Assembly (NCBI GenBank): GCA_038396585.1
Contig: CP121691.1
Location: 2,604,001-2,668,000, forward strand
DNA: 64,000 bases
DNA from: Vallitaleaceae bacterium 9-2
GTDB taxonomy: Bacteria; Bacillota; Clostridia; Lachnospirales; Vallitaleaceae
Direction: 5' to 3'
The position numbers and the translations under genes were made by a program. Below are positions 1-64,000 of the stretch, one piece after another. A model generated the notes under the pieces. The model made no database searches, was not told the DNA's origin, and saw only the letters and a list, made by a program, of their open reading frames with translations. Positions within the stretch are counted from its first letter, which is position 1. Each line of letters starts with the position of its first letter.

Positions 1-155
1 TCACCTTCAATGTCCACAAATGCATTGGTAAAAGGGATGTCATCCCAAAACTCTTTAAAAATATTACCATCAAGGGAAAAAGGTTTTGTTCGCCGTTTAC
101 AATAATATACCGGTGGGTTAAATTCTATATCCGGTACAGGAATTCTATAGTCCAT
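1..155 (-). CDS. CBM9-like carbohydrate-binding protein, 3' part outside window
   Basis: The first 51 codons of a minus-strand gene are visible; the rest lies beyond base 1. The start at 153-155 follows a strong AGGAGGT site at 160-166 that overlaps the stop of the fucosidase upstream, so the two are translated as one operon. The visible residues run MDYRIPVPDIEF, then a Tyr-Tyr-Cys-Lys-Arg-Arg segment, and a WDDIPFTNAFVDIEG stretch. That last motif resembles the opening strand of family 9 carbohydrate-binding-like proteins, which bind chain ends of polysaccharides or sit beside glycosidase genes with unknown role. No signal peptide is seen, so it would be cytoplasmic like its neighbours. The family call rests on this short segment only. 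Confidence 0.55.
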   Translation of the reverse strand, partial: MDYRIPVPDIEFNPPVYYCKRRTKPFSLDGNIFKEFWDDIPFTNAFVDIEG

Positions 156-165
156 CGCTTACCTC

Positions 166-1452
166 CTAATTATGGGTGACAACCGCTCCTGAACCCCCAT
201 ACATATCTATCTTGCCTTCAAGTTCTAGTTTTACGACTGTTGTATTTTTATGACAGTCTTCTTTTGTCAAATCAATCCACGTTGTCCCTGGAATATTAAA
301 CCAAGGTACACCTCCATGAATATCATAAGTTAGCTCCTTGCCAGAATGGAGCACACTGACTTTTTTGATTTTATTGCATAACCCTTTTAGACAGATCGAC
401 TCTTTAGGTTCATCATGTACAAACAGATATAATGTCTCCTCATCTTCTGAAAGTGTTGAGCCTCCAGGATAGTACCGGGTCATCACGCCATCATGCGTTC
501 CAAAAATCGCTTCCTCATGTGCTTTAACCCATTCACCTAGTCCCAAAAGTAATTGTTGCTCCTGTTCAACAATCGTTCCATCTTCCATCGGTCCAATATC
601 CAAGAGCATATTGCCTCCCATACTAATACAATCACAGAACATATGTATAATTTGATTCAAAGATTTATAATGCTTATCTCTGTCAATATATCCCCAGGAA
701 TCATTGACCGTCGTACAAAATTCCCATGGTCCATCCGGTCTTGTTATTGGAAGCCCTTGTTCCGGCGTCTTATAATCTCCATACCCACATAATCTTGAGT
801 TGACGATTAGATCTTGGTTATAGGATTTTAAATACGCCTTAAATTCAGGAAGTCCCCATTGTTCTGCACTTCTTTCCCAGTCACCATCGAACCAGACCAA
901 ATCCACTTTTCCATAGTTTCCAAGAACTTCACCTAATTGATTGCGATTAAACGCCATAAAGCGCTCCCATGCCTTCGTGTCTTGCTTGCCATCTGTCGGG
1001 CCACTGTATCTATTGGCATTTTCTAAATCCTTAGGTACTTTTCCACCTTCATAGACACTTGCATAATCTGGATGCGACCAATCTATTAGCGAATAATACA
1101 TACCAACACGTATATCTTTTTCTCGCAAAGCTTGTGCATACTCTTTAACGATATCACGTTTTGCAGGCGTTTTTTTCATAACACTTAAGTCACTATGCTT
1201 TGTATCAAAAAGAGCTACCCCATCATGATGTTTTGTCGTAAGTACGGCATACTTTGCCCCAGATTTTTCAATAAGATCTGCCCATTTTTTTGCATCAAAG
1301 TTTTTGGCACTAAACCGTTCTAATTGTGACATATACTGATCATAAGGCACTCGGTCATGGTAAAACGACCACGATTCAGACACACTGTCTACAGCGTAAA
1401 TCCCATAGTGAATAAATATCCCAAGTTTTGCTTGTTCAAACCATTTATGCAT
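166..1452 (-). CDS. Alpha-L-fucosidase, GH29 (first copy)
   Basis: A 428-residue enzyme expected to remove alpha-linked L-fucose from oligosaccharides by a retaining mechanism. It opens with the GH29 signature WFEQAKLGIFIHYG (residues 4-17), has the conserved YAVLTTKHHDG block near residue 68, YYSLIDWSHPDY near 118, and VDLVWFDGDW near 183, whose Asp is the expected nucleophile. There is no signal peptide, so it acts in the cytoplasm on imported sugars. The start at 1452 has GAGGAG eight bases upstream and overlaps the end of the aminopeptidase gene by 8 bp, indicating translational coupling. It is only distantly similar to the second GH29 gene at 3913-5316; the two probably split linkages or substrates between them. 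Linkage specificity cannot be read from the sequence. Confidence 0.93.
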   Translation of the reverse strand: MHKWFEQAKLGIFIHYGIYAVDSVSESWSFYHDRVPYDQYMSQLERFSAKNFDAKKWADLIEKSGAKYAVLTTKHHDGVALFDTKHSDLSVMKKTPAKRDIVKEYAQALREKDIRVGMYYSLIDWSHPDYASVYEGGKVPKDLENANRYSGPTDGKQDTKAWERFMAFNRNQLGEVLGNYGKVDLVWFDGDWERSAEQWGLPEFKAYLKSYNQDLIVNSRLCGYGDYKTPEQGLPITRPDGPWEFCTTVNDSWGYIDRDKHYKSLNQIIHMFCDCISMGGNMLLDIGPMEDGTIVEQEQQLLLGLGEWVKAHEEAIFGTHDGVMTRYYPGGSTLSEDEETLYLFVHDEPKESICLKGLCNKIKKVSVLHSGKELTYDIHGGVPWFNIPGTTWIDLTKEDCHKNTTVVKLELEGKIDMYGGSGAVVTHN

Positions 1453-2848
1453 AATATAATCTCCTCTTATTTAACCAGTGATATAACGAAAAAATTCCAA
1501 TTCCCGATGCCACATCTTTTGAATACGCATCCACTATAGGGTATTGTATCGCTGTTGCAGCAATATCTATATGTAGCCAAGGTGTTTGTTGTATAAATTC
1601 TTGCAAGAACATAGCAGCCGCTATGGTTGAAGGTTTTCCTCCATTTTTTAAGTCTGCAATCGGTGAAAGAATTTGTTCTTTATACCTATCATCTAAAGGC
1701 AACTGCCAAAAGTCCTCTCCCACTGTTTCACCACTTTGAATAAATTCTTGAACCAGCTCTTGCTTATTTCCAAAAACCGGAGTATACAAGCTTCCAAAAC
1801 ATGTAGCTGTAGCCCCTGTTAATGTCGCTATATCTACAACTGCATCCAACGTATAGTTGCCTTGTATATAAGTGAGTGCATCGGCCAAAGTCAATCGCCC
1901 TTCTGCATCTGTATTGACAACTTCAATCGTTTTATTTGCCAAAGATGTAATAACATCACCAGGTATAAAACTGTTTCCATCCAGAATATTCTCGCATACT
2001 GCAATAACGGCAACCACATTTATTTGACATTTGTTTCGTGCTATTGCATTCATTAACCCGATTACATTGGCAGCCCCTGCCATATCTCCCTTAATATAAG
2101 GCATGCTACTAGCGGATTTTAGACAATATCCTCCTGTGTCACATGTAAGTGCCTTACCTACTAAACCTATAGGGTTTTGGTTTTTTACGGGCATATATTC
2201 CATTACCACTAGACGCGGTTCCCTTTTGGATCCTTGGGCTACACTTAAAAACGCATGTAATCCCATGGCCTCAAGTTCCTCTTTGCCATAACACTTAACC
2301 CTATATCCATAAGCTTGCCCATAATCCGAAACCCATCGCGCAAGTTCTTTTGGAAAAAGTTTATTCGGAGGTTGTGCGATTAAGTCTCTTGCTTGATTAA
2401 CCCCCATTACTAGATTTTCCATTTGCTGTAAAGCTAACGTTTCCTTCTCGTCATAGCTTTGAACATGTATGGAAACTCTACAAGGCTTTTGCTCGGTTTT
2501 ATATCCTGCAAAGGTATAACTAGCTAATAAAATTCCTTGAACAGCATTTTCATAATAGTCAAATCCCAACTGATGAAATCCGTGCCTTTCAATCGTTATT
2601 GCGATTTTTTCACTTTTTCGAATCCCATGCCATGCTTTAGCATAAGCATTTCTTACACTGCGCTTTGTTATGTTGGCTTTGGCACCTAGCCCTATATATA
2701 CTCTAGAGGCAGTCGTCTCATCTAGAGATGGAACAAAGAGAATCTCGTCTAATTCCCCTTCAAATCCTTTGCCGACTTGTTTAGCCTCTTCTTGGGTACA
2801 GGCCACAAAATGATAATCCGTTTTCGCCTCGACATTGAAATTTAACAT
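1445..2848 (-). CDS. Leucyl aminopeptidase family M17
   Basis: A 467-residue cytosolic metallo-aminopeptidase that removes N-terminal amino acids from peptides. The family signature NTDAEGRL is intact, and the upstream metal and catalytic residues are present in VGKALTCDTGG, the following Lys, and KGDMAGAAN, so the dinuclear metal site looks complete. The start is set at 2848 (MLNFNVEAK), preceded by AAAGGAGGG; a longer reading frame to 2935 only overlaps the chitinase gene and has no better ribosome site. The start overlaps the chitinase stop by 7 bp. A peptidase inside a glycosidase operon is unusual and suggests that the imported substrate carries amino acids, for example glycopeptides; this is inference. 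Confidence 0.93.
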   Translation of the reverse strand: MLNFNVEAKTDYHFVACTQEEAKQVGKGFEGELDEILFVPSLDETTASRVYIGLGAKANITKRSVRNAYAKAWHGIRKSEKIAITIERHGFHQLGFDYYENAVQGILLASYTFAGYKTEQKPCRVSIHVQSYDEKETLALQQMENLVMGVNQARDLIAQPPNKLFPKELARWVSDYGQAYGYRVKCYGKEELEAMGLHAFLSVAQGSKREPRLVVMEYMPVKNQNPIGLVGKALTCDTGGYCLKSASSMPYIKGDMAGAANVIGLMNAIARNKCQINVVAVIAVCENILDGNSFIPGDVITSLANKTIEVVNTDAEGRLTLADALTYIQGNYTLDAVVDIATLTGATATCFGSLYTPVFGNKQELVQEFIQSGETVGEDFWQLPLDDRYKEQILSPIADLKNGGKPSTIAAAMFLQEFIQQTPWLHIDIAATAIQYPIVDAYSKDVASGIGIFSLYHWLNKRRLYYA

Positions 2849-3891
2849 TGGACCCTCCTTTGGCAAACATTTTTTTGGCGGCATTGATAAATATAATCCA
2901 ACAAACTTCCTGTGCGGTCTGTCCCATACTCCCAATACATGATTCCACCTAGTCTTTCCTGCTCCACAAAATCAATCTTATGAGACAAGGACTCTTGATC
3001 ATCATAGCTAATAAATGTATTTCCATTGAATAAATACGGTGCTTTCGCCTCATCATCCCAATATCTGGTATATCCATTTTTATCAATATAGTCTTTGACC
3101 AACTCATGATAAGGCGGACCATATCCTCCCGTGGTTCCTGCCATCTGCATAATACCTTGATCCACATCGGGAACTTTTTGCCACATCCTAGAGTAAAATG
3201 CCACGCCTAGAACAAGTTTTTTGCGAGGAACGCCTGCTTGAATATAATCCTCTACAGCTTTTTTAGCACTCGCCCTTGAAAGATCATTTTTATTTGAATA
3301 CAAGTTCGTATGATGACCTGTTTGTACACTAAACCCTCCACGAAGATCATAGGTCATTAGCTGCACGTAATCTACATATTTTTGTACTTGGTCCATTTGT
3401 GTACAGTGAATATAATATTCATCTCCAGCCACAGCAATTGTCAGCATTTTTTCATGAAAGAGATTTTCATCCATCGCTTCACGCAATTCTTTTAGCAACA
3501 ATGTGAAGTTTGTTTTATCCTTTGGTGATGCTTTAATACCTGCGATGCTTATGCACGGATATTCCCAATCTAAATCAATGCCGTCTAAAGCATATGTCTC
3601 TATCTGCTTTAATGCCGAATCTATAAATCGGCGTCGCGTCTCTTGACTCGAGGCCGCTTCCGAAAAGCCTCCAGCGCTCCATCCACCGATAGATAATACT
3701 AGACGTATACTCGGCTTCACTTTCCTTATCCAGTCAAGGTACTCTTTGTAATTTGCAAGTTTAGATACAACTTTTCCTTCTTTAATATGGGCAAAAGCTA
3801 GATTAATAACTTCCGACTTATATATATCTTCTTTTTTTAATGTAGGTAAATCTTTTATAGAAACATATCCTACAAAATAAGGGTATGTCAT
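2842..3891 (-). CDS. GH18 chitinase-like glycoside hydrolase, cytoplasmic
   Basis: A 349-residue GH18 barrel. Strand 3 carries LVLSIGGWSAGGF and strand 4 carries the catalytic motif DGIDLDWEYP (DxxDxDxE with the acid/base Glu). YVDYVQLMTYDLRGGF near residue 175 is the conserved Met-Thr-Tyr-Asp substrate-assisted segment. The protein begins directly at the barrel (MTYPYFVGYVS) with no signal peptide, no chitin-binding module and no anchor, so it should act inside the cell on short beta-1,4-GlcNAc chains or on the chitobiose core of N-glycans. AAGGAGGAC precedes the start. It lies 21 bp after the second fucosidase and overlaps the aminopeptidase. Chitinase versus endo-beta-N-acetylglucosaminidase cannot be decided here. 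Confidence 0.92.
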   Translation of the reverse strand: MTYPYFVGYVSIKDLPTLKKEDIYKSEVINLAFAHIKEGKVVSKLANYKEYLDWIRKVKPSIRLVLSIGGWSAGGFSEAASSQETRRRFIDSALKQIETYALDGIDLDWEYPCISIAGIKASPKDKTNFTLLLKELREAMDENLFHEKMLTIAVAGDEYYIHCTQMDQVQKYVDYVQLMTYDLRGGFSVQTGHHTNLYSNKNDLSRASAKKAVEDYIQAGVPRKKLVLGVAFYSRMWQKVPDVDQGIMQMAGTTGGYGPPYHELVKDYIDKNGYTRYWDDEAKAPYLFNGNTFISYDDQESLSHKIDFVEQERLGGIMYWEYGTDRTGSLLDYIYQCRQKNVCQRRVQC

Positions 3892-3912
3892 GATGTCCTC
3901 CTTATATACTGT

Positions 3913-5316
3913 CTATGTTAAGCAATAACAACGTGCAATCGGCGCTGTCTGTTTTGTATGCTCTTCACACTGAACAATATATCCTTTGTCTGTTTTTGTA
4001 AAATTCAATTCTTTTCCTGTTGCAACACTTGTTATTTTTGAAAATGTGTCTGTAATGGGTAGTAAGACTTCTGTCACTACCTCAGCGTCATCGGCGTCAA
4101 AGTATTCAATGGCATATACTTTTTCTTTGTTACATGTAAAGGCAATATTGTTAAGTTTATAAGGGGACTTGACCCGGGTCTCATAGATAGCTTCTCCATT
4201 TATAGATAACCATTGCCCCATCTCTTTTAATGTTTTTACCGCTGGTTTTGGCAATCTTCCATCGGGCTGAGGAGCCACATTAATGGCAAGGTTCCCCCCC
4301 TTTGCAACAATATCAATCAATAGGCCTAGCACTTGACGCACATCCTTATACGTATCATCATATTCATAGCTGAAGGAATTCCCCATAGTTATGCAGCTTT
4401 CCCACGGAATATTTAAAGGCTTATCCGGAACACATTGCTCAGGCGTCACATAGTTTTCATAAGCACCACCCACTGTTCTATCTGCACACAACATCCCCGG
4501 TTGAACTTTTCTTAATCGATCAATAACCTCACCCAGACGTATGTCTTGATTGTTTTCCTTGCATACCCATCCTGCATCAAACCACATAATATCAATCTTG
4601 CCATAGCCTGTCCCTAATTCCATAATTTGATTGTGGGTAAACTGAACAAATCTCTCCCACTCCTCTGGAAATTCCGTTGGATTATAGGAAGGTCCTCGAT
4701 TTTGATAATTCCGTTTTTCATGATGTGTATTCCAATAGCTGTCAATATGCCAGTCTGCTTTTGAAAAATATGCGGCAATACCTATATTCTGTCGACGAAA
4801 AGCTTCAAATAAATGCCCACATATATCTGCATATCGATGTGTGTGAAACGGACAATCTTCTCCAGTAATTTTATAATCTGAATATTGTGTATCCCACATA
4901 CAAAATCCATCATGATGCTTGGTTGTAAATAAAAAGTAACGTATCCCGGCTTCTTTGGCTATTTTTGCCCATGCATCCGGTTGAAAACGTATAGGGTTAA
5001 ATGTCTTGTTCAAATCAAAATACTGTTGCTTAAACTCTTCTCCTGTTACTTGCCAATCAATTTGGTGGCGTGACCAATCTGCATCCGCATCACTTAATGC
5101 CCATGACTCCACAATTCCCAGCTGGGAATTGATGCCCCAATGCATCATCAGTGCTAGCTTTTGATCCTTAAACCATTCAAGTTTTTGGCGAACACGCTCA
5201 TCGCTAGGAACTACATAATCTCTCTCACTACTATAGTTATGTACTCCTTGTTCAATCATTTCATCATTAATCAAATCTACATCCTCTTCAGCTTCTGTTA
5301 TCTTTGAATCAACCAT
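3913..5316 (-). CDS. Alpha-L-fucosidase, GH29 (second copy)
   Basis: A 467-residue GH29 enzyme. Conserved blocks are KLEWFKDQKLALMMHWG near residue 45, IRYFLFTTKHHDGFCMWDT near 115, AAYFSKADWH, and IDIMWFDAGW holding the likely nucleophile Asp. The start at 5316 (MVDSKITEAEED) has AGGAGG six bases upstream; upstream codons in frame read through a hairpin and have no ribosome site. About 45 N-terminal residues before the barrel are acidic and not part of the catalytic domain. No signal peptide is present. The gene follows the solute-receptor gene after a 112-bp gap with a strong hairpin and precedes the GH18 gene by 21 bp. Together with the other GH29 gene it implies fucose-decorated substrates. 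Confidence 0.92.
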   Translation of the reverse strand: MVDSKITEAEEDVDLINDEMIEQGVHNYSSERDYVVPSDERVRQKLEWFKDQKLALMMHWGINSQLGIVESWALSDADADWSRHQIDWQVTGEEFKQQYFDLNKTFNPIRFQPDAWAKIAKEAGIRYFLFTTKHHDGFCMWDTQYSDYKITGEDCPFHTHRYADICGHLFEAFRRQNIGIAAYFSKADWHIDSYWNTHHEKRNYQNRGPSYNPTEFPEEWERFVQFTHNQIMELGTGYGKIDIMWFDAGWVCKENNQDIRLGEVIDRLRKVQPGMLCADRTVGGAYENYVTPEQCVPDKPLNIPWESCITMGNSFSYEYDDTYKDVRQVLGLLIDIVAKGGNLAINVAPQPDGRLPKPAVKTLKEMGQWLSINGEAIYETRVKSPYKLNNIAFTCNKEKVYAIEYFDADDAEVVTEVLLPITDTFSKITSVATGKELNFTKTDKGYIVQCEEHTKQTAPIARCYCLT

Positions 5317-5360
5317 TTTTGTCCTCCTATACACTGTTAAGCCTATTTTGCAATGATATA

Positions 5361-5402
5361 AAACCGAGATGGATGCCATTAGCACATCCATCTCACCGGT
5401 TT
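5361..5402 (-). terminator. Intergenic hairpin behind the sugar receptor gene
   Basis: Arms at 5361-5375 and 5385-5402 pair over 15 bases with a 3-base bulge and a 9-base loop. On the minus strand the second arm runs into TTTTATATC. It lies between the receptor gene and the second fucosidase within the operon, so partial termination or 3'-end protection of the receptor mRNA is likely, giving more receptor than enzyme. This is inferred from position. Confidence 0.6.
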
Positions 5403-5428
5403 TAGTGTGTTGCATCGTCGTTAATGAA

Positions 5429-7048
5429 CTAGTCCATTGGTTTTAATGCGTTTAATCGCATGTCGATATATTCACTTAGTTTGAGTTTCTCAAGTTGTTC
5501 TAAATATGTATCCCATTCGCTATCCACATCAGCTTGCCCTGCAATCCATTGTGCTGTCTGTTCTTTAATATAGTCTTCAATAGCGGTCTTGTAATCTGAC
5601 ATTTGTGCACTCTCTTCTTCCGTTGCCCAATAGGATGGAATTGCATCTTTAGCAAGAAATGGTGCATAGACTTCGTCAACATTATCTTTTTCTTTAAACG
5701 GTGGATTGACTTCGATAAATTCAAAATCTGTTGGAATATATCGTGGCAATGATTGAGGGTATAAGTTAACCCAGCTATACATTTCCTTTTGTTCCTCTGT
5801 TAAGTTTTCTTTATCAATAACATAACCGTCACCTTCTTTAAACACTGCAATGTCTAATGGACCTGCATTGGTTTGAATCGAGTTTTCTAATTCAAACATA
5901 TTATCCCACCAGCGAATAATTGCAGCCGGATTTTCTGCATTGTCGGTTATAACCACTTGATTTTTAAGCACTGCCGTCCCATAAGTGTCTCTAAACCATG
6001 TTGGCGTATCACATTGCTCACTTTTTAAAATCGGAAGCGGAACCCAGTCTGGCATTACCCCCGGATCAAACGGCATGATATCTCCACTTTCATACATCAT
6101 ACATACTCCATAGATATCTGTACTTCCCTTTGCTTTCCATTGCGCTTGGTCTTGAGTAAACATCTCAGGGTCTAGTAACCCTTCAGCATATAAACCTCTA
6201 AAGTATTTAATCATATTCTTATATTCTTCTCCATTGGCTCCAAAGGTCAACTCTCCATCGCGCATTCCAAACCCTTCTTCGTTAATTGGGAAGCCAAACC
6301 ATCCTGCATAATACCCAAGTTTTTTATTAACCGGGTCAAACGCAAAGGGAATTTCATCGGTTGCATCTCCATTGCCATTGGCATCTTGTTCTTTAAACGC
6401 TCTAAGAACTTCCGCTAACTCTTCTGTCGTTGTTGGCATGTCCATTCCAACGTTTTCTAACCATCGTGTATTGATGTATGGATTAAAGTCTACTGTTGGT
6501 GCTTTTAAAACATAAGGTATCGAATAAATATGTCCATCTGGTGCTGTCATTTTTTCACGTACCCCTTCAAGCTCTAAGATAGCTTGAATATTGGGTGCAT
6601 AGGCTTCAATATATTCTTCTAGAGGGATGAACGTTCCCATTCCCACACCAAACTTTAGGATGTCTGTCGGGCTTAAAATCCATCCTCCAATAACGTCTGC
6701 ATAATCTCCAGAATTTAAAGCCAAACTATATTTTTCCTTAGCCACTTCATAGGGAAATAGTTGTACTTCTACTTCAATCCCTGTCTGTTCTTCAAGAACC
6801 GGCATTAAATAAAACTCATCGGTTGTTTTATTTCCATCTGTAAAAATCGAAAAACTATACTCCCCTGGATCAACAATCGGTAATCCTTCTTTATAAACGA
6901 CCCCATCAATTTTCCCTTCGTCATCAACCGTTGTTACAATTTCCTGACTTTTACCATTTCCTCCCGCTTTTTCTCCACCACATCCTGCTAACATTGTTAA
7001 GCTCATAGTCCCAATGCACAGTAGGGCAATGATTTTTTTCATCTTCAT
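5429..7048 (-). CDS. Sugar ABC transporter substrate-binding lipoprotein (LipO/LplA-like)
   Basis: A 539-residue extracellular receptor. The N-terminus is a lipoprotein signal with lipobox LAGC, Cys23 being the lipidated residue, followed by a Gly/Lys-rich linker. Length and the late segments (ADVIGGWILSPTDILKFG, then a Trp- and Pro-rich C-terminal half) match the large receptors that partner with LplB/LplC permeases in Firmicutes and bind complex oligosaccharides. GGAGGAAGG precedes the start at 7048. The receptor is 73 bp behind the LplC-type permease. No ATPase gene is in the operon; such importers normally borrow a shared MsmK/UgpC-type ATPase encoded elsewhere. Substrate is inferred from the neighbouring fucosidases, GH18 and GH20 genes. 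Confidence 0.92.
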   Translation of the reverse strand: MKMKKIIALLCIGTMSLTMLAGCGGEKAGGNGKSQEIVTTVDDEGKIDGVVYKEGLPIVDPGEYSFSIFTDGNKTTDEFYLMPVLEEQTGIEVEVQLFPYEVAKEKYSLALNSGDYADVIGGWILSPTDILKFGVGMGTFIPLEEYIEAYAPNIQAILELEGVREKMTAPDGHIYSIPYVLKAPTVDFNPYINTRWLENVGMDMPTTTEELAEVLRAFKEQDANGNGDATDEIPFAFDPVNKKLGYYAGWFGFPINEEGFGMRDGELTFGANGEEYKNMIKYFRGLYAEGLLDPEMFTQDQAQWKAKGSTDIYGVCMMYESGDIMPFDPGVMPDWVPLPILKSEQCDTPTWFRDTYGTAVLKNQVVITDNAENPAAIIRWWDNMFELENSIQTNAGPLDIAVFKEGDGYVIDKENLTEEQKEMYSWVNLYPQSLPRYIPTDFEFIEVNPPFKEKDNVDEVYAPFLAKDAIPSYWATEEESAQMSDYKTAIEDYIKEQTAQWIAGQADVDSEWDTYLEQLEKLKLSEYIDMRLNALKPMD

Positions 7049-7121
7049 AAACCTTCCTCCTTAATCTTTTATAATCTATAACTTAACCACTGCTTTATTA
7101 AGTTCCACTTTGATTTTTTGT

Positions 7122-8024
7122 TTATCCCTTAATGGATCCAATCATAACGCCTTTGACAAAATGTTTTTGCACTAACGGATACATAATGAGTACCGGCATA
7201 CTGGAAACAATAATGAGCGAGTATTTCATCAATTCCATGAGTTGACGCTTTTCTTCCATGGCTTCTTTTTGTGCCGCTGTTGTCACCGTTTGTGCTAAGT
7301 GACTCTGATTTTGAACTAGAATGGAGCGTAAGACTAACTGAAGCGGAAATTTTGATTCTGTTTTCATATAAAGTAATGAAGAAAAATATGAATTCCAATG
7401 GCCAACACCATAATATAAAATCATAATTGCAATAATTGCTTTTGATAAAGGCAACGCAATCTTAAAAAAGAATTTTGTCTCTGTGCATCCATCAATTGCA
7501 GCTGCATCATATAATTCTTCTGATATATTCATCTTAAAAAAAGTCCTTGCTACAATCATGTTGTATACACCAAGCGCTCCCGGAAGTATCAAGGCGCCCA
7601 TTGTATCCAACAACTGCATATTTTTAACTACTAGATATGTAGGAATCATCCCACCGTTGATAAACATTGTTACCATATAAAACAGTGTCACCGTTTTTTT
7701 ACCACTGAAGCGATCTCTAGACAGTGCATATGCTGTAGGTAAAGTAACTACAAGGTTAAGCATAACTCCTGAAAAAGTATAGATTAATGAGTTAATAAAC
7801 CCTCGAACGACTTGTTCATTTTTAAATACTTCTGCATACCCTTTGAAGGTAATCCCTACAGGGTAAAACACAACTTTTCCTGTTGATACCGCTTCGGGAT
7901 TACTAATTGAAGAAATAATAATAAAATAAAGGGGATATGCAACAACTAAAAATATCACTGTTAATATGAAAAATATAATTCCGTCATAGATTTTATCTTC
8001 TTTTGAGCGTACTTTTTTGTTCAT
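7122..8024 (-). CDS. Sugar ABC transporter permease, LplC/YtcP-like
   Basis: A 300-residue inner-membrane permease with six predicted membrane helices. The cytoplasmic coupling loop is clear in EELYDAAAIDGCTETKFF, the EAA motif that docks the ATPase. The start is placed at 8024 (MNKKVRSKED), seven bases after AAGGAGA; an earlier in-frame codon at 8042 would overlap the upstream permease and lacks a site. It sits 11 bp after the LplB-type gene and 73 bp before the receptor gene. It forms the translocation pore together with the LplB partner. Confidence 0.93.
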   Translation of the reverse strand: MNKKVRSKEDKIYDGIIFFILTVIFLVVAYPLYFIIISSISNPEAVSTGKVVFYPVGITFKGYAEVFKNEQVVRGFINSLIYTFSGVMLNLVVTLPTAYALSRDRFSGKKTVTLFYMVTMFINGGMIPTYLVVKNMQLLDTMGALILPGALGVYNMIVARTFFKMNISEELYDAAAIDGCTETKFFFKIALPLSKAIIAIMILYYGVGHWNSYFSSLLYMKTESKFPLQLVLRSILVQNQSHLAQTVTTAAQKEAMEEKRQLMELMKYSLIIVSSMPVLIMYPLVQKHFVKGVMIGSIKG

Positions 8025-8035
8025 CTTTCGTCTCC

Positions 8036-8986
8036 TTACCACAAGCTAATTCCCGATAGTTTTTTTGAAATTTTATTAACCGATATAAGTAAAACTGCAT
8101 TGATAACTGAATTAAACAAGCCAATCGCAGCTGAATATGAGATATTGTTATCAATTAATCCCACCTTATATACATATGTGGAAATCACCTGGGACACACT
8201 TAAGTTCAAGTCATTTTGCAGTAAAAATACTTTTTCAAATCCAACGGATAAAATACTCCCACAGCTTAATATGAGTAGGATGGTTGCTGTTGGTACAATA
8301 CTTGGAAAATCAATATATCGAACAATTTGAAACTTTGTCGCTCCATCGATTCTTGCTGCTTCATGCAGCTCGGGACTTACCGATGATAGGGCAGCAAAAT
8401 ATATGACCGAACTCCATCCCATTCCTTGCCAAACCCCAGACCACACATAGATATGTCTCCACATACTTTTTTCTGCCATAAAATTAATGGCATCACCACC
8501 AAAAAACTCGATAATATTATTTACAATCCCCACACTTGGTGATAAAAACAATAAAAGCATACCGCACATAACAACTGTTGATATGAAATTAGGTGCATAT
8601 GTTACGGTTTGAATAACCTTTCGATAACGTCTATGTCTAAACGAGTTGAGCAGCAGGGCTAAGATTATCGGAATCGGAAACCCAGCAATCAACGAATATA
8701 GGCTTAGTAAAAAAGTATTGCGTATTGTGCTAAAGAAATACGGAGATTCAAAAAAACGCACAAAATGGTCCATGCCAACCCATGGACTTCCCCAAAATCC
8801 CAATCTAGGATTAAAATTTCTAAAGGCTATTTGTACGCCATAAATGGGAATATAACTAAATATAAACGTAAGGATCATACCTGGTAAAACAAACATCCAA
8901 AGCGGTAAATCTTTAATCATCTTTTTCTTCAGCGTTCGTTTTGTTTTCTCTGGTTTTTTTGACGTGTTTACCGTTTGTGTACTCAT
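8036..8986 (-). CDS. Sugar ABC transporter permease, LplB-like
   Basis: A 316-residue permease and the first gene of the operon. A basic N-terminal tail (TSKKPEKTKRTLKKK) leads into six membrane helices; PELHEAARIDGATKFQ is the EAA coupling loop. GSPWVGMDHFVRFFESPYFF in the first periplasm-facing loop is typical of LplB proteins. The start at 8986 (MSTQTV) is preferred because GAGG lies seven bases upstream; an ATG two codons earlier is almost on top of that site. The gene stands about 100 bp behind a near-consensus promoter. Confidence 0.93.
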   Translation of the reverse strand: MSTQTVNTSKKPEKTKRTLKKKMIKDLPLWMFVLPGMILTFIFSYIPIYGVQIAFRNFNPRLGFWGSPWVGMDHFVRFFESPYFFSTIRNTFLLSLYSLIAGFPIPIILALLLNSFRHRRYRKVIQTVTYAPNFISTVVMCGMLLLFLSPSVGIVNNIIEFFGGDAINFMAEKSMWRHIYVWSGVWQGMGWSSVIYFAALSSVSPELHEAARIDGATKFQIVRYIDFPSIVPTATILLILSCGSILSVGFEKVFLLQNDLNLSVSQVISTYVYKVGLIDNNISYSAAIGLFNSVINAVLLISVNKISKKLSGISLW

Positions 8987-9342
8987 AGCCATTCCTCTTT
9001 TCTTTTAAATTGTAATGTCATTATATATAGTCATATAAGTTTTGTTAATCATATTATTTGTTAGCTAACTTTTATTAACTTATGTTAACCATTCTAACTC
9101 TATTGGTAATATTTGTCAATAGAATTATCACTTTTTTAATTTTTATGGTCATTTTTCATTTTTCTATGTTTTACTTTGATTTTGTAGTGTTATATGGACA
9201 ATAGTTATCTAAATGTATCGTTATTTTTGTTTATATTGAAATATTACCCATCAATACTTTTTCAAATAATGTTTGTAATAAACTACATTGTAACTCTATG
9301 TTACCTTACTCTGTTTTGTAATTACGCTTTTTAACATAAAAA
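8987..9342 (-). promoter_or_regulatory. Promoter and putative operator of the glycan operon
   Basis: This AT-rich stretch contains no gene. On the minus strand TTGACA (9114-9119) and TAGAAT (9091-9096) are separated by exactly 17 bases, a strong sigma-A promoter. About 20 bases downstream of the -10 box are GTTAAC (9084-9089) and the perfect palindrome GTTAGCTAAC (9060-9069), plausible operator half-sites for a repressor encoded outside the window. No cre-like site is evident. The remaining sequence up to 9340 shows nothing further. Confidence 0.7.
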
Positions 9343-9384
9343 AAACAGTTGCATTTACAAAAAGCGCTGTAAATACAACTGTTT
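9343..9384 (-). terminator. Rho-independent terminator after GH20 gene
   Basis: Arms at 9343-9359 and 9368-9384 form a 17-bp stem with an 8-base loop. On the minus strand it is followed by a run of seven or more T. It lies 11 bases after the stop of the hexosaminidase gene and separates it from the importer operon. Confidence 0.92.
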
Positions 9385-9395
9385 ACTTTTTTATG

Positions 9396-11270
9396 TTAAT
9401 GCCATCCGATTTTTCCAGTGGTCATCGATCGAATCGAATTGTTAAAGTGAATCACATCACCTACACCTTCATCGCGCCCATCAACAACCGGAAGTCGAAC
9501 TTCATCCAATGAAGCAATATGATCAATCTCACCTTGTGTCCATTGTACTAGTTTTCTTTTTGCACTAATAAGTCTTTGTTTTATTCCTGCCATGCGTATT
9601 TCCAGAACTTCAAAGCCAATCTCCTTATTTGTAAGTTCCCACTCTTCACGTCTTGCCTCTAACACCCGATCAATTCGTACAATCGCCTCATTAAGCTTAG
9701 ACTGAATAATGGTCTCCATTTTTTTCATATCGTGTTCATGATATGCTTGATAAATCAACAATCCCAGATCCCACTTATACGCCATAAAGCCATACATTTC
9801 CCGGTAAAACTCTTGCGTTTTTTTGAGCACAAGATTTGTTTGTTTTTTTGCCGATGCATCAAAGAAAGCCTCCATCTGAATAAAGCGTTTGGTTAGGTCT
9901 TCTTTAACCGATTGTGTGTGAACAACAAAAGGACTTAAAAGTACATCTTCATAAAATCCATACTTCCCAGGCGTTACTGTGGCAGCACTATTGTTAAATT
10001 CCGGATATACATTAAGTTCTTGTTGTTTCATGAACTCTTCAAAAGACATCCCTGTATGAAACAATAGACGCTTCTTATATTCATCTTCATCCACTTCAAA
10101 GCTGTAGCCATGATCTGCAAATAACTGCAAGCCTAAAAGTAAAGGTGAAACAGGACACTCACATCCATCATCTGCCCATGAAGTTGCTATAACCTGGCGG
10201 ATATCCGCTTTTTTACATGCACTTAATGCCGCTTTGGTTGTAACAAGCGTCTTCCCATGATGGGGTCCATATCCCATCCATCGCCATGCACCACCGGCAA
10301 AAATCACTTCGTGTGCAATCTTTTTTCTCAATTGCAAATTTTGTGCGTAATGTTCTTCAAAGTTATTATAGTAGTCCCAGTATACTAAATCTATACCCTC
10401 TGGAATTTTAAATACATCTGTGTCTGCCTTCGAGTAAGAGCTAAAAAACATATCATCCCAAATCATCGGCTTCAAGTCATATTTTTTAGCCAATTGAAGC
10501 ATGAAGTTCAAGTGCTGATGCATGATTTCTGTTTTTGGAACAAGTCCATGTTCATCTGCATATCGTCCTCTTCCTAGATTATACGCTTCATCCATACCCA
10601 TATGAATTCTTCGGCTTCTAAACGTCGTTGCCAGTTGCTTGATCATCCGTTCCAATAAGGCATTGACCTTATCTGAACCAACATAAAGGATATTATCAAT
10701 ATCCACATATGCACTTTTTGTTCTTTCCCATGCTAAAAATTGCTCCAGATGGGCTAGCGCCTGAATACATGGGATAAGTTCAACTCCATGGTCATATGCA
10801 TAATCATCTAATTGCGTTAGTTCTTTTTTTGTGTATTTTCCTCGTAAATATCCAAAGTAAGCTTCGCCTTCAACTTCATATACATCTTCCATGTAGAGCA
10901 TCATCACTGTATGTCCCATACATGCCATCGTTCGTATCAGTTCTTTTGCATAGTCTAAATTCAATACACCGTTTCTTGAACAATCAACCATAACGCCATT
11001 AAAATCAAAATAAATATCACTGCTCGCTTCATACGTAAGTAGTCCCTCACGTTCTTTTCTAATCAGCTCTCCCACTCCACGTAATATCCCCGGTAAATGG
11101 GGCGCTTCTACATGCATGGCTTTATCATCCATTTTCACATGAAGTTTTGCCTCATTAATTAAGTAAAGTTCTAGTTGCTTTTGGTTCTTTGAAAGCCCTC
11201 CATTGTAGTATGTGTCATATACATGAATGACTTTTTGATACTCATGTGAATGATCGTCTAGTCTTTTCAT
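9396..11270 (-). CDS. Beta-N-acetylhexosaminidase, GH20 (GcnA-like)
   Basis: A 624-residue enzyme expected to release terminal beta-linked GlcNAc or GalNAc. The barrel begins near residue 90 (DFNGVMVDCSRNGVLNLD), and HMGMDEA near residue 225 is the H-x-G-x-D-E catalytic pair that uses the substrate acetamido group as nucleophile. A long alpha-helical C-terminal part (residues about 390-600) follows; overall size resembles streptococcal GcnA-type cytoplasmic dimers. No signal peptide. The start at 11270 (MKRLDDHSH) has AAAGGAGAAGG just upstream; the longer frame to 11303 has none. It is transcribed separately, ends in its own terminator and is divergent from the MFS gene. It would finish the products of the GH18 and fucosidases. 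Confidence 0.92.
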   Translation of the reverse strand: MKRLDDHSHEYQKVIHVYDTYYNGGLSKNQKQLELYLINEAKLHVKMDDKAMHVEAPHLPGILRGVGELIRKEREGLLTYEASSDIYFDFNGVMVDCSRNGVLNLDYAKELIRTMACMGHTVMMLYMEDVYEVEGEAYFGYLRGKYTKKELTQLDDYAYDHGVELIPCIQALAHLEQFLAWERTKSAYVDIDNILYVGSDKVNALLERMIKQLATTFRSRRIHMGMDEAYNLGRGRYADEHGLVPKTEIMHQHLNFMLQLAKKYDLKPMIWDDMFFSSYSKADTDVFKIPEGIDLVYWDYYNNFEEHYAQNLQLRKKIAHEVIFAGGAWRWMGYGPHHGKTLVTTKAALSACKKADIRQVIATSWADDGCECPVSPLLLGLQLFADHGYSFEVDEDEYKKRLLFHTGMSFEEFMKQQELNVYPEFNNSAATVTPGKYGFYEDVLLSPFVVHTQSVKEDLTKRFIQMEAFFDASAKKQTNLVLKKTQEFYREMYGFMAYKWDLGLLIYQAYHEHDMKKMETIIQSKLNEAIVRIDRVLEARREEWELTNKEIGFEVLEIRMAGIKQRLISAKRKLVQWTQGEIDHIASLDEVRLPVVDGRDEGVGDVIHFNNSIRSMTTGKIGWH

Positions 11271-11440
11271 ACCCTTCTCCTTTTTAATCTTATAATTAAA
11301 CATTAACCTTAAAGATATGTTTTACATTCTATCACATCTTTATCGTTCTATGTATACAAAAAATATTCATGTAGCACCAAGCAATAGAACATGCTACAAT
11401 AGGATTATTCAGTTAGTTGAAATTATTAAGGAGTTAATTT

Positions 11441-12589
11441 ATGAAAAACGAAAACAAATCTTATATACAATTTAGTACCATCTTTTTCTTTAATTACTTT
11501 AGCCTTGCTGCTATTGTTACTTTCCTTGCACCGTATTTTGAGTCTTTAGGATTATCTGGTGCTCAAATTGGAGCGATTAATGGACTACGTTCTTTTGTCA
11601 CCATTTTCTTTCCACCACTATTTGGTCTCCTTGGTGATCGAACCGGACGCCACAAAAAAGTCCTTTTGTTTACAATGTTTATGTCACTCATTTTATCCAT
11701 TACCCTACCTTTTTCTACGCACTTTTATACAATTTTGGTATTTTTTACATTGTTTAGTATTTTCCAAGTTTCTACACCGCCACTTTCGGATAGTCTTGGT
11801 CTATTTTCTCCTTTTCCCTTTGGTAATGTCCGAAAATGGGGCGCTTATGGCTATGCTATTGCAACACTGGTTACCGGTATTGCCGCAGACTATTTTGGCC
11901 TTAAAATTATATTTGTCATCTTTTCCTTCTCACTTATTGTCGCGATTTGGTTTACTACAAAGCTTGAACTGGCAACGACTACTATGCAACACCATATGCT
12001 TGAAGACCTAAAAGAACTTATCAAAAACAAAACCTTCATTATTTTGATTTTATTTTCTTTTTTCTTTGGTATCACCATTATGAACAACAATATCTTTTTT
12101 AGTCTTCTGTATCAACATGCTGGTGGAACATTATCCGGCATTGGCTTTGCCTTTTTACTTTTCGCATTAAGCGAAGCGCCTGCGATGCAGATTACAGCAA
12201 GATATGTCCAACGCTTTGGGACGATTCCAATCCTTATCTTTGCAACGATTATCAACACCCTACGTTGGGGAATATATTCTTTTGGACCACCTACATATAT
12301 TTTGCTTGGACTCTTTTTCTTGCAAGGATTGTCCATTGGTACTTATCTACCAACTGTTGCTGAACTTATTCGTTCCTTAGTCAAAGAAAGTGTCCGTTCT
12401 ACCGCAATGACGACGTATTCTGCTGTCTTTATCGGAATCACCGGTGTCGTCGGTTCGTTCATCAGTGGTTACATCTTAGACTTTTCGGGTATTCAAGGAG
12501 TATACGTATTTTTCACCCTTTGTAGCTTAATTAGCTTCATATTCCTCTACCTATTAGCAACCCACTTAAAAGGAGAACGGCATGTTTAA
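11441..12589 (+). CDS. MFS transporter, MFS_1-like (LacY/PPP-type)
   Basis: A 382-residue integral membrane carrier with twelve predicted helices. The loop GDRTGRHKK between helices 2 and 3 is the MFS A-motif. The N-terminus (IFFFNYFSLAAIVTFLAPYF) and overall length resemble the sugar/nucleoside/phenylpropionate symporter-like group. AAGGAG precedes the start; TACAAT at 11395-11400 is a possible -10 box but the -35 is weak. It is divergent from the GH20 gene and overlaps the next gene by 8 bp. Substrate is unknown; uptake of a sugar or nucleoside would fit both neighbours. Confidence 0.85.
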   Translation: MKNENKSYIQFSTIFFFNYFSLAAIVTFLAPYFESLGLSGAQIGAINGLRSFVTIFFPPLFGLLGDRTGRHKKVLLFTMFMSLILSITLPFSTHFYTILVFFTLFSIFQVSTPPLSDSLGLFSPFPFGNVRKWGAYGYAIATLVTGIAADYFGLKIIFVIFSFSLIVAIWFTTKLELATTTMQHHMLEDLKELIKNKTFIILILFSFFFGITIMNNNIFFSLLYQHAGGTLSGIGFAFLLFALSEAPAMQITARYVQRFGTIPILIFATIINTLRWGIYSFGPPTYILLGLFFLQGLSIGTYLPTVAELIRSLVKESVRSTAMTTYSAVFIGITGVVGSFISGYILDFSGIQGVYVFFTLCSLISFIFLYLLATHLKGERHV

Positions 12590-13160
12590 CCACCCTCAAC
12601 TCATAGAAACTTTAAATGCACGCATACATAAACACACACCATTTATTATCGGTATCGACGGACGCTCAGCCAGTGGCAAGACGACGCTTGCCCAAGCTAT
12701 TGCAAAACAGTATGGCGCCAGCGTCATTCATATGGACGATTTCTTTTTACCTGCAAATCTACAAACCCATGAACAATTTAAAAAAATAGGCGGCAATATT
12801 GACTTTGAGCGATTTATCACTCAAGTCAAATTGCCGCTGCAATCTGCTCTATCCATTACCTATGATATTTTTTCTTGTAAAGAACAAAAAATCATTCGCA
12901 CCCAAACCATCGACAATCCAACGATTGTCATTGTTGAAGGAGCTTATAGTCATCATCCACATCTTCGTGATCTATATAACTTGACCATATACTTACATCA
13001 TGACAAAGATACACAGCAAAAGCGCATCCTTGCACGTAACGGAATATCCGGACTTAAACTTTTTAATCAACGCTGGATTCCTCGAGAAGAAGATTTCTTT
13101 TCTTCATATTTAATCAAAGAAAATGCTGAATTTGTTATTGATACACGGAGTCTTTTTTAA
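12582..13160 (+). CDS. Uridine kinase-like P-loop kinase
   Basis: A 192-residue protein with Walker A GRSASGKTT at residues 26-34, then SVIHMDDFFLP, the conserved substrate-binding segment of the uridine kinase/phosphoribulokinase group, and VEGAYSHHPHLRDLY, the strand that positions substrate. The family phosphorylates nucleosides or small hydroxylated metabolites, but many short members are uncharacterised. GGAGAACGGC precedes the ATG, which overlaps the end of the MFS gene, so carrier and kinase are coupled: an uptake-and-trap pair is a reasonable idea. Its last 26 bp overlap the end of the convergent MATE gene. Confidence 0.82.
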   Translation: MFNHPQLIETLNARIHKHTPFIIGIDGRSASGKTTLAQAIAKQYGASVIHMDDFFLPANLQTHEQFKKIGGNIDFERFITQVKLPLQSALSITYDIFSCKEQKIIRTQTIDNPTIVIVEGAYSHHPHLRDLYNLTIYLHHDKDTQQKRILARNGISGLKLFNQRWIPREEDFFSSYLIKENAEFVIDTRSLF

Positions 13161-14493
13161 TATTCACTTCTTTTAATGTTCTTAACACCAATAACGTCAT
13201 GATAATTAGAGCTACACCTTTTAAAATGGAAGTCCCACTAATGGTCCACCAAATACCGTTAATTCCAAGAGATGTAAATGCTGACAAGAAATATGCTACC
13301 GGAATTCTCGATGCATTTAACGTTACCCCAGTTAGTGCAGGTGCCATCGTTCTTCCCAACCCATTCAAACCTCCGGTCAGTGCAATCTCTATGCACATAA
13401 ATAATTGTGAAAAGCTAATAATCTGTAAATATGTCACGCCCATTGATGTCGTCGGTTCTTCATTGATAAACAACTTAAATAAAGGCTCTGCTCCAAAAAA
13501 TAACAACAGACTGGTAATAATCCCAATATATGTCATAATACGCGATGCCACCTTAAAGCCTTCAACCACCCGTGCATTTTTCTTAGCGCCATAGTTTTGT
13601 CCAATAAATGCGCTTAATGCGGATCCAAAACCTTGTGCTGTCATATAACTGATTGCTTCAATTTGCGTTCCGACTTTTTGGACTGCAATGGCAGAGGTCC
13701 CATACATAGCAACAATTCGTGCTACAAACATAGATATAATGGTAAACAAGCCATTTTGAATCGCCACCGGCAGTGAAATACTCAAGATTGCTTTTAAGTA
13801 CTCAAAGCGTAGCTCAATACGAAATTTGAACTCTTGATACGGACGATTCCCTTGCAATAATGTGGATATAAACGCTATGGTCACGACTGCTTGAGAAAGT
13901 ATTGTTGCATATGCTGCTCCCTTAACGCCCAATCCAAAAATAAAAATGAATATAGGATCTAAAATAAGATTCATCACTAACCCGATACTATTGACACGAA
14001 ATGGTGTTTTGCTAATTCCCGCTCCATTAAAGATACCTGATAACACTTGGTTTATAAAATGTAGCGGCATACCAAAGGCAATAATATATAGATAATCAAC
14101 TGCTAACCCTTCAACGTATGGGTCATTAAGGTTGAAAAAACCTATAATACTCTCTCGAAAAACCCCAACGCCACTTCCATAGCAAACGCCTAATAGGAAC
14201 GTAAACGTAATGGCTGTATTTGCAAAATAATTACTTTTATTCGCTTCCTTGCTCCCTAGCGTTTGCGCTATTTTCACTTCTGCCCCTACACGTCCAAGTG
14301 CTATAAATGCAAAGCTAAGCCACATCAAAAATCCAGCCGTTCCAACTGCCGCTACCGCATCAGCACCTAATCGTCCAATCCATATCATATCCGTTATGTT
14401 ATATGCCATTTGCAAAAATGACGTTGCCATAATTGGAAGTGCCAAAAATGTTAGTTTCTTTAAAATAGTTCCTTGTGTTAAATCATTGTTCAT
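13135..14493 (-). CDS. MATE-family multidrug exporter
   Basis: A 452-residue transporter with twelve predicted helices in two repeats. The N-terminus (LTQGTILKKLTFLALPIMATSF, then MAYNITDMIWIGRLGADAVAAVG) is the typical first-repeat MATE opening. The family exports cationic drugs or metabolites using Na+ or H+ gradients. It starts 35 bp after the CBS-domain gene on the same strand and may be co-transcribed. Its 3' end overlaps the kinase gene on the opposite strand by 26 bp and there is no terminator hairpin between them. Substrate unknown. Confidence 0.92.
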   Translation of the reverse strand: MNNDLTQGTILKKLTFLALPIMATSFLQMAYNITDMIWIGRLGADAVAAVGTAGFLMWLSFAFIALGRVGAEVKIAQTLGSKEANKSNYFANTAITFTFLLGVCYGSGVGVFRESIIGFFNLNDPYVEGLAVDYLYIIAFGMPLHFINQVLSGIFNGAGISKTPFRVNSIGLVMNLILDPIFIFIFGLGVKGAAYATILSQAVVTIAFISTLLQGNRPYQEFKFRIELRFEYLKAILSISLPVAIQNGLFTIISMFVARIVAMYGTSAIAVQKVGTQIEAISYMTAQGFGSALSAFIGQNYGAKKNARVVEGFKVASRIMTYIGIITSLLLFFGAEPLFKLFINEEPTTSMGVTYLQIISFSQLFMCIEIALTGGLNGLGRTMAPALTGVTLNASRIPVAYFLSAFTSLGINGIWWTISGTSILKGVALIIMTLLVLRTLKEVNIKKDSVYQ

Positions 14494-14528
14494 AATATTT
14501 TCCGCCTATTATTCTTTATGTTTATATT

Positions 14529-15251
14529 TTATGGTAAATAATCTACTTTTAATTCTTTCCAAATCTTAGGATAGTCTCCATGTGTAATGATTCCCATAGG
14601 TTTTTCATGTGGACTCCCATTTTGTGTCATAATATAAATCCCTGACGAGGACGGATTTCTTGTGCCCATCTCAATAAATTCATATACAGTTGTTTTTTTA
14701 TCCAAAAAGCCTACCCGGTCTTTTTTTCCTTCATAAGGGAGTAATTCCCCTGCCGCAACTGCCAATGTTGCCATCCCTTCTTTTTGTATTTCTTCAACAT
14801 GTTCTGCCATCCATTTTGCAATCATATTGCCACTTAATAACCCCAAAAATTCACTCCCGTCATAAACCGGCATTTGGGAAACATCATAGCGTTTCATCAC
14901 AGACAATATGTCCAGTAGTTTAACATGAGGATGTAATACTCGAACATTTCTTTCACATAGATCAAGCAATTGTTTGGGTTTTAAGTAACGCTCAACAATT
15001 GTTTCTAAAATATGTATGGCCTCATCTGATGGAATAGCATATATTGCATGACCTTGTTCATGCACTAAAACATTACGCAAATCATTGATGCTTTGAAGCG
15101 CTGTCTTATGGGTTCGAATAAAAGGATCACGTTTACTTGCCTCATCAATTAATTGAGAAAAAGGCACATGCCATGATTTGTGTAGCGTTTTCTTTAGCGC
15201 TTCCTCAAGAATATTAAACTGCTCAATAAATGCCACTGTTTTTTCAATCAT
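14529..15251 (-). CDS. CBS-domain protein
   Basis: A 240-residue cytoplasmic protein. The first 100 residues are alpha-helical with SINDLRNVLVHEQGH, similar to small HEPN-like or unclassified helical N-terminal domains. Two CBS motifs follow: one near residues 100-155 (SVMKRYDVSQMPVYDGSEFLG is the clearest block) and a second near 175-235 (TTVYEFIEMG, then GIITHGDYPKIW). CBS pairs bind adenine nucleotides and act as energy or ligand sensors. The start at 15251 (MIEKTVAF) has AGGAGTGG upstream; a longer frame to 15302 has none. Function is unknown; the adjacent MATE gene may share its transcript. Confidence 0.78.
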   Translation of the reverse strand: MIEKTVAFIEQFNILEEALKKTLHKSWHVPFSQLIDEASKRDPFIRTHKTALQSINDLRNVLVHEQGHAIYAIPSDEAIHILETIVERYLKPKQLLDLCERNVRVLHPHVKLLDILSVMKRYDVSQMPVYDGSEFLGLLSGNMIAKWMAEHVEEIQKEGMATLAVAAGELLPYEGKKDRVGFLDKKTTVYEFIEMGTRNPSSSGIYIMTQNGSPHEKPMGIITHGDYPKIWKELKVDYLP

Positions 15252-15379
15252 ATTCCACTCCTGTATTTTGACTTTATAATGACTTAGCTCTATATTATAC
15301 AATAATTCCTTAAGCTGTCAACGTTTTGTGGTAGACCGTTAAAGTCGAGGTTTCTTATCCCATAAAAAAAAGAAAAAAA

Positions 15380-15409
15380 TTGTACACGGATTCATGACTC
15401 CGTGTACAA
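15380..15409 (-). terminator. Rho-independent terminator after fucose-isomerase-like gene
   Basis: An 11-bp perfect stem (15380-15390 with 15399-15409) and 8-base loop; on the minus strand it is followed by a long T-rich run. It ends the tyrS and fucose-isomerase-like transcript. Confidence 0.92.
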
Positions 15410-15443
15410 TAACTGACAACATATTTATTAACTTACCTTCAAA

Positions 15444-16925
15444 CTAGCAAAATGGATTTTCTGTTTTATATAGCATTATCGCAGGTTGATTAAAACTGAT
15501 TTTTTCAACATCTAAATATCTAAACACTTCATATATAGCCTTTCCATGATGCCCAAAAGCAACGGCTCCATGGTGCGGATAGTTATCTTCGATAAGAACA
15601 TGTCGGTAAAACCGTTCCATTTCTTTAATTGCAAAAATGCCAATGCCGCCAAAGGATCTTGTTGGCACTTCAAGGACTTCGCCCTGGGCAACATATGCTG
15701 TTAATCTAGCATCTGCTGTACTCTGAAGTCTGAAAAATGTAATTTCACCAGGAATAATATCACCTTCAAGGGTTCCCCGTGTAATCTTCGGCTCTTGATC
15801 TGGTTCTAAGGACCTTGCCATGATTCGTTGATTTTTCATAGTCGCTTCTTTAAGTTTACACGCAGGTGTATTGCCACAGTGGAATCCCATAAAGATATCA
15901 CTATGCTTATAATCAAAGACATTCTTAATATCTTGCTCATACATATCTGTAGGCACAGAGTTATTAATGTCTAATAATGTCACTGCATCTTGACTGATGC
16001 ATGTACCGATATACTCACTAAGTGCTCCGTAAATATCCACTTCACATGAGACAGGAATCCCTCTGGCAGTCAAACGGCTATTGACATAACAGGGAACAAA
16101 ACCAAACTGGGTCTGAAACGATGGCCAACATTTATTTGCAAAAGCCACATATTGTCTTGAACCTTTATGCACTTCCATCCAGTCAAGCAATGTTAATTCA
16201 TATTGCGCAAGCTTTTCTAATATACCCGGCATCTGATTTCCTTGGCCCAATTCTTGTTCCATATCCTTTACTACCTCAGGAATTCTTGGATCATCTTCAT
16301 GGGCATTAAACGCTGCAAATAAATCCAGCTCAGAATTTTCTTCGATTTCAACACCTAAATTATATAATTGCTTTATCGGCGCATTACATGCTAAAAAATC
16401 TTGTGGTCTTGGACCAAAAGAAATGATTTTTAAATTTTTCAATCCAATAACAGTGGTAGCTACCGGAACAAAATCCCAAATCATCCCTGCAACTTCATGT
16501 GCATTTCCAACCGGATATTGAGGTATATACGCTTTTAAATTACGTAGTGCTAAGTTATAACTTGCATTTAGCATTCCACAATATGCATCGCCTCGACCAT
16601 CAATTAGGTCCTTACCCGACTCTTCTGCCGCAGCGGCAAACATCACCGGACCATCAAAATATTTTGCAATCAAGGTCTCTGCCGTTTCCGGACCAAAGTT
16701 GCCTAAGTATACGACGAGTGCCGTTACACCGGCACCATGTACATCTGCAACTGCATTTTGCATATCCTCTTCATTTTCTACTGTTATCGGGCATTCATAA
16801 ATAGCCCCATAGCTGGATGTATAGGCTTCAACCACCGCTTGACGTCGTCGAACCGACAACTGCATCGGAAAACAATCTCTGCTAACAGCTATAATACCCA
16901 ATTTAATTTTAGGAATATTATTCAT
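15444..16925 (-). CDS. L-fucose/L-arabinose isomerase family protein
   Basis: A 493-residue cytoplasmic protein of the FucI/AraA-like isomerase group (COG2407 type), which interconverts aldoses and ketoses with a divalent metal. The N-terminal domain contains KLGIIAVSRDCFP and VTALVVYLGNFGPE; the C-terminal half has MGFHCGNTP, TRGTLEGDIIPGEIT and a His-rich end (NYPHHGAVAFGHHGKA) resembling the ligand region of the family. AAGGAGGAAGATC precedes the start. It lies only 11 bp after tyrS on the same strand with no terminator between, so it probably shares the T-box-controlled transcript. Its presence 10 kb from two fucosidases suggests L-fucose to L-fuculose conversion, but other sugar substrates are possible. 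Confidence 0.8.
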   Translation of the reverse strand: MNNIPKIKLGIIAVSRDCFPMQLSVRRRQAVVEAYTSSYGAIYECPITVENEEDMQNAVADVHGAGVTALVVYLGNFGPETAETLIAKYFDGPVMFAAAAEESGKDLIDGRGDAYCGMLNASYNLALRNLKAYIPQYPVGNAHEVAGMIWDFVPVATTVIGLKNLKIISFGPRPQDFLACNAPIKQLYNLGVEIEENSELDLFAAFNAHEDDPRIPEVVKDMEQELGQGNQMPGILEKLAQYELTLLDWMEVHKGSRQYVAFANKCWPSFQTQFGFVPCYVNSRLTARGIPVSCEVDIYGALSEYIGTCISQDAVTLLDINNSVPTDMYEQDIKNVFDYKHSDIFMGFHCGNTPACKLKEATMKNQRIMARSLEPDQEPKITRGTLEGDIIPGEITFFRLQSTADARLTAYVAQGEVLEVPTRSFGGIGIFAIKEMERFYRHVLIEDNYPHHGAVAFGHHGKAIYEVFRYLDVEKISFNQPAIMLYKTENPFC

Positions 16926-16936
16926 GATCTTCCTCC

Positions 16937-18160
16937 TTAGAGAATCGCTTTATGGAATATTTTTTTACCTTTTCGAATTTTGACGCCTTCAATCAATTGC
17001 TCTTTAGTAATAGATGCATCCATGCTCTTTACTTTTTCATCATTGATTGATAGTCCATTTTGCTGAATCAAACGTCGCACCTCACTACGTGAAGATGCAA
17101 TCTCACATGCTAATACTAAGTCAATCACATTGATAGCACCATCAACCAACTGCGTGTCCATAAGTTTTGTTGTCGGCATATCAGAATCATCGCCACCACC
17201 TGCAAAAAGGGCATGTGAAGCTTTTTTTGCTTTTTGTGCTTCTTCTTCACCATGAATCAACTGTGTTAATTCAAATGCAAGAATCTCCTTCGCTTCATTT
17301 AATTGACTTCCTTGCCAAGCATCCATTTTATCAATTTCTTCAACAGGTAAAAATGTTAATAAACGAATACATTTAAGTACATCTGCATCATCAACATTTC
17401 TCCAGTATTGATAAAAATCAAATGGCGATGTTTTATTTGGATCCAACCACACGGCTCCATTGGCTGTTTTTCCCATTTTATTACCTTCTGAGTTCATCAA
17501 AAGCGTAATCGTCATCGCATAAGCATCTTCGCCCAGTTTACGTCGAATAAGTTCTGTTCCCCCTAGCATGTTTGACCATTGGTCATCACCGCCAAATTGC
17601 ATGTTACAGCCATATTCTTTATACAAATGATAAAAATCGTAAGATTGCATAATCATATAGTTAAATTCTAAGAACGACAAGCCTTTTTCCATACGTTGCT
17701 TATAGCACTCAGCTCTTAACATATTGTTAACCGAAAAATGCGGCCCCACTTCACGTAATACATCAACATATTTTAAATTAAGCAACCAATCTGCATTATT
17801 GACCAAAATAGCTTTATCTTCGCCAAACTCAATAAATCGTTCCATTTGTTTTTTAAAACAATCACAGTTATGTTGAATAATCTCAGGTGTCATCATATTA
17901 CGAAGGTCTGTTCTTCCAGAAGGATCGCCAATATATCCTGTTCCTCCACCTAGAAGTACAACTGGCTTATTCCCTGCCATTTGTAGACGCTTCATAAGAC
18001 TTAACGCCATAAAATGTCCTACATGCAGCGAGTCCGCCGTGGGATCAAACCCAATATAAAATGTCGCTTTTCCTGTATTGACTAGTTCTTTGATTTCTTC
18101 TTCATCGGTTACTTGAGCGATTAGCCCTCTTGCAACTAATTCATCATAAATTTTCATCAT
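16937..18160 (-). CDS. tyrS: Tyrosyl-tRNA synthetase
   Basis: A 407-residue class I synthetase that charges tRNA-Tyr. The HIGH-type motif is HVGHF near residue 45, the tyrosine-binding block includes [15 protein letters not shown] and [12 protein letters not shown], and KMGKT is the KMSKS-type loop. An S4-like RNA-binding domain occupies about the last 70 residues ([15 protein letters not shown]). Two adjacent ATG codons follow AAGGAGATGAA; 18160 is used but 18157 is equally possible. It is preceded by a tyrosine T-box leader and followed at 11 bp by the fucose-isomerase-like gene. Confidence 0.97.
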
Positions 18161-18186
18161 TTCATCTCCTTGTATAAAATATAAAA

Positions 18187-18440
18187 GCCCTCTGTTCCCT
18201 AAGGAACAGAGGGCATAATCTGCGGTACCACCTCTGGATTAGAAGCTTCTCACAAAGCTTCCCTTATCGAGTACAAACATACTCTTACGCTATAACGGGC
18301 GTTCCCGTCTTACCCTACTTATATTTCAGGCAGCAGCTCCAAGATGTATTCGTATCAGCACACTTATAGCCTTCCACCATCCGGCTACTCTCTGAAAAAT
18401 GTTGCTCATCTACTTCTTCTTTTCATCACTTTATCTATAT
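18187..18440 (-). ncRNA. Tyrosine T-box riboswitch
   Basis: The untranslated leader of tyrS. The conserved T-box element, read on the minus strand as AGGTGGTACCGC, is at 18221-18237; its UGGU bulge pairs with the ACCA end of uncharged tRNA and fits a tRNA with A73 such as tRNA-Tyr. A 12-bp terminator stem (18187-18198 with 18203-18214) with a 4-base loop is followed by T residues. Stem I covers about 18300-18430, and a UAC tyrosine triplet at 18346-18348 is the likely specifier. Uncharged tRNA-Tyr should favour the antiterminator and switch the operon on. Confidence 0.95.
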
Positions 18441-18448
18441 TACCTCCT

Positions 18449-18477
18449 ATTGTATAGAACAAAAGCTTTTTTGTAAA
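18449..18477 (-). promoter_or_regulatory. Promoter of tyrS T-box leader
   Basis: TTTACA (18472-18477) and TACAAT (18449-18454) with a 17-base spacer on the minus strand, just upstream of the T-box leader. A small stem, AGCTTT/AAAGCT, overlaps the -35 region and may end the upstream MFS transcript. Confidence 0.7.
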
Positions 18478-18495
18478 GCTCTAATTTAAATATTT

Positions 18496-19713
18496 TTATG
18501 CAACTTCATATTTATCTAATTGCCGGCTAAGGATCCACCCCGTCATTGAAAGAAGACTAACGAATATAAAAATCACCGTGTAATTATTAAAAAGGTCAAT
18601 CAAAATTCCCGTACTCATTACGCCAACAACCGCTCCAAACCCATAGGCGGTAAAAATGATGCCATAGTTTTTACTATACTTTTTCATCCCATAAAGGGTC
18701 ATTGTTGTAATTGGCGCAATTGCAAGCCATGCTCCAAGATTAAACCAAAGAAGGCTAAAGGAAAAGACATAAATCCCACCATGTTTTTCTCCCGCCAATA
18801 ACATGAGTACTGAAGCCATAAAAATAAGTAAAAAAGACGTACGCATAGCTATACTTGGACGAAACCGTTCTGTAATCCATCCAAAGACCGGACGTCCCAA
18901 TCCATTAAACAATGCAAATATTGTCATCCACCACGCCACCACCGAAGGGCTTAGCTTCGCAACGACGGTTCCAATATTATTGGTTAAGCCAATAATGGTA
19001 AGACCTATCATGGTTCCAATGAAAAAGCATGCATAAACCACAAAAAAACTTTTTGTTTTTATCATCACTACATTTAAAGAACCTTCACTTTGATTCGGCT
19101 TCTCATCACCTTGTTGCTTTTGTTCGGCGACTTTCGGTGTTTGGATTGTAAAGGAAAGCAATGGGATAAGCACACCAAAAAGCACGCCATAATTAATAAG
19201 TGTTTGAACTAGACCAAAAGATTCAATCATCCAATATCCAAAAGGTGCCGTAATTAATGGCGACAAGCCAAATCCTGCAAGTATAATACCTACAACAATA
19301 CCACGCTTTTTGGGAAACCACTGGGTCATAACATAAATCGGTACGCCATAGGAAACACCCACACCAAATCCAATAAGAATTCCATATGTAATTGTCAACA
19401 TGATAATTCCTGAGCTTAAGGCAGAAAGTAACCAACCAACTGTAACAAATAGACCTCCACCAATCAATAGTACTCTTGGGGAGTATTTTTCAATGAGAAC
19501 CCCACCTAACATCATACTTAGTGCATACGTTAATAAAAAAAACATATATGGAAGCCCACTTAACGTCGCTCCTATATTAAAATACGTCTCCACCGGAACC
19601 CGAAAAACACTCCAGGAATACACGGTACCATACATCATCATGAGCAACACACTTAAGACTACATAACTCCATCGTTTGACATTATTTTTTTGTACCTTCA
19701 CAGTCATCTCCAT
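18496..19713 (-). CDS. MFS transporter, oxalate/formate antiporter (OFA) family
   Basis: A 405-residue carrier with twelve predicted helices. The N-terminal YSWSVFRVPVETYF after helix 1 and the PYMFFLLTYALSMMLGG segment are typical of OFA-family proteins, which exchange or import small carboxylates. GRPVFGWITERFRPS is the second-half A-motif. Start assignment is uncertain: 19713 lacks a strong site, while GGAG lies well placed for a GTG at 19701. It is preceded by a 10-bp perfect inverted repeat that may be an operator. The substrate cannot be read; oxalate is not implied by the neighbours. Confidence 0.85.
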   Translation of the reverse strand: MEMTVKVQKNNVKRWSYVVLSVLLMMMYGTVYSWSVFRVPVETYFNIGATLSGLPYMFFLLTYALSMMLGGVLIEKYSPRVLLIGGGLFVTVGWLLSALSSGIIMLTITYGILIGFGVGVSYGVPIYVMTQWFPKKRGIVVGIILAGFGLSPLITAPFGYWMIESFGLVQTLINYGVLFGVLIPLLSFTIQTPKVAEQKQQGDEKPNQSEGSLNVVMIKTKSFFVVYACFFIGTMIGLTIIGLTNNIGTVVAKLSPSVVAWWMTIFALFNGLGRPVFGWITERFRPSIAMRTSFLLIFMASVLMLLAGEKHGGIYVFSFSLLWFNLGAWLAIAPITTMTLYGMKKYSKNYGIIFTAYGFGAVVGVMSTGILIDLFNNYTVIFIFVSLLSMTGWILSRQLDKYEVA

Positions 19714-19752
19714 TCATCTTTTGTCATTGTTTAGTAACAGCTTCTTTTTTAT

Positions 19753-19775
19753 AATACTTTGACTATCAAAGTATT
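19753..19775. promoter_or_regulatory. Perfect inverted repeat upstream of OFA carrier gene
   Basis: AATACTTTGA and TCAAAGTATT, separated by CTA, form a 10-bp perfect repeat 40 bases upstream of the carrier start. On the minus strand it is followed by ATAAAAAAG rather than T residues, so it is not a terminator for the GTPase gene; a repressor operator overlapping a TATTAT -10-like box fits better. Confidence 0.5.
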
Positions 19776-19815
19776 TTTATTAGTTTAACACAACCTTGAC
19801 ATCAATGCAATAAAA

Positions 19816-22437
19816 TCATTCCTTGTCAAATGTAATTTTATTATTCACACCTTCGCTTTTTCCGCTGATGCGTTCTTGAATATGCTTATGTACACGTTCA
19901 ACTTCTTGCCGAAAGTGCTCTGCCGAAAGCCGTCTTGCACCTTTTCCCATGATAATGACTTGTTCTAAAACATCGGATGTTGCCACTGTCACTTCATAAT
20001 CCGGACGTATTTTTTCAACAAAACGCTCAATATATTGGTCTGCCGTCTCTGCTTCCTTGGTGTAAACTACATCAATCTGGTGATATTTTAATTGTGTTCC
20101 CGGATTGTTTACAACACGATATGCGTCAAAAACCACAATGATACGTTCTGTTTTTTGACTTTGGTAATTGCATAAAATATCCAGTAGTTCCATTCGTGCT
20201 GCTTCCAAACTGGTCTTAGCTGTTTCCTTCAAATTATCCCACGCAAAGATAATATTATATCCATCCACAAGCAAGTAGTGATCTTTATCTTTACTTTTAT
20301 TAACCTTCATTCCTTGCGATACAGATGTTTTCTTTTGACCATAGACGACTTTTGCATTATCTGACTCTTGATAACGTTTTTGCTTTCCATGGGTTTGATT
20401 TAATATTTGCTCAACTTCATCGGTCGATATCTCCCGCCTCATGGTTGATGATTGATGGGAAGGCATTTGCACAGGTAATAAGCCATCGTTCTCTTTTGTT
20501 TCCAAAAATCTGCCTGTATCAATGTGCATATGTTTTTCCACTTGATCCCACGGAACATAAAAACCAGCGCCTTTTTTACAAAATACCGAGCCACTGCGCT
20601 CTAGCGGATCATTTTCCGGATCATAGCCCTTCTCCAGAATGACTTCATCCGAATTATGACAAGGTGCATATCCATTCAGTGAAAATAAGCAGCGACCTGC
20701 TCCTTTCGTATAAGATAATACCTCTGTTTGGTAGTTCATCATTGTCTTAACCGGAGCTGTACCCTCCAATGTAACCCAATCGTCTTCAAAAACAGGCTCT
20801 TCATAGCGCCCATACATACGCTCGATATCCGATAAGGCACGTCCTAAGTATTCTTTTGGTAATTCCATGCGAAACGTATACACAGGTTCCAGCAAAACAT
20901 TCTCTGCTTGCATTAAACCTTGACGAAGAGCACGATAGGTGGCTTGTCGAAAATCGCCTCCTTCTGTATGCTTTAGATGTCCTCGACCAGCAATCAGTGT
21001 AATCTTCATGTCGGTAATCTGGGAACCTGTTAAGACACCCGTATGTTCACGTTCTTTTAAATGGGTCAGAATTAGTCGCTGCCAATTTCTATCGAGTTCA
21101 TCCTCACTACACTCAGTTACGTATTCCATACCACTACCGGGCTCTTTGGGTTCCATGAGCAGATGCACTTCCGCATAATGTCGCAGCGGTTCAAAGTGTC
21201 CCATTCCGATAACCGGATGTTTAATAGTCTCTTTGTAGACTAAATTACCTGTACTAAACTCCACCGCCACCCCAAAACGTTCCAAAATCATGCTTCGAAG
21301 TATTTCAATCTCTATTTCCCCCATGACTTTTGCATGGATTTCTTCCAACGCTTCATTCCAGACAATATTTAAATGTGGTTCTTCTTCTTCTAACTTTTTT
21401 AAATCTTCTAGCATCTTTGCGACATTGCACCCTTGCGGCAACTCAATACGGTAATTTAAGACCGGTTCAATAAACGGTCGATACGTATATTCTTCAAAAC
21501 CTAGTCCCTTTCCTGCCCAAGTCCCCATCAAACCTGTTACTGCACATATGCTTCCCGCTTTTATTTCTTGAACACTCTCATATTGTTGCCCGGAATAAAT
21601 ACGTATCTGGTCTATCTTTTCATCTTCAACAATCTCTTTTACACGCAACGTTCCCCCTGTCAACTTAAGGTGTGTCAAACGGTTTCCTTGCTCATCTCTT
21701 GAGATTTTATAAATACGCGCACCAAAAATATCCGGATATTTTTTTGGTCGCATATATGTTCCTAATCCAGATAATAGCGTATCTATATCAATGTTTTTTA
21801 ACGCTGACCCAAAGAAAACAGGATAAATTTTGCGTTTTACAATTAGCTCTTGCATGTCCTCCCTTGCCAATGTTCCGGATTCCAAGTATTTTTCCATCGC
21901 CTGCTCATCACTCATGGCCATACTCTCATACTGTTGCTCCCATGATTTTTTTGGCATAAAGTCAATACACTCTTCGCTTAAACGTGTGTGCAGCTGCTCA
22001 AGAATATTCTCTCTATCCGTTCCAACTTGATCCATTTTATTGACAAAAAGAAACGTCGGCACATGGTAACGTTCAAGAAGTTTCCAAAGTGTCAACGTAT
22101 GGGATTGGACACCATCCATTCCATTGATGACCAAAACTGCATAATCAAGCACTTGAAGTGTCCGTTCCATTTCCGAAGAAAAATCAATATGTCCAGGGGT
22201 ATCTAATAATGTTACATCAAAATCTCCTATTGATAGCACCGCCTGTTTTGAAAAAATTGTAATGCCTCTTGATCGTTCCAATGCATAGGTGTCTAAAAAG
22301 GCATCTTGGTGATCGACACGTCCTAAGCTACGAATTTTACCAGTAAGGTAAAGCAGTATTTCTGACAGCGTCGTCTTTCCGGCATCTACATGCGCCAAAA
22401 TCCCTATAGATATTTTATTATTTTTCATCATGTTCAC
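19816..22437 (-). CDS. TetM/EF-G-like translation GTPase fused to NYN (Rae1/YacP-like) domain
   Basis: An 873-residue two-part protein. Residues 1-650 form a TetM/TetO-type translational GTPase: G1 AHVDAGKT (15-22), RGIT in switch I, G3 DTPGHIDF (79-86), G4 NKMD, then EF-G-like domains. These proteins act on the ribosome. After a charged linker (about 655-715), residues 720-860 match the NYN/PIN-like fold of B. subtilis Rae1 (YacP), a ribosome-dependent mRNA endonuclease: LLVDGYNIIFAW, VVFDAY, TKEAETADQYIE and VATSD keep its acidic metal-binding residues. The start is uncertain (GTG 22437 or ATG 22431/22428) and overlaps the upstream TspO-like gene by up to 20 bp. Ribosome-targeted function is inferred; tetracycline resistance should not be assumed. 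Confidence 0.88.
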   Translation of the reverse strand: MNMMKNNKISIGILAHVDAGKTTLSEILLYLTGKIRSLGRVDHQDAFLDTYALERSRGITIFSKQAVLSIGDFDVTLLDTPGHIDFSSEMERTLQVLDYAVLVINGMDGVQSHTLTLWKLLERYHVPTFLFVNKMDQVGTDRENILEQLHTRLSEECIDFMPKKSWEQQYESMAMSDEQAMEKYLESGTLAREDMQELIVKRKIYPVFFGSALKNIDIDTLLSGLGTYMRPKKYPDIFGARIYKISRDEQGNRLTHLKLTGGTLRVKEIVEDEKIDQIRIYSGQQYESVQEIKAGSICAVTGLMGTWAGKGLGFEEYTYRPFIEPVLNYRIELPQGCNVAKMLEDLKKLEEEEPHLNIVWNEALEEIHAKVMGEIEIEILRSMILERFGVAVEFSTGNLVYKETIKHPVIGMGHFEPLRHYAEVHLLMEPKEPGSGMEYVTECSEDELDRNWQRLILTHLKEREHTGVLTGSQITDMKITLIAGRGHLKHTEGGDFRQATYRALRQGLMQAENVLLEPVYTFRMELPKEYLGRALSDIERMYGRYEEPVFEDDWVTLEGTAPVKTMMNYQTEVLSYTKGAGRCLFSLNGYAPCHNSDEVILEKGYDPENDPLERSGSVFCKKGAGFYVPWDQVEKHMHIDTGRFLETKENDGLLPVQMPSHQSSTMRREISTDEVEQILNQTHGKQKRYQESDNAKVVYGQKKTSVSQGMKVNKSKDKDHYLLVDGYNIIFAWDNLKETAKTSLEAARMELLDILCNYQSQKTERIIVVFDAYRVVNNPGTQLKYHQIDVVYTKEAETADQYIERFVEKIRPDYEVTVATSDVLEQVIIMGKGARRLSAEHFRQEVERVHKHIQERISGKSEGVNNKITFDKE

Positions 22438-23317
22438 TCAGTTTCTTTCGTTTTTCTTGCTTCGCTTTCACATTATTTTGCATCTTCTTTGGCTCCATTT
22501 TTTTCTTGGCATCATCACGTTTTCCAAAAAGAGTCAAACGGAAAATATTGCCAAGAAGGGCAACCAGTGCAACGATACAAAAACTAATCGTTACAATAAT
22601 CGCCGGATACTGTCCTGAAAAACCAGTCGCCGATGTATGCTTAATTAAAATGCCAACATAGGCCCACAAAATGACCAAGCCATAAAAGACATCTCTATAT
22701 TTTGTCATGGTCCATCCGCCAATTAGCACTCCGATTATAGATACAACAATCATCCAAAAATTATCGGATAATCCGAATCCTTCCCATCCGATACCTACTA
22801 AAACAACCACAACATTTGCAATGGTTGCAATGGTAATCCATCCAAAATAAACTGAAAAAGGGACATCAATAAACCATTGGTGCTTTGTTCCACGAATATA
22901 CTTAGCTGTTTGACGTTTTATCATAATGAGTCCAACCAAAATGATAATGATAAGTGCCAAAGACACCACCATCCATTCATTATGCCATGCAATAATCCAC
23001 AAAGTGTTAGCAATCGATGTCACAATAAATAAAACATTAATGCGTTGTATTTTTAATCGTACATATGATTCGCTGCGTCTTGCCATAAATACCTGATAAA
23101 TACAATAAAGGCCCAATAAAATGTAGATGACCCCCCAGATGGAAAATGTAATTCCCGCTGGTGCAAACAGATTTGCATATGCATCCGAAATCTCCCCTGT
23201 GGTTTGTCCGTTAAACGGCAATATATTTGCTAATGCATTCATGGCAACCATAACCAAGTAAAAAATCGACGTTATGACAGGTACAGTGAAGTCTTGTTTT
23301 GACACATTCATTTTCAT
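22418..23317 (-). CDS. TspO/MBR-related membrane protein
   Basis: A 299-residue protein with about nine or ten hydrophobic helices. FAPAGITFSIWGVIYILLGLY near residue 50 resembles the Trp-containing first helix pair of the TspO/MBR (tryptophan-rich sensory protein) family, here in the longer multi-helix form found in Firmicutes. The C-terminal 40 residues are highly charged (KKKMEPKKMQNN, ending LSEHDEK) and lie in the cytoplasm. The start at 23317 (MKMNVSKQD) is set by GGAGGT six bases upstream. It overlaps the GTPase-NYN gene and is divergent from corA. The ligand of this subgroup is unknown. Confidence 0.72.
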   Translation of the reverse strand: MKMNVSKQDFTVPVITSIFYLVMVAMNALANILPFNGQTTGEISDAYANLFAPAGITFSIWGVIYILLGLYCIYQVFMARRSESYVRLKIQRINVLFIVTSIANTLWIIAWHNEWMVVSLALIIIILVGLIMIKRQTAKYIRGTKHQWFIDVPFSVYFGWITIATIANVVVVLVGIGWEGFGLSDNFWMIVVSIIGVLIGGWTMTKYRDVFYGLVILWAYVGILIKHTSATGFSGQYPAIIVTISFCIVALVALLGNIFRLTLFGKRDDAKKKMEPKKMQNNVKAKQEKRKKLSEHDEK

Positions 23318-23375
23318 CCTATTACCTCCATATTTTCTCTTTTTTTTATTTAATAGTATCATTTTAGCCATTGCA

Positions 23376-23404
23376 TTGCAAGATTATTGTATTCGGTGTA
23401 TATT
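23376..23404 (+). promoter_or_regulatory. Promoter of corA-like gene
   Basis: TTGCAA (23376-23381) and TATATT (23399-23404) with a 17-base spacer, ending 36 bp before the chosen corA start. Confidence 0.6.
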
Positions 23405-23440
23405 GAAAACAGACGAATAATTACACCAAAGGAGTATGTT

Positions 23441-24496
23441 ATGATTATTAATGATTCACTCAATTTTTTACATGGCAAAAAAAATGCAAACAATGAGCCT
23501 CCCGGGACTTTATCCTATAGCGGTCAACACCATGATGTCAATATCCACATTGAATGCATTGAATATAACAAAAAAAACTACACAAAAAGCAACGTATCAA
23601 CCATCCATGGTCCCTTTAAGACGGATAGAGTGTATTGGTTTAATATCGTTGGACTGCATAACATTCAATTAATCGAAGACATCGGCAAAGAGTTTAAGCT
23701 TCATCAAATGGACCTAGAAGACATTGTCCATGTCTCCCAATGGAGCAAAATCGAAACCAATGAGACCTATTTATTTTCAATCTTTAAAATGATGTACCTA
23801 AAAAGTACTGAGATTATTCATGAACACCTAGCCATCGTACATTATGACAATATTATTCTTACCTTTCAAGAAACTCCAGGGGATGTCTTTGACAATATAC
23901 GTGCCCGAATAGAAAAAGACTATGGAAAGGTTCGTGAATTTGGAAGCGAATTCTTGTACTATGCTTTAATCGACTCCCTCGTAGATCAGTACTTTGGCAT
24001 CTTAAACCGTCTAGCTTCAGATATTAAGGACATTGAGCTGAAAATTTTTGATAGCGACCCCAAAAGTCGTGCACATATTTATACACTTCGCAAAGAATTA
24101 CTGCATTTGATTAATTCTGTAACACCTATTCGCGACTCCATCACTGCTCTCGTCAACAAGGAGCATATCCCAAAGGACATGCTCCCTTACTACAGCGACC
24201 TGCTTGATCATCTTCATCAAATATCTGATGCACTAAATGCCTACAAGGAGATGACCAACAGCTTACATGAAATGCAGATGGCTAATGCAAGTAATGATAT
24301 GAATAAAACCATGATGACCCTTACTATTTTCTCTGCAATATTTATTCCTCTGTCTTTTCTTGCCGGTGTCTTTGGAATGAATTTTTCGCATATGCCATGG
24401 CTAAATTCTCCAACTGGATTTTATATGTTTGTCGCTATTTGTCTGATTATCACCTTAAGTATGCTTCTTTTTTTCAAATTTAAAAAGTGGGATTAA
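23441..24496 (+). CDS. corA: CorA-family magnesium/divalent cation channel
   Basis: A 351-residue pentameric channel protein of the CorA family. A large soluble N-terminal domain (residues 1-285) ends in the long stalk helix (ELLHLINSVTPIRDSITALV and onward), then helix TM1 closes with the diagnostic GMN in FGMNFSHMPW, followed by TM2 and a basic KFKKWD tail. Start at 23441 follows AAAGGAG; a frame from 23387 has no site. The family carries Mg2+ (sometimes Co2+ or Ni2+). Its last 17 bp overlap the convergent histidine-kinase gene. Confidence 0.92.
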   Translation: MIINDSLNFLHGKKNANNEPPGTLSYSGQHHDVNIHIECIEYNKKNYTKSNVSTIHGPFKTDRVYWFNIVGLHNIQLIEDIGKEFKLHQMDLEDIVHVSQWSKIETNETYLFSIFKMMYLKSTEIIHEHLAIVHYDNIILTFQETPGDVFDNIRARIEKDYGKVREFGSEFLYYALIDSLVDQYFGILNRLASDIKDIELKIFDSDPKSRAHIYTLRKELLHLINSVTPIRDSITALVNKEHIPKDMLPYYSDLLDHLHQISDALNAYKEMTNSLHEMQMANASNDMNKTMMTLTIFSAIFIPLSFLAGVFGMNFSHMPWLNSPTGFYMFVAICLIITLSMLLFFKFKKWD

Positions 24497-25856
24497 TCGG
24501 AATATCAATTGTAAATGTGCTGCCTTCTCCAATGACCGACTCTACAAAGACACGCCCTTTTATACTTTGAATGTTTTCACGAACAATATATAGACCTATA
24601 CCATCACCTTTAATATCCGCAACACCTGCGCTTCGATAATATGCAGAAAAAATCTTATCAAAATCTTCCTGCATAATTCCCATACCTGTGTCTTGAATGC
24701 GCAGCAAGAGTCGGTCATGCTCAAGTTCATAAGATATATTGACGCGTCCCTGTGCTTGGGTATATTTATACGCATTGACCAATATATTATAAATGGATTG
24801 ACTCAATTTATATTTATCTGTTTTTAGTGTAATCTCTTGAGTTGATAGAATATTTAATTCAATATTCTTCTTCATAAACTGGGCAATCAATCCTTGCTTC
24901 ATTTGTTTTAACAATGTACTCACTTCAAAAGCTTCAATTTTTATTTCATCTGTATCCTTACTCGCACCAATAAGTGAACTCATATTCGAAATAATTGATG
25001 TAATATCACTGATTTGATTTTTAAAGGTTTGTATTTCCTTTTTATCAATTTTTACAACCCCATCCTCAATAGCCTCAATGTGCGATTGTAATATGGTTAA
25101 AGGGGTTCTTGTCTGATGAATCAGCTGATCGATAAGAGTTTTTCTCGTTTTTTGTTTTAACTTTAACCGTGCATTTAATTCCATCAGGCTTTCACGGATT
25201 CCATTGATTTCTTGAATACCTGAAGATTTCATCTGAACACTTTGCCCTAATTGAATATTGTTGGCCAGTTCCTCAGTATCGTGCATTGATCGACTCATCA
25301 TTTGGCTAACCACAATCCCAACAAGTGTGGCGATGCCTACGGTTATCGCCACGGCAATCAAACTGTTGGAGAACAATGCATCTTTAAATCGTCTTGCTAC
25401 AAAAGAGTTTTCTGCCAGGCTATGGGAGGTGATATTCATAATCCCAGCTTTTTCTCCATCAACAATGATCTCATATTGATGAACTTCTTCTGAAGATGGC
25501 GTCCACATCTGCCCCATCATGTGCCTTCCCATCATTCCCTCACCCATTTGCGGATTTAGATAGTAATCACTACTTACTTCAAGCAAGTGGTTTCCCTCTG
25601 CATCATAAAGCTTCAAGGCGATAATTGGATCATTTAGATGTGACTCCAATTCAATAAGCATATATTCATAAGGAATATCCGCTTTTAACGCAGCCTGAGT
25701 ATAGTCTAGTATCTGATTAACATGTAAATCATAACTTTCATTTAAATAATCTGAAAAATACCGATCTGTTAGATAAGCAAAAATCCATGTATTAATAGCA
25801 ACAGAGACTACCGATACAATGACTAAGATAATCAACCACAACTTTCGCAAACTCAT
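24480..25856 (-). CDS. Sensor histidine kinase with Met/His-rich sensor segment
   Basis: A 458-residue membrane kinase. TM1 covers residues 7-29, an extracytoplasmic domain about 30-160, TM2 162-187, then a linker and the H-box LIHQTRTPLT with phospho-acceptor His247. N-box NAYKYT, DTGMGI and GDGIGLYIV complete the ATPase domain. The external domain has a Met/Gly/His run at 103-118 (QMGEGMMGRHMMGQMW), a composition typical of soft-metal binding such as Cu(I). It overlaps its response regulator by 4 bp (ATGA) and the convergent corA gene by 17 bp. The metal-sensing idea is inference; no copper-export gene lies nearby. Confidence 0.93.
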   Translation of the reverse strand: MSLRKLWLIILVIVSVVSVAINTWIFAYLTDRYFSDYLNESYDLHVNQILDYTQAALKADIPYEYMLIELESHLNDPIIALKLYDAEGNHLLEVSSDYYLNPQMGEGMMGRHMMGQMWTPSSEEVHQYEIIVDGEKAGIMNITSHSLAENSFVARRFKDALFSNSLIAVAITVGIATLVGIVVSQMMSRSMHDTEELANNIQLGQSVQMKSSGIQEINGIRESLMELNARLKLKQKTRKTLIDQLIHQTRTPLTILQSHIEAIEDGVVKIDKKEIQTFKNQISDITSIISNMSSLIGASKDTDEIKIEAFEVSTLLKQMKQGLIAQFMKKNIELNILSTQEITLKTDKYKLSQSIYNILVNAYKYTQAQGRVNISYELEHDRLLLRIQDTGMGIMQEDFDKIFSAYYRSAGVADIKGDGIGLYIVRENIQSIKGRVFVESVIGEGSTFTIDIPINPTF

Positions 25857-26536
25857 TGGTTTCCACCTCCAAATACATATCCCGACCCATATTTGGTCTT
25901 TAGGTATAACGGTTGTTTTGGATTCGGCTCAATCTTTTGTCGAATTCGCTTAATATAGGTATCAATACTGCGGTCAAAACCTTCATAATCCATACCAAAA
26001 GCTGACTCGATAATTTGCTCTCGTGTAAGCACCTGATTCATATTACGCATCATGACAAAAAGCAACTTAAACTCCGTTGACGTCAATTCAATCTCTTCTT
26101 TCCCACGATAAAGTTTCATAGACGATGTGTAAAGCTTTAAGTCTTCATAAGACAAGATGAGTTCATCGTTATCATTATAGATTCGCTTTAAGAACACTTT
26201 TATCCGACTTATCAGTTCACGCGGACTAAAGGGCTTAACCACATAATCATCGGCTCCCTCTTCAAAACCTTTGATCCGATCGACTTCTTCTTGCTTTGCC
26301 GTCAACATAATAACAGGCACCTCTGAGATTTCACGTATTCTTGCAAGGACTTCAAATCCATCAATTCCAGGCATCATAATATCAAGGACTACGAGATGAA
26401 ACCGTTCTTCTGAAAAAAGTTCAAGGGCTTCAAAACCATTTTCTGCTAAACGGCCTTCATACCCATTTTTTTCAATATATTTCATCACAATAGAACTAAT
26501 ATCTGCTTCATCTTCAACCACTAATATTCGAAACAT
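25853..26536 (-). CDS. OmpR/PhoB-type response regulator
   Basis: A 227-residue transcription factor. The receiver domain starts MFRILVVEDEAD, has phospho-acceptor Asp52 in VVLDIMMPG and the conserved Lys in DDYVVKPFSPREL. The C-terminal winged helix has ELTSTEFKLLFVMM and SIDTYIKRIRQKIEP, the recognition helix region. It is first in the pair with the overlapping kinase. It follows the iron transporter ATPase gene by 73 bp on the same strand, with no clear terminator, so read-through from the Fur-controlled operon is possible. Confidence 0.95.
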   Translation of the reverse strand: MFRILVVEDEADISSIVMKYIEKNGYEGRLAENGFEALELFSEERFHLVVLDIMMPGIDGFEVLARIREISEVPVIMLTAKQEEVDRIKGFEEGADDYVVKPFSPRELISRIKVFLKRIYNDNDELILSYEDLKLYTSSMKLYRGKEEIELTSTEFKLLFVMMRNMNQVLTREQIIESAFGMDYEGFDRSIDTYIKRIRQKIEPNPKQPLYLKTKYGSGYVFGGGNQ

Positions 26537-26609
26537 GACACCCCTACTTTCTTAACTCATGCATTCACCTACGACAAGTTGATACTTATATTATACAGGA
26601 TTTAATATG

Positions 26610-27284
26610 TTATATCCAAAGTTCTTTTTCTGCAATCTCTTTTGCTACCCCTTTTTCAATACGTACAATACGGTTCGCTTTTTCTCTAGCATCTTCAGGA
26701 TTGTGGGTAACCATAATCGTTGTTATCCCAACCTCAGCGATAATCTCAAAAAGTTCATCACGAATTTTTTGCAGCAAGTGGGTATCTAAGTTGCTAAACG
26801 GTTCGTCCAGTAAGAGAATCTCAGGTCTTGGGGCTAGCGCTCTTGCTAGTGCAATACGTTGCTGTTGACCACCACTAAGCTCAAAAGGGTAGCGGTTTTC
26901 CATCTCTTCTAAATTGACAAGGGCCAACATTTCTTTTACCCGCTGTCTTTTTTGAACTTTCGTCATCTTAAACATTCCATATTCAATATTTTTATAAACT
27001 GTCATGTGCGGAAATAGAGCATAATCTTGAAAAACCATTCCAATCCCGCGTTTTTCCGGAACAACAAATGTATGCTCTCCAATAATCTTGCGTTCTCCAA
27101 GATACATGGCACCTTTTTGTGGTTTTTCAAGTCCCGCTATAATACGCAGCAATGTTGACTTGCCTCCACCACTAGGACCTACCACAGCCAAGATATCCCC
27201 ATCATTCATCGATAAGTCAACACTTTTTAGCGTATCTTCTTTTGCATTGTCATACTTAAAACATATATTTTCTAATTTAATCAT
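26610..27284 (-). CDS. Ferric iron ABC transporter ATPase (FbpC/FutC-like)
   Basis: A 224-residue ABC ATPase. Walker A is GPSGGGKST near residue 36, the signature is LSGGQQQRIALARAL and Walker B with the catalytic Glu is ILLLDEPFSNLD; the switch His is in MVTHNPEDA. The start at 27284 (MIKLENI) has GGAG six bases upstream and overlaps the permease stop by 8 bp. It lacks the C-terminal regulatory extension of longer FbpC proteins. It energises the permease encoded just upstream. Confidence 0.92.
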   Translation of the reverse strand: MIKLENICFKYDNAKEDTLKSVDLSMNDGDILAVVGPSGGGKSTLLRIIAGLEKPQKGAMYLGERKIIGEHTFVVPEKRGIGMVFQDYALFPHMTVYKNIEYGMFKMTKVQKRQRVKEMLALVNLEEMENRYPFELSGGQQQRIALARALAPRPEILLLDEPFSNLDTHLLQKIRDELFEIIAEVGITTIMVTHNPEDAREKANRIVRIEKGVAKEIAEKELWI

Positions 27285-28905
27285 GCTTGACTCCATTCTT
27301 TATTCGCATCAAAATAATTAGGGCAATCATGCTGACTCCAACAATCAGCAACGAGTAGACGCTGGCTTCATGAATCATCTCATCTCCTGCATAAGTAAAT
27401 ACTCTAGTTGCCAATGTATCAAAATTAAATGGTCGTAAGATCAATGTCAAAGGCAACTCCTTGATTACATCTACAAATGTTAGAATGGCAGCACTGACTA
27501 ATGCAGGTTTTAACATAGGATAATCGACATAATAGAAGGTTTGCCATTCTCCTCGACCAAGAAGTTTACTCGCTTCATAATAGTTTTTTCCCATTTTACT
27601 AAATCCAGATTCAATATTGTTATATCCAATGGCCATAAATCGAATCGTCAACGCGAAAACAAGGACTATAACACTTCCTGAAAGAAAAAGACTTTTTAGG
27701 CCTAGAGTATTATATATGCCTGCCAAGCTCCGATCAAGTGCGACAAAGGAGACAAAAACAGCAATGGCAATAATCGACGCCGGAATGGAATACCCCAAAA
27801 TAACAATCCGAGAATATATTTTTGATAAGAATCCTGGTTTCAGACGATGTAAATTCCCAATCAATATACCGCTGATAATAACAAAAACAGTTACCAAAAC
27901 CCCCACGAATAACGTATTCGCCATAATAGAAACAAAACGACGCATGACCGATGTCTGTTTAGCAATCAGGCTCCACCATAATAACTGAAGCATAGGAATC
28001 ACAACAGCAACCGCTATATATAAACTTGTCACACCATAAAAAATTAGTGTATATCCTCGACTCGCTTTTCTTTTTTTACCTCGGTCGGCGACAGCTCTTG
28101 GCTGACTCAACTTCCCCCGTCCCCTAAAAAATTGTTCTATTAATAATATAATGATAACAAGGCTCATTAAACTGGCTGCTAATCGAATTGCACTATCCAC
28201 ATCGGATAACCCAAACCATGTCGTATAAATCGCTGTACTAAACGTTTTGATACCAAAATATTCAACCAAACCAAAATCATTAAGCACCTCCAGCATAACC
28301 AAAACAATACCTCCCACAAGTGCACCTCTTGCCATGGGTAAGATAACTCGAAAAAAAGTTTGTGTTGGTGTCTTGCCAAGTAGCAATGAAGACTCTTCAA
28401 TATTTTTTGGCATACGCTCAAAGAAGCCTTTGGTTACAAGCATCACATATGGCATTAGAAAGATGCCGAAAACAAAAATAGCTCCCCCCATTGAGAGAAT
28501 GTCAATTCGAATCGGTGTTATATTTAATCGGTCTAAGATTCGGTCCAAAGTTCCAAAAGGGGTAAAGATACCTCCATACACATACCCTGCAATATAGGGC
28601 GGTATCGCCATGGGTAAAAATAATAGAATCTCTAAAACACCATTCCAGCGCCAGCTATATCTTGAGACTGACCAAGCAAAGAACACCCCAAGTATCCCCG
28701 CAACAACGCTGGTTCCAAGCACAAGAATCAATGAGTTTTTAATATAATCCAACAGCACAAACTCTTTAATATGCTGCCACGCTTGTGTCGGCGGGTGAAT
28801 TAATCGAACAAAGATAAACACCGAGGGCAACACAATACATGCAATAATAATGCTGACAATGATAAAAAGGGGACTAAGTCCCCTATCTTTAAATTTTATA
28901 AACAA
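27277..28905 (-). CDS. Ferric iron ABC transporter permease (FbpB/FutB-like)
   Basis: A 542-residue fused-duplicate permease with about twelve helices. Each half carries an EAA-type coupling loop (ESSLLLGKTPTQTFFRVILP near residue 180, EASKLLGRGEWQTFYYVDYP near 450), as in iron(III) FbpB proteins. The apparent initiation codon is TTG at 28903-28905, directly after the receptor stop and preceded by AGGGTGG. A terminator-like hairpin lies just inside the coding region (28869-28883), which may lower permease relative to receptor. No better ATG is seen before helix 1. Confidence 0.9.
   Translation of the reverse strand: MFIKFKDRGLSPLFIIVSIIIACIVLPSVFIFVRLIHPPTQAWQHIKEFVLLDYIKNSLILVLGTSVVAGILGVFFAWSVSRYSWRWNGVLEILLFLPMAIPPYIAGYVYGGIFTPFGTLDRILDRLNITPIRIDILSMGGAIFVFGIFLMPYVMLVTKGFFERMPKNIEESSLLLGKTPTQTFFRVILPMARGALVGGIVLVMLEVLNDFGLVEYFGIKTFSTAIYTTWFGLSDVDSAIRLAASLMSLVIIILLIEQFFRGRGKLSQPRAVADRGKKRKASRGYTLIFYGVTSLYIAVAVVIPMLQLLWWSLIAKQTSVMRRFVSIMANTLFVGVLVTVFVIISGILIGNLHRLKPGFLSKIYSRIVILGYSIPASIIAIAVFVSFVALDRSLAGIYNTLGLKSLFLSGSVIVLVFALTIRFMAIGYNNIESGFSKMGKNYYEASKLLGRGEWQTFYYVDYPMLKPALVSAAILTFVDVIKELPLTLILRPFNFDTLATRVFTYAGDEMIHEASVYSLLIVGVSMIALIILMRIKNGVKHD
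28869..28883 (-). terminator. Terminator-like hairpin within first codons of the iron permease
   Basis: On the minus strand GGGGAC, loop TTA, GTCCCC, then TTTTTATC. It sits about 25 bases after the TTG start of the permease and encodes part of RGLSPLF. The shape is that of an intrinsic terminator and could reduce transcription past the receptor gene. Confidence 0.55.
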
Positions 28906-29931
28906 TTATTTCCACCCTATTTCATTAAATATCTTAACGGCTTCTTCATTGTATTCACCTAACAATGATAAGTCAATCTCTTGAATGTCAAAATCTCCAA
29001 AGCTTTGAAGTAATTCTGACGGTTCAACTGATGGATTGACCGGATATTCATAGTTTGCATTTGCATAATCGGATTGTGCCTTTTCCCCTGTTAAGAATTC
29101 AAGTAGTGCAATGGCAGCCTCTTTATGTTTAGCATGTTGAGTCAGTGCCGCACCACTTATATTAATGTGGGTGCCGTTCGTTTCTTGATTTGGGAAGAAC
29201 ACACCGATTTTTTCACCCACTTCAACTTCATATTTATCTGAAGAGTTTAATAGCTTTCCTACATAATATGTATTCACAATAGCCACATCGCCATCACCAG
29301 CAACCACTGCTTTCATTTGATCTCTATCATTTCCTTCTGGAGAACGAGCCATATTCTTAACAATACCTTGTGCCCAAGTTTTTGATGCCTCTTCGCCATT
29401 AAGGGCAATAAATGAAGCCAACAGGGACTGATTATATATATTCCCAGATGATCTTACAAGAACACGTCCTTCCCATTCTGGATCTGTCAGTGCTTCATAA
29501 GTGGATAATTCTTGAGGTTGAACACGTTCAAGAGAATAAGCTATGATTCTAGCTCGAACCGTAAGCGCAGTCCACATATTGTCTGTTGCTCGAAGGTGCT
29601 TAGGTACATTTTCTTCAACGACTGCTGATACAAAAGGTTGTGTTAAACCTCTTGTCCCTGCACGATATAGACGCCCTACATCTGAAGTTATCAAAAGATC
29701 TGCTTGCGTGTCTTTACCTTCATTTTCTAGTTTCTCCAAAAGCTCATCGGATCCCGCTTTAAGTACATTAACTGTAATGCCCGTTTCTTCAGTGAATTTA
29801 TCATAAAGCACCTGATCCGTATCATAATGTCTATCGGTATAAATATTAACGATATCGCCTGTATCTTGGCTACATCCAGCCAAACCAATACTCGCTACTA
29901 AAACAAAAATTGCAAAAACAAATTTTTTCAT
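28906..29931 (-). CDS. Ferric iron ABC transporter substrate-binding lipoprotein (FutA/FbpA-like)
   Basis: A 341-residue lipoprotein receptor. Signal peptide ends in the lipobox LAGC with Cys20. The mature protein begins VNIYTDRHYDTDQVLYDKF, the typical first strand of class II iron(III) receptors, and VAIVNTYYVGKL near residue 230 carries the Tyr pair that coordinates iron in the family. The start at 29931 is set by GGAGGAAAA; the longer frame to 29961 would cover the Fur box. It is the first gene of a receptor-permease-ATPase operon. Confidence 0.93.
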   Translation of the reverse strand: MKKFVFAIFVLVASIGLAGCSQDTGDIVNIYTDRHYDTDQVLYDKFTEETGITVNVLKAGSDELLEKLENEGKDTQADLLITSDVGRLYRAGTRGLTQPFVSAVVEENVPKHLRATDNMWTALTVRARIIAYSLERVQPQELSTYEALTDPEWEGRVLVRSSGNIYNQSLLASFIALNGEEASKTWAQGIVKNMARSPEGNDRDQMKAVVAGDGDVAIVNTYYVGKLLNSSDKYEVEVGEKIGVFFPNQETNGTHINISGAALTQHAKHKEAAIALLEFLTGEKAQSDYANANYEYPVNPSVEPSELLQSFGDFDIQEIDLSLLGEYNEEAVKIFNEIGWK

Positions 29932-29955
29932 TTTTCCTCCATTATATTGTGGTAT

Positions 29956-30005
29956 TGACAATGATTTTCAATCGCAATTATAAAGGACGAACGCCTTCAC
30001 GTCAA
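29956..30005 (-). promoter_or_regulatory. Fur-controlled promoter of the iron importer
   Basis: On the minus strand TTGACG (30000-30005) and TATAAT (29977-29982) are 17 bases apart. Covering the predicted start site is TGACAAT-G-ATTTTCA (29956-29970), a 7-1-7 inverted repeat matching 13 of 15 positions of the Fur consensus TGATAATnATTATCA. Iron-bound Fur should block transcription. This supports ferric iron as the substrate of the operon. Confidence 0.85.
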
Positions 30006-30020
30006 GTTTTTTTAATTGCA

Positions 30021-30164
30021 TTAATGAATTTTTGATTGATGTTTTTTATCTTCGGTCACTTTTTTTAGTTCACAACAATGCAGTTTGCCCTCACCATACG
30101 TGGACTTGTTTTGATCTGCAATTTTATCAAGAAACGCTTTCCATCGTTTTCCAATCTTTTTCAT
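30021..30164 (-). CDS. Small Cys-Cys protein, variant of LDCC-motif putative metal-binding family
   Basis: A 47-residue protein reading MKKIGKRWKAFLDKIADQN, then STYGEGKLHCCELKK and a Lys-rich tail. AAAGGAGTGAG lies upstream; a second ATG at 30167 would add one Met. A basic amphipathic helix followed by Gly-x-Leu-x-Cys-Cys is the layout of the short proteins called LDCC-motif putative metal-binding proteins in Clostridia; here the motif is Leu-His-Cys-Cys, adding a possible ligand. It ends 15 bases before the -35 box of the Fur-controlled iron operon. Function is unknown. The ribosome site, codon structure and family resemblance argue it is real despite its size. Confidence 0.72.
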   Translation of the reverse strand: MKKIGKRWKAFLDKIADQNKSTYGEGKLHCCELKKVTEDKKHQSKIH

Positions 30165-30251
30165 CATCTCACTCCTTTTTATCACAATGATTACACTTTA
30201 TTATCTCTAGAAAATATGGCACAAATATGACGCATCCTTAAAAATCAAAAA

Positions 30252-30283
30252 AAACTGCTGCATATTAATCCTATGCAACAGTT
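30252..30283. terminator. Bidirectional terminator
   Basis: Hairpin AACTGCTGCATA / TATGCAACAGTT with one mismatch, flanked by A-run and T-run, working on both strands. It ends the DUF2089/SHOCT-like transcript on the minus strand. Confidence 0.88.
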
Positions 30284-30315
30284 TTTTTGCGAAGTTTTTT
30301 TTACTACTTTTTTTA

Positions 30316-30771
30316 TTAATCAACATAAATTCGGATTTGTACTAACCCAACCTCTTGATCTTGTATATCGATATTCACAATATCAGGATTCTCCAAAATT
30401 CCTTTTTCAATGGATTCAATGATCTTTGCAAAATCCAAACCATTCAAATCAATTCCATTGTTCTTCATGGTATCTTTTGCCTCTTGTGGAATAAGTTTAT
30501 CAAAGTCTCCAGCTACACTACTCAGCATTTTTACAAGACTTAATGGAATGTTCACATTAATGTTGATTTCTTCTTTTTCTACTACGACACGAATTTTTAA
30601 TTTTGTGAATCCACTTTTACGAACAGATGTGTTCGCTGTTTCCTCCTGCTTATGATGATAAGAGGATTCTTTTTCTTGGGTTTCGCCTAATGCTTCAATT
30701 AAATCCAAGCCTTCCGCCGCCGTAAGTTTTCCCTCTTCAATCATTTTTAAAATACGTTCTTTGTTATTCAT
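30316..30771 (-). CDS. SHOCT-like (YvlB/LiaX N-terminal type) protein
   Basis: A 151-residue protein. Residues 3-30 (ERILKMIEEGKLTAAEGLDLIEAL) form the short helical motif found at the start of YvlB and LiaX proteins. A Lys/Glu/His-rich linker follows, then a predicted alpha/beta region (FTKLKIRVVVEKEEININVNIP, IVNIDIQDQEVGLVQIRIYVD). No membrane helix. It lies 14 bp after a DUF2089 gene, a pairing common in Firmicutes. The family is linked to envelope-stress or regulatory roles in a few species, but the function here is unknown. Confidence 0.75.
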   Translation of the reverse strand: MNNKERILKMIEEGKLTAAEGLDLIEALGETQEKESSYHHKQEETANTSVRKSGFTKLKIRVVVEKEEININVNIPLSLVKMLSSVAGDFDKLIPQEAKDTMKNNGIDLNGLDFAKIIESIEKGILENPDIVNIDIQDQEVGLVQIRIYVD

Positions 30772-30785
30772 CCTTAGTCATCCTC

Positions 30786-31172
30786 CTAACTCTTTAACGC
30801 ATTCAATCTTTGTGTTGCCTGTGCCGCATTGATTTTGCCTTGTTCTAGTTCACTTAAGATATGCTCTCGCTCAAGTGCTTGTTCTTGAGCGTCTACTTCT
30901 TCTTCTACATGAAACCCTAAGGCTTCAATCAAATTATTCAACTTCCCTTTTACGGTCGGATAACTAATGCCCATTTCCCTTTCAACTTCTTTAATACTAC
31001 CTTTACACTTAATAAATGTTTTTAAAAAATGTAAGTCCTCTTTTGGTAAACTGCAAAATTCACATGGGTTAAATTGGCCTTCAATATTCGTATGACATTT
31101 TCGGCAACTTAGCTTTGTAATCGTTAAGCGCTCTCCACAAACCGGACATTTTCCAGGAGCATTATATTGCAT
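30786..31172 (-). CDS. DUF2089 zinc-ribbon putative regulator
   Basis: A 128-residue protein. An N-terminal zinc ribbon has three Cys pairs (CPVC, CRKC, CEFC at residues 9-50), followed by a helix-turn-helix-like segment IKEVEREMGISYPTVKGKLNNLI, the DUF2089 core, suggesting DNA binding. The C-terminal HILSELEQGKINAAQATQRL copies the helical motif that opens the next protein. The start at 31172 follows GGAGGTGGCAAG; a longer frame to 31202 is not supported. It probably forms an operon with the SHOCT-like gene 14 bp downstream and may regulate it. Confidence 0.88.
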   Translation of the reverse strand: MQYNAPGKCPVCGERLTITKLSCRKCHTNIEGQFNPCEFCSLPKEDLHFLKTFIKCKGSIKEVEREMGISYPTVKGKLNNLIEALGFHVEEEVDAQEQALEREHILSELEQGKINAAQATQRLNALKS

Positions 31173-31336
31173 CTTGCCACCTCCATCATTTTTCTTAATC
31201 AACTGATTGTTATATAAATCATCATAACGCTTTATAATTATTTTGTCAATATAATACTTGATATATTTAATCCATTAATTAATTATTTTTAATTTATTAT
31301 TAATAATATTAATATTCTGATGTTCTCAACTAAAAA

Positions 31337-31361
31337 AAGTAGACGACTAAGTCGCCTACTT
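31337..31361 (-). terminator. Terminator of rhodanese gene
   Basis: An 11-bp stem (31337-31347 with 31351-31361, one G-U pair) and 3-base loop followed by seven T on the minus strand. The gene's TAG stop lies inside the stem. Confidence 0.9.
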
Positions 31362-31778
31362 GACTATTTCATATGGCCAATCATTGATTCCGCCAAAATC
31401 ATATACTTGTGTATATCCTTTTTCGACAAGATGTTTTGATGCAATTTCACTACGGTTTCCACTTCGACAATAGACCAAAATGACTTGGTCTTTATTCGGA
31501 AGTTTATCTAACTGATCCGCCAAAATCGAATCCACCGGTACAAGTGTTGCACCTTCAATATGCCCCATATCATACTCTTCTTGCGTCCGAACATCAAGCA
31601 CAATGCTTTGATCGTTGATCATCTCCTTAGCCGCTTCTGGAGATATTTTTTGGTATTTGGCTTGCTGATTTTTTGTATCCTCCAAGATTTCGTCCGGTGT
31701 ATCCTTGGATGCGCATCCAGCCAAGAAAAATAATGTTAACAATAAAAATAACACATTGAGTATTTTCTTTTTCTCCAT
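31356..31778 (-). CDS. Rhodanese-domain lipoprotein
   Basis: A 140-residue lipoprotein. The lipobox LAGC places the lipidated Cys at residue 22. A single rhodanese domain follows: LDVRTQEEYDMGHIEGA near residue 61 and the active-site loop YCRSGNRS with catalytic Cys104. Such extracytoplasmic single-domain rhodaneses transfer sulfane sulfur or act in redox chemistry; the natural substrate is unknown. It stands alone, ending in its own terminator, with T-rich tandem repeats upstream. Confidence 0.93.
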   Translation of the reverse strand: MEKKKILNVLFLLLTLFFLAGCASKDTPDEILEDTKNQQAKYQKISPEAAKEMINDQSIVLDVRTQEEYDMGHIEGATLVPVDSILADQLDKLPNKDQVILVYCRSGNRSEIASKHLVEKGYTQVYDFGGINDWPYEIVK

Positions 31779-31798
31779 TACTACATCTTTCCTTTCTT

Positions 31799-31842
31799 AT
31801 ATTTATTCTTGTTTTGTTTTATATTTATTCTTGTTTTGTTTT
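31799..31842. repeat. Two tandem copies of a 22-bp T-rich unit
   Basis: ATATTTATTCTTGTTTTGTTTT occurs twice in a row, with a degraded third copy reaching the stop of the ABC-F gene. The short T-rich unit looks like replication slippage. It separates the ABC-F stop from the rhodanese start and shows no hairpin. Confidence 0.85.
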
Positions 31843-31856
31843 ATTTTTGTTTTGAT

Positions 31857-33293
31857 TTATTCTTTTACAATTTGATGTTGTTGAATTGTTAATCGAACCG
31901 TTGCAATCGTATCTACAAATTGACGGTCATGGGATACAAATAATACCGTTCGATCAAAATCCGCAATTGCCTCTTCAATAACCTCTAGGCTCGAGATATC
32001 CAGATAATTTGTCGGTTCATCAAGAATAAGCATATTAAAATCATCGAGCAATATCTTTGCAAAAGATACCTTTACTCGCTCACCTCCACTTAGCGTCTGT
32101 ACAGGCTTATATACACTATCTCCTCTAAGTAATAACCGCGCTAAAAAGAGTCGAACAATATTTTCAGGATACACACTTGATTGCATGACATTTTCAAGAA
32201 TGGTCTTATCTGTCTCGAGTATATCTAACGCTTGATTAAAGTATCCTATTTTTGCTGTTGGTGCTACATAGATCCCCTCTTCTTTATTTAAGATCATCTT
32301 GATTAATGTACTTTTACCACTCCCGTTAGGCCCTAAAAGTGCAACCTTTTCTCCATTTTCAATCCGAAAATTTGCATCCCGAAAAATCATTTTTTCTCCA
32401 AAAGCTTTATCAATCCCATTTCCTTCAATCAAGATTTTACTATAGGAACGGCTCGTCTCTATGATGTCTAACTTGATTTTCTTTTGTTCTTGTGGCTTTT
32501 CTTTTCTTTCTAAATGCTCAATGCGAGTGCGCACATTTTTAGCTGCTTTGCTCAAATTTGCTTTAGCTTTTTGTCCCCCCATTTTATGCAGCCTAGCTTC
32601 GGAGTTCCCCATACGTTTAGGTGCATTTCGAACTTTTTTTGCTTTTGCTTTCGTTTGATCAACAACACGTTCAAGTCGTTTTTTTTCATCTATATATTTT
32701 TGATATTCAAAGGCTTTGTATTGACGTTGGTGCTCTTTTTGTTCTCTATATGCAGTGTAGTTTCCATTATACTGTATAATTTGACCATCTTCAATCTCAA
32801 TAATTTGGTTGCATAGCCGATCCAGCAATGTTCTATCATGAGAAATTATTACCAATGCGCCCTCATACGTTGTAAAAAAATATTCCATCGTTGCAATACT
32901 CGCTAAGTCCATATTACTCGTCGGCTCATCTGCAAGAATAATCGTATTGGACGCATCTAGAGCTGCCGCAATTTTAAACTTGGTTTTTTCTCCACCACTC
33001 ATGGACGCATCCCAATCCGCTGCCACATTAAACTTTGAAGCCATTTCATAACTGATATGTTGGCTCGAAGGACCTTCAAATTGGGAGATATACCCTACTT
33101 TTCCCTTCGTCTTAACATATCCATCATCGACCTGAATTTTTTGACTAAGTATCTTAATCAGCGTTGACTTACCAACGCCATTTTCTCCTACAATTCCAAT
33201 GCGATCACTATGCTCTATTTTAAGTTGCTCAAATTCTAAAATGCGTCGTTCTCCAAAAAACTTTTTTATTCCTTTAGCTTCAATTAAGACCAT
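31857..33293 (-). CDS. ABC-F ribosome-protection ATPase (Vga/VmlR/CplR-like)
   Basis: A 478-residue soluble twin-ATPase with no membrane helices. First domain: GENGVGKST near residue 36, MSGGEKTKF, ILADEPTSNMD. A charged interdomain linker (about 185-275, rich in Lys/Arg, with APKRMGNSEARLHKMGG) reaches toward the ribosome P site in the family. Second domain: GPNGSGKST, LSGGERVKV, ILDEPTNYLD. Size and linker resemble the Vga/VmlR/CplR group that dislodges lincosamides, pleuromutilins and streptogramin A. Drug range cannot be predicted. A 200-base leader with an attenuator precedes it, the usual control of these genes. Confidence 0.9.
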   Translation of the reverse strand: MVLIEAKGIKKFFGERRILEFEQLKIEHSDRIGIVGENGVGKSTLIKILSQKIQVDDGYVKTKGKVGYISQFEGPSSQHISYEMASKFNVAADWDASMSGGEKTKFKIAAALDASNTIILADEPTSNMDLASIATMEYFFTTYEGALVIISHDRTLLDRLCNQIIEIEDGQIIQYNGNYTAYREQKEHQRQYKAFEYQKYIDEKKRLERVVDQTKAKAKKVRNAPKRMGNSEARLHKMGGQKAKANLSKAAKNVRTRIEHLERKEKPQEQKKIKLDIIETSRSYSKILIEGNGIDKAFGEKMIFRDANFRIENGEKVALLGPNGSGKSTLIKMILNKEEGIYVAPTAKIGYFNQALDILETDKTILENVMQSSVYPENIVRLFLARLLLRGDSVYKPVQTLSGGERVKVSFAKILLDDFNMLILDEPTNYLDISSLEVIEEAIADFDRTVLFVSHDRQFVDTIATVRLTIQQHQIVKE

Positions 33294-33493
33294 AAAAAAA
33301 CCTCCCTATTCATAGAGAGGACAGTATTATTGTATAATGACATAACAAAAATACACATATATATACTATACGTAAGCCACTTTAGTCTATGAAAATACCA
33401 TCCACTCTTATAATGTAATATATTATTATCTACGGAGTGAATTATAACTTCATATCGACAAGTACCTTACCTTTCTTCATATTAAAATCTTAC
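33294..33493 (-). promoter_or_regulatory. Attenuator leader of ABC-F gene
   Basis: The leader runs from the predicted start near 33493. An 8-bp stem (33301-33320, loop TGAA) followed by seven T ends exactly at the ATG and contains the GGGAGG ribosome site, so it can terminate transcription and mask initiation. The terminator's 5' arm segment (33309-33316) is perfectly complementary over 8 bases to 33386-33393, an antiterminator candidate. A 12-codon frame, MKKGKVLVDMKL at 33442-33480, could be a leader peptide, although it lacks an obvious ribosome site. Confidence 0.75.
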
Positions 33494-33499
33494 AACACA

Positions 33500-33528
33500 A
33501 TTATACGTGGTTTGCTCTATTTTGTCAA
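33500..33528 (-). promoter_or_regulatory. Consensus promoter of ABC-F leader
   Basis: TTGACA (33523-33528), 17-base spacer, TATAAT (33500-33505): both boxes match the sigma-A consensus perfectly. Such strength makes sense upstream of an attenuator. Confidence 0.88.
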
Positions 33529-33552
33529 TTTGACGTTTTTTTTACCCTCCTA

Positions 33553-33593
33553 TTGACTTTAAAGGAATCCCCTGTTATATTTGTATGTACAAA
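33553..33593 (+). promoter_or_regulatory. marR promoter with overlapping operator palindrome
   Basis: TTGACT (33553-33558) and TATATT (33576-33581), 17-base spacer. TTTGTA-TG-TACAAA at 33580-33593 is a perfect palindrome at the start of transcription, a likely MarR autoregulatory operator. Confidence 0.7.
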
Positions 33594-33611
33594 CAAGAAA
33601 GGTGGCGTATC

Positions 33612-34055
33612 ATGAATAATCCATGTAATTTATCTGATAGTACTTGCCAATTAAATAGTTGCTTATTTTTTTCACTCTCAAAAGTATCTCGAACTTTAAA
33701 GAAAGAAGCGGATATGCATTTTGCTGTCACAGGATTATCGCCAAGTCATGCTTTTATTTTATATATTGTTTGTCTAAAGCAGCGGATTCACCAAAAAGAA
33801 GTTGGTGATTATCTATTGTTAACCCCTTCTACAATGACACGATTTGTCGATAAATTAGAGAGCAAAGGTCTTGTACGCAAAGAACTCGAAGGAAAGAATG
33901 TCTTCTTATGTGCAACTGCTCAAGGCGAAGCTTTAAAGCCTACCGTTATGAATGCCTGGGAACAACTTAATACAGCTATTCATTCAGCCCTATCTGACGA
34001 TGAAAAACAACTATACATTGAATTAAATAATAAAATTGTATCTAAATTGGATTAA
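33612..34055 (+). CDS. MarR-family transcriptional regulator
   Basis: A 147-residue winged-helix regulator. HQKEVGDYLLLTPSTMTRFVDKLESKGLVRKE (residues 64-95 region) is the recognition helix and wing. The N-terminus has several Cys residues (NNPCNLSDSTCQLNSCLFF), which could respond to oxidants or electrophiles; this is inference. AAGGTGG precedes the ATG at 33612. The gene lies 25 bp before a nitroreductase and the two share the promoter, so it probably represses itself and the reductase through the palindrome at 33580. Confidence 0.92.
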   Translation: MNNPCNLSDSTCQLNSCLFFSLSKVSRTLKKEADMHFAVTGLSPSHAFILYIVCLKQRIHQKEVGDYLLLTPSTMTRFVDKLESKGLVRKELEGKNVFLCATAQGEALKPTVMNAWEQLNTAIHSALSDDEKQLYIELNNKIVSKLD

Positions 34056-34080
34056 TATTTTTTAAAAAAGGAGAATTACT

Positions 34081-34821
34081 ATGAATAAAACTATAGAACT
34101 TATTAAAGACCATCGCTCAATAAGAGATTTTAAACCTGACCCTATTGACGAACACATTATTGAAGAAATTGTTCACGCAGCTCAAGCAATGCCTAATTCA
34201 ATTAACGGTCAGCAAACATCCGTTATTGTTGTTACCAACAAAGAAAACAAAGCTACACTTGCCAATCTAGCCGGTGGACAACCTTGGATTGAACAAGCGC
34301 CTTTATTCTTATTATTTGTGATGGATTTTCACAAAACTGAACTCGCTGCAAAGAAAAACGGCTTAACTCAAGTTATTCATGAAAGTGTTGAAGGTACAAT
34401 GGTAGGTACATTTGATGCCGGGCTAAATATGGGTGCAGCAATTATTGCTGCTGAATCTCTAGGTCTAGGTGTTGTCCCTATTGGAGGTATCCGTAAAAAT
34501 CCACAAGAACTTATTGAGCTTTTTAACCTCCCGGAAAAAGTTTTCCCGGTTGCCGGACTAGCTATTGGATATCCTAATAGCCCATCAAAGAAAAAACCTC
34601 GTCTGCCAATCAATACATTCCGACATGACGAAGTTTATCAACAAGACCATCTACAGCCTGCTATTGACCACTATGATGCACATATGCAGGAATACCTTAA
34701 ACAAATTAATCGAGAACAAGAGGGTAACTGGAGTCAAAATACTGCTGGCATCTACCAGTATGTTTACTTTCCAGATGTACATCCAACAATGAAAAAACAA
34801 GGATTTTTAAATAACAAGTAA
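34081..34821 (+). CDS. NADPH-dependent FMN nitroreductase (NfsA/FRP-like)
   Basis: A 246-residue flavoenzyme. It opens with LIKDHRSIRDFKPDPID, the FMN phosphate-binding segment, has AAQAMPNSINGQQTSVIVV and GLGVVPIGGIRKNPQEL, both typical of the NfsA/FRP group, which reduces nitroaromatics, quinones or flavins with NADPH. AAAAGGAG precedes the ATG. Co-transcription with the Cys-rich MarR suggests induction by electrophiles or quinones. A terminator follows directly. Confidence 0.92.
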   Translation: MNKTIELIKDHRSIRDFKPDPIDEHIIEEIVHAAQAMPNSINGQQTSVIVVTNKENKATLANLAGGQPWIEQAPLFLLFVMDFHKTELAAKKNGLTQVIHESVEGTMVGTFDAGLNMGAAIIAAESLGLGVVPIGGIRKNPQELIELFNLPEKVFPVAGLAIGYPNSPSKKKPRLPINTFRHDEVYQQDHLQPAIDHYDAHMQEYLKQINREQEGNWSQNTAGIYQYVYFPDVHPTMKKQGFLNNK

Positions 34822-34827
34822 AAAAAG

Positions 34828-34870
34828 GGAGCTGAGCGTTAGCAAATAAATTTGCTAACGCAACAGCTCC
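34828..34870. terminator. Bidirectional terminator
   Basis: Long hairpin GGAGCTG..GCGTTAGCAAAT / ATTTGCTAACGC..CAGCTCC flanked by A and T runs. It serves the nitroreductase on the plus strand and the chemoreceptor on the minus strand. Confidence 0.92.
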
Positions 34871-34881
34871 TTTTTTATGCT

Positions 34882-36885
34882 TTATACATTAAAGCGTTTG
34901 GTTTCTTCTGCTAACTTAACTATATCTTGATTAAGAATCTCAATAGATTCACCAATTTCTGTTACTCTTGAAAGCTGTTCTTCTGTCGATGCATTGATTT
35001 CTTCTGTCGATGCTGCGGACTCTTGGCTAATAGCCGCCATAGACTCTAAGGATTCAATTAAATCGTTTTTCAACACTTCAATATTTTTAGTTTCATCAAT
35101 AAACTCTTGAATGATTTTTTCCACACGATTTACGCTGTCTACTGTTTTATCAAATACCTCGACAGTCTCATTCAGATTGATTTTTACTGAATCTACGGAC
35201 TCTTTTGTGTTGTTGACCTTTTCACTGGTCGATGCTACTGTATTCACAATATTTCGAATAATTGCATTAATCTCTTCCGCTGAAGTTGAGGATTGTTCTG
35301 CTAGTTTGCGAATCTCCTCTGCCACAACTGCAAACCCTCTTCCAGACTCACCAGCTCTTGCGGCTTCAATCGATGCATTTAATGCAAGCAAGTTCGTTTG
35401 ATCGGCAATACCTTTAATGGTTCCAACAATTGTCTCAATTGCCTGAGAATTGGCTTCCAGTTCATTAACATTGTTTTCAACATCTTGTGTATTATCAATT
35501 GTCGTTTGAAACAACTCTGACAATACATTCATGTAATCAATTCCTGTATGATTTGATTGAACCATCTCTTTAGAGACCACTTCTGCATCAGATAACTTTG
35601 AATAAATCTCTGTCACACTATCACCTAATTTTTGTCCGGTTACTAAACGTTCCGTCACATTTTCCGCCATGACTGAGGTTCCATTCGCAATCTCTTCAAC
35701 AGCTCGCGTCACTTCATTACTTGATATTCTAAGAACATCGACATTTTCTGTTATACGTTCAGATGAAGTCGCCACATTTTCAATACTTGCCTTGGTCTCG
35801 TGGATGAGATTACTAACATTTTGTATCATGGTCCTAAAATGCTCTGTTAATTGTCCTATCTCATCTTTTGAGGAATAATTAATAGACACTTGAAAATTTC
35901 CTGATCCGACATGTTCCATAGCATTTTGCAGTAGTCTTATCGGCTTTATCACTAATCGATTTAAAAGAAGGCTAATAATTAGAATAAGCAGTACCGTTGT
36001 AATCACTAAAACAATAAGGTTGTTGACAACACTATCACTTAGAATATGATCAATCTCTTGCGTTGGATAGGTCACCACTAGCTCTAAATCATTATAAGCT
36101 TCTTTCATTATATAATAATACGTTCCATCAATATCTATCGTTGTAAAATGTTCTTCACCCAATAAAAATTCATTTAACCAAGGAATATTTGAAACATTCA
36201 TATTACTTATACCAAGTTCATCTTTGGCAACAAGACTTCCGTCTTCACTGATAACAACTGCAAACCCTGATGTTCCGATAACCAAATCATTGACACGCTT
36301 TTGAAGGTTTAGATTAACAAGCAAATCTTGGATGACTTTAGGTTCAATTCCAACTTGAACAACACCAGGTTCATCTATCCTTGCCACACCAATATATTGA
36401 AATAATTGTTTGTCCGTACCCCGTTCAGAGGCTTCTTGGGCGAGAGAACTTCCCGGATTTCCTATAAGATCAAGAAAAGGCTGTGTCTGTTCAGATTCAT
36501 GAAAATCAAACCCTACAAATTGATCAATACTTCCATATTTTATAACACCATTTCTATCCACTACATGAATTTCAGATACATTTAAGTCTTTAGCCAATTG
36601 TGCCATTTTGCTAGTAGATAATAGAGTTGGGTCTGCATCAATCATTTTTGCAATGGATAACGTTAAATCAATATTTTTCTTATCCATCGCTGCTTTGGCA
36701 ATTCCAACGATTTCATTGGACGACTCTATCGTTTTTTGCAAATTCATTAACTCATCATGCAATTGTAAATTAACATTGTCTGTGAATGCATTGCTGGTAG
36801 ACATCGTATTGAAAATACCAATAAAAGAGATGGATAAAAGAATAATAACACTGGTGACTAAGAGAACTTTGATTTTTAATTTCAT
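34882..36885 (-). CDS. Methyl-accepting chemotaxis protein
   Basis: A 667-residue chemoreceptor. TM1 near residues 7-28, a periplasm-facing double-Cache-like sensor (about 30-285; [20 protein letters not shown] is the second lobe), TM2 near 287-310, HAMP ([16 protein letters not shown], through [10 protein letters not shown]), and a signalling domain with the hairpin tip [35 protein letters not shown]. Start at 36885 follows AAGGAT. No other chemotaxis gene is in the window, so it is an orphan receptor; ligand unknown, though Cache sensors usually bind small metabolites. Confidence 0.95.
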
Positions 36886-37046
36886 GAACAATCCTTCTTT
36901 CTATTTATATAGGTCTCAGATAACCGATACAATAATATCACAGTTCTTATCTTTCATATATATGTAAATAAAAGAGTTTATAAAATGTTCACAGTTTCTC
37001 CATATTATGGGCTATTCACCTTCAATTGCATCTCTTTCTTTGCTCA

Positions 37047-37595
37047 CTAAGCGTGATACGTCACAAGTTCTTGAACATCCTTTCGTGGAGGTCCTGCTTT
37101 TTTGGATTCTAGCGGATAACCTAGAGCAATTAATGCAACCACACGTTCTTGCTCTGGAACACTCACATATTGATGTATCTTCTCTTCATCAAAAATCCCC
37201 AAAATGACACTGCCAACACCTTTAGCATGTGCCGCTAGGCAAAACGTTTGTGTTGCAATACCAGCATCAAAGACTTCCCATCGGTCATTTTGCGGTGTTG
37301 AAAAGGTTCCATCGTGTTCATATCCACTCACTTTTTTAAGAACGCTAACGACAACAAGTGCCTTACATCGTTCAATCGTTTTAGCATTATAGCTAAACCC
37401 TAAAACACCTTGATCAGCTATCTTTGCTTTTAATTTTTTATCAAAAACAACATGATAGCGCACAGCCTGACTATTTTTCCACGAAGGCGCAAAACGTGCC
37501 AAATCTATAATCTCATCTATCGTGTCTTTCGTAATCTCTGTTTCTGTATATTTTCGTACACTTCGTCTATCCTTAATGCATTCTTCTATTTTCAT
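37047..37595 (-). CDS. Nitroreductase family protein (small)
   Basis: A 182-residue FMN-dependent reductase. The opening IKDRRSVRKYTETEITKDTIDEII with FAPSWKNSQAVRYHVV is the nitroreductase FMN-binding start, and GSVILGIFDEEKIHQ with ALIALGYP is the conserved C-terminal part. AAAGGATACG precedes the start. It follows sdaAA by 18 bp on the same strand and may be in its transcript. Substrate unknown. Confidence 0.92.
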   Translation of the reverse strand: MKIEECIKDRRSVRKYTETEITKDTIDEIIDLARFAPSWKNSQAVRYHVVFDKKLKAKIADQGVLGFSYNAKTIERCKALVVVSVLKKVSGYEHDGTFSTPQNDRWEVFDAGIATQTFCLAAHAKGVGSVILGIFDEEKIHQYVSVPEQERVVALIALGYPLESKKAGPPRKDVQELVTYHA

Positions 37596-37613
37596 ATCGT
37601 ATCCTTTCTTACA

Positions 37614-38486
37614 CTATGAGAAGATTTCTTTTCTCATGGCAATGCCTGTTTTTGAATTTGCTATACCGCCTGTTCCGGTCTCTCTATGGCACGCAGGCAT
37701 TAATCCACCCACTTCTTTCATTGCTCCAACCACTTCATCAAAAGGAATATAGGAATACATCTTTGCTCGAATTAAATCTATCGCCATTAAACTATTGGTT
37801 ATTCCAATACCATTACGTTTTTGACACGGCACTTCTACAAGTCCTGCCACCGGATCACATACAAGTCCCATTAGATTTTTTATGGCAATGGCTCCACCGC
37901 TAAAGACTTCTTCCATAGTTCCACCAAGCATATATATTCCCGCACCTGCCGCCATAGCAGCTCCTGAGCCCACTTCTGCCTGGCATCCTCCTGTAGCACC
38001 AGAAATCGATGCATTCTTCGCAATAATTGACCCGACCATTCCGGCTACAAAAAGACCTTCTATAATCTGCTCATCTGTCAATTTAAACGTCTCTTGTAAC
38101 GATAAAAATACACCCGGAATAATTCCTGAAGCTCCGGCGGTAGGCGCTGCAACAATACGCCCCATCGTTACATTGACCTCCATGACAGCTAGTCCATATG
38201 CAACAGCTTTAAGCATCCGAGTCCCTGAAGCTGCTTCTTGAGTTGTTGCAAGCTCATAGACGTCTTTTGCTTTTCGCTTAATAATACGTCCCTCTCCTCG
38301 CGAGAGATCATATAGTCCTTTATCGATACTTTCCTTCATGATTTCCCAATAGCTTTTCATTTGCATGACTATATCTTCTCTTGATTTATCCGTTAATTCT
38401 TGTTCATATGCAAGTGCATATTCAAACAAGCTCATCTTATGTTGCTGACAGTATTCTATTATCTCTTGACTACTTCGCATTTGCAT
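37614..38486 (-). CDS. sdaAA: L-serine dehydratase, alpha (catalytic) subunit
   Basis: A 290-residue iron-sulfur subunit that, with the beta subunit, deaminates L-serine to pyruvate and ammonia. Cluster Cys residues are in GATGGCQAEVG, VCDPVAGLVEVPC and MPACHRE. AGAGGTG lies upstream; the start at 38486 is two bases after the beta-subunit stop. The [4Fe-4S] form is typical of anaerobic Clostridia and is oxygen sensitive. Confidence 0.96.
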   Translation of the reverse strand: MQMRSSQEIIEYCQQHKMSLFEYALAYEQELTDKSREDIVMQMKSYWEIMKESIDKGLYDLSRGEGRIIKRKAKDVYELATTQEAASGTRMLKAVAYGLAVMEVNVTMGRIVAAPTAGASGIIPGVFLSLQETFKLTDEQIIEGLFVAGMVGSIIAKNASISGATGGCQAEVGSGAAMAAGAGIYMLGGTMEEVFSGGAIAIKNLMGLVCDPVAGLVEVPCQKRNGIGITNSLMAIDLIRAKMYSYIPFDEVVGAMKEVGGLMPACHRETGTGGIANSKTGIAMRKEIFS

Positions 38487-38488
38487 TT

Positions 38489-39157
38489 TTATTCACCTCT
38501 TGGAATCCATGTCACTTTATAGACGTCTTTTTGCTCTTTTAACTTTGCCAACTGTTCTTTGCGAAGGTTTTCATCCACTTCTAAGACCATAATTGCATGT
38601 CGTCCTCGCGTCTCACGATACAGTTTCATATAGGCAATATTAATACGCTCTTCAGCAAATATTTTACTTAGTGTCGCAACCATTCCAGGTTGATCTTTAT
38701 GCACGGTAATAATGGTATCATAAGCACCATCAATCTCAACATCTACTTCATCAATCTTGGTTACTATGGCATTCGCACCACCTATAGAACATCCTTGAAC
38801 AACACTGGTTTGTCCCGATGCACTCGTCATCGTTATACGCACCGTATTGGGATGCACTTCACCTAAATCTGTTTTTTCAAACTGATAGTCCACTCGCCCT
38901 TGTGCAAGTTCAAATGCATCACTAAGTCTTTCATCATTGTGTTTGATTCCAAGTACTCCTGCTAATAAAGCCTTATCGGTACCATGTCCTTGATATGTAT
39001 CTGCAAAGGAACCATGAAGTTCAAAAAGTACTTTTTTTACAGGCATCCCAAAGATTTTTTGTGCCATAAAGCTTAACTTTGCGGCTCCTGCTGTGTGGGA
39101 ACTGCTTGGACCAATCATGTCCGGACCAATTATATTAAATATACTATATTGTTTCAT
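38489..39157 (-). CDS. sdaAB: L-serine dehydratase, beta subunit with ACT domain
   Basis: A 222-residue subunit. The family opening FNIIGPDMIGPSSSHTAGAAKL is present, and the C-terminal 75 residues form an ACT domain (DTIITVHKDQPGMVATLSKIF), likely a serine or effector sensor. AGAGGATAG precedes the start. It begins 44 bp after the pyrophosphatase gene on the same strand. Confidence 0.95.
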   Translation of the reverse strand: MKQYSIFNIIGPDMIGPSSSHTAGAAKLSFMAQKIFGMPVKKVLFELHGSFADTYQGHGTDKALLAGVLGIKHNDERLSDAFELAQGRVDYQFEKTDLGEVHPNTVRITMTSASGQTSVVQGCSIGGANAIVTKIDEVDVEIDGAYDTIITVHKDQPGMVATLSKIFAEERINIAYMKLYRETRGRHAIMVLEVDENLRKEQLAKLKEQKDVYKVTWIPRGE

Positions 39158-39201
39158 TGATTAACTATCCTCTCATTAATTCTATATCGCTGATTATCGT
39201 C

Positions 39202-41367
39202 TTAAAGAAAAAAATTCAAAATATTATATTGACTAAAAACGGACACAAAGACTAACGATACCATCGCCATAATTTTTATTAAGATGTCTAGTGAAGGTCC
39301 CACCGTATCTTTTAGTGGATCGCCAACAGTATCTCCCACTACGGTTGATGCATGTAGCGCTGAACCTTTTTTATATCCGTCTATTTTGCCAGACTCCACT
39401 AATTTTTTTGCGTTATCCCATGCTCCACCACTGTTAGCTGAAAAAAGGGCTAACATAATGGCGGACAATAACGTTCCAACAATCATCCCGCCCACAAATT
39501 CAGCTCCAAAAATAAATCCACTGACTAAAGGTACCAACACTGAAATCATCGCAGGTAGGACCATCTCTTTTAACGCACCTGCTGAGGATATCTGTATACA
39601 TAGTCGATAATCAGGCTTTTGGGTCCCTGTTAAAATCCCGGGATTTTCCCTGAATTGTCGCCGAACTTCTGTAACCATTGCCCCTGCTGCCTTAGCAACT
39701 GATTCAATCAGTAACCCCGAAAAATAATAAGGCAATGCTGCACCGACAAGAGCCCCGGCAAGGGTTAATGTATGTATCATATTAATACTCAACAAAAATC
39801 CATAAATGTCTCCGGCATTTGCCTGAGAATACAGATAGGAGGCTATAAGAGATAGTGCCGCAAGTGAAGCTGAGCCTATGGCAAACCCCTTACCTATAGC
39901 CGCAGTGGTGTTTCCCACTGAATCAAGCTTATCGGTAATCTCACGTACTTTAGGTTCAAGATTACTCATCTCACTGATACCTCCTGCATTATCTGCAATA
40001 GGTCCATACGTATCCACAGATACCGTCGCCGCTACAAACGAAAGCATGCCGATTGCAGCCATAGCAACACCGTAAAGTCCGGCAAAGTAATTAGCTGCCA
40101 ATGTAGCACTTGCTAGTACCATTACCGGATAGAGGGTAGATTTCATTCCTGCCGACAGTCCTTGGGTAATGGTAAGTGCTGTTCCCTCAATGGATTTTTC
40201 TGCAATAGTTTTCGTTGGTTTATAATCATAACTTGTATAGTATTCTGCTAAGAATCCGATAAGAATTCCACTACCGATGCCAAACAAAGCCGCTATCCAT
40301 GGTGACATAATCCCTATCCTAAACCCTAGGGCAGTCACATCCATGGAACCAAAATAAAACCACGTAAAGCCACCGGTTCCAATAACTGTTAGTCCGGCTG
40401 ATGTCCATAGTGCATAGTTTAACTCTTTATGAGGGTTTTCCGATATCTGGCGCAAACTTAAAAATAAGATGCCAACCACACAACTCATAAGCCCTATTGC
40501 AGCAAAAATCAAAGGATATAGTATAAGCTTTTCAACCAATGTATATGTTAGGTGATTGCCGTTTCCACTTGTTGTATAGTACATGTAGGCAACTAAGACC
40601 ACTGCTGATATTAATGCCCCAACAAAGCTTTCCAATAAATCTGCACCAAGACCTGCCACATCTCCGACATTGTCTCCAACATTATCTGCAATCGTCGCCG
40701 GGTTACGTGGATCATCTTCCGGTATCCCTGCTTCTGTCTTGCCGACAAGATCCGCACCCATATCTGCCGCTTTAGTATATATACCTCCACCGACTCGGTC
40801 AAACATAGCAATAATCGAACATCCTAAGGCATACCCTGATACGGTCATGGTAAATGGAATAAAGTTGACCCCCATCCAATTTTCTTGTATCACTAAGTTG
40901 GCTTGATCCATTTGTCCAAGCCCATAACCAAAAATAACATATACCATGCCAAGACCCAAAAGTGCAAATCCGCCAACACTTAATCCCATGACTGATCCAC
41001 CTTGAAAAGCTACCTTTAAGGTTTGCCCAAGACTTTTTGATGTGCGGGCTTTGTTCGCCACGCGTACATTTGCAATGGTTGCAATTTTCATACCTATAAA
41101 TCCTGCAAGCCCACTCATGCAGGCCCCCATAATAAAAGCAATCCCGACATACCATTCTACAACAATGCCAAGTACGATTGCAATGATTATTGCAAACTTT
41201 GATATTACTTTATATTCATGATGAATAAATGCATCTGCTCCATCTTGAATAGCCGATGCAATGTCGCACATCACTTGTGTTCCAGGATCTAGCCTAGAAA
41301 CCTTGAAAAAGTGATACCCTGCTAAAGCCAGTGCCAATCCTACTGCAATAAAGACCAATACAATCAT
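39202..41367 (-). CDS. hppA: Membrane-bound K+-stimulated pyrophosphatase (Na+/H+ pump)
   Basis: A 721-residue ion-pumping pyrophosphatase with about sixteen helices. Pyrophosphate-binding motifs DNVGDNVGDVAG and GDTVGDPLKDTVGPS are intact, as is GADLVGKTEAGIPEDDPRNP. At the K/A switch the motif is GNTTAAIGKGFAIGS with Ala, the signature of K+-dependent enzymes; these pump Na+, H+ or both. The start at 41367 (MIVLVFIAVG) has GGAGGT seven bases upstream. Such pumps salvage energy from biosynthetic pyrophosphate in anaerobes. Confidence 0.96.
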   Translation of the reverse strand: MIVLVFIAVGLALALAGYHFFKVSRLDPGTQVMCDIASAIQDGADAFIHHEYKVISKFAIIIAIVLGIVVEWYVGIAFIMGACMSGLAGFIGMKIATIANVRVANKARTSKSLGQTLKVAFQGGSVMGLSVGGFALLGLGMVYVIFGYGLGQMDQANLVIQENWMGVNFIPFTMTVSGYALGCSIIAMFDRVGGGIYTKAADMGADLVGKTEAGIPEDDPRNPATIADNVGDNVGDVAGLGADLLESFVGALISAVVLVAYMYYTTSGNGNHLTYTLVEKLILYPLIFAAIGLMSCVVGILFLSLRQISENPHKELNYALWTSAGLTVIGTGGFTWFYFGSMDVTALGFRIGIMSPWIAALFGIGSGILIGFLAEYYTSYDYKPTKTIAEKSIEGTALTITQGLSAGMKSTLYPVMVLASATLAANYFAGLYGVAMAAIGMLSFVAATVSVDTYGPIADNAGGISEMSNLEPKVREITDKLDSVGNTTAAIGKGFAIGSASLAALSLIASYLYSQANAGDIYGFLLSINMIHTLTLAGALVGAALPYYFSGLLIESVAKAAGAMVTEVRRQFRENPGILTGTQKPDYRLCIQISSAGALKEMVLPAMISVLVPLVSGFIFGAEFVGGMIVGTLLSAIMLALFSANSGGAWDNAKKLVESGKIDGYKKGSALHASTVVGDTVGDPLKDTVGPSLDILIKIMAMVSLVFVSVFSQYNILNFFL

Positions 41368-41483
41368 AGCTCTTACCTCCATATGTTATTTTCATGTCTA
41401 TACTCTCCAAAAATATTCCTATAAAAAGCGTACCACATATTATATGTTTTTTACATCTTTTTCTTAAACTTTTTCTTAAAAAA

Positions 41484-41510
41484 AGAGATAACACTTTTCA
41501 TGTTATCTCT
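41484..41510 (-). terminator. Terminator after PepSY-like gene
   Basis: Perfect 10-bp stem AGAGATAACA / TGTTATCTCT with 7-base loop, followed on the minus strand by a run of T. It ends the SHOCT/PepSY-like trio. Confidence 0.9.
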
Positions 41511-41530
41511 TTATATATAATCTTTGACTT

Positions 41531-42292
41531 TTAATGATTTTCAATAATCTCTACAAGGTCTGCGTGCCAATCATGATACCAGACTTCTTGGGTATATCCG
41601 TTGACACTCAACATGCCATACGGTTCGTTGTCTTTTAAAACATGAAATGTATAATACCCATAAAATTCATGATATGCTTCATCAACACTGAACGTATTGT
41701 CATATGCGTCTAAGAAGGTTTGTGCTGCATTATAAGCTTGTTCATAGCCTACTGTATTATCTTCGATAAATCTTGTATCAAATGTACCACGCATATCCTC
41801 TCTATATGAATCCATCATTCCATAATCAAAATTGCGTCTCTGCATATGTCCGCGACCCATGTGTCCTTGTCCCATATATCCACGACTCATATATCCACTG
41901 CCCATATGCCCACCTTGACTATGCATGCCATATTTTAGATTCCACATCATATTGGGACCATATTCCGGGAAGATTTCTTTTGTGTATGGATTAACTAATA
42001 ATTCCATAGCCCCTCGATGTGTGTCTTGTTCCACAATTGAAAAATAATATTCACTATCTGAAAAAACGAAGATATCACTAATTTCCAATGCCTCTTCATA
42101 CCTACCAATATAGTCCTTCACTTCTTTGGTTAATTCATCAATCGAATAAGGCTCTGTGACATCGGCTTGATTCCATATAGTACTATACGTCGTCGGCGTT
42201 TCATCTATATTTTGACTATACATATATCCGCCAATACCCAATCCAATGAAAACTAGTCCTAAGACAATGATTGTAAGATGCATTTTCTTCAT
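41531..42292 (-). CDS. Membrane-anchored protein with His/Met/Gly-rich linker and PepSY-like ends
   Basis: A 253-residue protein with one N-terminal membrane helix (LTIIVLGLVFIGLGIGGYMY), the rest outside. Two regions (about 50-112 and 185-250) each predict a helix plus strands ending in LLVNPYTKEIFPEYGP and MLSVNGYTQEVWYHDW, recalling PepSY repeats. Between them, residues 120-150 form repeats GHMGSGYMSRGYMGQGHMGRGHM-like, rich in His, Met and Gly, a composition that can bind copper or other soft metals. It lies 5 bp after a SHOCT gene in a three-gene operon. Function is unknown; metal binding is inferred from composition only. Confidence 0.75.
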   Translation of the reverse strand: MKKMHLTIIVLGLVFIGLGIGGYMYSQNIDETPTTYSTIWNQADVTEPYSIDELTKEVKDYIGRYEEALEISDIFVFSDSEYYFSIVEQDTHRGAMELLVNPYTKEIFPEYGPNMMWNLKYGMHSQGGHMGSGYMSRGYMGQGHMGRGHMQRRNFDYGMMDSYREDMRGTFDTRFIEDNTVGYEQAYNAAQTFLDAYDNTFSVDEAYHEFYGYYTFHVLKDNEPYGMLSVNGYTQEVWYHDWHADLVEIIENH

Positions 42293-42297
42293 TATAA

Positions 42298-42543
42298 TTA
42301 CTTCCTTTCAATCACATTTTTTCGCTTTAGATATTCTTCTTCTGATATATCCCCATTAACATACATGCGTTTTAACGTTTCAATGGCATCTTCATTATTG
42401 CTTGCTTTTTTTCGTCCCATCAAAATCAATGCAACAATGATGAGAACAACACCAATAATAATAAAGTATTGCCAAATGCCAAAATAGCCGCCTCCACCAA
42501 ACATGCAGCCTCCATTATTAAACCAATTATATCCATGCATCAT
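42298..42543 (-). CDS. SHOCT-domain small membrane protein
   Basis: An 81-residue protein: a Gly/Asn-rich start (MMHGYNWFNNGGCMFGGGG), one membrane helix (FIIIGVVLIIVALILM), a short basic linker and a C-terminal SHOCT motif (LKRMYVNGDISEEEYLKRK). AAAGGTG precedes the ATG at 42543. Such small proteins often sit beside metal or envelope-stress genes; role unknown. It is the middle gene of the trio. Confidence 0.82.
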   Translation of the reverse strand: MMHGYNWFNNGGCMFGGGGYFGIWQYFIIIGVVLIIVALILMGRKKASNNEDAIETLKRMYVNGDISEEEYLKRKNVIERK

Positions 42544-42576
42544 ATAAATCACCTTTCCTTTTACATTTTCTATATT

Positions 42577-42759
42577 CTACTTAATTGTTTCTTTCATTTG
42601 AAGATATGTTTTCTCATCAATTTCGCCTTTTACAAAGCGTTCTTTTAATTGCTCCTGCGCACTTTTATGTTGATTGAATGTGATTTTTCCATTTTCTTGA
42701 TTGAAAAACAGATAATAAATTAATATTGCCAATCCAATCCAAAAGATAATCATCATCAT
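42577..42759 (-). CDS. SHOCT-domain small membrane protein
   Basis: A 60-residue protein with one N-terminal membrane helix (IIFWIGLAILIYYLFF) and a C-terminal SHOCT motif (QLKERFVKGEIDEKTYLQM). AAGGAGGCGAA directly precedes the triple ATG. It is the first gene of the trio, 33 bp before the second SHOCT gene. Function unknown. Confidence 0.82.
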   Translation of the reverse strand: MMMIIFWIGLAILIYYLFFNQENGKITFNQHKSAQEQLKERFVKGEIDEKTYLQMKETIK

Positions 42760-42880
42760 TTCGCCTCCTTAATCTTTTCTATATATACAGTATGCAACAC
42801 AATTATGACACAATTATGACTGTATAAGCGCATCTTACTACTGTAGACTTATCGTTCAAAGATTTCTTCTTATTTTTTGC

Positions 42881-42927
42881 AAAAAAATAGCTACGCGCCT
42901 GCAATATGCTTTGCAAGTACATAGCTA
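42881..42927 (-). terminator. Terminator of the corrinoid-uptake operon
   Basis: Arms 42888-42904 and 42911-42927 pair over most of 17 bases with several G-U pairs and a 6-base loop, then seven T on the minus strand. It lies 35 bases after the EcfAAS stop. Confidence 0.8.
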
Positions 42928-42962
42928 AATATATGATTATCCTTACTTTGTATTAATCCATT

Positions 42963-45461
42963 CTACTTATTTACGGCAATCAATCCATATTTTTCTTTAA
43001 TTCGCTCAAGTTTTTCAAGCATTGGCCGGGCAATTACAAACAAAAAAAACACTGTTGCTACGGCATGAATTAAATCAAAAGGAATTCCTCGAAGATAGGC
43101 AAGTACAAACATCTCCTTTGTCGGATGACTTTGAAACATCAACACAGCTGCCGGATTCATTATTCCACCATAAATAAAAAATGTACTTATCCCTCCAAAA
43201 ATGCATAGTTCAATTGTCTTTTTCCTCAATACACCTTTTTGAAACAAAATACCCGCGATGAATCCGATAATACCAAGTGCGAACATTTGCCATGGGGTCC
43301 AAGGCCCTTGACCAAAAAACATATTGGATACAAACGCAATTATGGCACCAACTAAAAAACCTGATTCTCCTCCAAAAGCTACACCAGCAATAATCACAAT
43401 AGCTACCACCGGCTTAAACTGAGGCACCATAAAAAAAGCCGCACGCCCAGCTACACCTATGGCACATAGAACTGCAATCACAATGAGTTCTCGGGCAAGG
43501 GGTTTTCTGTGTTCAAAAATCAATACAAAAGGTAACATCGTCTGTAAGATAATAAGCATACTGATAAAATAGTACTTTCGATCTCCTAAGTAATAGATGC
43601 CAATATACATCGTAAGAGGAATCGTCAGAAAAATTATAATCATGGCCAAGAGTGTTCTGGTTGACAGATAGCGTTGATGTATTGGCACTTGCCCTTCATG
43701 CTTCTTATCCTTTTTTCGGCTTTGCACATTTTGGGGATATAGAGTTTTTACTTTCTTGGGATATACATGGGAAAAATCCACACTTTCCAAAGGAGTAATA
43801 TCGCCTCCACATGCACTGATGACATCTTCTGGCGTCATTGCATCTATAATATGTTGACGTGCCATTCGATTTGCTGATGTGGTATAAAAGTTATTGCCTG
43901 TAAAAAAATTACGTGTATTATTTTCACTGACAACTTTACCATCAAAAAACAAAGCACACCGCTTCGCATACTTGGCACAAAATTCAATATCATGGCTCAC
44001 CATAATAATTGTCACGCCTTCTTGTAGCAATCCATGAAGTATACCGGCAAACACACTCTTAAAATGCGCATCTAAACCTTTTGTCGGCTCATCAAGAATC
44101 AAGATTTTGGGTTCAAGCAATAAAACCTTAGCCAATGCCAAGCGTTGCTGTTCTCCTCCGGATAAATCATAAGGATGCTTCGTTAGTAGCTTATCTAATT
44201 GACATAATTGACTTATGTATTGTACTTGTTCTTGTCGCGTTTTCTTTTCCTTATCGTGTCCCACTCCATCGACAAGATCTTCGAATACTGTTTTGTGGCT
44301 AAAAAGCGTCTGGGGGTTTTGCGGCAACATACCTATGCCATTTTCTAAAATTTGATTACGCTTATTACCTACGGCGTGTCCTGCAACGTTTACCGTTCCT
44401 CTATATGGCGTATTTTCTCCACAGATGAGCGAAAGCATTGTTGACTTTCCTGTGCCGTTTCCACCTAAAATGGCTAACAGTTCACCTTCATATATTTGCA
44501 TCGACAATCCTTTAAGAACATCCGTCGCATTTTGTTCATAACGAAACCAAACTTCCTCCAGGGTAATTATTGGATTGTGCGTTTTTTTCTTCTCTTTTTG
44601 CGAATATGTTGGCACCAGGTTAAGCGGTCGATGTTGAACGAATGCGTCCAGCCACGTTCTCCCGTCCCGAACAGTTATCGGACATTCTAACTGATTATCC
44701 ACCCTCGCATATATCTGCATTGGAATTGGCATCGCCAAAAACATACTGTGTCTTATGTTTTTTAGATATGTCCCTATCTCTTGTGGTGTGCCATCACCTA
44801 TCAAACGTCCTTCATCTAACACTAAAACTCGGTCTGCCAGTGGAAACACCTCTTCTAAGCGATGTTCTGTCATAATAACGGTTACACCTAGTTCACGATT
44901 AATCCTTCCAAGCGTTGCTAAAAATTCTGCCGCTGCAATAGGGTCCAACTGACTTGTCGGCTCATCCAAAATAAGAACTGAAGGCTGCATTGCCATAATT
45001 GATGCTAAATTTAAAAGCTGCTTTTGCCCTCCTGAAAGTTGAGCAACACTTTTATGAAACCAAGACTCAATTCCAAAAAAAGCGGCAATTTCAGCCACAC
45101 GCAAACGAATTGTCGGTGTGTCTATCCCTAAGCTTTCTAATCCAAAAGCTAATTCATGCCATACTTTATCCGTTACAATTTGGTTGTCTGGCGATTGCAT
45201 AACAAAGCCTATAGTAGCGCTTTGAACCCGCTGATCCCATTGTGACAAAGACTTGCCTTCAAATAGAATCTCTCCCTGAACGGTTCCATGTGGCGCAAGT
45301 ACGGTTTTTAATTGTCGAAGTAAGGTCGTCTTACCACACCCCGAGGGTCCACAAAGGGTCACAAACTCTCCTTTGTTAATCGAAAAAGACAGTGCATCAA
45401 GAACCGCTTTTGTTTGTTTTGGATAAAAAAACGTTACCTTTTTAAGCGTATAGCTCTCCAT
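42963..45461 (-). CDS. Fused ECF transporter: two EcfA ATPases plus S component
   Basis: An 832-residue fusion. Residues 1-235: first ATPase (GPSGCGKTT, LSGGQKQLLNLAS, ILDEPTSQLD). Residues 300-540: second ATPase (GGNGTGKST, LSGGEQQRLALAK, ILDEPTKGLD). A basic linker (about 580-600) leads to a C-terminal membrane domain (605-815) with about six helices, including AAFFMVPQFKPVVAIVIIAGVAFG and FVSNMFFGQGPWTPWQM, which resembles ECF S components placed near cobalamin genes (CbrT-like). The start at 45461 (MESYTL) follows GAGGAGAAG and overlaps ecfT by 28 bp. Normally these are three separate proteins. With EcfT it should form the complete importer. Corrinoid substrate is inferred from the riboswitch. 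Confidence 0.9.
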   Translation of the reverse strand: MESYTLKKVTFFYPKQTKAVLDALSFSINKGEFVTLCGPSGCGKTTLLRQLKTVLAPHGTVQGEILFEGKSLSQWDQRVQSATIGFVMQSPDNQIVTDKVWHELAFGLESLGIDTPTIRLRVAEIAAFFGIESWFHKSVAQLSGGQKQLLNLASIMAMQPSVLILDEPTSQLDPIAAAEFLATLGRINRELGVTVIMTEHRLEEVFPLADRVLVLDEGRLIGDGTPQEIGTYLKNIRHSMFLAMPIPMQIYARVDNQLECPITVRDGRTWLDAFVQHRPLNLVPTYSQKEKKKTHNPIITLEEVWFRYEQNATDVLKGLSMQIYEGELLAILGGNGTGKSTMLSLICGENTPYRGTVNVAGHAVGNKRNQILENGIGMLPQNPQTLFSHKTVFEDLVDGVGHDKEKKTRQEQVQYISQLCQLDKLLTKHPYDLSGGEQQRLALAKVLLLEPKILILDEPTKGLDAHFKSVFAGILHGLLQEGVTIIMVSHDIEFCAKYAKRCALFFDGKVVSENNTRNFFTGNNFYTTSANRMARQHIIDAMTPEDVISACGGDITPLESVDFSHVYPKKVKTLYPQNVQSRKKDKKHEGQVPIHQRYLSTRTLLAMIIIFLTIPLTMYIGIYYLGDRKYYFISMLIILQTMLPFVLIFEHRKPLARELIVIAVLCAIGVAGRAAFFMVPQFKPVVAIVIIAGVAFGGESGFLVGAIIAFVSNMFFGQGPWTPWQMFALGIIGFIAGILFQKGVLRKKTIELCIFGGISTFFIYGGIMNPAAVLMFQSHPTKEMFVLAYLRGIPFDLIHAVATVFFLFVIARPMLEKLERIKEKYGLIAVNK

Positions 45462-46324
45462 TTTAACTTCTCCTCTATATTTATGCCCACTGGAGCGATA
45501 CATAAACAAAAATATGTGACATACAGGCTGATAGCATGTGCTTCAACTTGTACCCCTTGTATCGTCGGAAAATACCGCCAATATGTGCCTTTAAAAACAA
45601 TGCCCATGGTCATATAGATTCCACAAACAATTAAAAAAACAAGTGCATATTGATCACGTCGGTCAAACAGATATATCGAAAATGCACTTCGACCAGGTAA
45701 CCCATAGCCTCTACTTTTCATTGAATCCGCTGTTTCAATGGCATTTTCCAATGCCCACGTCACCATAATCGAGAGAATTTTTATGCCTTGTTTTGTGCGC
45801 TGTATGATATTTCCATAAGACACATCTTTTCCCAACGCTCTTTGTCCTCGAGTAATCCACTGAAGTTGTGTTAAAAAGCGAGGGACAAAACGTAAAACCA
45901 TGGATAAGATTAAAGAAAGCGAAGGTATGATACGTCCAAATAAATATATAAACTTATCCGAAGTCATGACGACATTATAACAAGAAAACCAGACCATAAT
46001 TGTCATCAACATCACCGCTGCAGAGATTCCATACACAATAGACTCAAGCGTTAATGGATTCCCATTAGGCAAATAGGTCAAAATAGTCATCCCTTCATGG
46101 TTAAATGCAGGATTAATCAGTGCTGTAGCAACAAGTATCGGCAACATATACTTCAAACTAAAATTAAGGGTCTTTTTTCTTCGCAAAAAAAATGCATACG
46201 TCAGTGCACTAAAAAAAGAAATGCACTGTAAAACAGGATGCATAAAAAACATCGAAAAAATTAAGACTTGGGAAAAAAACAAAAAATTAATGATTGGATG
46301 ATATTTTGAAAAGGTATCTCCCAT
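45434..46324 (-). CDS. ecfT: ECF transporter T component (EcfT/CbiQ family)
   Basis: A 296-residue membrane scaffold protein with five to six helices. The coupling helices carry the small-residue/Arg motifs RGQRALG near residue 163 and ADSMKSRGYGLPGR near 207, which dock the two ATPases. CGGGAGGTC precedes the start, and its ATG overlaps the DUF4430 stop by one base (TAATG), so the genes are tightly coupled. It links the fused ATPase-S protein downstream. Confidence 0.9.
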   Translation of the reverse strand: MGDTFSKYHPIINFLFFSQVLIFSMFFMHPVLQCISFFSALTYAFFLRRKKTLNFSLKYMLPILVATALINPAFNHEGMTILTYLPNGNPLTLESIVYGISAAVMLMTIMVWFSCYNVVMTSDKFIYLFGRIIPSLSLILSMVLRFVPRFLTQLQWITRGQRALGKDVSYGNIIQRTKQGIKILSIMVTWALENAIETADSMKSRGYGLPGRSAFSIYLFDRRDQYALVFLIVCGIYMTMGIVFKGTYWRYFPTIQGVQVEAHAISLYVTYFCLCIAPVGINIEEKLKWRAIRLKR

Positions 46325-46986
46325 TATTGACCTCCCGTAGCGACATATCCGTCTACATCACGTCCCAAATCCGTGGTATAGACCCATTCAATAACATCCC
46401 CATCTTGAAGCTGATAGCGTGAAGCGCCATAATTTGGAAACCATTCATTCACCTTATACATCCAGCCAGATAGTTCTCCTACATCAAACTCATATAGATT
46501 ATTGATTCCTTGAATATATGCGCTGTTATAAATAGGTGTATTAACAAATTCCATATGAATATTATTTTTTTTCATTTCTCTTTGCAATAAATTAAAGACA
46601 CTTTCTCCCTCATAAAAAACGACTTGTGTTGCAGGAAAAATGATCCCATCTTCCGGCACCAATTCCCATTTTTCTTTATCCAATGCATGCATATTTTCTA
46701 AAATCGTCTTACAAGATACCGAAAGTGTCGCTGTGTATTGGCCATCCCCTAATTGGACGTCCTGAGGTTCTACCGGAAGTGGTTTCCCTTCCGGTACAGG
46801 ATCTGTAAGATATTCATCTTTTTGACTAATCGCATCATGCGTATCCTTGTTAGCATTAATTGCAAACCCATCATCTACGTGGGTGCCCATATTATTACCA
46901 GAGCCCTTCTCCTCCCATATAAATACACTAAGAAGAAGCACTAAGATTACAAACACCACCGCAAATGTTTTTTTATTCTTCTGCAT
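46324..46986 (-). CDS. Membrane-anchored DUF4430 (transcobalamin C-terminal-like) protein
   Basis: A 220-residue protein with one N-terminal membrane helix (FAVVFVILVLLLSVFIW), an acidic/Pro linker to about residue 85, and a DUF4430 domain (87-212): VFYEGESVFNLLQREMKK, then ELSGWMYKVNEWFPNYGASRYQLQDGDVIEWVYTTDLG. DUF4430 shares its fold with the C-terminal domain of animal transcobalamin and intrinsic factor. It sits one base from ecfT. Tethered at the outer face of the membrane, it could hand ligand to the S component; this is inferred. The start at 46986 has AAGGTGGTG at a rather long spacing. Confidence 0.85.
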   Translation of the reverse strand: MQKNKKTFAVVFVILVLLLSVFIWEEKGSGNNMGTHVDDGFAINANKDTHDAISQKDEYLTDPVPEGKPLPVEPQDVQLGDGQYTATLSVSCKTILENMHALDKEKWELVPEDGIIFPATQVVFYEGESVFNLLQREMKKNNIHMEFVNTPIYNSAYIQGINNLYEFDVGELSGWMYKVNEWFPNYGASRYQLQDGDVIEWVYTTDLGRDVDGYVATGGQ

Positions 46987-47011
46987 TTTTAAGCTTTCAC
47001 CACCTTAGGCT

Positions 47012-48670
47012 TTATAATAGTTGAGATACGTCTAAAAGGTTATATAGCATCTGTGCAACTTCATAACGCTTAATAGCTTCTCTAGGTCGAATCGTTAAAT
47101 CTTGTTGTGATAAAAGATTCGATTGATAGCAAAAGGCTAAGGATGTTCTTGCCCAGCGCGACGCCTCCATATAATCCGAAAACTGAGCCAACATATCACG
47201 CATCTGAACCTCGGAAACGTCGATGTCATTCCCTGTCAATTTTGCCGCCCGTGCAATCATAACCGCCGCTTCCTCACGCGTAATTGTTCCATTAGGATTA
47301 AATACCGTCCTTGATTGTCCATGGATAATCCCATAATTATAGGCTGCTCCTACGGATGTTGCATACCAACTTTTAGCAGGCACATCTCTAAATTGATTTG
47401 TACTTTGCTTAGGTAAACCTAGTGCTTGAACAATCATAGTTGCAAACTCGGACCGTGTCACATGCATATTCGGTTTAAACTCTGTCTGTGTTTTCCCCTG
47501 AATAATTTGGCGAGCCGCAAGGCTATCAATGGCGAGTTTTGCCCGATGCCCTTTAATATCATCAAAGGTTTTTTTCGGTAAGACAACAGGTCTTAGTTGT
47601 ACATCCGGATGCTTGTCTTTTTTTCCTGCCACCGAAGTTGATGTCAGGGATACTTTATCTCTTTGCTCAACATCCGTCATCCGATAAAGGCTTTGTTTTT
47701 TCTGCTGCGCTCTTTGTATGGCAACCAGTGCGTAAAAAGCTTGTTCTGTTGCCATTTGATTAACTCCCGTCCCATCTTCTGTATGCAAAAAGCCTTCCCC
47801 TGGTGTGTAAAATTCTAAAAGGTTATCTACAACGGTTTTTCCATTTTTCACAAACCGTTTATCTGTCACTGATACGCCTAATTCTGTCAATGCAACAGCA
47901 ACTTGAGCGGTACTTTCCACATTTTCTTTACCCCAGCTCGAGTATCCACCTTCATCATTTTGCACCTTTGATAAAAAATCTAATGCTTCGTCAATAACTT
48001 TTTTAACATCATTTCGCTTTTGGTATTTTGCCAATGCTTGTAGTGCCATCGCCGTGATATCCGGGTCTGAAACCTGTTTTTTAGTTGATGACGTTTCTAA
48101 TCCTCCAAAAAGAGAAAATCCACCATCCTCAAGCTGTCTACGCAGTATTTCATCCACATACTTATCCCGTGTCGCTTGAGCCGATGGATTATCACTGTCA
48201 CTAATTGTATAGGCACCGCTATCCAAAGCGATGAGTGCAAAAATAGGTCCATTAATCCCTTGTTGGATTGTCTTATCAAAATCACTCAGTGGATATGTCA
48301 GGTCATAGCCGCCTACATCCCTAGGATCATATCCAATTGCTGTTAACGCCAAAATCAAGCGTGAATATTCTGTGAGTTTGACATGATGTAGAACCCCTTT
48401 TTTCTCCTTAACATATGTCTCCACATTATTATAGTACGTCAAGTAGTAGTCATTTGGTACATGGTAGTCACTGCGAGCTAGTCCTAGGACAGCCCATTCT
48501 CCACCTACAAATCCAACTTGGGGATTACTCACCGTCTTATGCATGTAAATTGCAGTATCTTCAATCACTTGATCCAGCTGTTGTTCTGAAACAGATACTA
48601 CACTTATTCTAGTCACGAAACATAAAATCAATACCCACAGCCACAGGCTTTGTCTTTCTATAACCTTCAT
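47012..48670 (-). CDS. S-layer-anchored alpha/alpha-toroid protein
   Basis: A 552-residue secreted protein. Signal peptide about 1-29 (SLWLWVLILCFVTRISVVSVS). Residues 30-325 are helical repeats of the prenyltransferase/squalene-cyclase-like toroid, with turn motifs RRQLEDGGFSLFGG, KVQNDEGGYSSWGK and TPGEGFLHTEDG. This fold is also the N-terminal domain of intrinsic factor. Three SLH modules follow (about 370-552; FKPNMHVTRSEFATMIVQAL, FNPNGTITREEAAVMIARA), which bind cell-wall polymer. GAGGTG precedes the start at 48670. It lacks a DUF4430 domain itself; adjacent proteins supply it. Enzymatic cyclase function is unlikely: no DxDD-type acid motif is seen. Confidence 0.87.
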   Translation of the reverse strand: MKVIERQSLWLWVLILCFVTRISVVSVSEQQLDQVIEDTAIYMHKTVSNPQVGFVGGEWAVLGLARSDYHVPNDYYLTYYNNVETYVKEKKGVLHHVKLTEYSRLILALTAIGYDPRDVGGYDLTYPLSDFDKTIQQGINGPIFALIALDSGAYTISDSDNPSAQATRDKYVDEILRRQLEDGGFSLFGGLETSSTKKQVSDPDITAMALQALAKYQKRNDVKKVIDEALDFLSKVQNDEGGYSSWGKENVESTAQVAVALTELGVSVTDKRFVKNGKTVVDNLLEFYTPGEGFLHTEDGTGVNQMATEQAFYALVAIQRAQQKKQSLYRMTDVEQRDKVSLTSTSVAGKKDKHPDVQLRPVVLPKKTFDDIKGHRAKLAIDSLAARQIIQGKTQTEFKPNMHVTRSEFATMIVQALGLPKQSTNQFRDVPAKSWYATSVGAAYNYGIIHGQSRTVFNPNGTITREEAAVMIARAAKLTGNDIDVSEVQMRDMLAQFSDYMEASRWARTSLAFCYQSNLLSQQDLTIRPREAIKRYEVAQMLYNLLDVSQLL

Positions 48671-48702
48671 CTTTTTGCACCTCGCTACTTTCATCCTACG
48701 GT

Positions 48703-51700
48703 TTATTGCTGTTCATATTTTTCAATAAAGCGTCTCAGTATTTCAGCGACCTCTGCTCGTGTTGCTTCACCTGCCGGAGAAAGTGTACTTGATGTACGTC
48801 CCGTTATTATGCCGGATTGACTTGCCCATCGCATAGATTCAAGCGCCCACGGGCTTATCTTTGATTGGTCCATATACATAGTCAAGCTAACCTCTCCATC
48901 CATGTCATAACCTTTTAACGTTCCATATCGGTAAAGAATGACTGCAATCTGCTCACGGGTTATTTTTTCATTCGGTTTAAAAACTCCATTATCATATCCA
49001 CTTATGATTCCATTGTCTGCGGCCCATCCTACTGATGTTGTAAACCACGTCCCCTCTGGAACATCGTGGAATTTGACCGGTGAAGCATCGGGTTCTTTCT
49101 CCAACTTATGTAACACGGTAACTAACATTGCTCTTGTCATAGGTTGATTAGGGCTAAAGGTCTCTGATGAAGTACCTACAAACAAGCCTTTTTGTGTTGC
49201 TACATCAACTGCTTTATAGAACCAATCTTCTGGCTTAACATCCTTAAATCGATGAACAACTGCAGAAGCTTCCAGTTTAACCCCAATGGCATAAGAAGAT
49301 AAATAGGAGCTATCAAAACTTGCCATATTTGTCTTTGAATTATAGTCTGATTCGATACGTTTCAATTGATTGTTTTCATCTAGACTCCATACATTGACCT
49401 CTTCTTTTGTTTCACCTGCTTTTAGTGTATATGGCAAAGCAATCGTTACTTTTTTCTTGCCCAAATCACGTATAGATTCTCCTGCGCTTTCAATGACAAT
49501 ATCATAGACCACATGATGACCGATGGTTTCACGTTGTTTTTCTGTAAGCGTTAAAGCATCCGTCTCTTGTAACTGCACGACTATCGTCTCACCCTTTGCT
49601 TGTTTTGCAAGAAGTGCTAACATCGCATTGGACATGTCTAAATGGGCAATGGAAGACTCTATATTTAGGTCTAGACCTTTTTGTTTTGCCACGGATTCTA
49701 TTGATTTTTTCGGAAGTTCTATGTTAAAGCCCTTCATTTTTTTATTGGTATCTATTTTTATAACAATATCTGATAATTTTTCTTTTTCAACTGCCTTCAA
49801 AGCTTTGTCAAAGTGGCGTTTACTTATAGATACCTTCTCTGAGTCTCCATCCACTTCAATAACATAGGCTTTTTTGCTCGCTTTTAAATCCCCGCTCCAC
49901 TTACTGTTATCTTGTCCTAAGTCTTCACCTAAATCTGTCGTGTATCTCCAGCGCAATACATCGCCTTCTTTAAGGTCATATTGACTTGCACCATAGTCCG
50001 GATAACGTCCATTAACACTATACATCCAGCCACTAAGCGGTCCATGGTCAAACTCTCCATCTCCATCTATGGATTGGACATAGACACTTTCGAATTTATC
50101 GTACCATTTATAGTCATAGCGAATTTTTCGAGCATCTAACGCTCGCTTAAGCACGGACCATGCTGTATCTCCATCTTGGAGTTCAACATAGGTTGAGGAA
50201 ATAACATAACCTTTGCCTATTGTTCGCTTGTCTACCGAAAGTTTGACTTTCTTTTCAGGTTCAATAACAACATCATCATCTGCATCTCTGAGCGAATACA
50301 CGACATAGTCCGTAAAATGTTTTGTCTTGACTATTAAATCGTCTCCACTATCAAAAGCATAGGCATCTTTGCCACTGGCAAGTCCCTCTGCATCATTTGC
50401 ATATTTTGATAGTAATTCTATATTCTCTCCATTGATTGCAGCAACCAAGTGCCCTGCCTTTTTGGAAAATTGCATATGGACATAACCGTTGAATTCAATC
50501 TTATGGTTGCCTCCCATTGTAAATGCTTGGGGGATTTCATGGATTTTTTTATCCTTTGCAATGTGAGGTTCTAACACCGACAAATAGTCTGTCGGTTCTT
50601 GATATGTTATTAACTCAATCGATGCGCTATCTTGTGGCGTAACCTGTATACCTTGAGGAAATACCACCTGGGTATTTTCCTTAATCACTTCAATACGTGG
50701 CATTGCATCCATTAAAGGCAACTCCAACATAACTTTTGAAGCCATATCTTTTGCAACATTAATACGTATCGTATGTTCAGATGATGCTACCGGAACGATC
50801 TGATCTATCCCTTCAAGTAATTGAACATCTACTGTAATGGTATTTTGTTTATCTGGCGCTGGAAGCTGGATGACGTTGATTGGTCTTTTTTTAGCCTGGT
50901 TAAATTGCTCATTTGCCCCATTTAATTGGGCAAGTGCATCATTAATTTCTTGTTGCAACGCATCCGCTTTATCAGCAGTGATTTGAGCTGTAGCAAGTGC
51001 TGATGTCAATACACTGTGTTCTTCTTGGGTTACCCAGTTTTTTCCTAAGTCAACGTCTTTTCCGTCAACACTTACCGGTGTCTGTTCAAGATTGGATTTG
51101 ACTTGTGTTATTAATGTATTTAATTTAGCTTTATCTACTTGAGTGTATCCTAGGTCAATCGTGCCTAACTTATACCATGTTGATTGACCTGAGACACTAT
51201 CTGCTAATGCTACTGAAGCTTGTTTTGTTGACATGAAGACCGCACCCGGGTTATCCTTTTGCCAATCAAATGCTCCTTCTGAATTTTGATAGCTTAGTAA
51301 TGCATCTATCGGTGTTTTTCCATTGTAATTCCATGCTCCATCTGTTGAGGTTACATCTTCTCCAATGGCTATAAGTCCTTGAATTGCACAAGCGATACTA
51401 TTGGAGTTTTCCGCATCCCACATACCGCTGCCGCCAAATCCACCGCTTTCTTGTTGCATACTTTTTAAGTATTGTTTTGCTTTTACAATACTTGTATCAA
51501 CTGTTGGTCCATTTGCTTTTGACAAGGCAACCAAAGACCATCCTGTATAGTCTATCTGGCTAAATGCACCAAAACTACCATCTGGATTTTGCTGAAGAAT
51601 TAAGTGGTCAACCGCTTTTTCCTTATTGGATGCATTCCATGTTCCGACATCAACGCCTAAGATTTCACCAACATCTAAGGCAACAATAGCCCATATATGC

Positions 51701-53109
51701 TTACCTAAGCTCCCAAAACTTCCACTGTCTGGATCTTGCTGTGCAGACAATTCTAAAAAGAGATTTCGCTCCGTTTCAAAAGCCTTTGCCGGATTTTTTC
51801 CAACGCTTAATAAGCTATAGATATAGTATATATGATCATTGGCGTTGGTCTGTGAATCAAATCCGGGGTCCAATGTTTTCCAGCTGGCATCTTCCCATGG
51901 TGAAGTCGATAAGTCTTCCCCCGCTCCCCATAATCCTACAAAGGCCTCCCAAGATCCTGAAGGTGAGGTCAGTTGATTATCTTTGTAATAGTCCGTCAGC
52001 TTATTTAACGCAATTTGGGGTGTTACCGGTATATCCGTTGATTTTAATCCGTATTTTTTTGCTGCATTGAAAATATCTGTTGCCTGTGCAAGCGCTTGAA
52101 CTGCATGATCAATATCTGTCTGTGTTACATCTAAACCGTCTCTTACGGCTTTGGCATCTTTAACTGCATCAAGATATGTCTCTATATCAGATTGGCGCAC
52201 CCACTGATTTGCTGTATCTATGTCTTTTCCATCGATACTTATGGCGGCGCCTGTAATGTTAGCATGCGCATCAAAAATTGCTGTGTCTAATACCGTTGTA
52301 TCTACATCCGATGTATCTTGCGGCGATACTATTGTAATCTGATAAGTCTCAGCTAAAACATCTGAAGCACCCGACCATGAATTCATCGTTGGCCATGCAG
52401 GGTCTCCACAGATAACGGTTATCACTGTACCATTGGATACCGGAATGCTTTGTGTACGTTTATAATGTGTTCCATCTACAAACGTTTTTATTAAAAAGTT
52501 TTTGTTACTTGCTGTAGGTTCAACATCAACCGACGCAATACCTTTGGGCAATTCTAAGGTATAGCTGTTAATCTCTTGATTAAATGAGGGGCTTAATGTC
52601 CCTTCACTAAAGCGAATTGACTGAATGGTTTTATCATTATTATCCCATGAACCACCAACATCTTTTCCATAACCGTTTTTTGTATATACCCATCGAACAA
52701 TATCACCTTGCTCAACTTCGATGTCACCTGCACCTACATGTGTGAACCAGTCGTTTAGCGTTACCATCCAACCGCTTTCACTTCCTCCATCAAATGCATT
52801 GACACCGTGGATTCCAGAAATATAGTTCGATTCCATACCAACAACCTCATAGCTTGTTCCCTCAAAGGCTTTGGCTGTTGCATCGATAACGGTGGAATTT
52901 GCCGGTACCGTTACCCATTTTTGTACGAGTTGACCGTCCCATGAAGCACCTTGCCCCTGACTAAAGGTTGTATTTTCAACCTCCACAAGAACACTTACTC
53001 CAGAAGCTGCATCTACAGTCCACATTGTGTATGGACTAATCACCATAACCAGCATCATCAGCGTTAGGAAAAACGCCATATATTTTTTCAACTTCCTACA
53101 TATCATCAT
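48703..53109 (-). CDS. S-layer protein with two DUF4430 domains and alpha/alpha-toroid
   Basis: A 1468-residue secreted protein (residue numbers here count from an ATG 4 codons upstream). Signal peptide to about 39; DUF4430-1 at 42-155 (GGSESGWMVTLNDWFTHVGAG, IVRWVYTKNG); a beta-sandwich 165-265; FIVAR-like helices 280-357; helical toroid 365-655 with turns QQDPDSGSFG, LQQNPDGSFGAF, QQESGGFGG, YQNSEGAFDW; second FIVAR-like helices 664-746; beta region; DUF4430-2 at 958-1070 (GPLSGWMYSVNGRYPDYGAS); mixed region; SLH modules 1292-1335, 1349-1395, 1410-1465. The start at 53109 has GGAGG five bases upstream. First gene behind the cobalamin riboswitch. It contains both halves of the intrinsic-factor fold pair, fixed to the cell wall, and is the probable surface corrinoid binder. 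Confidence 0.9.
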   Translation of the reverse strand: MMICRKLKKYMAFFLTLMMLVMVISPYTMWTVDAASGVSVLVEVENTTFSQGQGASWDGQLVQKWVTVPANSTVIDATAKAFEGTSYEVVGMESNYISGIHGVNAFDGGSESGWMVTLNDWFTHVGAGDIEVEQGDIVRWVYTKNGYGKDVGGSWDNNDKTIQSIRFSEGTLSPSFNQEINSYTLELPKGIASVDVEPTASNKNFLIKTFVDGTHYKRTQSIPVSNGTVITVICGDPAWPTMNSWSGASDVLAETYQITIVSPQDTSDVDTTVLDTAIFDAHANITGAAISIDGKDIDTANQWVRQSDIETYLDAVKDAKAVRDGLDVTQTDIDHAVQALAQATDIFNAAKKYGLKSTDIPVTPQIALNKLTDYYKDNQLTSPSGSWEAFVGLWGAGEDLSTSPWEDASWKTLDPGFDSQTNANDHIYYIYSLLSVGKNPAKAFETERNLFLELSAQQDPDSGSFGSLGKHIWAIVALDVGEILGVDVGTWNASNKEKAVDHLILQQNPDGSFGAFSQIDYTGWSLVALSKANGPTVDTSIVKAKQYLKSMQQESGGFGGSGMWDAENSNSIACAIQGLIAIGEDVTSTDGAWNYNGKTPIDALLSYQNSEGAFDWQKDNPGAVFMSTKQASVALADSVSGQSTWYKLGTIDLGYTQVDKAKLNTLITQVKSNLEQTPVSVDGKDVDLGKNWVTQEEHSVLTSALATAQITADKADALQQEINDALAQLNGANEQFNQAKKRPINVIQLPAPDKQNTITVDVQLLEGIDQIVPVASSEHTIRINVAKDMASKVMLELPLMDAMPRIEVIKENTQVVFPQGIQVTPQDSASIELITYQEPTDYLSVLEPHIAKDKKIHEIPQAFTMGGNHKIEFNGYVHMQFSKKAGHLVAAINGENIELLSKYANDAEGLASGKDAYAFDSGDDLIVKTKHFTDYVVYSLRDADDDVVIEPEKKVKLSVDKRTIGKGYVISSTYVELQDGDTAWSVLKRALDARKIRYDYKWYDKFESVYVQSIDGDGEFDHGPLSGWMYSVNGRYPDYGASQYDLKEGDVLRWRYTTDLGEDLGQDNSKWSGDLKASKKAYVIEVDGDSEKVSISKRHFDKALKAVEKEKLSDIVIKIDTNKKMKGFNIELPKKSIESVAKQKGLDLNIESSIAHLDMSNAMLALLAKQAKGETIVVQLQETDALTLTEKQRETIGHHVVYDIVIESAGESIRDLGKKKVTIALPYTLKAGETKEEVNVWSLDENNQLKRIESDYNSKTNMASFDSSYLSSYAIGVKLEASAVVHRFKDVKPEDWFYKAVDVATQKGLFVGTSSETFSPNQPMTRAMLVTVLHKLEKEPDASPVKFHDVPEGTWFTTSVGWAADNGIISGYDNGVFKPNEKITREQIAVILYRYGTLKGYDMDGEVSLTMYMDQSKISPWALESMRWASQSGIITGRTSSTLSPAGEATRAEVAEILRRFIEKYEQQ

Positions 53110-53169
53110 AACATCCTCCATAATTTTTTATAAAACTTCAAAACCATAACTATCTTGTCTATTCATAAT

Positions 53170-53206
53170 AAAAAAACACCTTTTCTAATATGGATAGAAA
53201 AGATGT
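53170..53206 (-). terminator. Riboswitch expression-platform terminator
   Basis: A 12-bp fully paired stem (53176-53187 with 53195-53206, one G-U) and 7-base loop, followed by six T on the minus strand, 60 bases before the start of the large protein. A second hairpin (ATAACTA..TAGTTAT) lies just upstream at about 53217-53250. It fits a transcriptional off-switch when cobalamin binds. Confidence 0.88.
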
Positions 53207-53289
53207 CTCACAAATAATAACTACTTTTTCATCATAGTTATTCCTATGTCAAAAGTAATACAACGTCCTCCTTCCCATTCCCGTGAGAA

Positions 53290-53450
53290 ATATAGAGCAT
53301 CTATATGGCAGGTCTCCTGGCTTTGCTTCGTCACACAACTCTCTCCTTCCCATTATATATAACAGTGGATATAAGAGTTTGCTCTGCATTACAGTGGCGG
53401 GACCGCGTTGGCATTGCACCAAACTTCCCTCTTAGCTATAAATAGAACCA
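53290..53450 (-). ncRNA. Cobalamin riboswitch
   Basis: Minus-strand sequence shows the conserved core: AAGAGGGAAG, GGTGCAATGCC, GCGGTCCCGCCACTGTAA, and the B12 box GCCAGGAGACCTGCC at 53307-53321. The 53122-53544 gap holds no gene: it contains this aptamer, the terminator and a promoter. Binding of an adenosyl- or methyl-cobalamin should promote the terminator and repress all five downstream genes, tying them to corrinoid uptake. Confidence 0.96.
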
Positions 53451-53485
53451 TACAGATATTCTTATTAAATTTTCATATACTAGAC

Positions 53486-53514
53486 ATCATAGTTTAGAAG
53501 TCAAAGGATGTCAA
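53486..53514 (-). promoter_or_regulatory. Promoter of the cobalamin riboswitch transcript
   Basis: TTGACA (53509-53514) and TATGAT (53486-53491) with a 17-base spacer on the minus strand. It lies between the anti-sigma gene and the aptamer, so the uptake operon is independent of the sigma-factor genes. Confidence 0.8.
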
Positions 53515-53544
53515 GTGAGTTATTTTTTTGTCATCCTTGTATTT

Positions 53545-54495
53545 TTATGAATCCGATTCCAAAACGGCATCTGGAAGGGCATAAGCTTCCACTTCATCGA
53601 TAAAAATATTTAGTGTTCCATTAAACTTGTCTACATAGTCTTTTGCTTGTTCTTTAGTTTCAAAGCGTCCAAACTCATAGACAAAGCTGTCTTGTGTATC
53701 TTTTAAAATATGATAGTCAATATCGCTATGCATTAAGCCTTCTTCTATGATTGCAAAACTTTCTCCTGCAGGGTAAGAATAGCTTCGAACATTATATAAT
53801 GTCGCTGGTTTTGCTTCCTCTGCTTCAGATGTTGAGAGTTTAATCTCTAGCCTTGCCGGAGAAGCATGTTCAATAACTTCATAGGTCACCTTTGGATTTA
53901 AGACAATGTTAAATCGCACCATGCTATCGTCCAATGTAATGACTCGATATACATCTTCAACGAGCGAAGATTGACTTATCACTTCAAAGTCTTTTAGCAT
54001 ATCCATCATTCGTATCCCTGAAATAGTAAAAGCAAGTACATTAGGGTGTTCATAAGCATTGATGGCATACGTCGATGCTAACTCGACTGTTTCATCTTCT
54101 GTTGTAAAAGATATAAAAATAGATTCTGTCGTTTCTTGGCTAACTCTTTCCATGTCACTTAGGTTAAGTCCGTCATTAATTTGACCGCCACTTGCTTCAT
54201 GATCTACAAATGTCAGCGTTTTGACAATATAGCCAATAATCGGAATATCCTCCACGGCCGCTACAAACGTTTTAGATGTATTGCTAAGGGTCCCTAATAT
54301 AATAATCAGACCTAATACAGCTGCAACTGGTCGTAAATAGCTTGTCATTTTACTATTTTTGACTTTATGGTGCTTAGCTTTATCTGCATCTGCACGCTGG
54401 ATACCTTTTGCAATGGCTAAATCCAAACCATCAGGTACTGGTATTGAATCAAAACTTTCCTTAATCTTATTTTCTATTCTCATCATATTATCCAT
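53545..54495 (-). CDS. Membrane anti-sigma factor-like protein
   Basis: A 316-residue protein. A cytoplasmic N-terminal helix region (1-50, IENKIKESFDSIPVPDGLD), one membrane helix (LRPVAAVLGLIIILGTLS), then an outside segment with VEDIPIIGYIVKTLTF typical of DUF4179-like anti-sigma factors, beta-rich domain, and a C-terminal stretch (YEFGRFETKEQAKDYVDKFNG) resembling a SPOR-like repeat. It overlaps the sigma gene by 8 bp, with GAAGGGATAATCA before its ATG. It most likely holds the sigma factor at the membrane until an envelope signal arrives; the signal is unknown. Confidence 0.78.
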   Translation of the reverse strand: MDNMMRIENKIKESFDSIPVPDGLDLAIAKGIQRADADKAKHHKVKNSKMTSYLRPVAAVLGLIIILGTLSNTSKTFVAAVEDIPIIGYIVKTLTFVDHEASGGQINDGLNLSDMERVSQETTESIFISFTTEDETVELASTYAINAYEHPNVLAFTISGIRMMDMLKDFEVISQSSLVEDVYRVITLDDSMVRFNIVLNPKVTYEVIEHASPARLEIKLSTSEAEEAKPATLYNVRSYSYPAGESFAIIEEGLMHSDIDYHILKDTQDSFVYEFGRFETKEQAKDYVDKFNGTLNIFIDEVEAYALPDAVLESDS

Positions 54496-55015
54496 TGATT
54501 ATCCCTTCCTCCATTAACACTTTTAGCTTATCCAAACTTCGATAAAGTGTTGATTTTACAGTGCTTATTGGTTTATCAAGTATTGATGCAATTTCTTTTA
54601 ACTCATAACTTTCATAAAACCTAAGCATTAAAATAATGCGTTCTGTTGAATTTAATTGATCCAACATTTTTTTCATATCTTCCCTTAATTCCATTTGTTC
54701 ATATGCATCGAGGTTTTTCGTATGGATATCCACAACTTCTTCTTCTTGGTTTAGTGGAATGACTTTATTGTTATTACGAAGTTGATCTATCGATTGATTT
54801 ATAACTATACGAATAAACCATGTTTTCATATGCTTGACGGATGTCATTTTTTCTAAAGCTGTATAGGCCTTATATACTGATTCTTGTATAACATCCAACG
54901 CATATTGCTCATCTTTTACATATGAAAATGCAATGCGATAAAATTGGGCTTTATTTATTTCCAACATTTCTAAAAATAGCGCTTCATTAGGTTTTTTTTT
55001 CTTTTTAACGTTCAC
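54488..55015 (-). CDS. ECF (extracytoplasmic function) sigma factor
   Basis: A 175-residue sigma-70 family regulator. Region 2 includes FYRIAFSYVKDEQYALDVIQESVYKAY, and region 4 is LNSTERIILMLRFYESYELKEIASILDKPISTVKSTLYR, the DNA-binding helix. The initiation codon is GTG, five to six bases after GGAGG. It is encoded with its overlapping anti-sigma partner; no matching promoter target can be named from the sequence alone. Confidence 0.93.
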   Translation of the reverse strand: MNVKKKKKPNEALFLEMLEINKAQFYRIAFSYVKDEQYALDVIQESVYKAYTALEKMTSVKHMKTWFIRIVINQSIDQLRNNNKVIPLNQEEEVVDIHTKNLDAYEQMELREDMKKMLDQLNSTERIILMLRFYESYELKEIASILDKPISTVKSTLYRSLDKLKVLMEEGIING

Positions 55016-55100
55016 ATATGCCTCCTTAACTCTTTTATAAATTGCAATTTATATCTATTAGACTTCATCTTTCACTTAAAAGTTTCATAAGTGCAAAAAA

Positions 55101-55152
55101 AGCCTTGAAAACCTATTCATATTCGTTGAACATGAGTAATGTTTTCAAGGCT
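55101..55152 (-). terminator. Terminator after glyoxalase gene
   Basis: Perfect 12-bp arms AGCCTTGAAAAC and GTTTTCAAGGCT with a 28-base loop, followed by seven T on the minus strand. Confidence 0.85.
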
Positions 55153-55163
55153 AATTTAAGCAA

Positions 55164-55532
55164 TTATCTTGTCGGAACGATTTCTAACCAGTACCCATCA
55201 GGGTCAGCGATAAAATATATGCCCATCTTTTTATTTTCATAACAGATGCATCCCATCTGCTCGTGCAATGCATGTGCTTTATCATAGTCGTCTACGCGAA
55301 AAGCAAGGTGAAATTCACAATCGCCCAAATTATAAGGTCGATCCCAATCTCTTAACCATGTTAGTTCCAACTCAAACTCGGAATGTTCATTACCTAAATA
55401 GGTTATAATAAACGATCCATCGTCTGCTGTTTTTCTTCTTTTTTCTGTTAATCCCAGCGCTTTGTTATAAAAATCAAGGGATTTATCTAAGTCTCTTACA
55501 TTGTAATTTTCATGAATCATTTGAAATTTCAT
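55164..55532 (-). CDS. Glyoxalase I (lactoylglutathione lyase) family protein
   Basis: A 122-residue vicinal-oxygen-chelate enzyme. HENYNVRDLDKSLDFYNKALGL opens the first module, with the first metal His; FELELTW carries a metal Glu, EFHLAFRVDD the second His and YWLEIVPT the second Glu, so all four ligands of a Ni/Zn glyoxalase I seem present. The likely start is ATG 55532 (MKFQMI) after GAGAGGTG. It detoxifies methylglyoxal-thiol adducts in the family. It lies 28 bp after the MBL-fold gene. Confidence 0.88.
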   Translation of the reverse strand: MKFQMIHENYNVRDLDKSLDFYNKALGLTEKRRKTADDGSFIITYLGNEHSEFELELTWLRDWDRPYNLGDCEFHLAFRVDDYDKAHALHEQMGCICYENKKMGIYFIADPDGYWLEIVPTR

Positions 55533-55560
55533 CATATCCACCTCTCGTTATCGTTTGATG

Positions 55561-56265
55561 TTATCTATCAATGCTCCACTGTTGCCCTTCTTGGCTGATT
55601 TCCATAATCTGTGCATGATTTAAATAGCTGGCTCTTTCCTTCTTAAACTGTTGAATAATGGATGGTTGACCCCAAAAATGCATTGGAAAAACATACTTAA
55701 CCTGGGCTGTGTTAATGAGCTTTTCTAACCCCAAATAATAGTGTTCTTCTTGCCTTGGGTCTAATGGTGCAAAAGCAATATCAATGGGAATCCCCTGAAG
55801 TAATTGCATTTGTTTTAAAAACATTGTTGTCATCGTATCATTATAGTGCTGGGTCTCTCCACTCCAAAGCCACCAGTTTAAGTCTCCTGCAAAATAGATA
55901 GTTTTATCCAAATAATGTATCAAAAACGCAACACCGGCATCTGTTGATTGCAACGTCGTTACAATGATTTTTTCTTGTTGATTATCATATAATACATACT
56001 CTTGACTATGATGCACATATAGAATTGATTCCGTCTTATTTGTATATGCGATATCAAAAGATAAGACAAATTCGATATTTGGATGTTGTTCGACCAGGGA
56101 GAACACAACTGGGTTAAAATGATCATGATGGCTATGGCTGGAAAACACAAAAAGCTTCTTATGGGTATCCAACGAAGGGATCTCCCCTTTGTAATAATCA
56201 AATAAAAAATAACAGGATTCCCATTCAATTAAAAATCCGCTATGACTTATATATGTAATCTCCAT
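55561..56265 (-). CDS. MBL-fold metal-dependent hydrolase
   Basis: A 234-residue metallo-beta-lactamase-fold protein of the short, UlaG/YtnP-like kind. SSHSHHDHFNP is the HxHxDH metal motif near residue 46, IYFAGDLNWW carries the bridging Asp and VFPMHFWGQP the last His. AAGGGGAGC precedes the start at 56265. No signal peptide. Substrate unknown. The next gene downstream is the glyoxalase I-like enzyme; a shared pathway is not shown. Confidence 0.88.
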   Translation of the reverse strand: MEITYISHSGFLIEWESCYFLFDYYKGEIPSLDTHKKLFVFSSHSHHDHFNPVVFSLVEQHPNIEFVLSFDIAYTNKTESILYVHHSQEYVLYDNQQEKIIVTTLQSTDAGVAFLIHYLDKTIYFAGDLNWWLWSGETQHYNDTMTTMFLKQMQLLQGIPIDIAFAPLDPRQEEHYYLGLEKLINTAQVKYVFPMHFWGQPSIIQQFKKERASYLNHAQIMEISQEGQQWSIDR

Positions 56266-56325
56266 AAGCTCCCCTTTCCACATTTTGTCCTAGATTATGT
56301 TCCTTTTATTATAGTATAGTTCACA

Positions 56326-57681
56326 CTATTTGTACATACGCGCTTTTTTACCTCTTCGAACATCAATCATATGTTTTACATCTTGTAATATAGCATCACT
56401 GGAGACTTCAACCATTAACCATTTTTGTCCCATTCCACTCTTCGTGTCACGGTAGAGCTTTTGAGTATATTGGGTAAATAAGGGCAAGGCTCCTTCGATT
56501 TTTACAACTTCGCGTTGACCGACAACGACCAGTGCAATAAACCTTCCTACTTCTGGGTATATCGTACAAAGTGCTCGTCCCGATTTCTTATACTTGATAT
56601 TCCATCCATATTGCATTGAACATTGACTGTATTCGATAGATGGCTTGCTTTGATGTGTTTGTTCCAAATAGTCACATAACTGCTCAAATAAAATATTATC
56701 CACAAAATCTTTTAATATTGCCATCGTTGGCTTTTGCTGTTGGTTGGTTTTGTCCCAAACGGGTTGCTTACGTTTTTGAGAGGCTTTTATTGGCATCCAA
56801 AGTTCCATATAACTCGATTGTTCTGTCATTTGTTCATAAACCTCGACGGCATAGTTTCCACAAGCTATTTCGTGTTGAACAATCCATTGATTCAAAAACA
56901 TGGATGCTTTATATATGGCTGAATCAATCAAATCCTGAAAACTCTCTGCTTCAACTTGGCAAACTAGATACTCTCCTGCTTCCAAGGTATATTGATCCAA
57001 CTGTTGATCTACCACTAACTCCTTAGCTTTTGCTCCTGCTAAATACATAAAGCACCCTTCTCTAGCTTCCCCCTTATACAATAGACCATATTCTTTATCT
57101 TTGCATATCTGTTGTCGAATTTTCATTTTCTTTTGATGAAAAGCATCCCACAATTCACCTATAGTTGATACACCTGTTGATTTTCCATAACCTAATTCCG
57201 TCTCATCCACCTGTCCTTTAACTCCCACTATCTTGTAGTCATCCTCTATGTATTGTCGTGTGATTTCAATTACAATGCCATCCACAATCAACGGCACATT
57301 TTCTTGTGCTTGTTCATAGTGTAAGGATAATTCAGGTTTTACAAAATGGTTGAGGTGCGGTTTTTCTTTTCGATACACTTCCGGCGTAATGCCATATACC
57401 TCTTTAAATGCACGCGTAAAGCTTGGATGACTAGAAAATCCATATGTCAATGCAATATCAATAATACGTTTATCCGTATTGATAATCTCATCCGATGCTT
57501 TTGCTAGCTTACGCAATTTGACGTACTCGGTTACTGATTGATTCACCAAACGTCTAAATAAACGTTGAAAATAATATACAGATAAATTCACCTTTTGCGC
57601 TAGTGCTTCGATTGCAATGTCTTGTTGCAGATGTTCTTCAATGTAATCTAATGATTGTTCAATTGCCTCCCATGAATGCAT
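56326..57681 (-). CDS. AraC-family regulator with effector-binding and DUF3788-like domains
   Basis: A 451-residue regulator. Two helix-turn-helix units at residues 5-105 (AIEALAQKVNLSVYYFQRLFRR and IIDIALTYGFSSHPSFTRAFKE). Residues 125-285 form a GyrI-like effector domain (YKIVGVKGQVDETE, LEAGEYLVCQVEAE), known to bind diverse hydrophobic drugs. Residues about 310-450 resemble DUF3788 (YGWNIKYKKSGRALCTIYP, KWLMVEVSSDAILQDVKHMI). AAAGGAGGGATG precedes the start. The three-part arrangement suggests a xenobiotic-responsive regulator; target unknown. Confidence 0.85.
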   Translation of the reverse strand: MHSWEAIEQSLDYIEEHLQQDIAIEALAQKVNLSVYYFQRLFRRLVNQSVTEYVKLRKLAKASDEIINTDKRIIDIALTYGFSSHPSFTRAFKEVYGITPEVYRKEKPHLNHFVKPELSLHYEQAQENVPLIVDGIVIEITRQYIEDDYKIVGVKGQVDETELGYGKSTGVSTIGELWDAFHQKKMKIRQQICKDKEYGLLYKGEAREGCFMYLAGAKAKELVVDQQLDQYTLEAGEYLVCQVEAESFQDLIDSAIYKASMFLNQWIVQHEIACGNYAVEVYEQMTEQSSYMELWMPIKASQKRKQPVWDKTNQQQKPTMAILKDFVDNILFEQLCDYLEQTHQSKPSIEYSQCSMQYGWNIKYKKSGRALCTIYPEVGRFIALVVVGQREVVKIEGALPLFTQYTQKLYRDTKSGMGQKWLMVEVSSDAILQDVKHMIDVRRGKKARMYK

Positions 57682-57734
57682 GTCTACATCCCTCCTTTCT
57701 TAATAGATTAGCATATGTCTTTTAAAAAAGCTTA

Positions 57735-58181
57735 TCACCGAGTGCTCTTTCTTCCTCTGCTGGTTTTAATAAAAAACATGATACTCAACGTTATTGCTGA
57801 TACAATCGCAATCAATCCAAACAGCAAAGATAAAGGAATCAGAGCAAAAGGTTCCACTAGCATACCGTCTGGTGCAACATAACTTCCAATTGCATTGTAA
57901 GCAATAGCACTTCCTATACTTGCAACAATTGAAAGTATTAAGACACCTAGTAAAAAAGCCGATACTTTATCTTTTTTCCACTTTTGAGCAATATTTTTAA
58001 GTGCATTCGCCTCTTCAATCGAACTTCCCACTTTCAGCTCATAGTCCATTTGTTGAAGTTCTTCCTGACACTTTGGACATATTTTCAGATGTTCTTCCAC
58101 TAACTTCTTACTTTCTTGACTACATACATCATCATGATATAAGGGTAATAAATCTTTAATAATCTCACAGTTAACTTGCAT
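57735..58181 (-). CDS. Zinc-finger anti-sigma factor
   Basis: A 148-residue protein. An N-terminal zf-HC2-type zinc-binding anti-sigma domain (CEIIKDLLPLYHDDVCSQES, HLKICPKCQEEL) is followed by two membrane helices (AFLLGVLILSIVASIGSAIAY and LIPLSLLFGLIAIVSAITLSIMFF). AAAGGAGAG precedes the ATG, which overlaps the sigma stop by one base (TAATG). It presumably sequesters the sigma factor encoded just upstream. Confidence 0.88.
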   Translation of the reverse strand: MQVNCEIIKDLLPLYHDDVCSQESKKLVEEHLKICPKCQEELQQMDYELKVGSSIEEANALKNIAQKWKKDKVSAFLLGVLILSIVASIGSAIAYNAIGSYVAPDGMLVEPFALIPLSLLFGLIAIVSAITLSIMFFIKTSRGRKSTR

Positions 58182-58657
58182 TATAATCTCTCCTTTATCT
58201 TCTTTTTGGCTCGATGGTAAGTGACTCTTGCCCAACTTTCCGTCTTCATAAACAAATTACCAATCTGAAGAAATGATAGTTCTCCAAATACACGTAGCGT
58301 AAATACTTCCTTGTAGGGTTCTTCAAGCTCATGCAATATTTTATGAATCTCAATAGCTCTTTCTTTTACGACCAATAGATTTTCAATATCTATCGCATCT
58401 GAATATTCTTGTGTTTTATCCGTCGTACTTAGTGTCTTTTTTTGTTTTGTTGAATAGGAAAAATATGTGTTTTTTGCAATTTGGCACAGCCATACATATA
58501 GTTTGCATTTCCCATCAAATTTATCAATGTTTTTTAATGCCTTAAAGAAAGTTTCTTGAGTAATCTCTTCAGCAACCACTGCATTTTTACTTAAAGATAA
58601 AACATACTTATATACATCTTTAAAATACTCCTTGTATATTTGATCAAAATTCGTCAC
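58181..58657 (-). CDS. ECF sigma factor
   Basis: A 158-residue sigma factor with region 2 (YKEYFKDVYKYVLSLSKNAVVAEEITQETFFKAL) and region 4 (LEEPYKEVFTLRVFGELSFLQIGNLFMKTESWARVTYHR). The start is GTG, six bases after GAGGTGAAAGA. It is paired with the zinc-finger anti-sigma gene by a one-base overlap. Target genes unknown. Confidence 0.93.
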   Translation of the reverse strand: MTNFDQIYKEYFKDVYKYVLSLSKNAVVAEEITQETFFKALKNIDKFDGKCKLYVWLCQIAKNTYFSYSTKQKKTLSTTDKTQEYSDAIDIENLLVVKERAIEIHKILHELEEPYKEVFTLRVFGELSFLQIGNLFMKTESWARVTYHRAKKKIKERL

Positions 58658-58740
58658 TCTTTCACCTCGCTTTCCTCTATAAGACTAGACAAGTCAAGAT
58701 TCGTTACAAACTTTTTTATTTTTTTATCTTTTGCTTAATT

Positions 58741-59622
58741 CTATGAACTTATAATCGACAAATATATTTCTACCGTTCTTTTACTATTTTTTTCCTCTGA
58801 ATGTGGATAATGCTCTAATGCAAACCGATGGTCAAGTCTATACCCACTCTCTGGCAACCATTGCATGTACATATAGTTCCAGGCTTCTTCATATTCATCC
58901 GGCCCAACACAAAATCTTCCTACCCCATATTTTCCCATGGGAAGATTTAATTGACCGATGTTACCACTAACCTCTAACGCTTGTTCCACGGACATACACA
59001 CACTTAAACGCAAGTATTCTTCCTCCGTCTCTTGCCCAAAATCATGATAAAGCACAAACCACCTTGTACGCTTTGAGATTAAATCCCGCGCTTTTGCCCA
59101 TTGATACAGTTGATAAAAAAGTTCAGAAAAAAGCGCACTATCCCCTTTATAGACGCCTGTATTTCGAATATAAATTAGCTTCATAGCTGCTTCTTCTTTA
59201 ACATAAGTGTCTATAGGTTCAATGCGCATTTCTAGTTTTTGGGATGTATGTAAAATCATGGGAGACGGACATAGACGTGAATATTTTTTCCGGTAAGCAC
59301 TTCCACTCATTCCATATTTCCCTTGAAAGGCTTTTGCAAACGACGCTTGATGTTCAAATCCAACTCTAGCCGCAATATTGTTAATGGATTGTGTTCTATC
59401 TGCAAGTAACATATAAGCAGCTTTTTCTAATCGAAGTCGTTTAATAAAACTATAGAGGCTCTCGCCTACAATGCCTGAAAAAATACGTTGAAAATGATAT
59501 TCACTAAAGTGTGCAATATTCGCTAGCTCTTTTATCGTTAATGTTTGACTTAAGTGCTCTTCAATATAATCTTGCACTTGATTGATTGGTTTTTGATAAG
59601 GGTTTATCTCACGATTATGCAT
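58741..59622 (-). CDS. AraC-family regulator with GyrI-like effector domain
   Basis: A 293-residue regulator. DNA-binding helix pairs at residues 10-110 (IKELANIAHFSEYHFQRIFSG, INNIAARVGFEHQASFAKAFQG). The rest is a GyrI-like domain (LKLIYIRNTGVYKGDSALFSELFYQL region; ending YLSIISS), a drug-binding beta-alpha fold typical of SbmC/Rob-like proteins. GGGAGAATAC precedes the start. It is downstream of the UvrA-TrmO gene's end on the same strand order and may answer to toxic compounds; target unknown. Confidence 0.88.
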   Translation of the reverse strand: MHNREINPYQKPINQVQDYIEEHLSQTLTIKELANIAHFSEYHFQRIFSGIVGESLYSFIKRLRLEKAAYMLLADRTQSINNIAARVGFEHQASFAKAFQGKYGMSGSAYRKKYSRLCPSPMILHTSQKLEMRIEPIDTYVKEEAAMKLIYIRNTGVYKGDSALFSELFYQLYQWAKARDLISKRTRWFVLYHDFGQETEEEYLRLSVCMSVEQALEVSGNIGQLNLPMGKYGVGRFCVGPDEYEEAWNYMYMQWLPESGYRLDHRFALEHYPHSEEKNSKRTVEIYLSIISS

Positions 59623-59686
59623 ATGTATTCTCCCTATTTTTATTTCATCATATCATATCGTTGATGCGCTTATCAATGCTTGAACC

Positions 59687-62600
59687 TTATTTCTTTATAT
59701 AACCGATACGCATAAGTTCTCCTCCTTGATCGCCTCCTTTTGGACCAAGCTCTATCAGATAGTCGCAGTTTTTTATCATCATAGGATTATGCTCAATAAT
59801 GATAAGCGTCGCTCCTCTTGATTTTAGTCGTTTTAAAACCGCTATGATTTTTTGAGTATCTTCATCACTTAACCCCGTTGTCGGCTCATCCAAGATATAT
59901 AGTGTTTGAGATCCGCGTTTTTTAACTAGTTCCTTTGCGAGTTTTATTCGTTGTGCTTCTCCACCTGAGAGCGTCGTTGCACTTTGTCCCAGCTTTAGAT
60001 ATCCTAAGCCAATTTGATCGAGTGTTAAAAGATACTGAAAAATCCTATCGTCATGTTCATAAATTTTCAACAACTCTTGAACCTCAACGTCAAGGATATC
60101 ACCTATGGACATACCTTTTTCTTTTATATTTAGGATGTTGTCCGCGTATCGCTTTCCATGACATTGGCTACAGGGTATATATATATCTTCCATGTAATGC
60201 ATATTCACAGCCACTTCGCCAAGCCCTTTACACTTCGGGCATTGTCCTTTTGTAGAGTTAAAACTAAAGCTTGCCTTTGTCAAACCTTGAGCTTTTGCTT
60301 GTTGCGTACCGGCATAGCGTTCACGTAGCAATTCAAAGACACCGGTATATGTACCTGGTGTGGAGCGCGGATTGCTTCCTATAGGACTTTGGTTGACATA
60401 GCATACCTGCTCATATGCTTCAAGTCCAACAACCGCCTCTACTTCACCTGACGCTTCGACGGTTTTACCCATATGTTTTAATATAGCCGGATATAATGTT
60501 TTTGCAATCAGGCTACTCTTACCTGAGCCACTAACACCGATAACTGCTGTTAGTTGTCCTATAGGAATCGTCACATCAATATTTTTCAAATTATAGGTTG
60601 CAACTTTTTTCATCTGAATAGCTGCTTCTTGCTTCGTATACAATTTAATATCTTCTATTACTTTTACCTCAGCAGACATTGTTTTAGGATGTCTATGTTC
60701 TAAAGGAACATTCGAGACAATCTCTCCACCATAAACCCCTGCTCTAGGTCCCATTACAAGATGAACATCTGCAATCTCCAAGAAGCTTTTCTTATGTTCA
60801 ACAATAAGTATTGTGTTATCTTGTCTTTTTAGCTCCAACAGTGTCTCCATTAAAAATTGATAGTCTTTTGGATGTAACCCCTTAGAAGGTTCATCCATAA
60901 TATAGGTAATATTACTAAGCCCTGAACCCAATTGACTAGCCAACTTAAGCCTTTGAGCCTCACCGGCAGAGAGGCTTGGTATGCTTCTGTCTATGGAAAG
61001 GTAACCAATACCCACATCCAATATACGCTTTAAACGCCGATTCAGTTGAACAAAAAGCTTCTTCGTTTGCTCCTGTTGGTTATGTGGTAAATGCATATAC
61101 ATATGATGGCACCATGTGTGGAGTTCATCACTACTTAACTTAATCACCTTCACATATCGATCTCCCATAATATGCACTAATCGTCCTTCCGGTTGTAACC
61201 GTTCTCCTTGGCATTCACTACATATTTGTTTCGTCATATATCGTTGCACTTGTGCATTGGTTTTTGATGAACTTGTCGAGTGCATCAAGCGCTCAATTAA
61301 AGGTATAGCTCCCTCTACAGGTCGAACAATCGTTCCGCTACGTCCTTTAGCATTTTTATAATCCAAACGAACGTTTCGACCATTCGATCCGTGAAGCATT
61401 TCTTGTTTAAATCGCTCCGGCAATTGATTATATGCAAGTTCTAAATCAACATCTAGATCCGCTGCCAATGCCAGCACTTCGCCTCGAATCCAATTAGCAT
61501 TTGGATTTTCTCTATGTTTTCTTAAGTTACCATATAGTGATGACGCCCCATCAAGCAAAGATTTTTCTGGCGCTTCAACGATTTTAGATGGATCAATCCC
61601 CATCTGCATGCCTAAACCTTTGCAAACAGGACACATATAATCAGGATGGTTCGAACTAAATAGTTGCGGTGTTCGATCAAAGAAAACCTCACCGCAGGAT
61701 GAGCAAACATTACCTGCATCAATTTCATGGTGACATATCGGACATATACGCTGTCCGATAATTGAAAAAATCAACTTGAGAATATCACCAATTTTTGTAA
61801 CACTTCCAACACTTGACCTCGGATTTGCTCCTAAAGCTTTTTGATCGATTGCAATAGCTGGCTGTAAACCAGTGATATTATCCACGTAGCGATCCGATAG
61901 GGCTACATCCCCCATCGGATTTGATAAAATAAGATCCATAAATTGTCTTTGACTTTCTGCATATAAAATATCGAATGCCAAACTGGATTTTCCACTGCCG
62001 CTGACCCCTGAAATCAGCGTAATTTTATTTTTAGGTATTTTAACGGATAGATTTTTCAAATTATGAATATGTGCATTATGAATCTGAATATTCTTGGAAT
62101 CCTCTTCATGTTCATCCAAAGGAATCTGTTCAAGATCCATGGATAGTTTCTTGAATTTTAAAACCTTTGTTTGCATTGGTCTTGCATCAACCTCTTTAGG
62201 CTGTGCAAAGGTTTTTTTCTTTGTCCAATGCGAAACCCAGCTAGGTACACCGGCACTCTTAATACAATCCATTGAAGGTTGATAAAACATCACTTGTAAT
62301 ATTTTACTTCCTATAAAGCCATCAAATCCTATAATCTCAATGAAGCCATCATCATGCCAAACATTATTCACACGAACAAGCGTCGACCCTATCGGATTTG
62401 GGCGGACTGGTGAACGTGTAGCAAATACGCCTGTACGGGGAGCATGGTTATACGGTGGCATGCATGTCCTGATTTTTCGAAAATTATCTCCATCAAAGCG
62501 ATCAAACCACCATAAAACACGTAAGCAGTCTCCTTGTTGAATGTGGTGGATATTTGTATCCGTCTTATTTAATTGAATCCCCATACGCTTGCCATAACGC

Positions 62601-62950
62601 ATGTATTCACCAATGGAGTCCCCTTGGTAATTTATACAAAATCGTTGGACAGGTTCTTTGGCTTCCTCAATAACTTCCTCAATTGAAAAATACGGCTTAA
62701 TATCAACTAATTCTCCTTTAAACTCATGATTATCCATTGTAACTTTAAAAAGAATCTCAGCTCTATCTAGAGAAATATGAATAATTTCAACACTATAGAC
62801 TTCAAGTCGGTTATTTGAACGCATGAATAATATACAGTGAGAAAAAAGATCTAGTTTAGTCAATGCTTTGCTATACCCATCTTCCAACTTAAGAATTCCT
62901 TCTTGATGTTTACTTTTTCGTTTTACACTTCCTATTTTTAACCATTTCAT
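59687..62950 (-). CDS. TrmO-like domains fused to UvrA2-like ATPase
   Basis: A 1087-residue fusion. Residues 2-95 look like a degenerate TrmO (TsaA) domain (WLKIGSVKRK, TKLDLFSHCILF, ELVDIKPYF). Residues about 135-225 hold a TrmO core with the motif RTGVFATRSPVRPNPIG (174-188), characteristic of SAM-dependent tRNA methyltransferases. From residue 287 a UvrA-type protein follows: two Walker A motifs GVSGSGKSSL, signatures LSAGEAQRLKLAS and LSGGEAQRIKLAK, and zinc Cys pairs CPIC, CSSC, CPVC, CSEC, CPKC, CSQC. The UvrB-binding insert is missing between the first and second zinc modules, as in UvrA2-type proteins linked to drug tolerance. Start 62950 is nine bases after GGAGG. Joint function unknown. 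Confidence 0.88.
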   Translation of the reverse strand: MKWLKIGSVKRKSKHQEGILKLEDGYSKALTKLDLFSHCILFMRSNNRLEVYSVEIIHISLDRAEILFKVTMDNHEFKGELVDIKPYFSIEEVIEEAKEPVQRFCINYQGDSIGEYMRYGKRMGIQLNKTDTNIHHIQQGDCLRVLWWFDRFDGDNFRKIRTCMPPYNHAPRTGVFATRSPVRPNPIGSTLVRVNNVWHDDGFIEIIGFDGFIGSKILQVMFYQPSMDCIKSAGVPSWVSHWTKKKTFAQPKEVDARPMQTKVLKFKKLSMDLEQIPLDEHEEDSKNIQIHNAHIHNLKNLSVKIPKNKITLISGVSGSGKSSLAFDILYAESQRQFMDLILSNPMGDVALSDRYVDNITGLQPAIAIDQKALGANPRSSVGSVTKIGDILKLIFSIIGQRICPICHHEIDAGNVCSSCGEVFFDRTPQLFSSNHPDYMCPVCKGLGMQMGIDPSKIVEAPEKSLLDGASSLYGNLRKHRENPNANWIRGEVLALAADLDVDLELAYNQLPERFKQEMLHGSNGRNVRLDYKNAKGRSGTIVRPVEGAIPLIERLMHSTSSSKTNAQVQRYMTKQICSECQGERLQPEGRLVHIMGDRYVKVIKLSSDELHTWCHHMYMHLPHNQQEQTKKLFVQLNRRLKRILDVGIGYLSIDRSIPSLSAGEAQRLKLASQLGSGLSNITYIMDEPSKGLHPKDYQFLMETLLELKRQDNTILIVEHKKSFLEIADVHLVMGPRAGVYGGEIVSNVPLEHRHPKTMSAEVKVIEDIKLYTKQEAAIQMKKVATYNLKNIDVTIPIGQLTAVIGVSGSGKSSLIAKTLYPAILKHMGKTVEASGEVEAVVGLEAYEQVCYVNQSPIGSNPRSTPGTYTGVFELLRERYAGTQQAKAQGLTKASFSFNSTKGQCPKCKGLGEVAVNMHYMEDIYIPCSQCHGKRYADNILNIKEKGMSIGDILDVEVQELLKIYEHDDRIFQYLLTLDQIGLGYLKLGQSATTLSGGEAQRIKLAKELVKKRGSQTLYILDEPTTGLSDEDTQKIIAVLKRLKSRGATLIIIEHNPMMIKNCDYLIELGPKGGDQGGELMRIGYIKK

Positions 62951-62994
62951 AAAAAAAGCCCTCCTTATCGACATCCATTATATCAATAAGAAGG
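62951..62994 (-). terminator. Terminator/attenuator hairpin abutting the UvrA-fusion start
   Basis: Arms 62960-62971 and 62983-62994 give a 12-bp stem (two G-U) with 11-base loop, then GC and seven T that end exactly at the ATG at 62950. The stem contains the GGAGG ribosome site. It could be the terminator of the upstream MATE gene and also mask translation of the fusion gene. Confidence 0.8.
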
Positions 62995-63023
62995 GTTAAA
63001 GACTTTTCCATTACTGCTATTTT

Positions 63024-64000
63024 CTACTCAAATACTTTTTTCATTGCCCTTGGCTGATCTGTTTTTTTAAGTATCTTAAATTCTTTGAATACAAGAATCC
63101 AAGTCCAGATACATATAATCAAATCTATGCCAAACGCCCCTACATATACTGCAAAAACTCCAAAAAACCTTGGCAGTATTAGCATCAACGGAATGTAGAA
63201 GACAACTTGGCGTGCAATACCTATTAAAGAAGCTACATTTCCTTTATTAATTGCCGGGAAAAATGTCATTGCCATAAAGATAACAGGTAATATAGGTAGC
63301 AGTGACATAAATAATCGAAAATTCATAAGATCACTGGCTAAAAAGGTGCTTTCCGGCAACATTAGATGAAGGACATTGGCTGGTGCTATCATCATAATTA
63401 ACCAAAACGGTAACAATAACAATGTTGCTACAACTGCAAACACATAAAAACTTTGAATGACACGACGATATTTTCCTGCCCCATAATTTATACCCACAGC
63501 TGGCTGCAATGCACGCATCAGTCCAAATACCGGAGTGAGCATAAATGTAAATATGCGATATGCAACTCCGTAAAAGGCCACATCACTATTGGTTCCATAG
63601 GCATTGAGGGCATTTAGCACTAACACCGCTTGAATCAATGTCATGACATTCATAATTAGTGAGGACATCCCCATTGATAAAATACTTTTAATAATCTCCG
63701 GATCACGTCGTATAGAAAATGGATTTGATTTGAAGGATGCCTTTTGACGGGCAAAGTAGATAAATGATGTCAATGTATATACAATCATTCCTATATTCGT
63801 TCCAATTGCTGCACCTTCAACGCCCATCTTAAACAGAACAATAAGGATATAATTGATAAGAATATTTACAACTAATCCGCTTCCCATCATGACTGCGGCG
63901 CGTTTCATTCTTCCTTCTGCCCGAATAATCATATTCCCTGCTAATCCAGCAATCCAAAAGAGTGCCCCATATAAAGTCACCTTAAAGTATGCCACACCAT
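63024..64000 (-). CDS. MATE-family exporter, 5' part outside window
   Basis: The C-terminal 323 or so residues of a MATE transporter; the N-terminus lies beyond base 64000. The visible part starts inside the first repeat (YFKVTLYGALFWIAGLAGNMIIRAEG) and contains the second repeat start (MGMSSLIMNVMTLIQAVLVLNALNAYGTNSDVAFYGVAYRI). It ends FKEFKILKKTDQPRAMKKVFE. It is distinct in sequence from the MATE gene at 13135-14493. The ATG-like codon near the right edge is internal, not the start. Its stop is 73 bp from the UvrA-fusion start. Confidence 0.88.
   Translation of the reverse strand, partial: GVAYFKVTLYGALFWIAGLAGNMIIRAEGRMKRAAVMMGSGLVVNILINYILIVLFKMGVEGAAIGTNIGMIVYTLTSFIYFARQKASFKSNPFSIRRDPEIIKSILSMGMSSLIMNVMTLIQAVLVLNALNAYGTNSDVAFYGVAYRIFTFMLTPVFGLMRALQPAVGINYGAGKYRRVIQSFYVFAVVATLLLLPFWLIMMIAPANVLHLMLPESTFLASDLMNFRLFMSLLPILPVIFMAMTFFPAINKGNVASLIGIARQVVFYIPLMLILPRFFGVFAVYVGAFGIDLIICIWTWILVFKEFKILKKTDQPRAMKKVFE

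Follow-up and report, generated by a model that had tools for sequence, protein, structure and literature searches.

The question raised by this locus is what a cell-wall protein would do with an alpha/alpha toroid placed between two DUF4430 domains. The window, i.e., the whole stretch of 64,000 nucleotides that was analysed in Vallitaleaceae bacterium 9-2, contains an ORF of 1472 codons when counted from its first ATG (48703..53121, on the minus strand like all the features described below). The methionine at 53109 is to be preferred as the start, since a GGAGG is found immediately 5' of that ATG, overlapping the first one, and the large wall protein is then 1468 residues long (48703..53109); residue numbers of its domains are counted from the ATG at 53121. 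A hydrophobic N-terminal stretch, AFFLTLMMLVMVISPY..VDA, makes up the signal peptide region (53008..53109). It is followed by DUF4430-1, transcobalamin-beta-like (52645..52998, residues 42-159; Pfam PF14478, own profile E 2e-28), a cadherin-like beta domain (52327..52641, residues 161-265) whose Pfam match spans residues 175-237 (PF12733, E 1.7e-4, below cut-off), a FIVAR-like helical spacer (52024..52311, residues 271-366; PF07554, E 0.014, below cut-off) and an alpha/alpha toroid of a divergent type (51148..52038, residues 362-658). Next come a second FIVAR-like spacer (50857..51144, residues 660-755; E 1e-49 with a FIVAR profile made from both spacers), a beta-rich domain of about 200 residues (50242..50856, residues 756-960), DUF4430-2, also transcobalamin-beta-like (49906..50259, residues 955-1072; own profile E 7e-46), and three S-layer-homology (SLH) repeats as wall anchor (48712..49260, residues 1288-1470; PF00395, E 6e-36).

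Pfam recognises both DUF4430 stretches (whole-protein E 1e-31), and the SIDGKDID and SVDGKDVD segments lie at residues ~295-302 and ~684-691. The signal-peptide-like N-terminus and the three SLH repeats mark it as a surface protein, and an alpha/alpha toroid is part of the chain. The order DUF4430, cadherin-like, FIVAR, toroid, FIVAR, beta-domain, DUF4430 and three SLH agrees with that of the original prediction, in which the cadherin-like and the beta-rich domain (756-960) had been overlooked. The order DUF4430-toroid-DUF4430-SLH exceeds chance, and it recurs within one chain in many genomes.

The wall-protein gene is the first of an operon whose leader combines a cobalamin riboswitch, one of only three in the 3.8 Mb of this genome, with a terminator hairpin. 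The aptamer (RF00174; 53290..53467) is matched over its full length by Rfam with 110.1 bits (E 1.1e-26) and contains a perfect B12 box at 53307-53322. Between the aptamer and the ORF lies an intrinsic-terminator-like hairpin, a 15-bp stem with a T run after it (53173..53209), and the MFE z-score of the leader is -3.67. Judging from sequence, aptamer and hairpin together would form a transcription-attenuation platform. About 20 nt upstream of the riboswitch, a promoter-like site, TTGACA-17-TATGAT (53486..53514), agrees with the consensus at 11 of 12 positions; being joint best of 48 sites found where 43 are expected by chance, it is notable by position only.

All genes of the operon share a strand, and neighbours either overlap or are no more than 25 bp apart. 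The wall-protein gene is followed by those of a second toroid protein with SLH repeats (47012..48694, 560 aa), which retains a toroid of the canonical type, and of a small membrane-anchored DUF4430 protein (46324..46986, 220 aa; PF14478, E 3.6e-18); such small proteins form one clade (tree support 100). The next product (45434..46324, 296 aa) is called an EcfT-like transmembrane protein from its conserved position and homology across loci; it had no match in its own Pfam scan, and one of its homologs weakly matches CbiQ (E 4e-4). The last one (42963..45509, 848 aa; TIGR04520, E 1e-107) is an EcfA-EcfA'-S fusion whose S component is CbrT-like, the ECF-CbrT structure 6fnp being its only PDB match below 0.4 (E 8e-9). 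In this riboswitch and ECF context, identification of the large protein as a plain adhesin was dropped.

Relatives were searched with the wall protein minus its SLH repeats; a full-length query is dominated by SLH matches. The set of toroid, DUF4430 and ECF genes recurs in dozens of Firmicutes genomes, and toroid, small DUF4430 protein and ECF transporter form the set that is conserved across loci. When the search was started from the wall-protein toroid alone, DUF4430 was present in all 20 fetched loci and EcfT in 18, the two others being short contigs. A cobalamin riboswitch was found in 19 of 22 further loci from public genomes and in 12 of 31 order-level loci, to be compared with the three in the whole 3.8 Mb of the genome studied here. 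In other loci too, the cadherin-like domain directly follows DUF4430, and Paenibacillus, Lutispora and other relatives also have the beta-rich domain between toroid and DUF4430. In one locus (L126), the two smaller proteins, toroid and small DUF4430, are naturally fused into a single chain of 539 aa. The AlphaFold2 model of this fusion, compared by Foldseek to the whole PDB, gives at ranks 1 to 15 only transcobalamin, intrinsic factor and haptocorrin; the global rmsd of the L126 and wall-protein models to these carriers is ~22-28 A, the domains lying apart in these apo models.

The two DUF4430 domains are only 28-30% identical and fall into separate old groups. DUF4430-2 reaches 69% identity with Paenibacillus copies located after a toroid, and DUF4430-1 groups with a DUF4430 plus cadherin-like module found mostly in chains without toroid. 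The two domains are old, non-equivalent paralogs. Six positions (S-G-W, N, G-D), every one of them conserved in 90% or more of 70 sequences, are kept by both copies, and PF14478 matches 70 of the 70 aligned copies. AlphaFold2 models DUF4430-2 with a pLDDT of ~95 and a strand-strand-helix-hairpin-strands topology, and DUF4430-1 with a pLDDT mostly of 73-94, one loop excepted. A DUF4430 domain of the wall-protein model (copy 1 or 2 unspecified) superposes on the transcobalamin beta domain 5no0 with a TM of 0.77 and an rmsd of 2.3 A at 22% identity. At the sequence level, the best PDB match of a profile of the 70 DUF4430 sequences is transcobalamin-2, weakly (E 0.05); neither the toroid nor DUF4430-2 nor the small DUF4430 protein, each taken as a single sequence, matched intrinsic factor or transcobalamin in the PDB.

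These results bear on the proposal that a single toroid is capped by either DUF4430 domain in turn or by both at once, that the FIVAR spacers serve as hinges, and that each chain accommodates one or two ligands. It is favoured by the S-G-W, N, G-D core, through which both DUF4430 surfaces passed the conservation check that had been suggested, and by the recurrence of a toroid flanked by DUF4430 in Paenibacillus, Lutispora, Tissierella and other families. Interchangeable caps are however not supported, the paralogs being non-equivalent and those of the first type occurring mostly in chains without toroid. Nor are the hinges supported: FIVAR copies are not conserved, being restricted to the wall protein among 30 order-level loci and missing from other double-capped proteins, so that the spacers, the first of which has a low to moderate pLDDT, look lineage-specific. 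The AlphaFold2 model of the wall protein (pTM 0.45; single chain without ligand, no residue-pair error matrix) shows no confident DUF4430-toroid contact, which counts somewhat against the proposal without refuting it; the missing contact, named in the original prediction as a refutation, is no valid test, because the alpha and beta domains of transcobalamin join only upon cobalamin addition (PMC5599065; PMC11107200). On balance, such a two-cap arrangement with hinges is rather unlikely.

The fold of the toroid itself is well supported. The Prenyltrans and squalene-cyclase Pfam matches are below cut-offs (4e-4, or 7e-6 with the toroid alone), and the toroid is confirmed by profile-PDB matches to cyclases (E 5e-28), squalene-hopene cyclases among them, and by a pLDDT mostly of 90-98. 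It keeps 36 of 97 near-invariant canonical positions and belongs to a divergent clade, which has an aromatic-rich set of conserved positions of its own; the toroids of this genome and of Paenibacillus paeoniae are 54-57% identical. As its sequence profile matches squalene-hopene cyclases and drimenyl diphosphate synthase heads the fold matches of the wall-protein model, one could take the toroid for an enzyme akin to terpene cyclases or prenyltransferases. Cyclases and prenyltransferases are indeed what the toroid profile finds by sequence, intrinsic factor and transcobalamin not being matched, and in the Foldseek ranking the carriers (transcobalamin, intrinsic factor and haptocorrin, E 2e-6 to 4e-4) come after terpene cyclases. 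The DxDD site is however reduced, to D-x-D-I-T in canonical toroids and Q-I-D-Y-T in the wall-protein toroid, where the catalytic motif is not intact, and for this reason a terpene cyclase identity was dropped; given also the extracellular location and the L126 fusion, which matches the carriers ahead of any cyclase, an enzyme is highly improbable.

No match to cbiL or cbiH was found in the complete genome, so that the host must scavenge corrinoids; it has CobB and BtuFCD-like genes behind another cobalamin riboswitch. In a host that does not make B12, and with both kinds of domain found in human intrinsic factor, a B12 switch and an importer operon, the protein very probably captures B12-like molecules; anchored in the wall, it is likely to act as the capture component of an uptake system for corrinoids (the vitamin B12 family) under riboswitch control. 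The analogy with intrinsic factor drawn by the original prediction is in this respect supported by fold, domain order, B12 riboswitch and B12 ECF transporter in one operon. Less favourable to this interpretation are the divergence of the toroid, for which terpene cyclases rank ahead of the carriers as fold matches, a model that leaves the inter-domain arrangement unpredicted (pTM 0.45), and the lack of matches to PF01122, the vertebrate family model. We infer ligand binding, the order of hand-off and the pairing of cap and toroid as follows. At low cellular B12, the leader terminator would not form and the operon would be expressed, as the riboswitch layout suggests; the large protein would be exported, and its SLH repeats would anchor it in the wall. 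The transcobalamin-beta-like DUF4430 domains would touch the corrinoid first, and the toroid would then close on it, as in transcobalamin and intrinsic factor, its most likely partner within the chain being DUF4430-2, via a flexible spacer. The ligand might next be taken over by the second toroid and by the DUF4430 protein anchored in the membrane, and these would deliver it to the ECF transporter via its CbrT-like S component.

The divergence of the toroid leaves room for a different ligand. Within a corrinoid-uptake operon, it could have been re-purposed for a cobamide with another lower ligand, a degraded corrinoid, a carrier protein or a polysaccharide, as its aromatic-rich clade beside the canonical toroid of the 560-aa neighbour may indicate; since this toroid has kept its place beside DUF4430 in the same B12-riboswitch operon in all lineages looked at (L138, L215, L216), this is a possible but clearly less probable reading. 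Slightly more tentative is a two-site corrinoid trap, with a DUF4430-cadherin capture arm and a DUF4430-toroid clamp, whose divergent toroid would select a cobamide class other than that of the canonical toroid encoded by the next gene, one operon making up a tiered extracellular relay with corrinoid selectivity. Import of cobalt or of a fragment of B12 (e.g., alpha-ribazole) in place of intact corrinoids is conceivable insofar as cobalamin riboswitches regulate cobalt transporters as well (PMC3766115); it is very unlikely with transcobalamin-like extracellular domains and an S component resembling CbrT, whose substrates are cobalamin and cobinamide (PMC5997447).

Passages of Burroughs et al. 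(2007; PMC1796856) predicted B12 scavenging by transcobalamin-like SLBB proteins of Gram-positive bacteria, in which, as in the wall protein, SLBB (beta-grasp, equivalent to DUF4430) is fused to an alpha/alpha toroid and FIVAR fusions occur, and described operons that, like the present one, contain a second SLBB protein and CbiO/CbiQ-like genes. Those passages place the toroid N- or C-terminal to SLBB, not between two copies as here, and riboswitches are absent from the main text. The general idea dates from 2007, and the two-cap version with an unusual toroid is a new form of it; the present analysis adds a CbrT-like S component, three lineages of DUF4430, and a toroid that is divergent and in some cases circularly permuted. 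As in vertebrate intrinsic factor, transcobalamin and haptocorrin, a toroid is followed by a DUF4430-type beta domain; the whole-chain fold match to these carriers is that of L126, the wall-protein model matching transcobalamin beta, and PF01122 (Cobalamin_bind) has no match in this genome (E <= 10) nor in L126. Unlike them, the wall protein is wall-anchored, has an extra N-terminal DUF4430, a divergent toroid and ~300 residues between toroid and cap, and its operon provides a second toroid and a third DUF4430 on separate chains. The transporter resembles ECF-CbrT of Lactobacillus delbrueckii (PMC5997447) in its S component, EcfT and EcfA/A', and differs from it as a dedicated module with two ATPases and S in one chain and with extracellular binding proteins, partners that the CbrT literature passages do not name. 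BtuG of Bacteroides (PMC6143338) is a functional analogue, capturing B12 at the surface and handing it over to a transporter, but it is an outer-membrane lipoprotein of Bacteroidetes that works with BtuB in a different cell envelope.

If our interpretation is right, Gram-positive bacteria would capture B12 extracellularly with the two-domain clamp of animals, coupled here with both a riboswitch and an ECF transporter for B12, and gut and soil Firmicutes would have a counterpart of the BtuG capture system. It would also become possible to test directly, with small constructs, e.g., the 539-aa L126 fusion, whether intrinsic factor and transcobalamin are of bacterial origin, as proposed in 2007, and the divergent toroid hints at a possible corrinoid selectivity. 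Finally, in Paenibacillus plantarum (L098), a DUF4430-toroid-DUF4430-SLH protein is encoded by a separate gene with a riboswitch of its own.

The large wall protein of the window is encoded on the minus strand by a reading frame of 1472 codons (48703-53121), in which a Met at 53109 is preceded by GGAGG; started there, the protein has 1468 residues, as in the original prediction. Both DUF4430 domains and all three SLH repeats are confirmed by Pfam. The toroid is supported by a profile search and an AlphaFold2 model (pLDDT mostly 90-98 across it); with the single sequence, toroid, FIVAR and Cadherin-like domains give sub-threshold Pfam matches. The predicted order, DUF4430-FIVAR-toroid-FIVAR-DUF4430-SLH3, stands, but a cadherin-like and a beta domain had been overlooked. 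Counting residues from 53121, an N-terminal signal is followed by DUF4430-1 (42-159), the cadherin-like domain (161-265), a first FIVAR (271-366), the toroid (362-658), a second FIVAR (660-755), the beta domain (756-960), DUF4430-2 (955-1072), a pre-SLH region and the three SLH repeats.

This double-capped architecture is a recurring family and no oddity, since single-chain DUF4430-toroid-DUF4430(-SLH) proteins are found at many loci of other genomes (L065, L075, L077, L078, L080, L086, L087, L089, L097, L131, L152, L156, L159, L164, L167, L215 and L216). At L098 (Paenibacillus plantarum), a DUF4430-DUF4430-toroid-DUF4430-SLH gene stands alone, with a cobalamin riboswitch of its own. The set formed by toroid, small DUF4430, EcfT and EcfAA'(S) genes also recurs among 30 loci from the host's taxonomic order. 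Scanning public genomes with an alignment of small DUF4430 proteins gives at least 558 loci, from Paenibacillus to Flavonifractor, Sporobacter, Lutispora, Tissierella and Cellulosilyticum. Among the 80 kept, EcfT adjoins the small DUF4430 gene in 62 and a toroid gene is adjacent or fused to it in 72, in a scan biased to ECF neighbours because its seed was taken from them; several kept loci without an EcfT or toroid neighbour are short contigs. A second search, seeded only with the window protein's toroid, picks out 49 of the 399 phylum genomes, and the loci fetched contain DUF4430 (20/20) and EcfT (18/20). Cobalamin riboswitches are present at 19 of 22 public-genome and 12 of 31 order-level loci, for an expectation that we estimate, from own-genome density, at about 1.6% per 20-kb locus. 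In Butyricicoccus (L157), tandem cobalamin riboswitches (5904-6096 and 6225-6434, plus strand), about 130 nt apart, sit between a DUF4430-SLH gene and a toroid-ECF operon. In a Vallitaleaceae MAG (L137:661-5970, plus strand) and also in L063, this type of operon encodes a 1769-aa protein with five or six consecutive toroids and neither DUF4430 nor SLH.

In the window, the wall-protein reading frame opens 168 nt downstream of a cobalamin riboswitch (E 1e-26); to the likely start at 53109 the distance is 180 nt. The riboswitch is preceded by a promoter-like site and separated from the reading frame by a terminator-like hairpin (15 bp and a T run). This leader has the layout of a transcription-attenuating riboswitch, from which we infer its response to B12. 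The downstream genes share the strand of the wall-protein gene and either overlap or are no more than 25 bp apart; they encode a toroid-SLH protein (560 aa), a membrane-anchored DUF4430 protein (220 aa), an EcfT-like protein and an EcfA-EcfA'-S fusion (848 aa). The sole significant PDB relative of the S part is 6fnp, the ECF-CbrT structure. The ECF-CbrT transporter has been described (PMC5997447). Immediately after this operon, on the same strand, a 253-aa protein without a Pfam match (41531-42292, minus strand) has a Met/His/Gly-rich segment (HMGSGYMSRGYMGQGHMGRGHM).

The three DUF4430 copies of the genome all lie within this operon. The genome has three cobalamin riboswitches, one of the others being followed by BtuFCD-like genes and CobB, and neither cbiL nor cbiH was found in it. 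Together, these features indicate that the host is probably a corrinoid scavenger. Directly downstream of its best-scoring cobalamin riboswitch (C1:1229441-1229627, i.e., L179:941-1127) are a glycyl-radical enzyme of the pyruvate-formate-lyase/diol-dehydratase family, which may replace a B12-dependent enzyme without itself requiring B12, and its activase.

A likeness to vertebrate B12 carriers is seen in L126 (Gracilibacteraceae MAG), where the two smaller proteins are fused into 539 aa with a lipobox-like start (toroid 43-353, DUF4430 415-532). The best 15 matches of its AlphaFold2 model (pLDDT 87.5, flexible linker) among 350,542 PDB chains are solely transcobalamin (TC), intrinsic factor and haptocorrin (E 9e-11 to 3e-8); the global rmsd is about 22 A, the domains thus being apart in the model. 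For the window protein, modelled over residues 38-1078 (pTM 0.45), terpene cyclases come first (2e-8) and the three carriers rank after them (2e-6 to 4e-4); the carrier alignments cover 720-748 columns, long enough to extend from the toroid into DUF4430-2. One of its DUF4430 domains matches the TC beta domain (TM 0.77, 2.3 A), and transcobalamin-2 is the best PDB match of the DUF4430 sequence profile, although weak (E 0.05). The signature of the carriers' family, PF01122, is absent from L126 and the own genome in a Pfam model search, and the window protein is not classified under it.

It had been proposed that either DUF4430 domain could close on the toroid, with the FIVAR segments as hinges. 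Conservation agrees with this: over 70 sequences, six residues of DUF4430-2 (S1030, G1031, W1032, N1037, G1053 and D1054) each reach 90% conservation or more, and DUF4430-1 has them too. No confident DUF4430-toroid contact is predicted, which does not refute capping because in TC the alpha and beta domains come together only once cobalamin is supplied (PMC5599065). The caps are not interchangeable recent copies, since they share 28-30% identity and fall in separate tree groups: DUF4430-2 with copies C-terminal to a toroid (identity up to 69%), DUF4430-1 with a DUF4430+cadherin-like set, mostly in chains without a toroid, its long branch (1.36) making this placement unsure. The membrane DUF4430 proteins fall together in a single clade with full support. 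As for the hinges, FIVAR copies are restricted to the window protein among order-level loci and were not found in L215/L216; these segments thus look like spacers rather than conserved hinges. Large proteins unrelated to this one do have FIVAR-like matches in relatives.

The toroid itself is divergent. It groups with two Paenibacillus paeoniae toroids (54-57% identity) in a supported clade, retains only 36 of 97 canonical near-invariant positions, has lost motifs such as GGEW and QGxNGP, and shares with its clade an own conserved aromatic set; the 560-aa protein of the next gene has a canonical toroid. In L215:7807-11643 (minus strand), L216:7708-11028 (plus strand) and L217:364-3705 (minus strand), the divergent toroid type is circularly permuted, the match to window-protein residues ~594-653 coming ahead of that to ~341-617. 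This fits a closed ring with adjacent ends. The tether point of a cap is therefore not conserved, which fits flexible tethering.

Going beyond these parts, the most likely mechanism is that the operon would be transcribed at low B12, the SLH repeats anchoring the large protein in the wall. The DUF4430 domains would make the initial corrinoid contact, by analogy with the TC beta domain alone, and a toroid would then shut on the ligand; cobalamin is reported to bind the TC beta domain first, the alpha domain closing afterwards (PMC11107200). In the window protein, the toroid would likely pair with DUF4430-2, while DUF4430-1 and its cadherin-like partner would form a second capture arm, which may work alone or in trans with the 560-aa toroid. 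The ligand would be passed to the membrane DUF4430 protein, then to the CbrT-like S component.

Burroughs et al. (2007; PMC1796856) already identified DUF4430 as transcobalamin-like and described its fusions to a toroid in either order and to FIVAR, as well as operons that combine CbiO/CbiQ with another transcobalamin-like protein; they proposed that such proteins scavenge B12 and that the animal carriers are of bacterial origin. No experimental test of such proteins was found in the open-access journal literature searched. Our results add riboswitch control, the CbrT-like S component, the recurrence of the double-capped chain, three DUF4430 lineages, a divergent and sometimes permuted toroid, and the L126 fusion with its whole-chain fold match. 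Elsewhere in the window, a T-box leader (18206-18435, minus strand; E 2e-24) and a 1095-aa fusion of an N-terminal TrmO-like tRNA methyltransferase domain to a UvrA-type ABC/DNA-binding protein (59687-62974, minus strand) are present.
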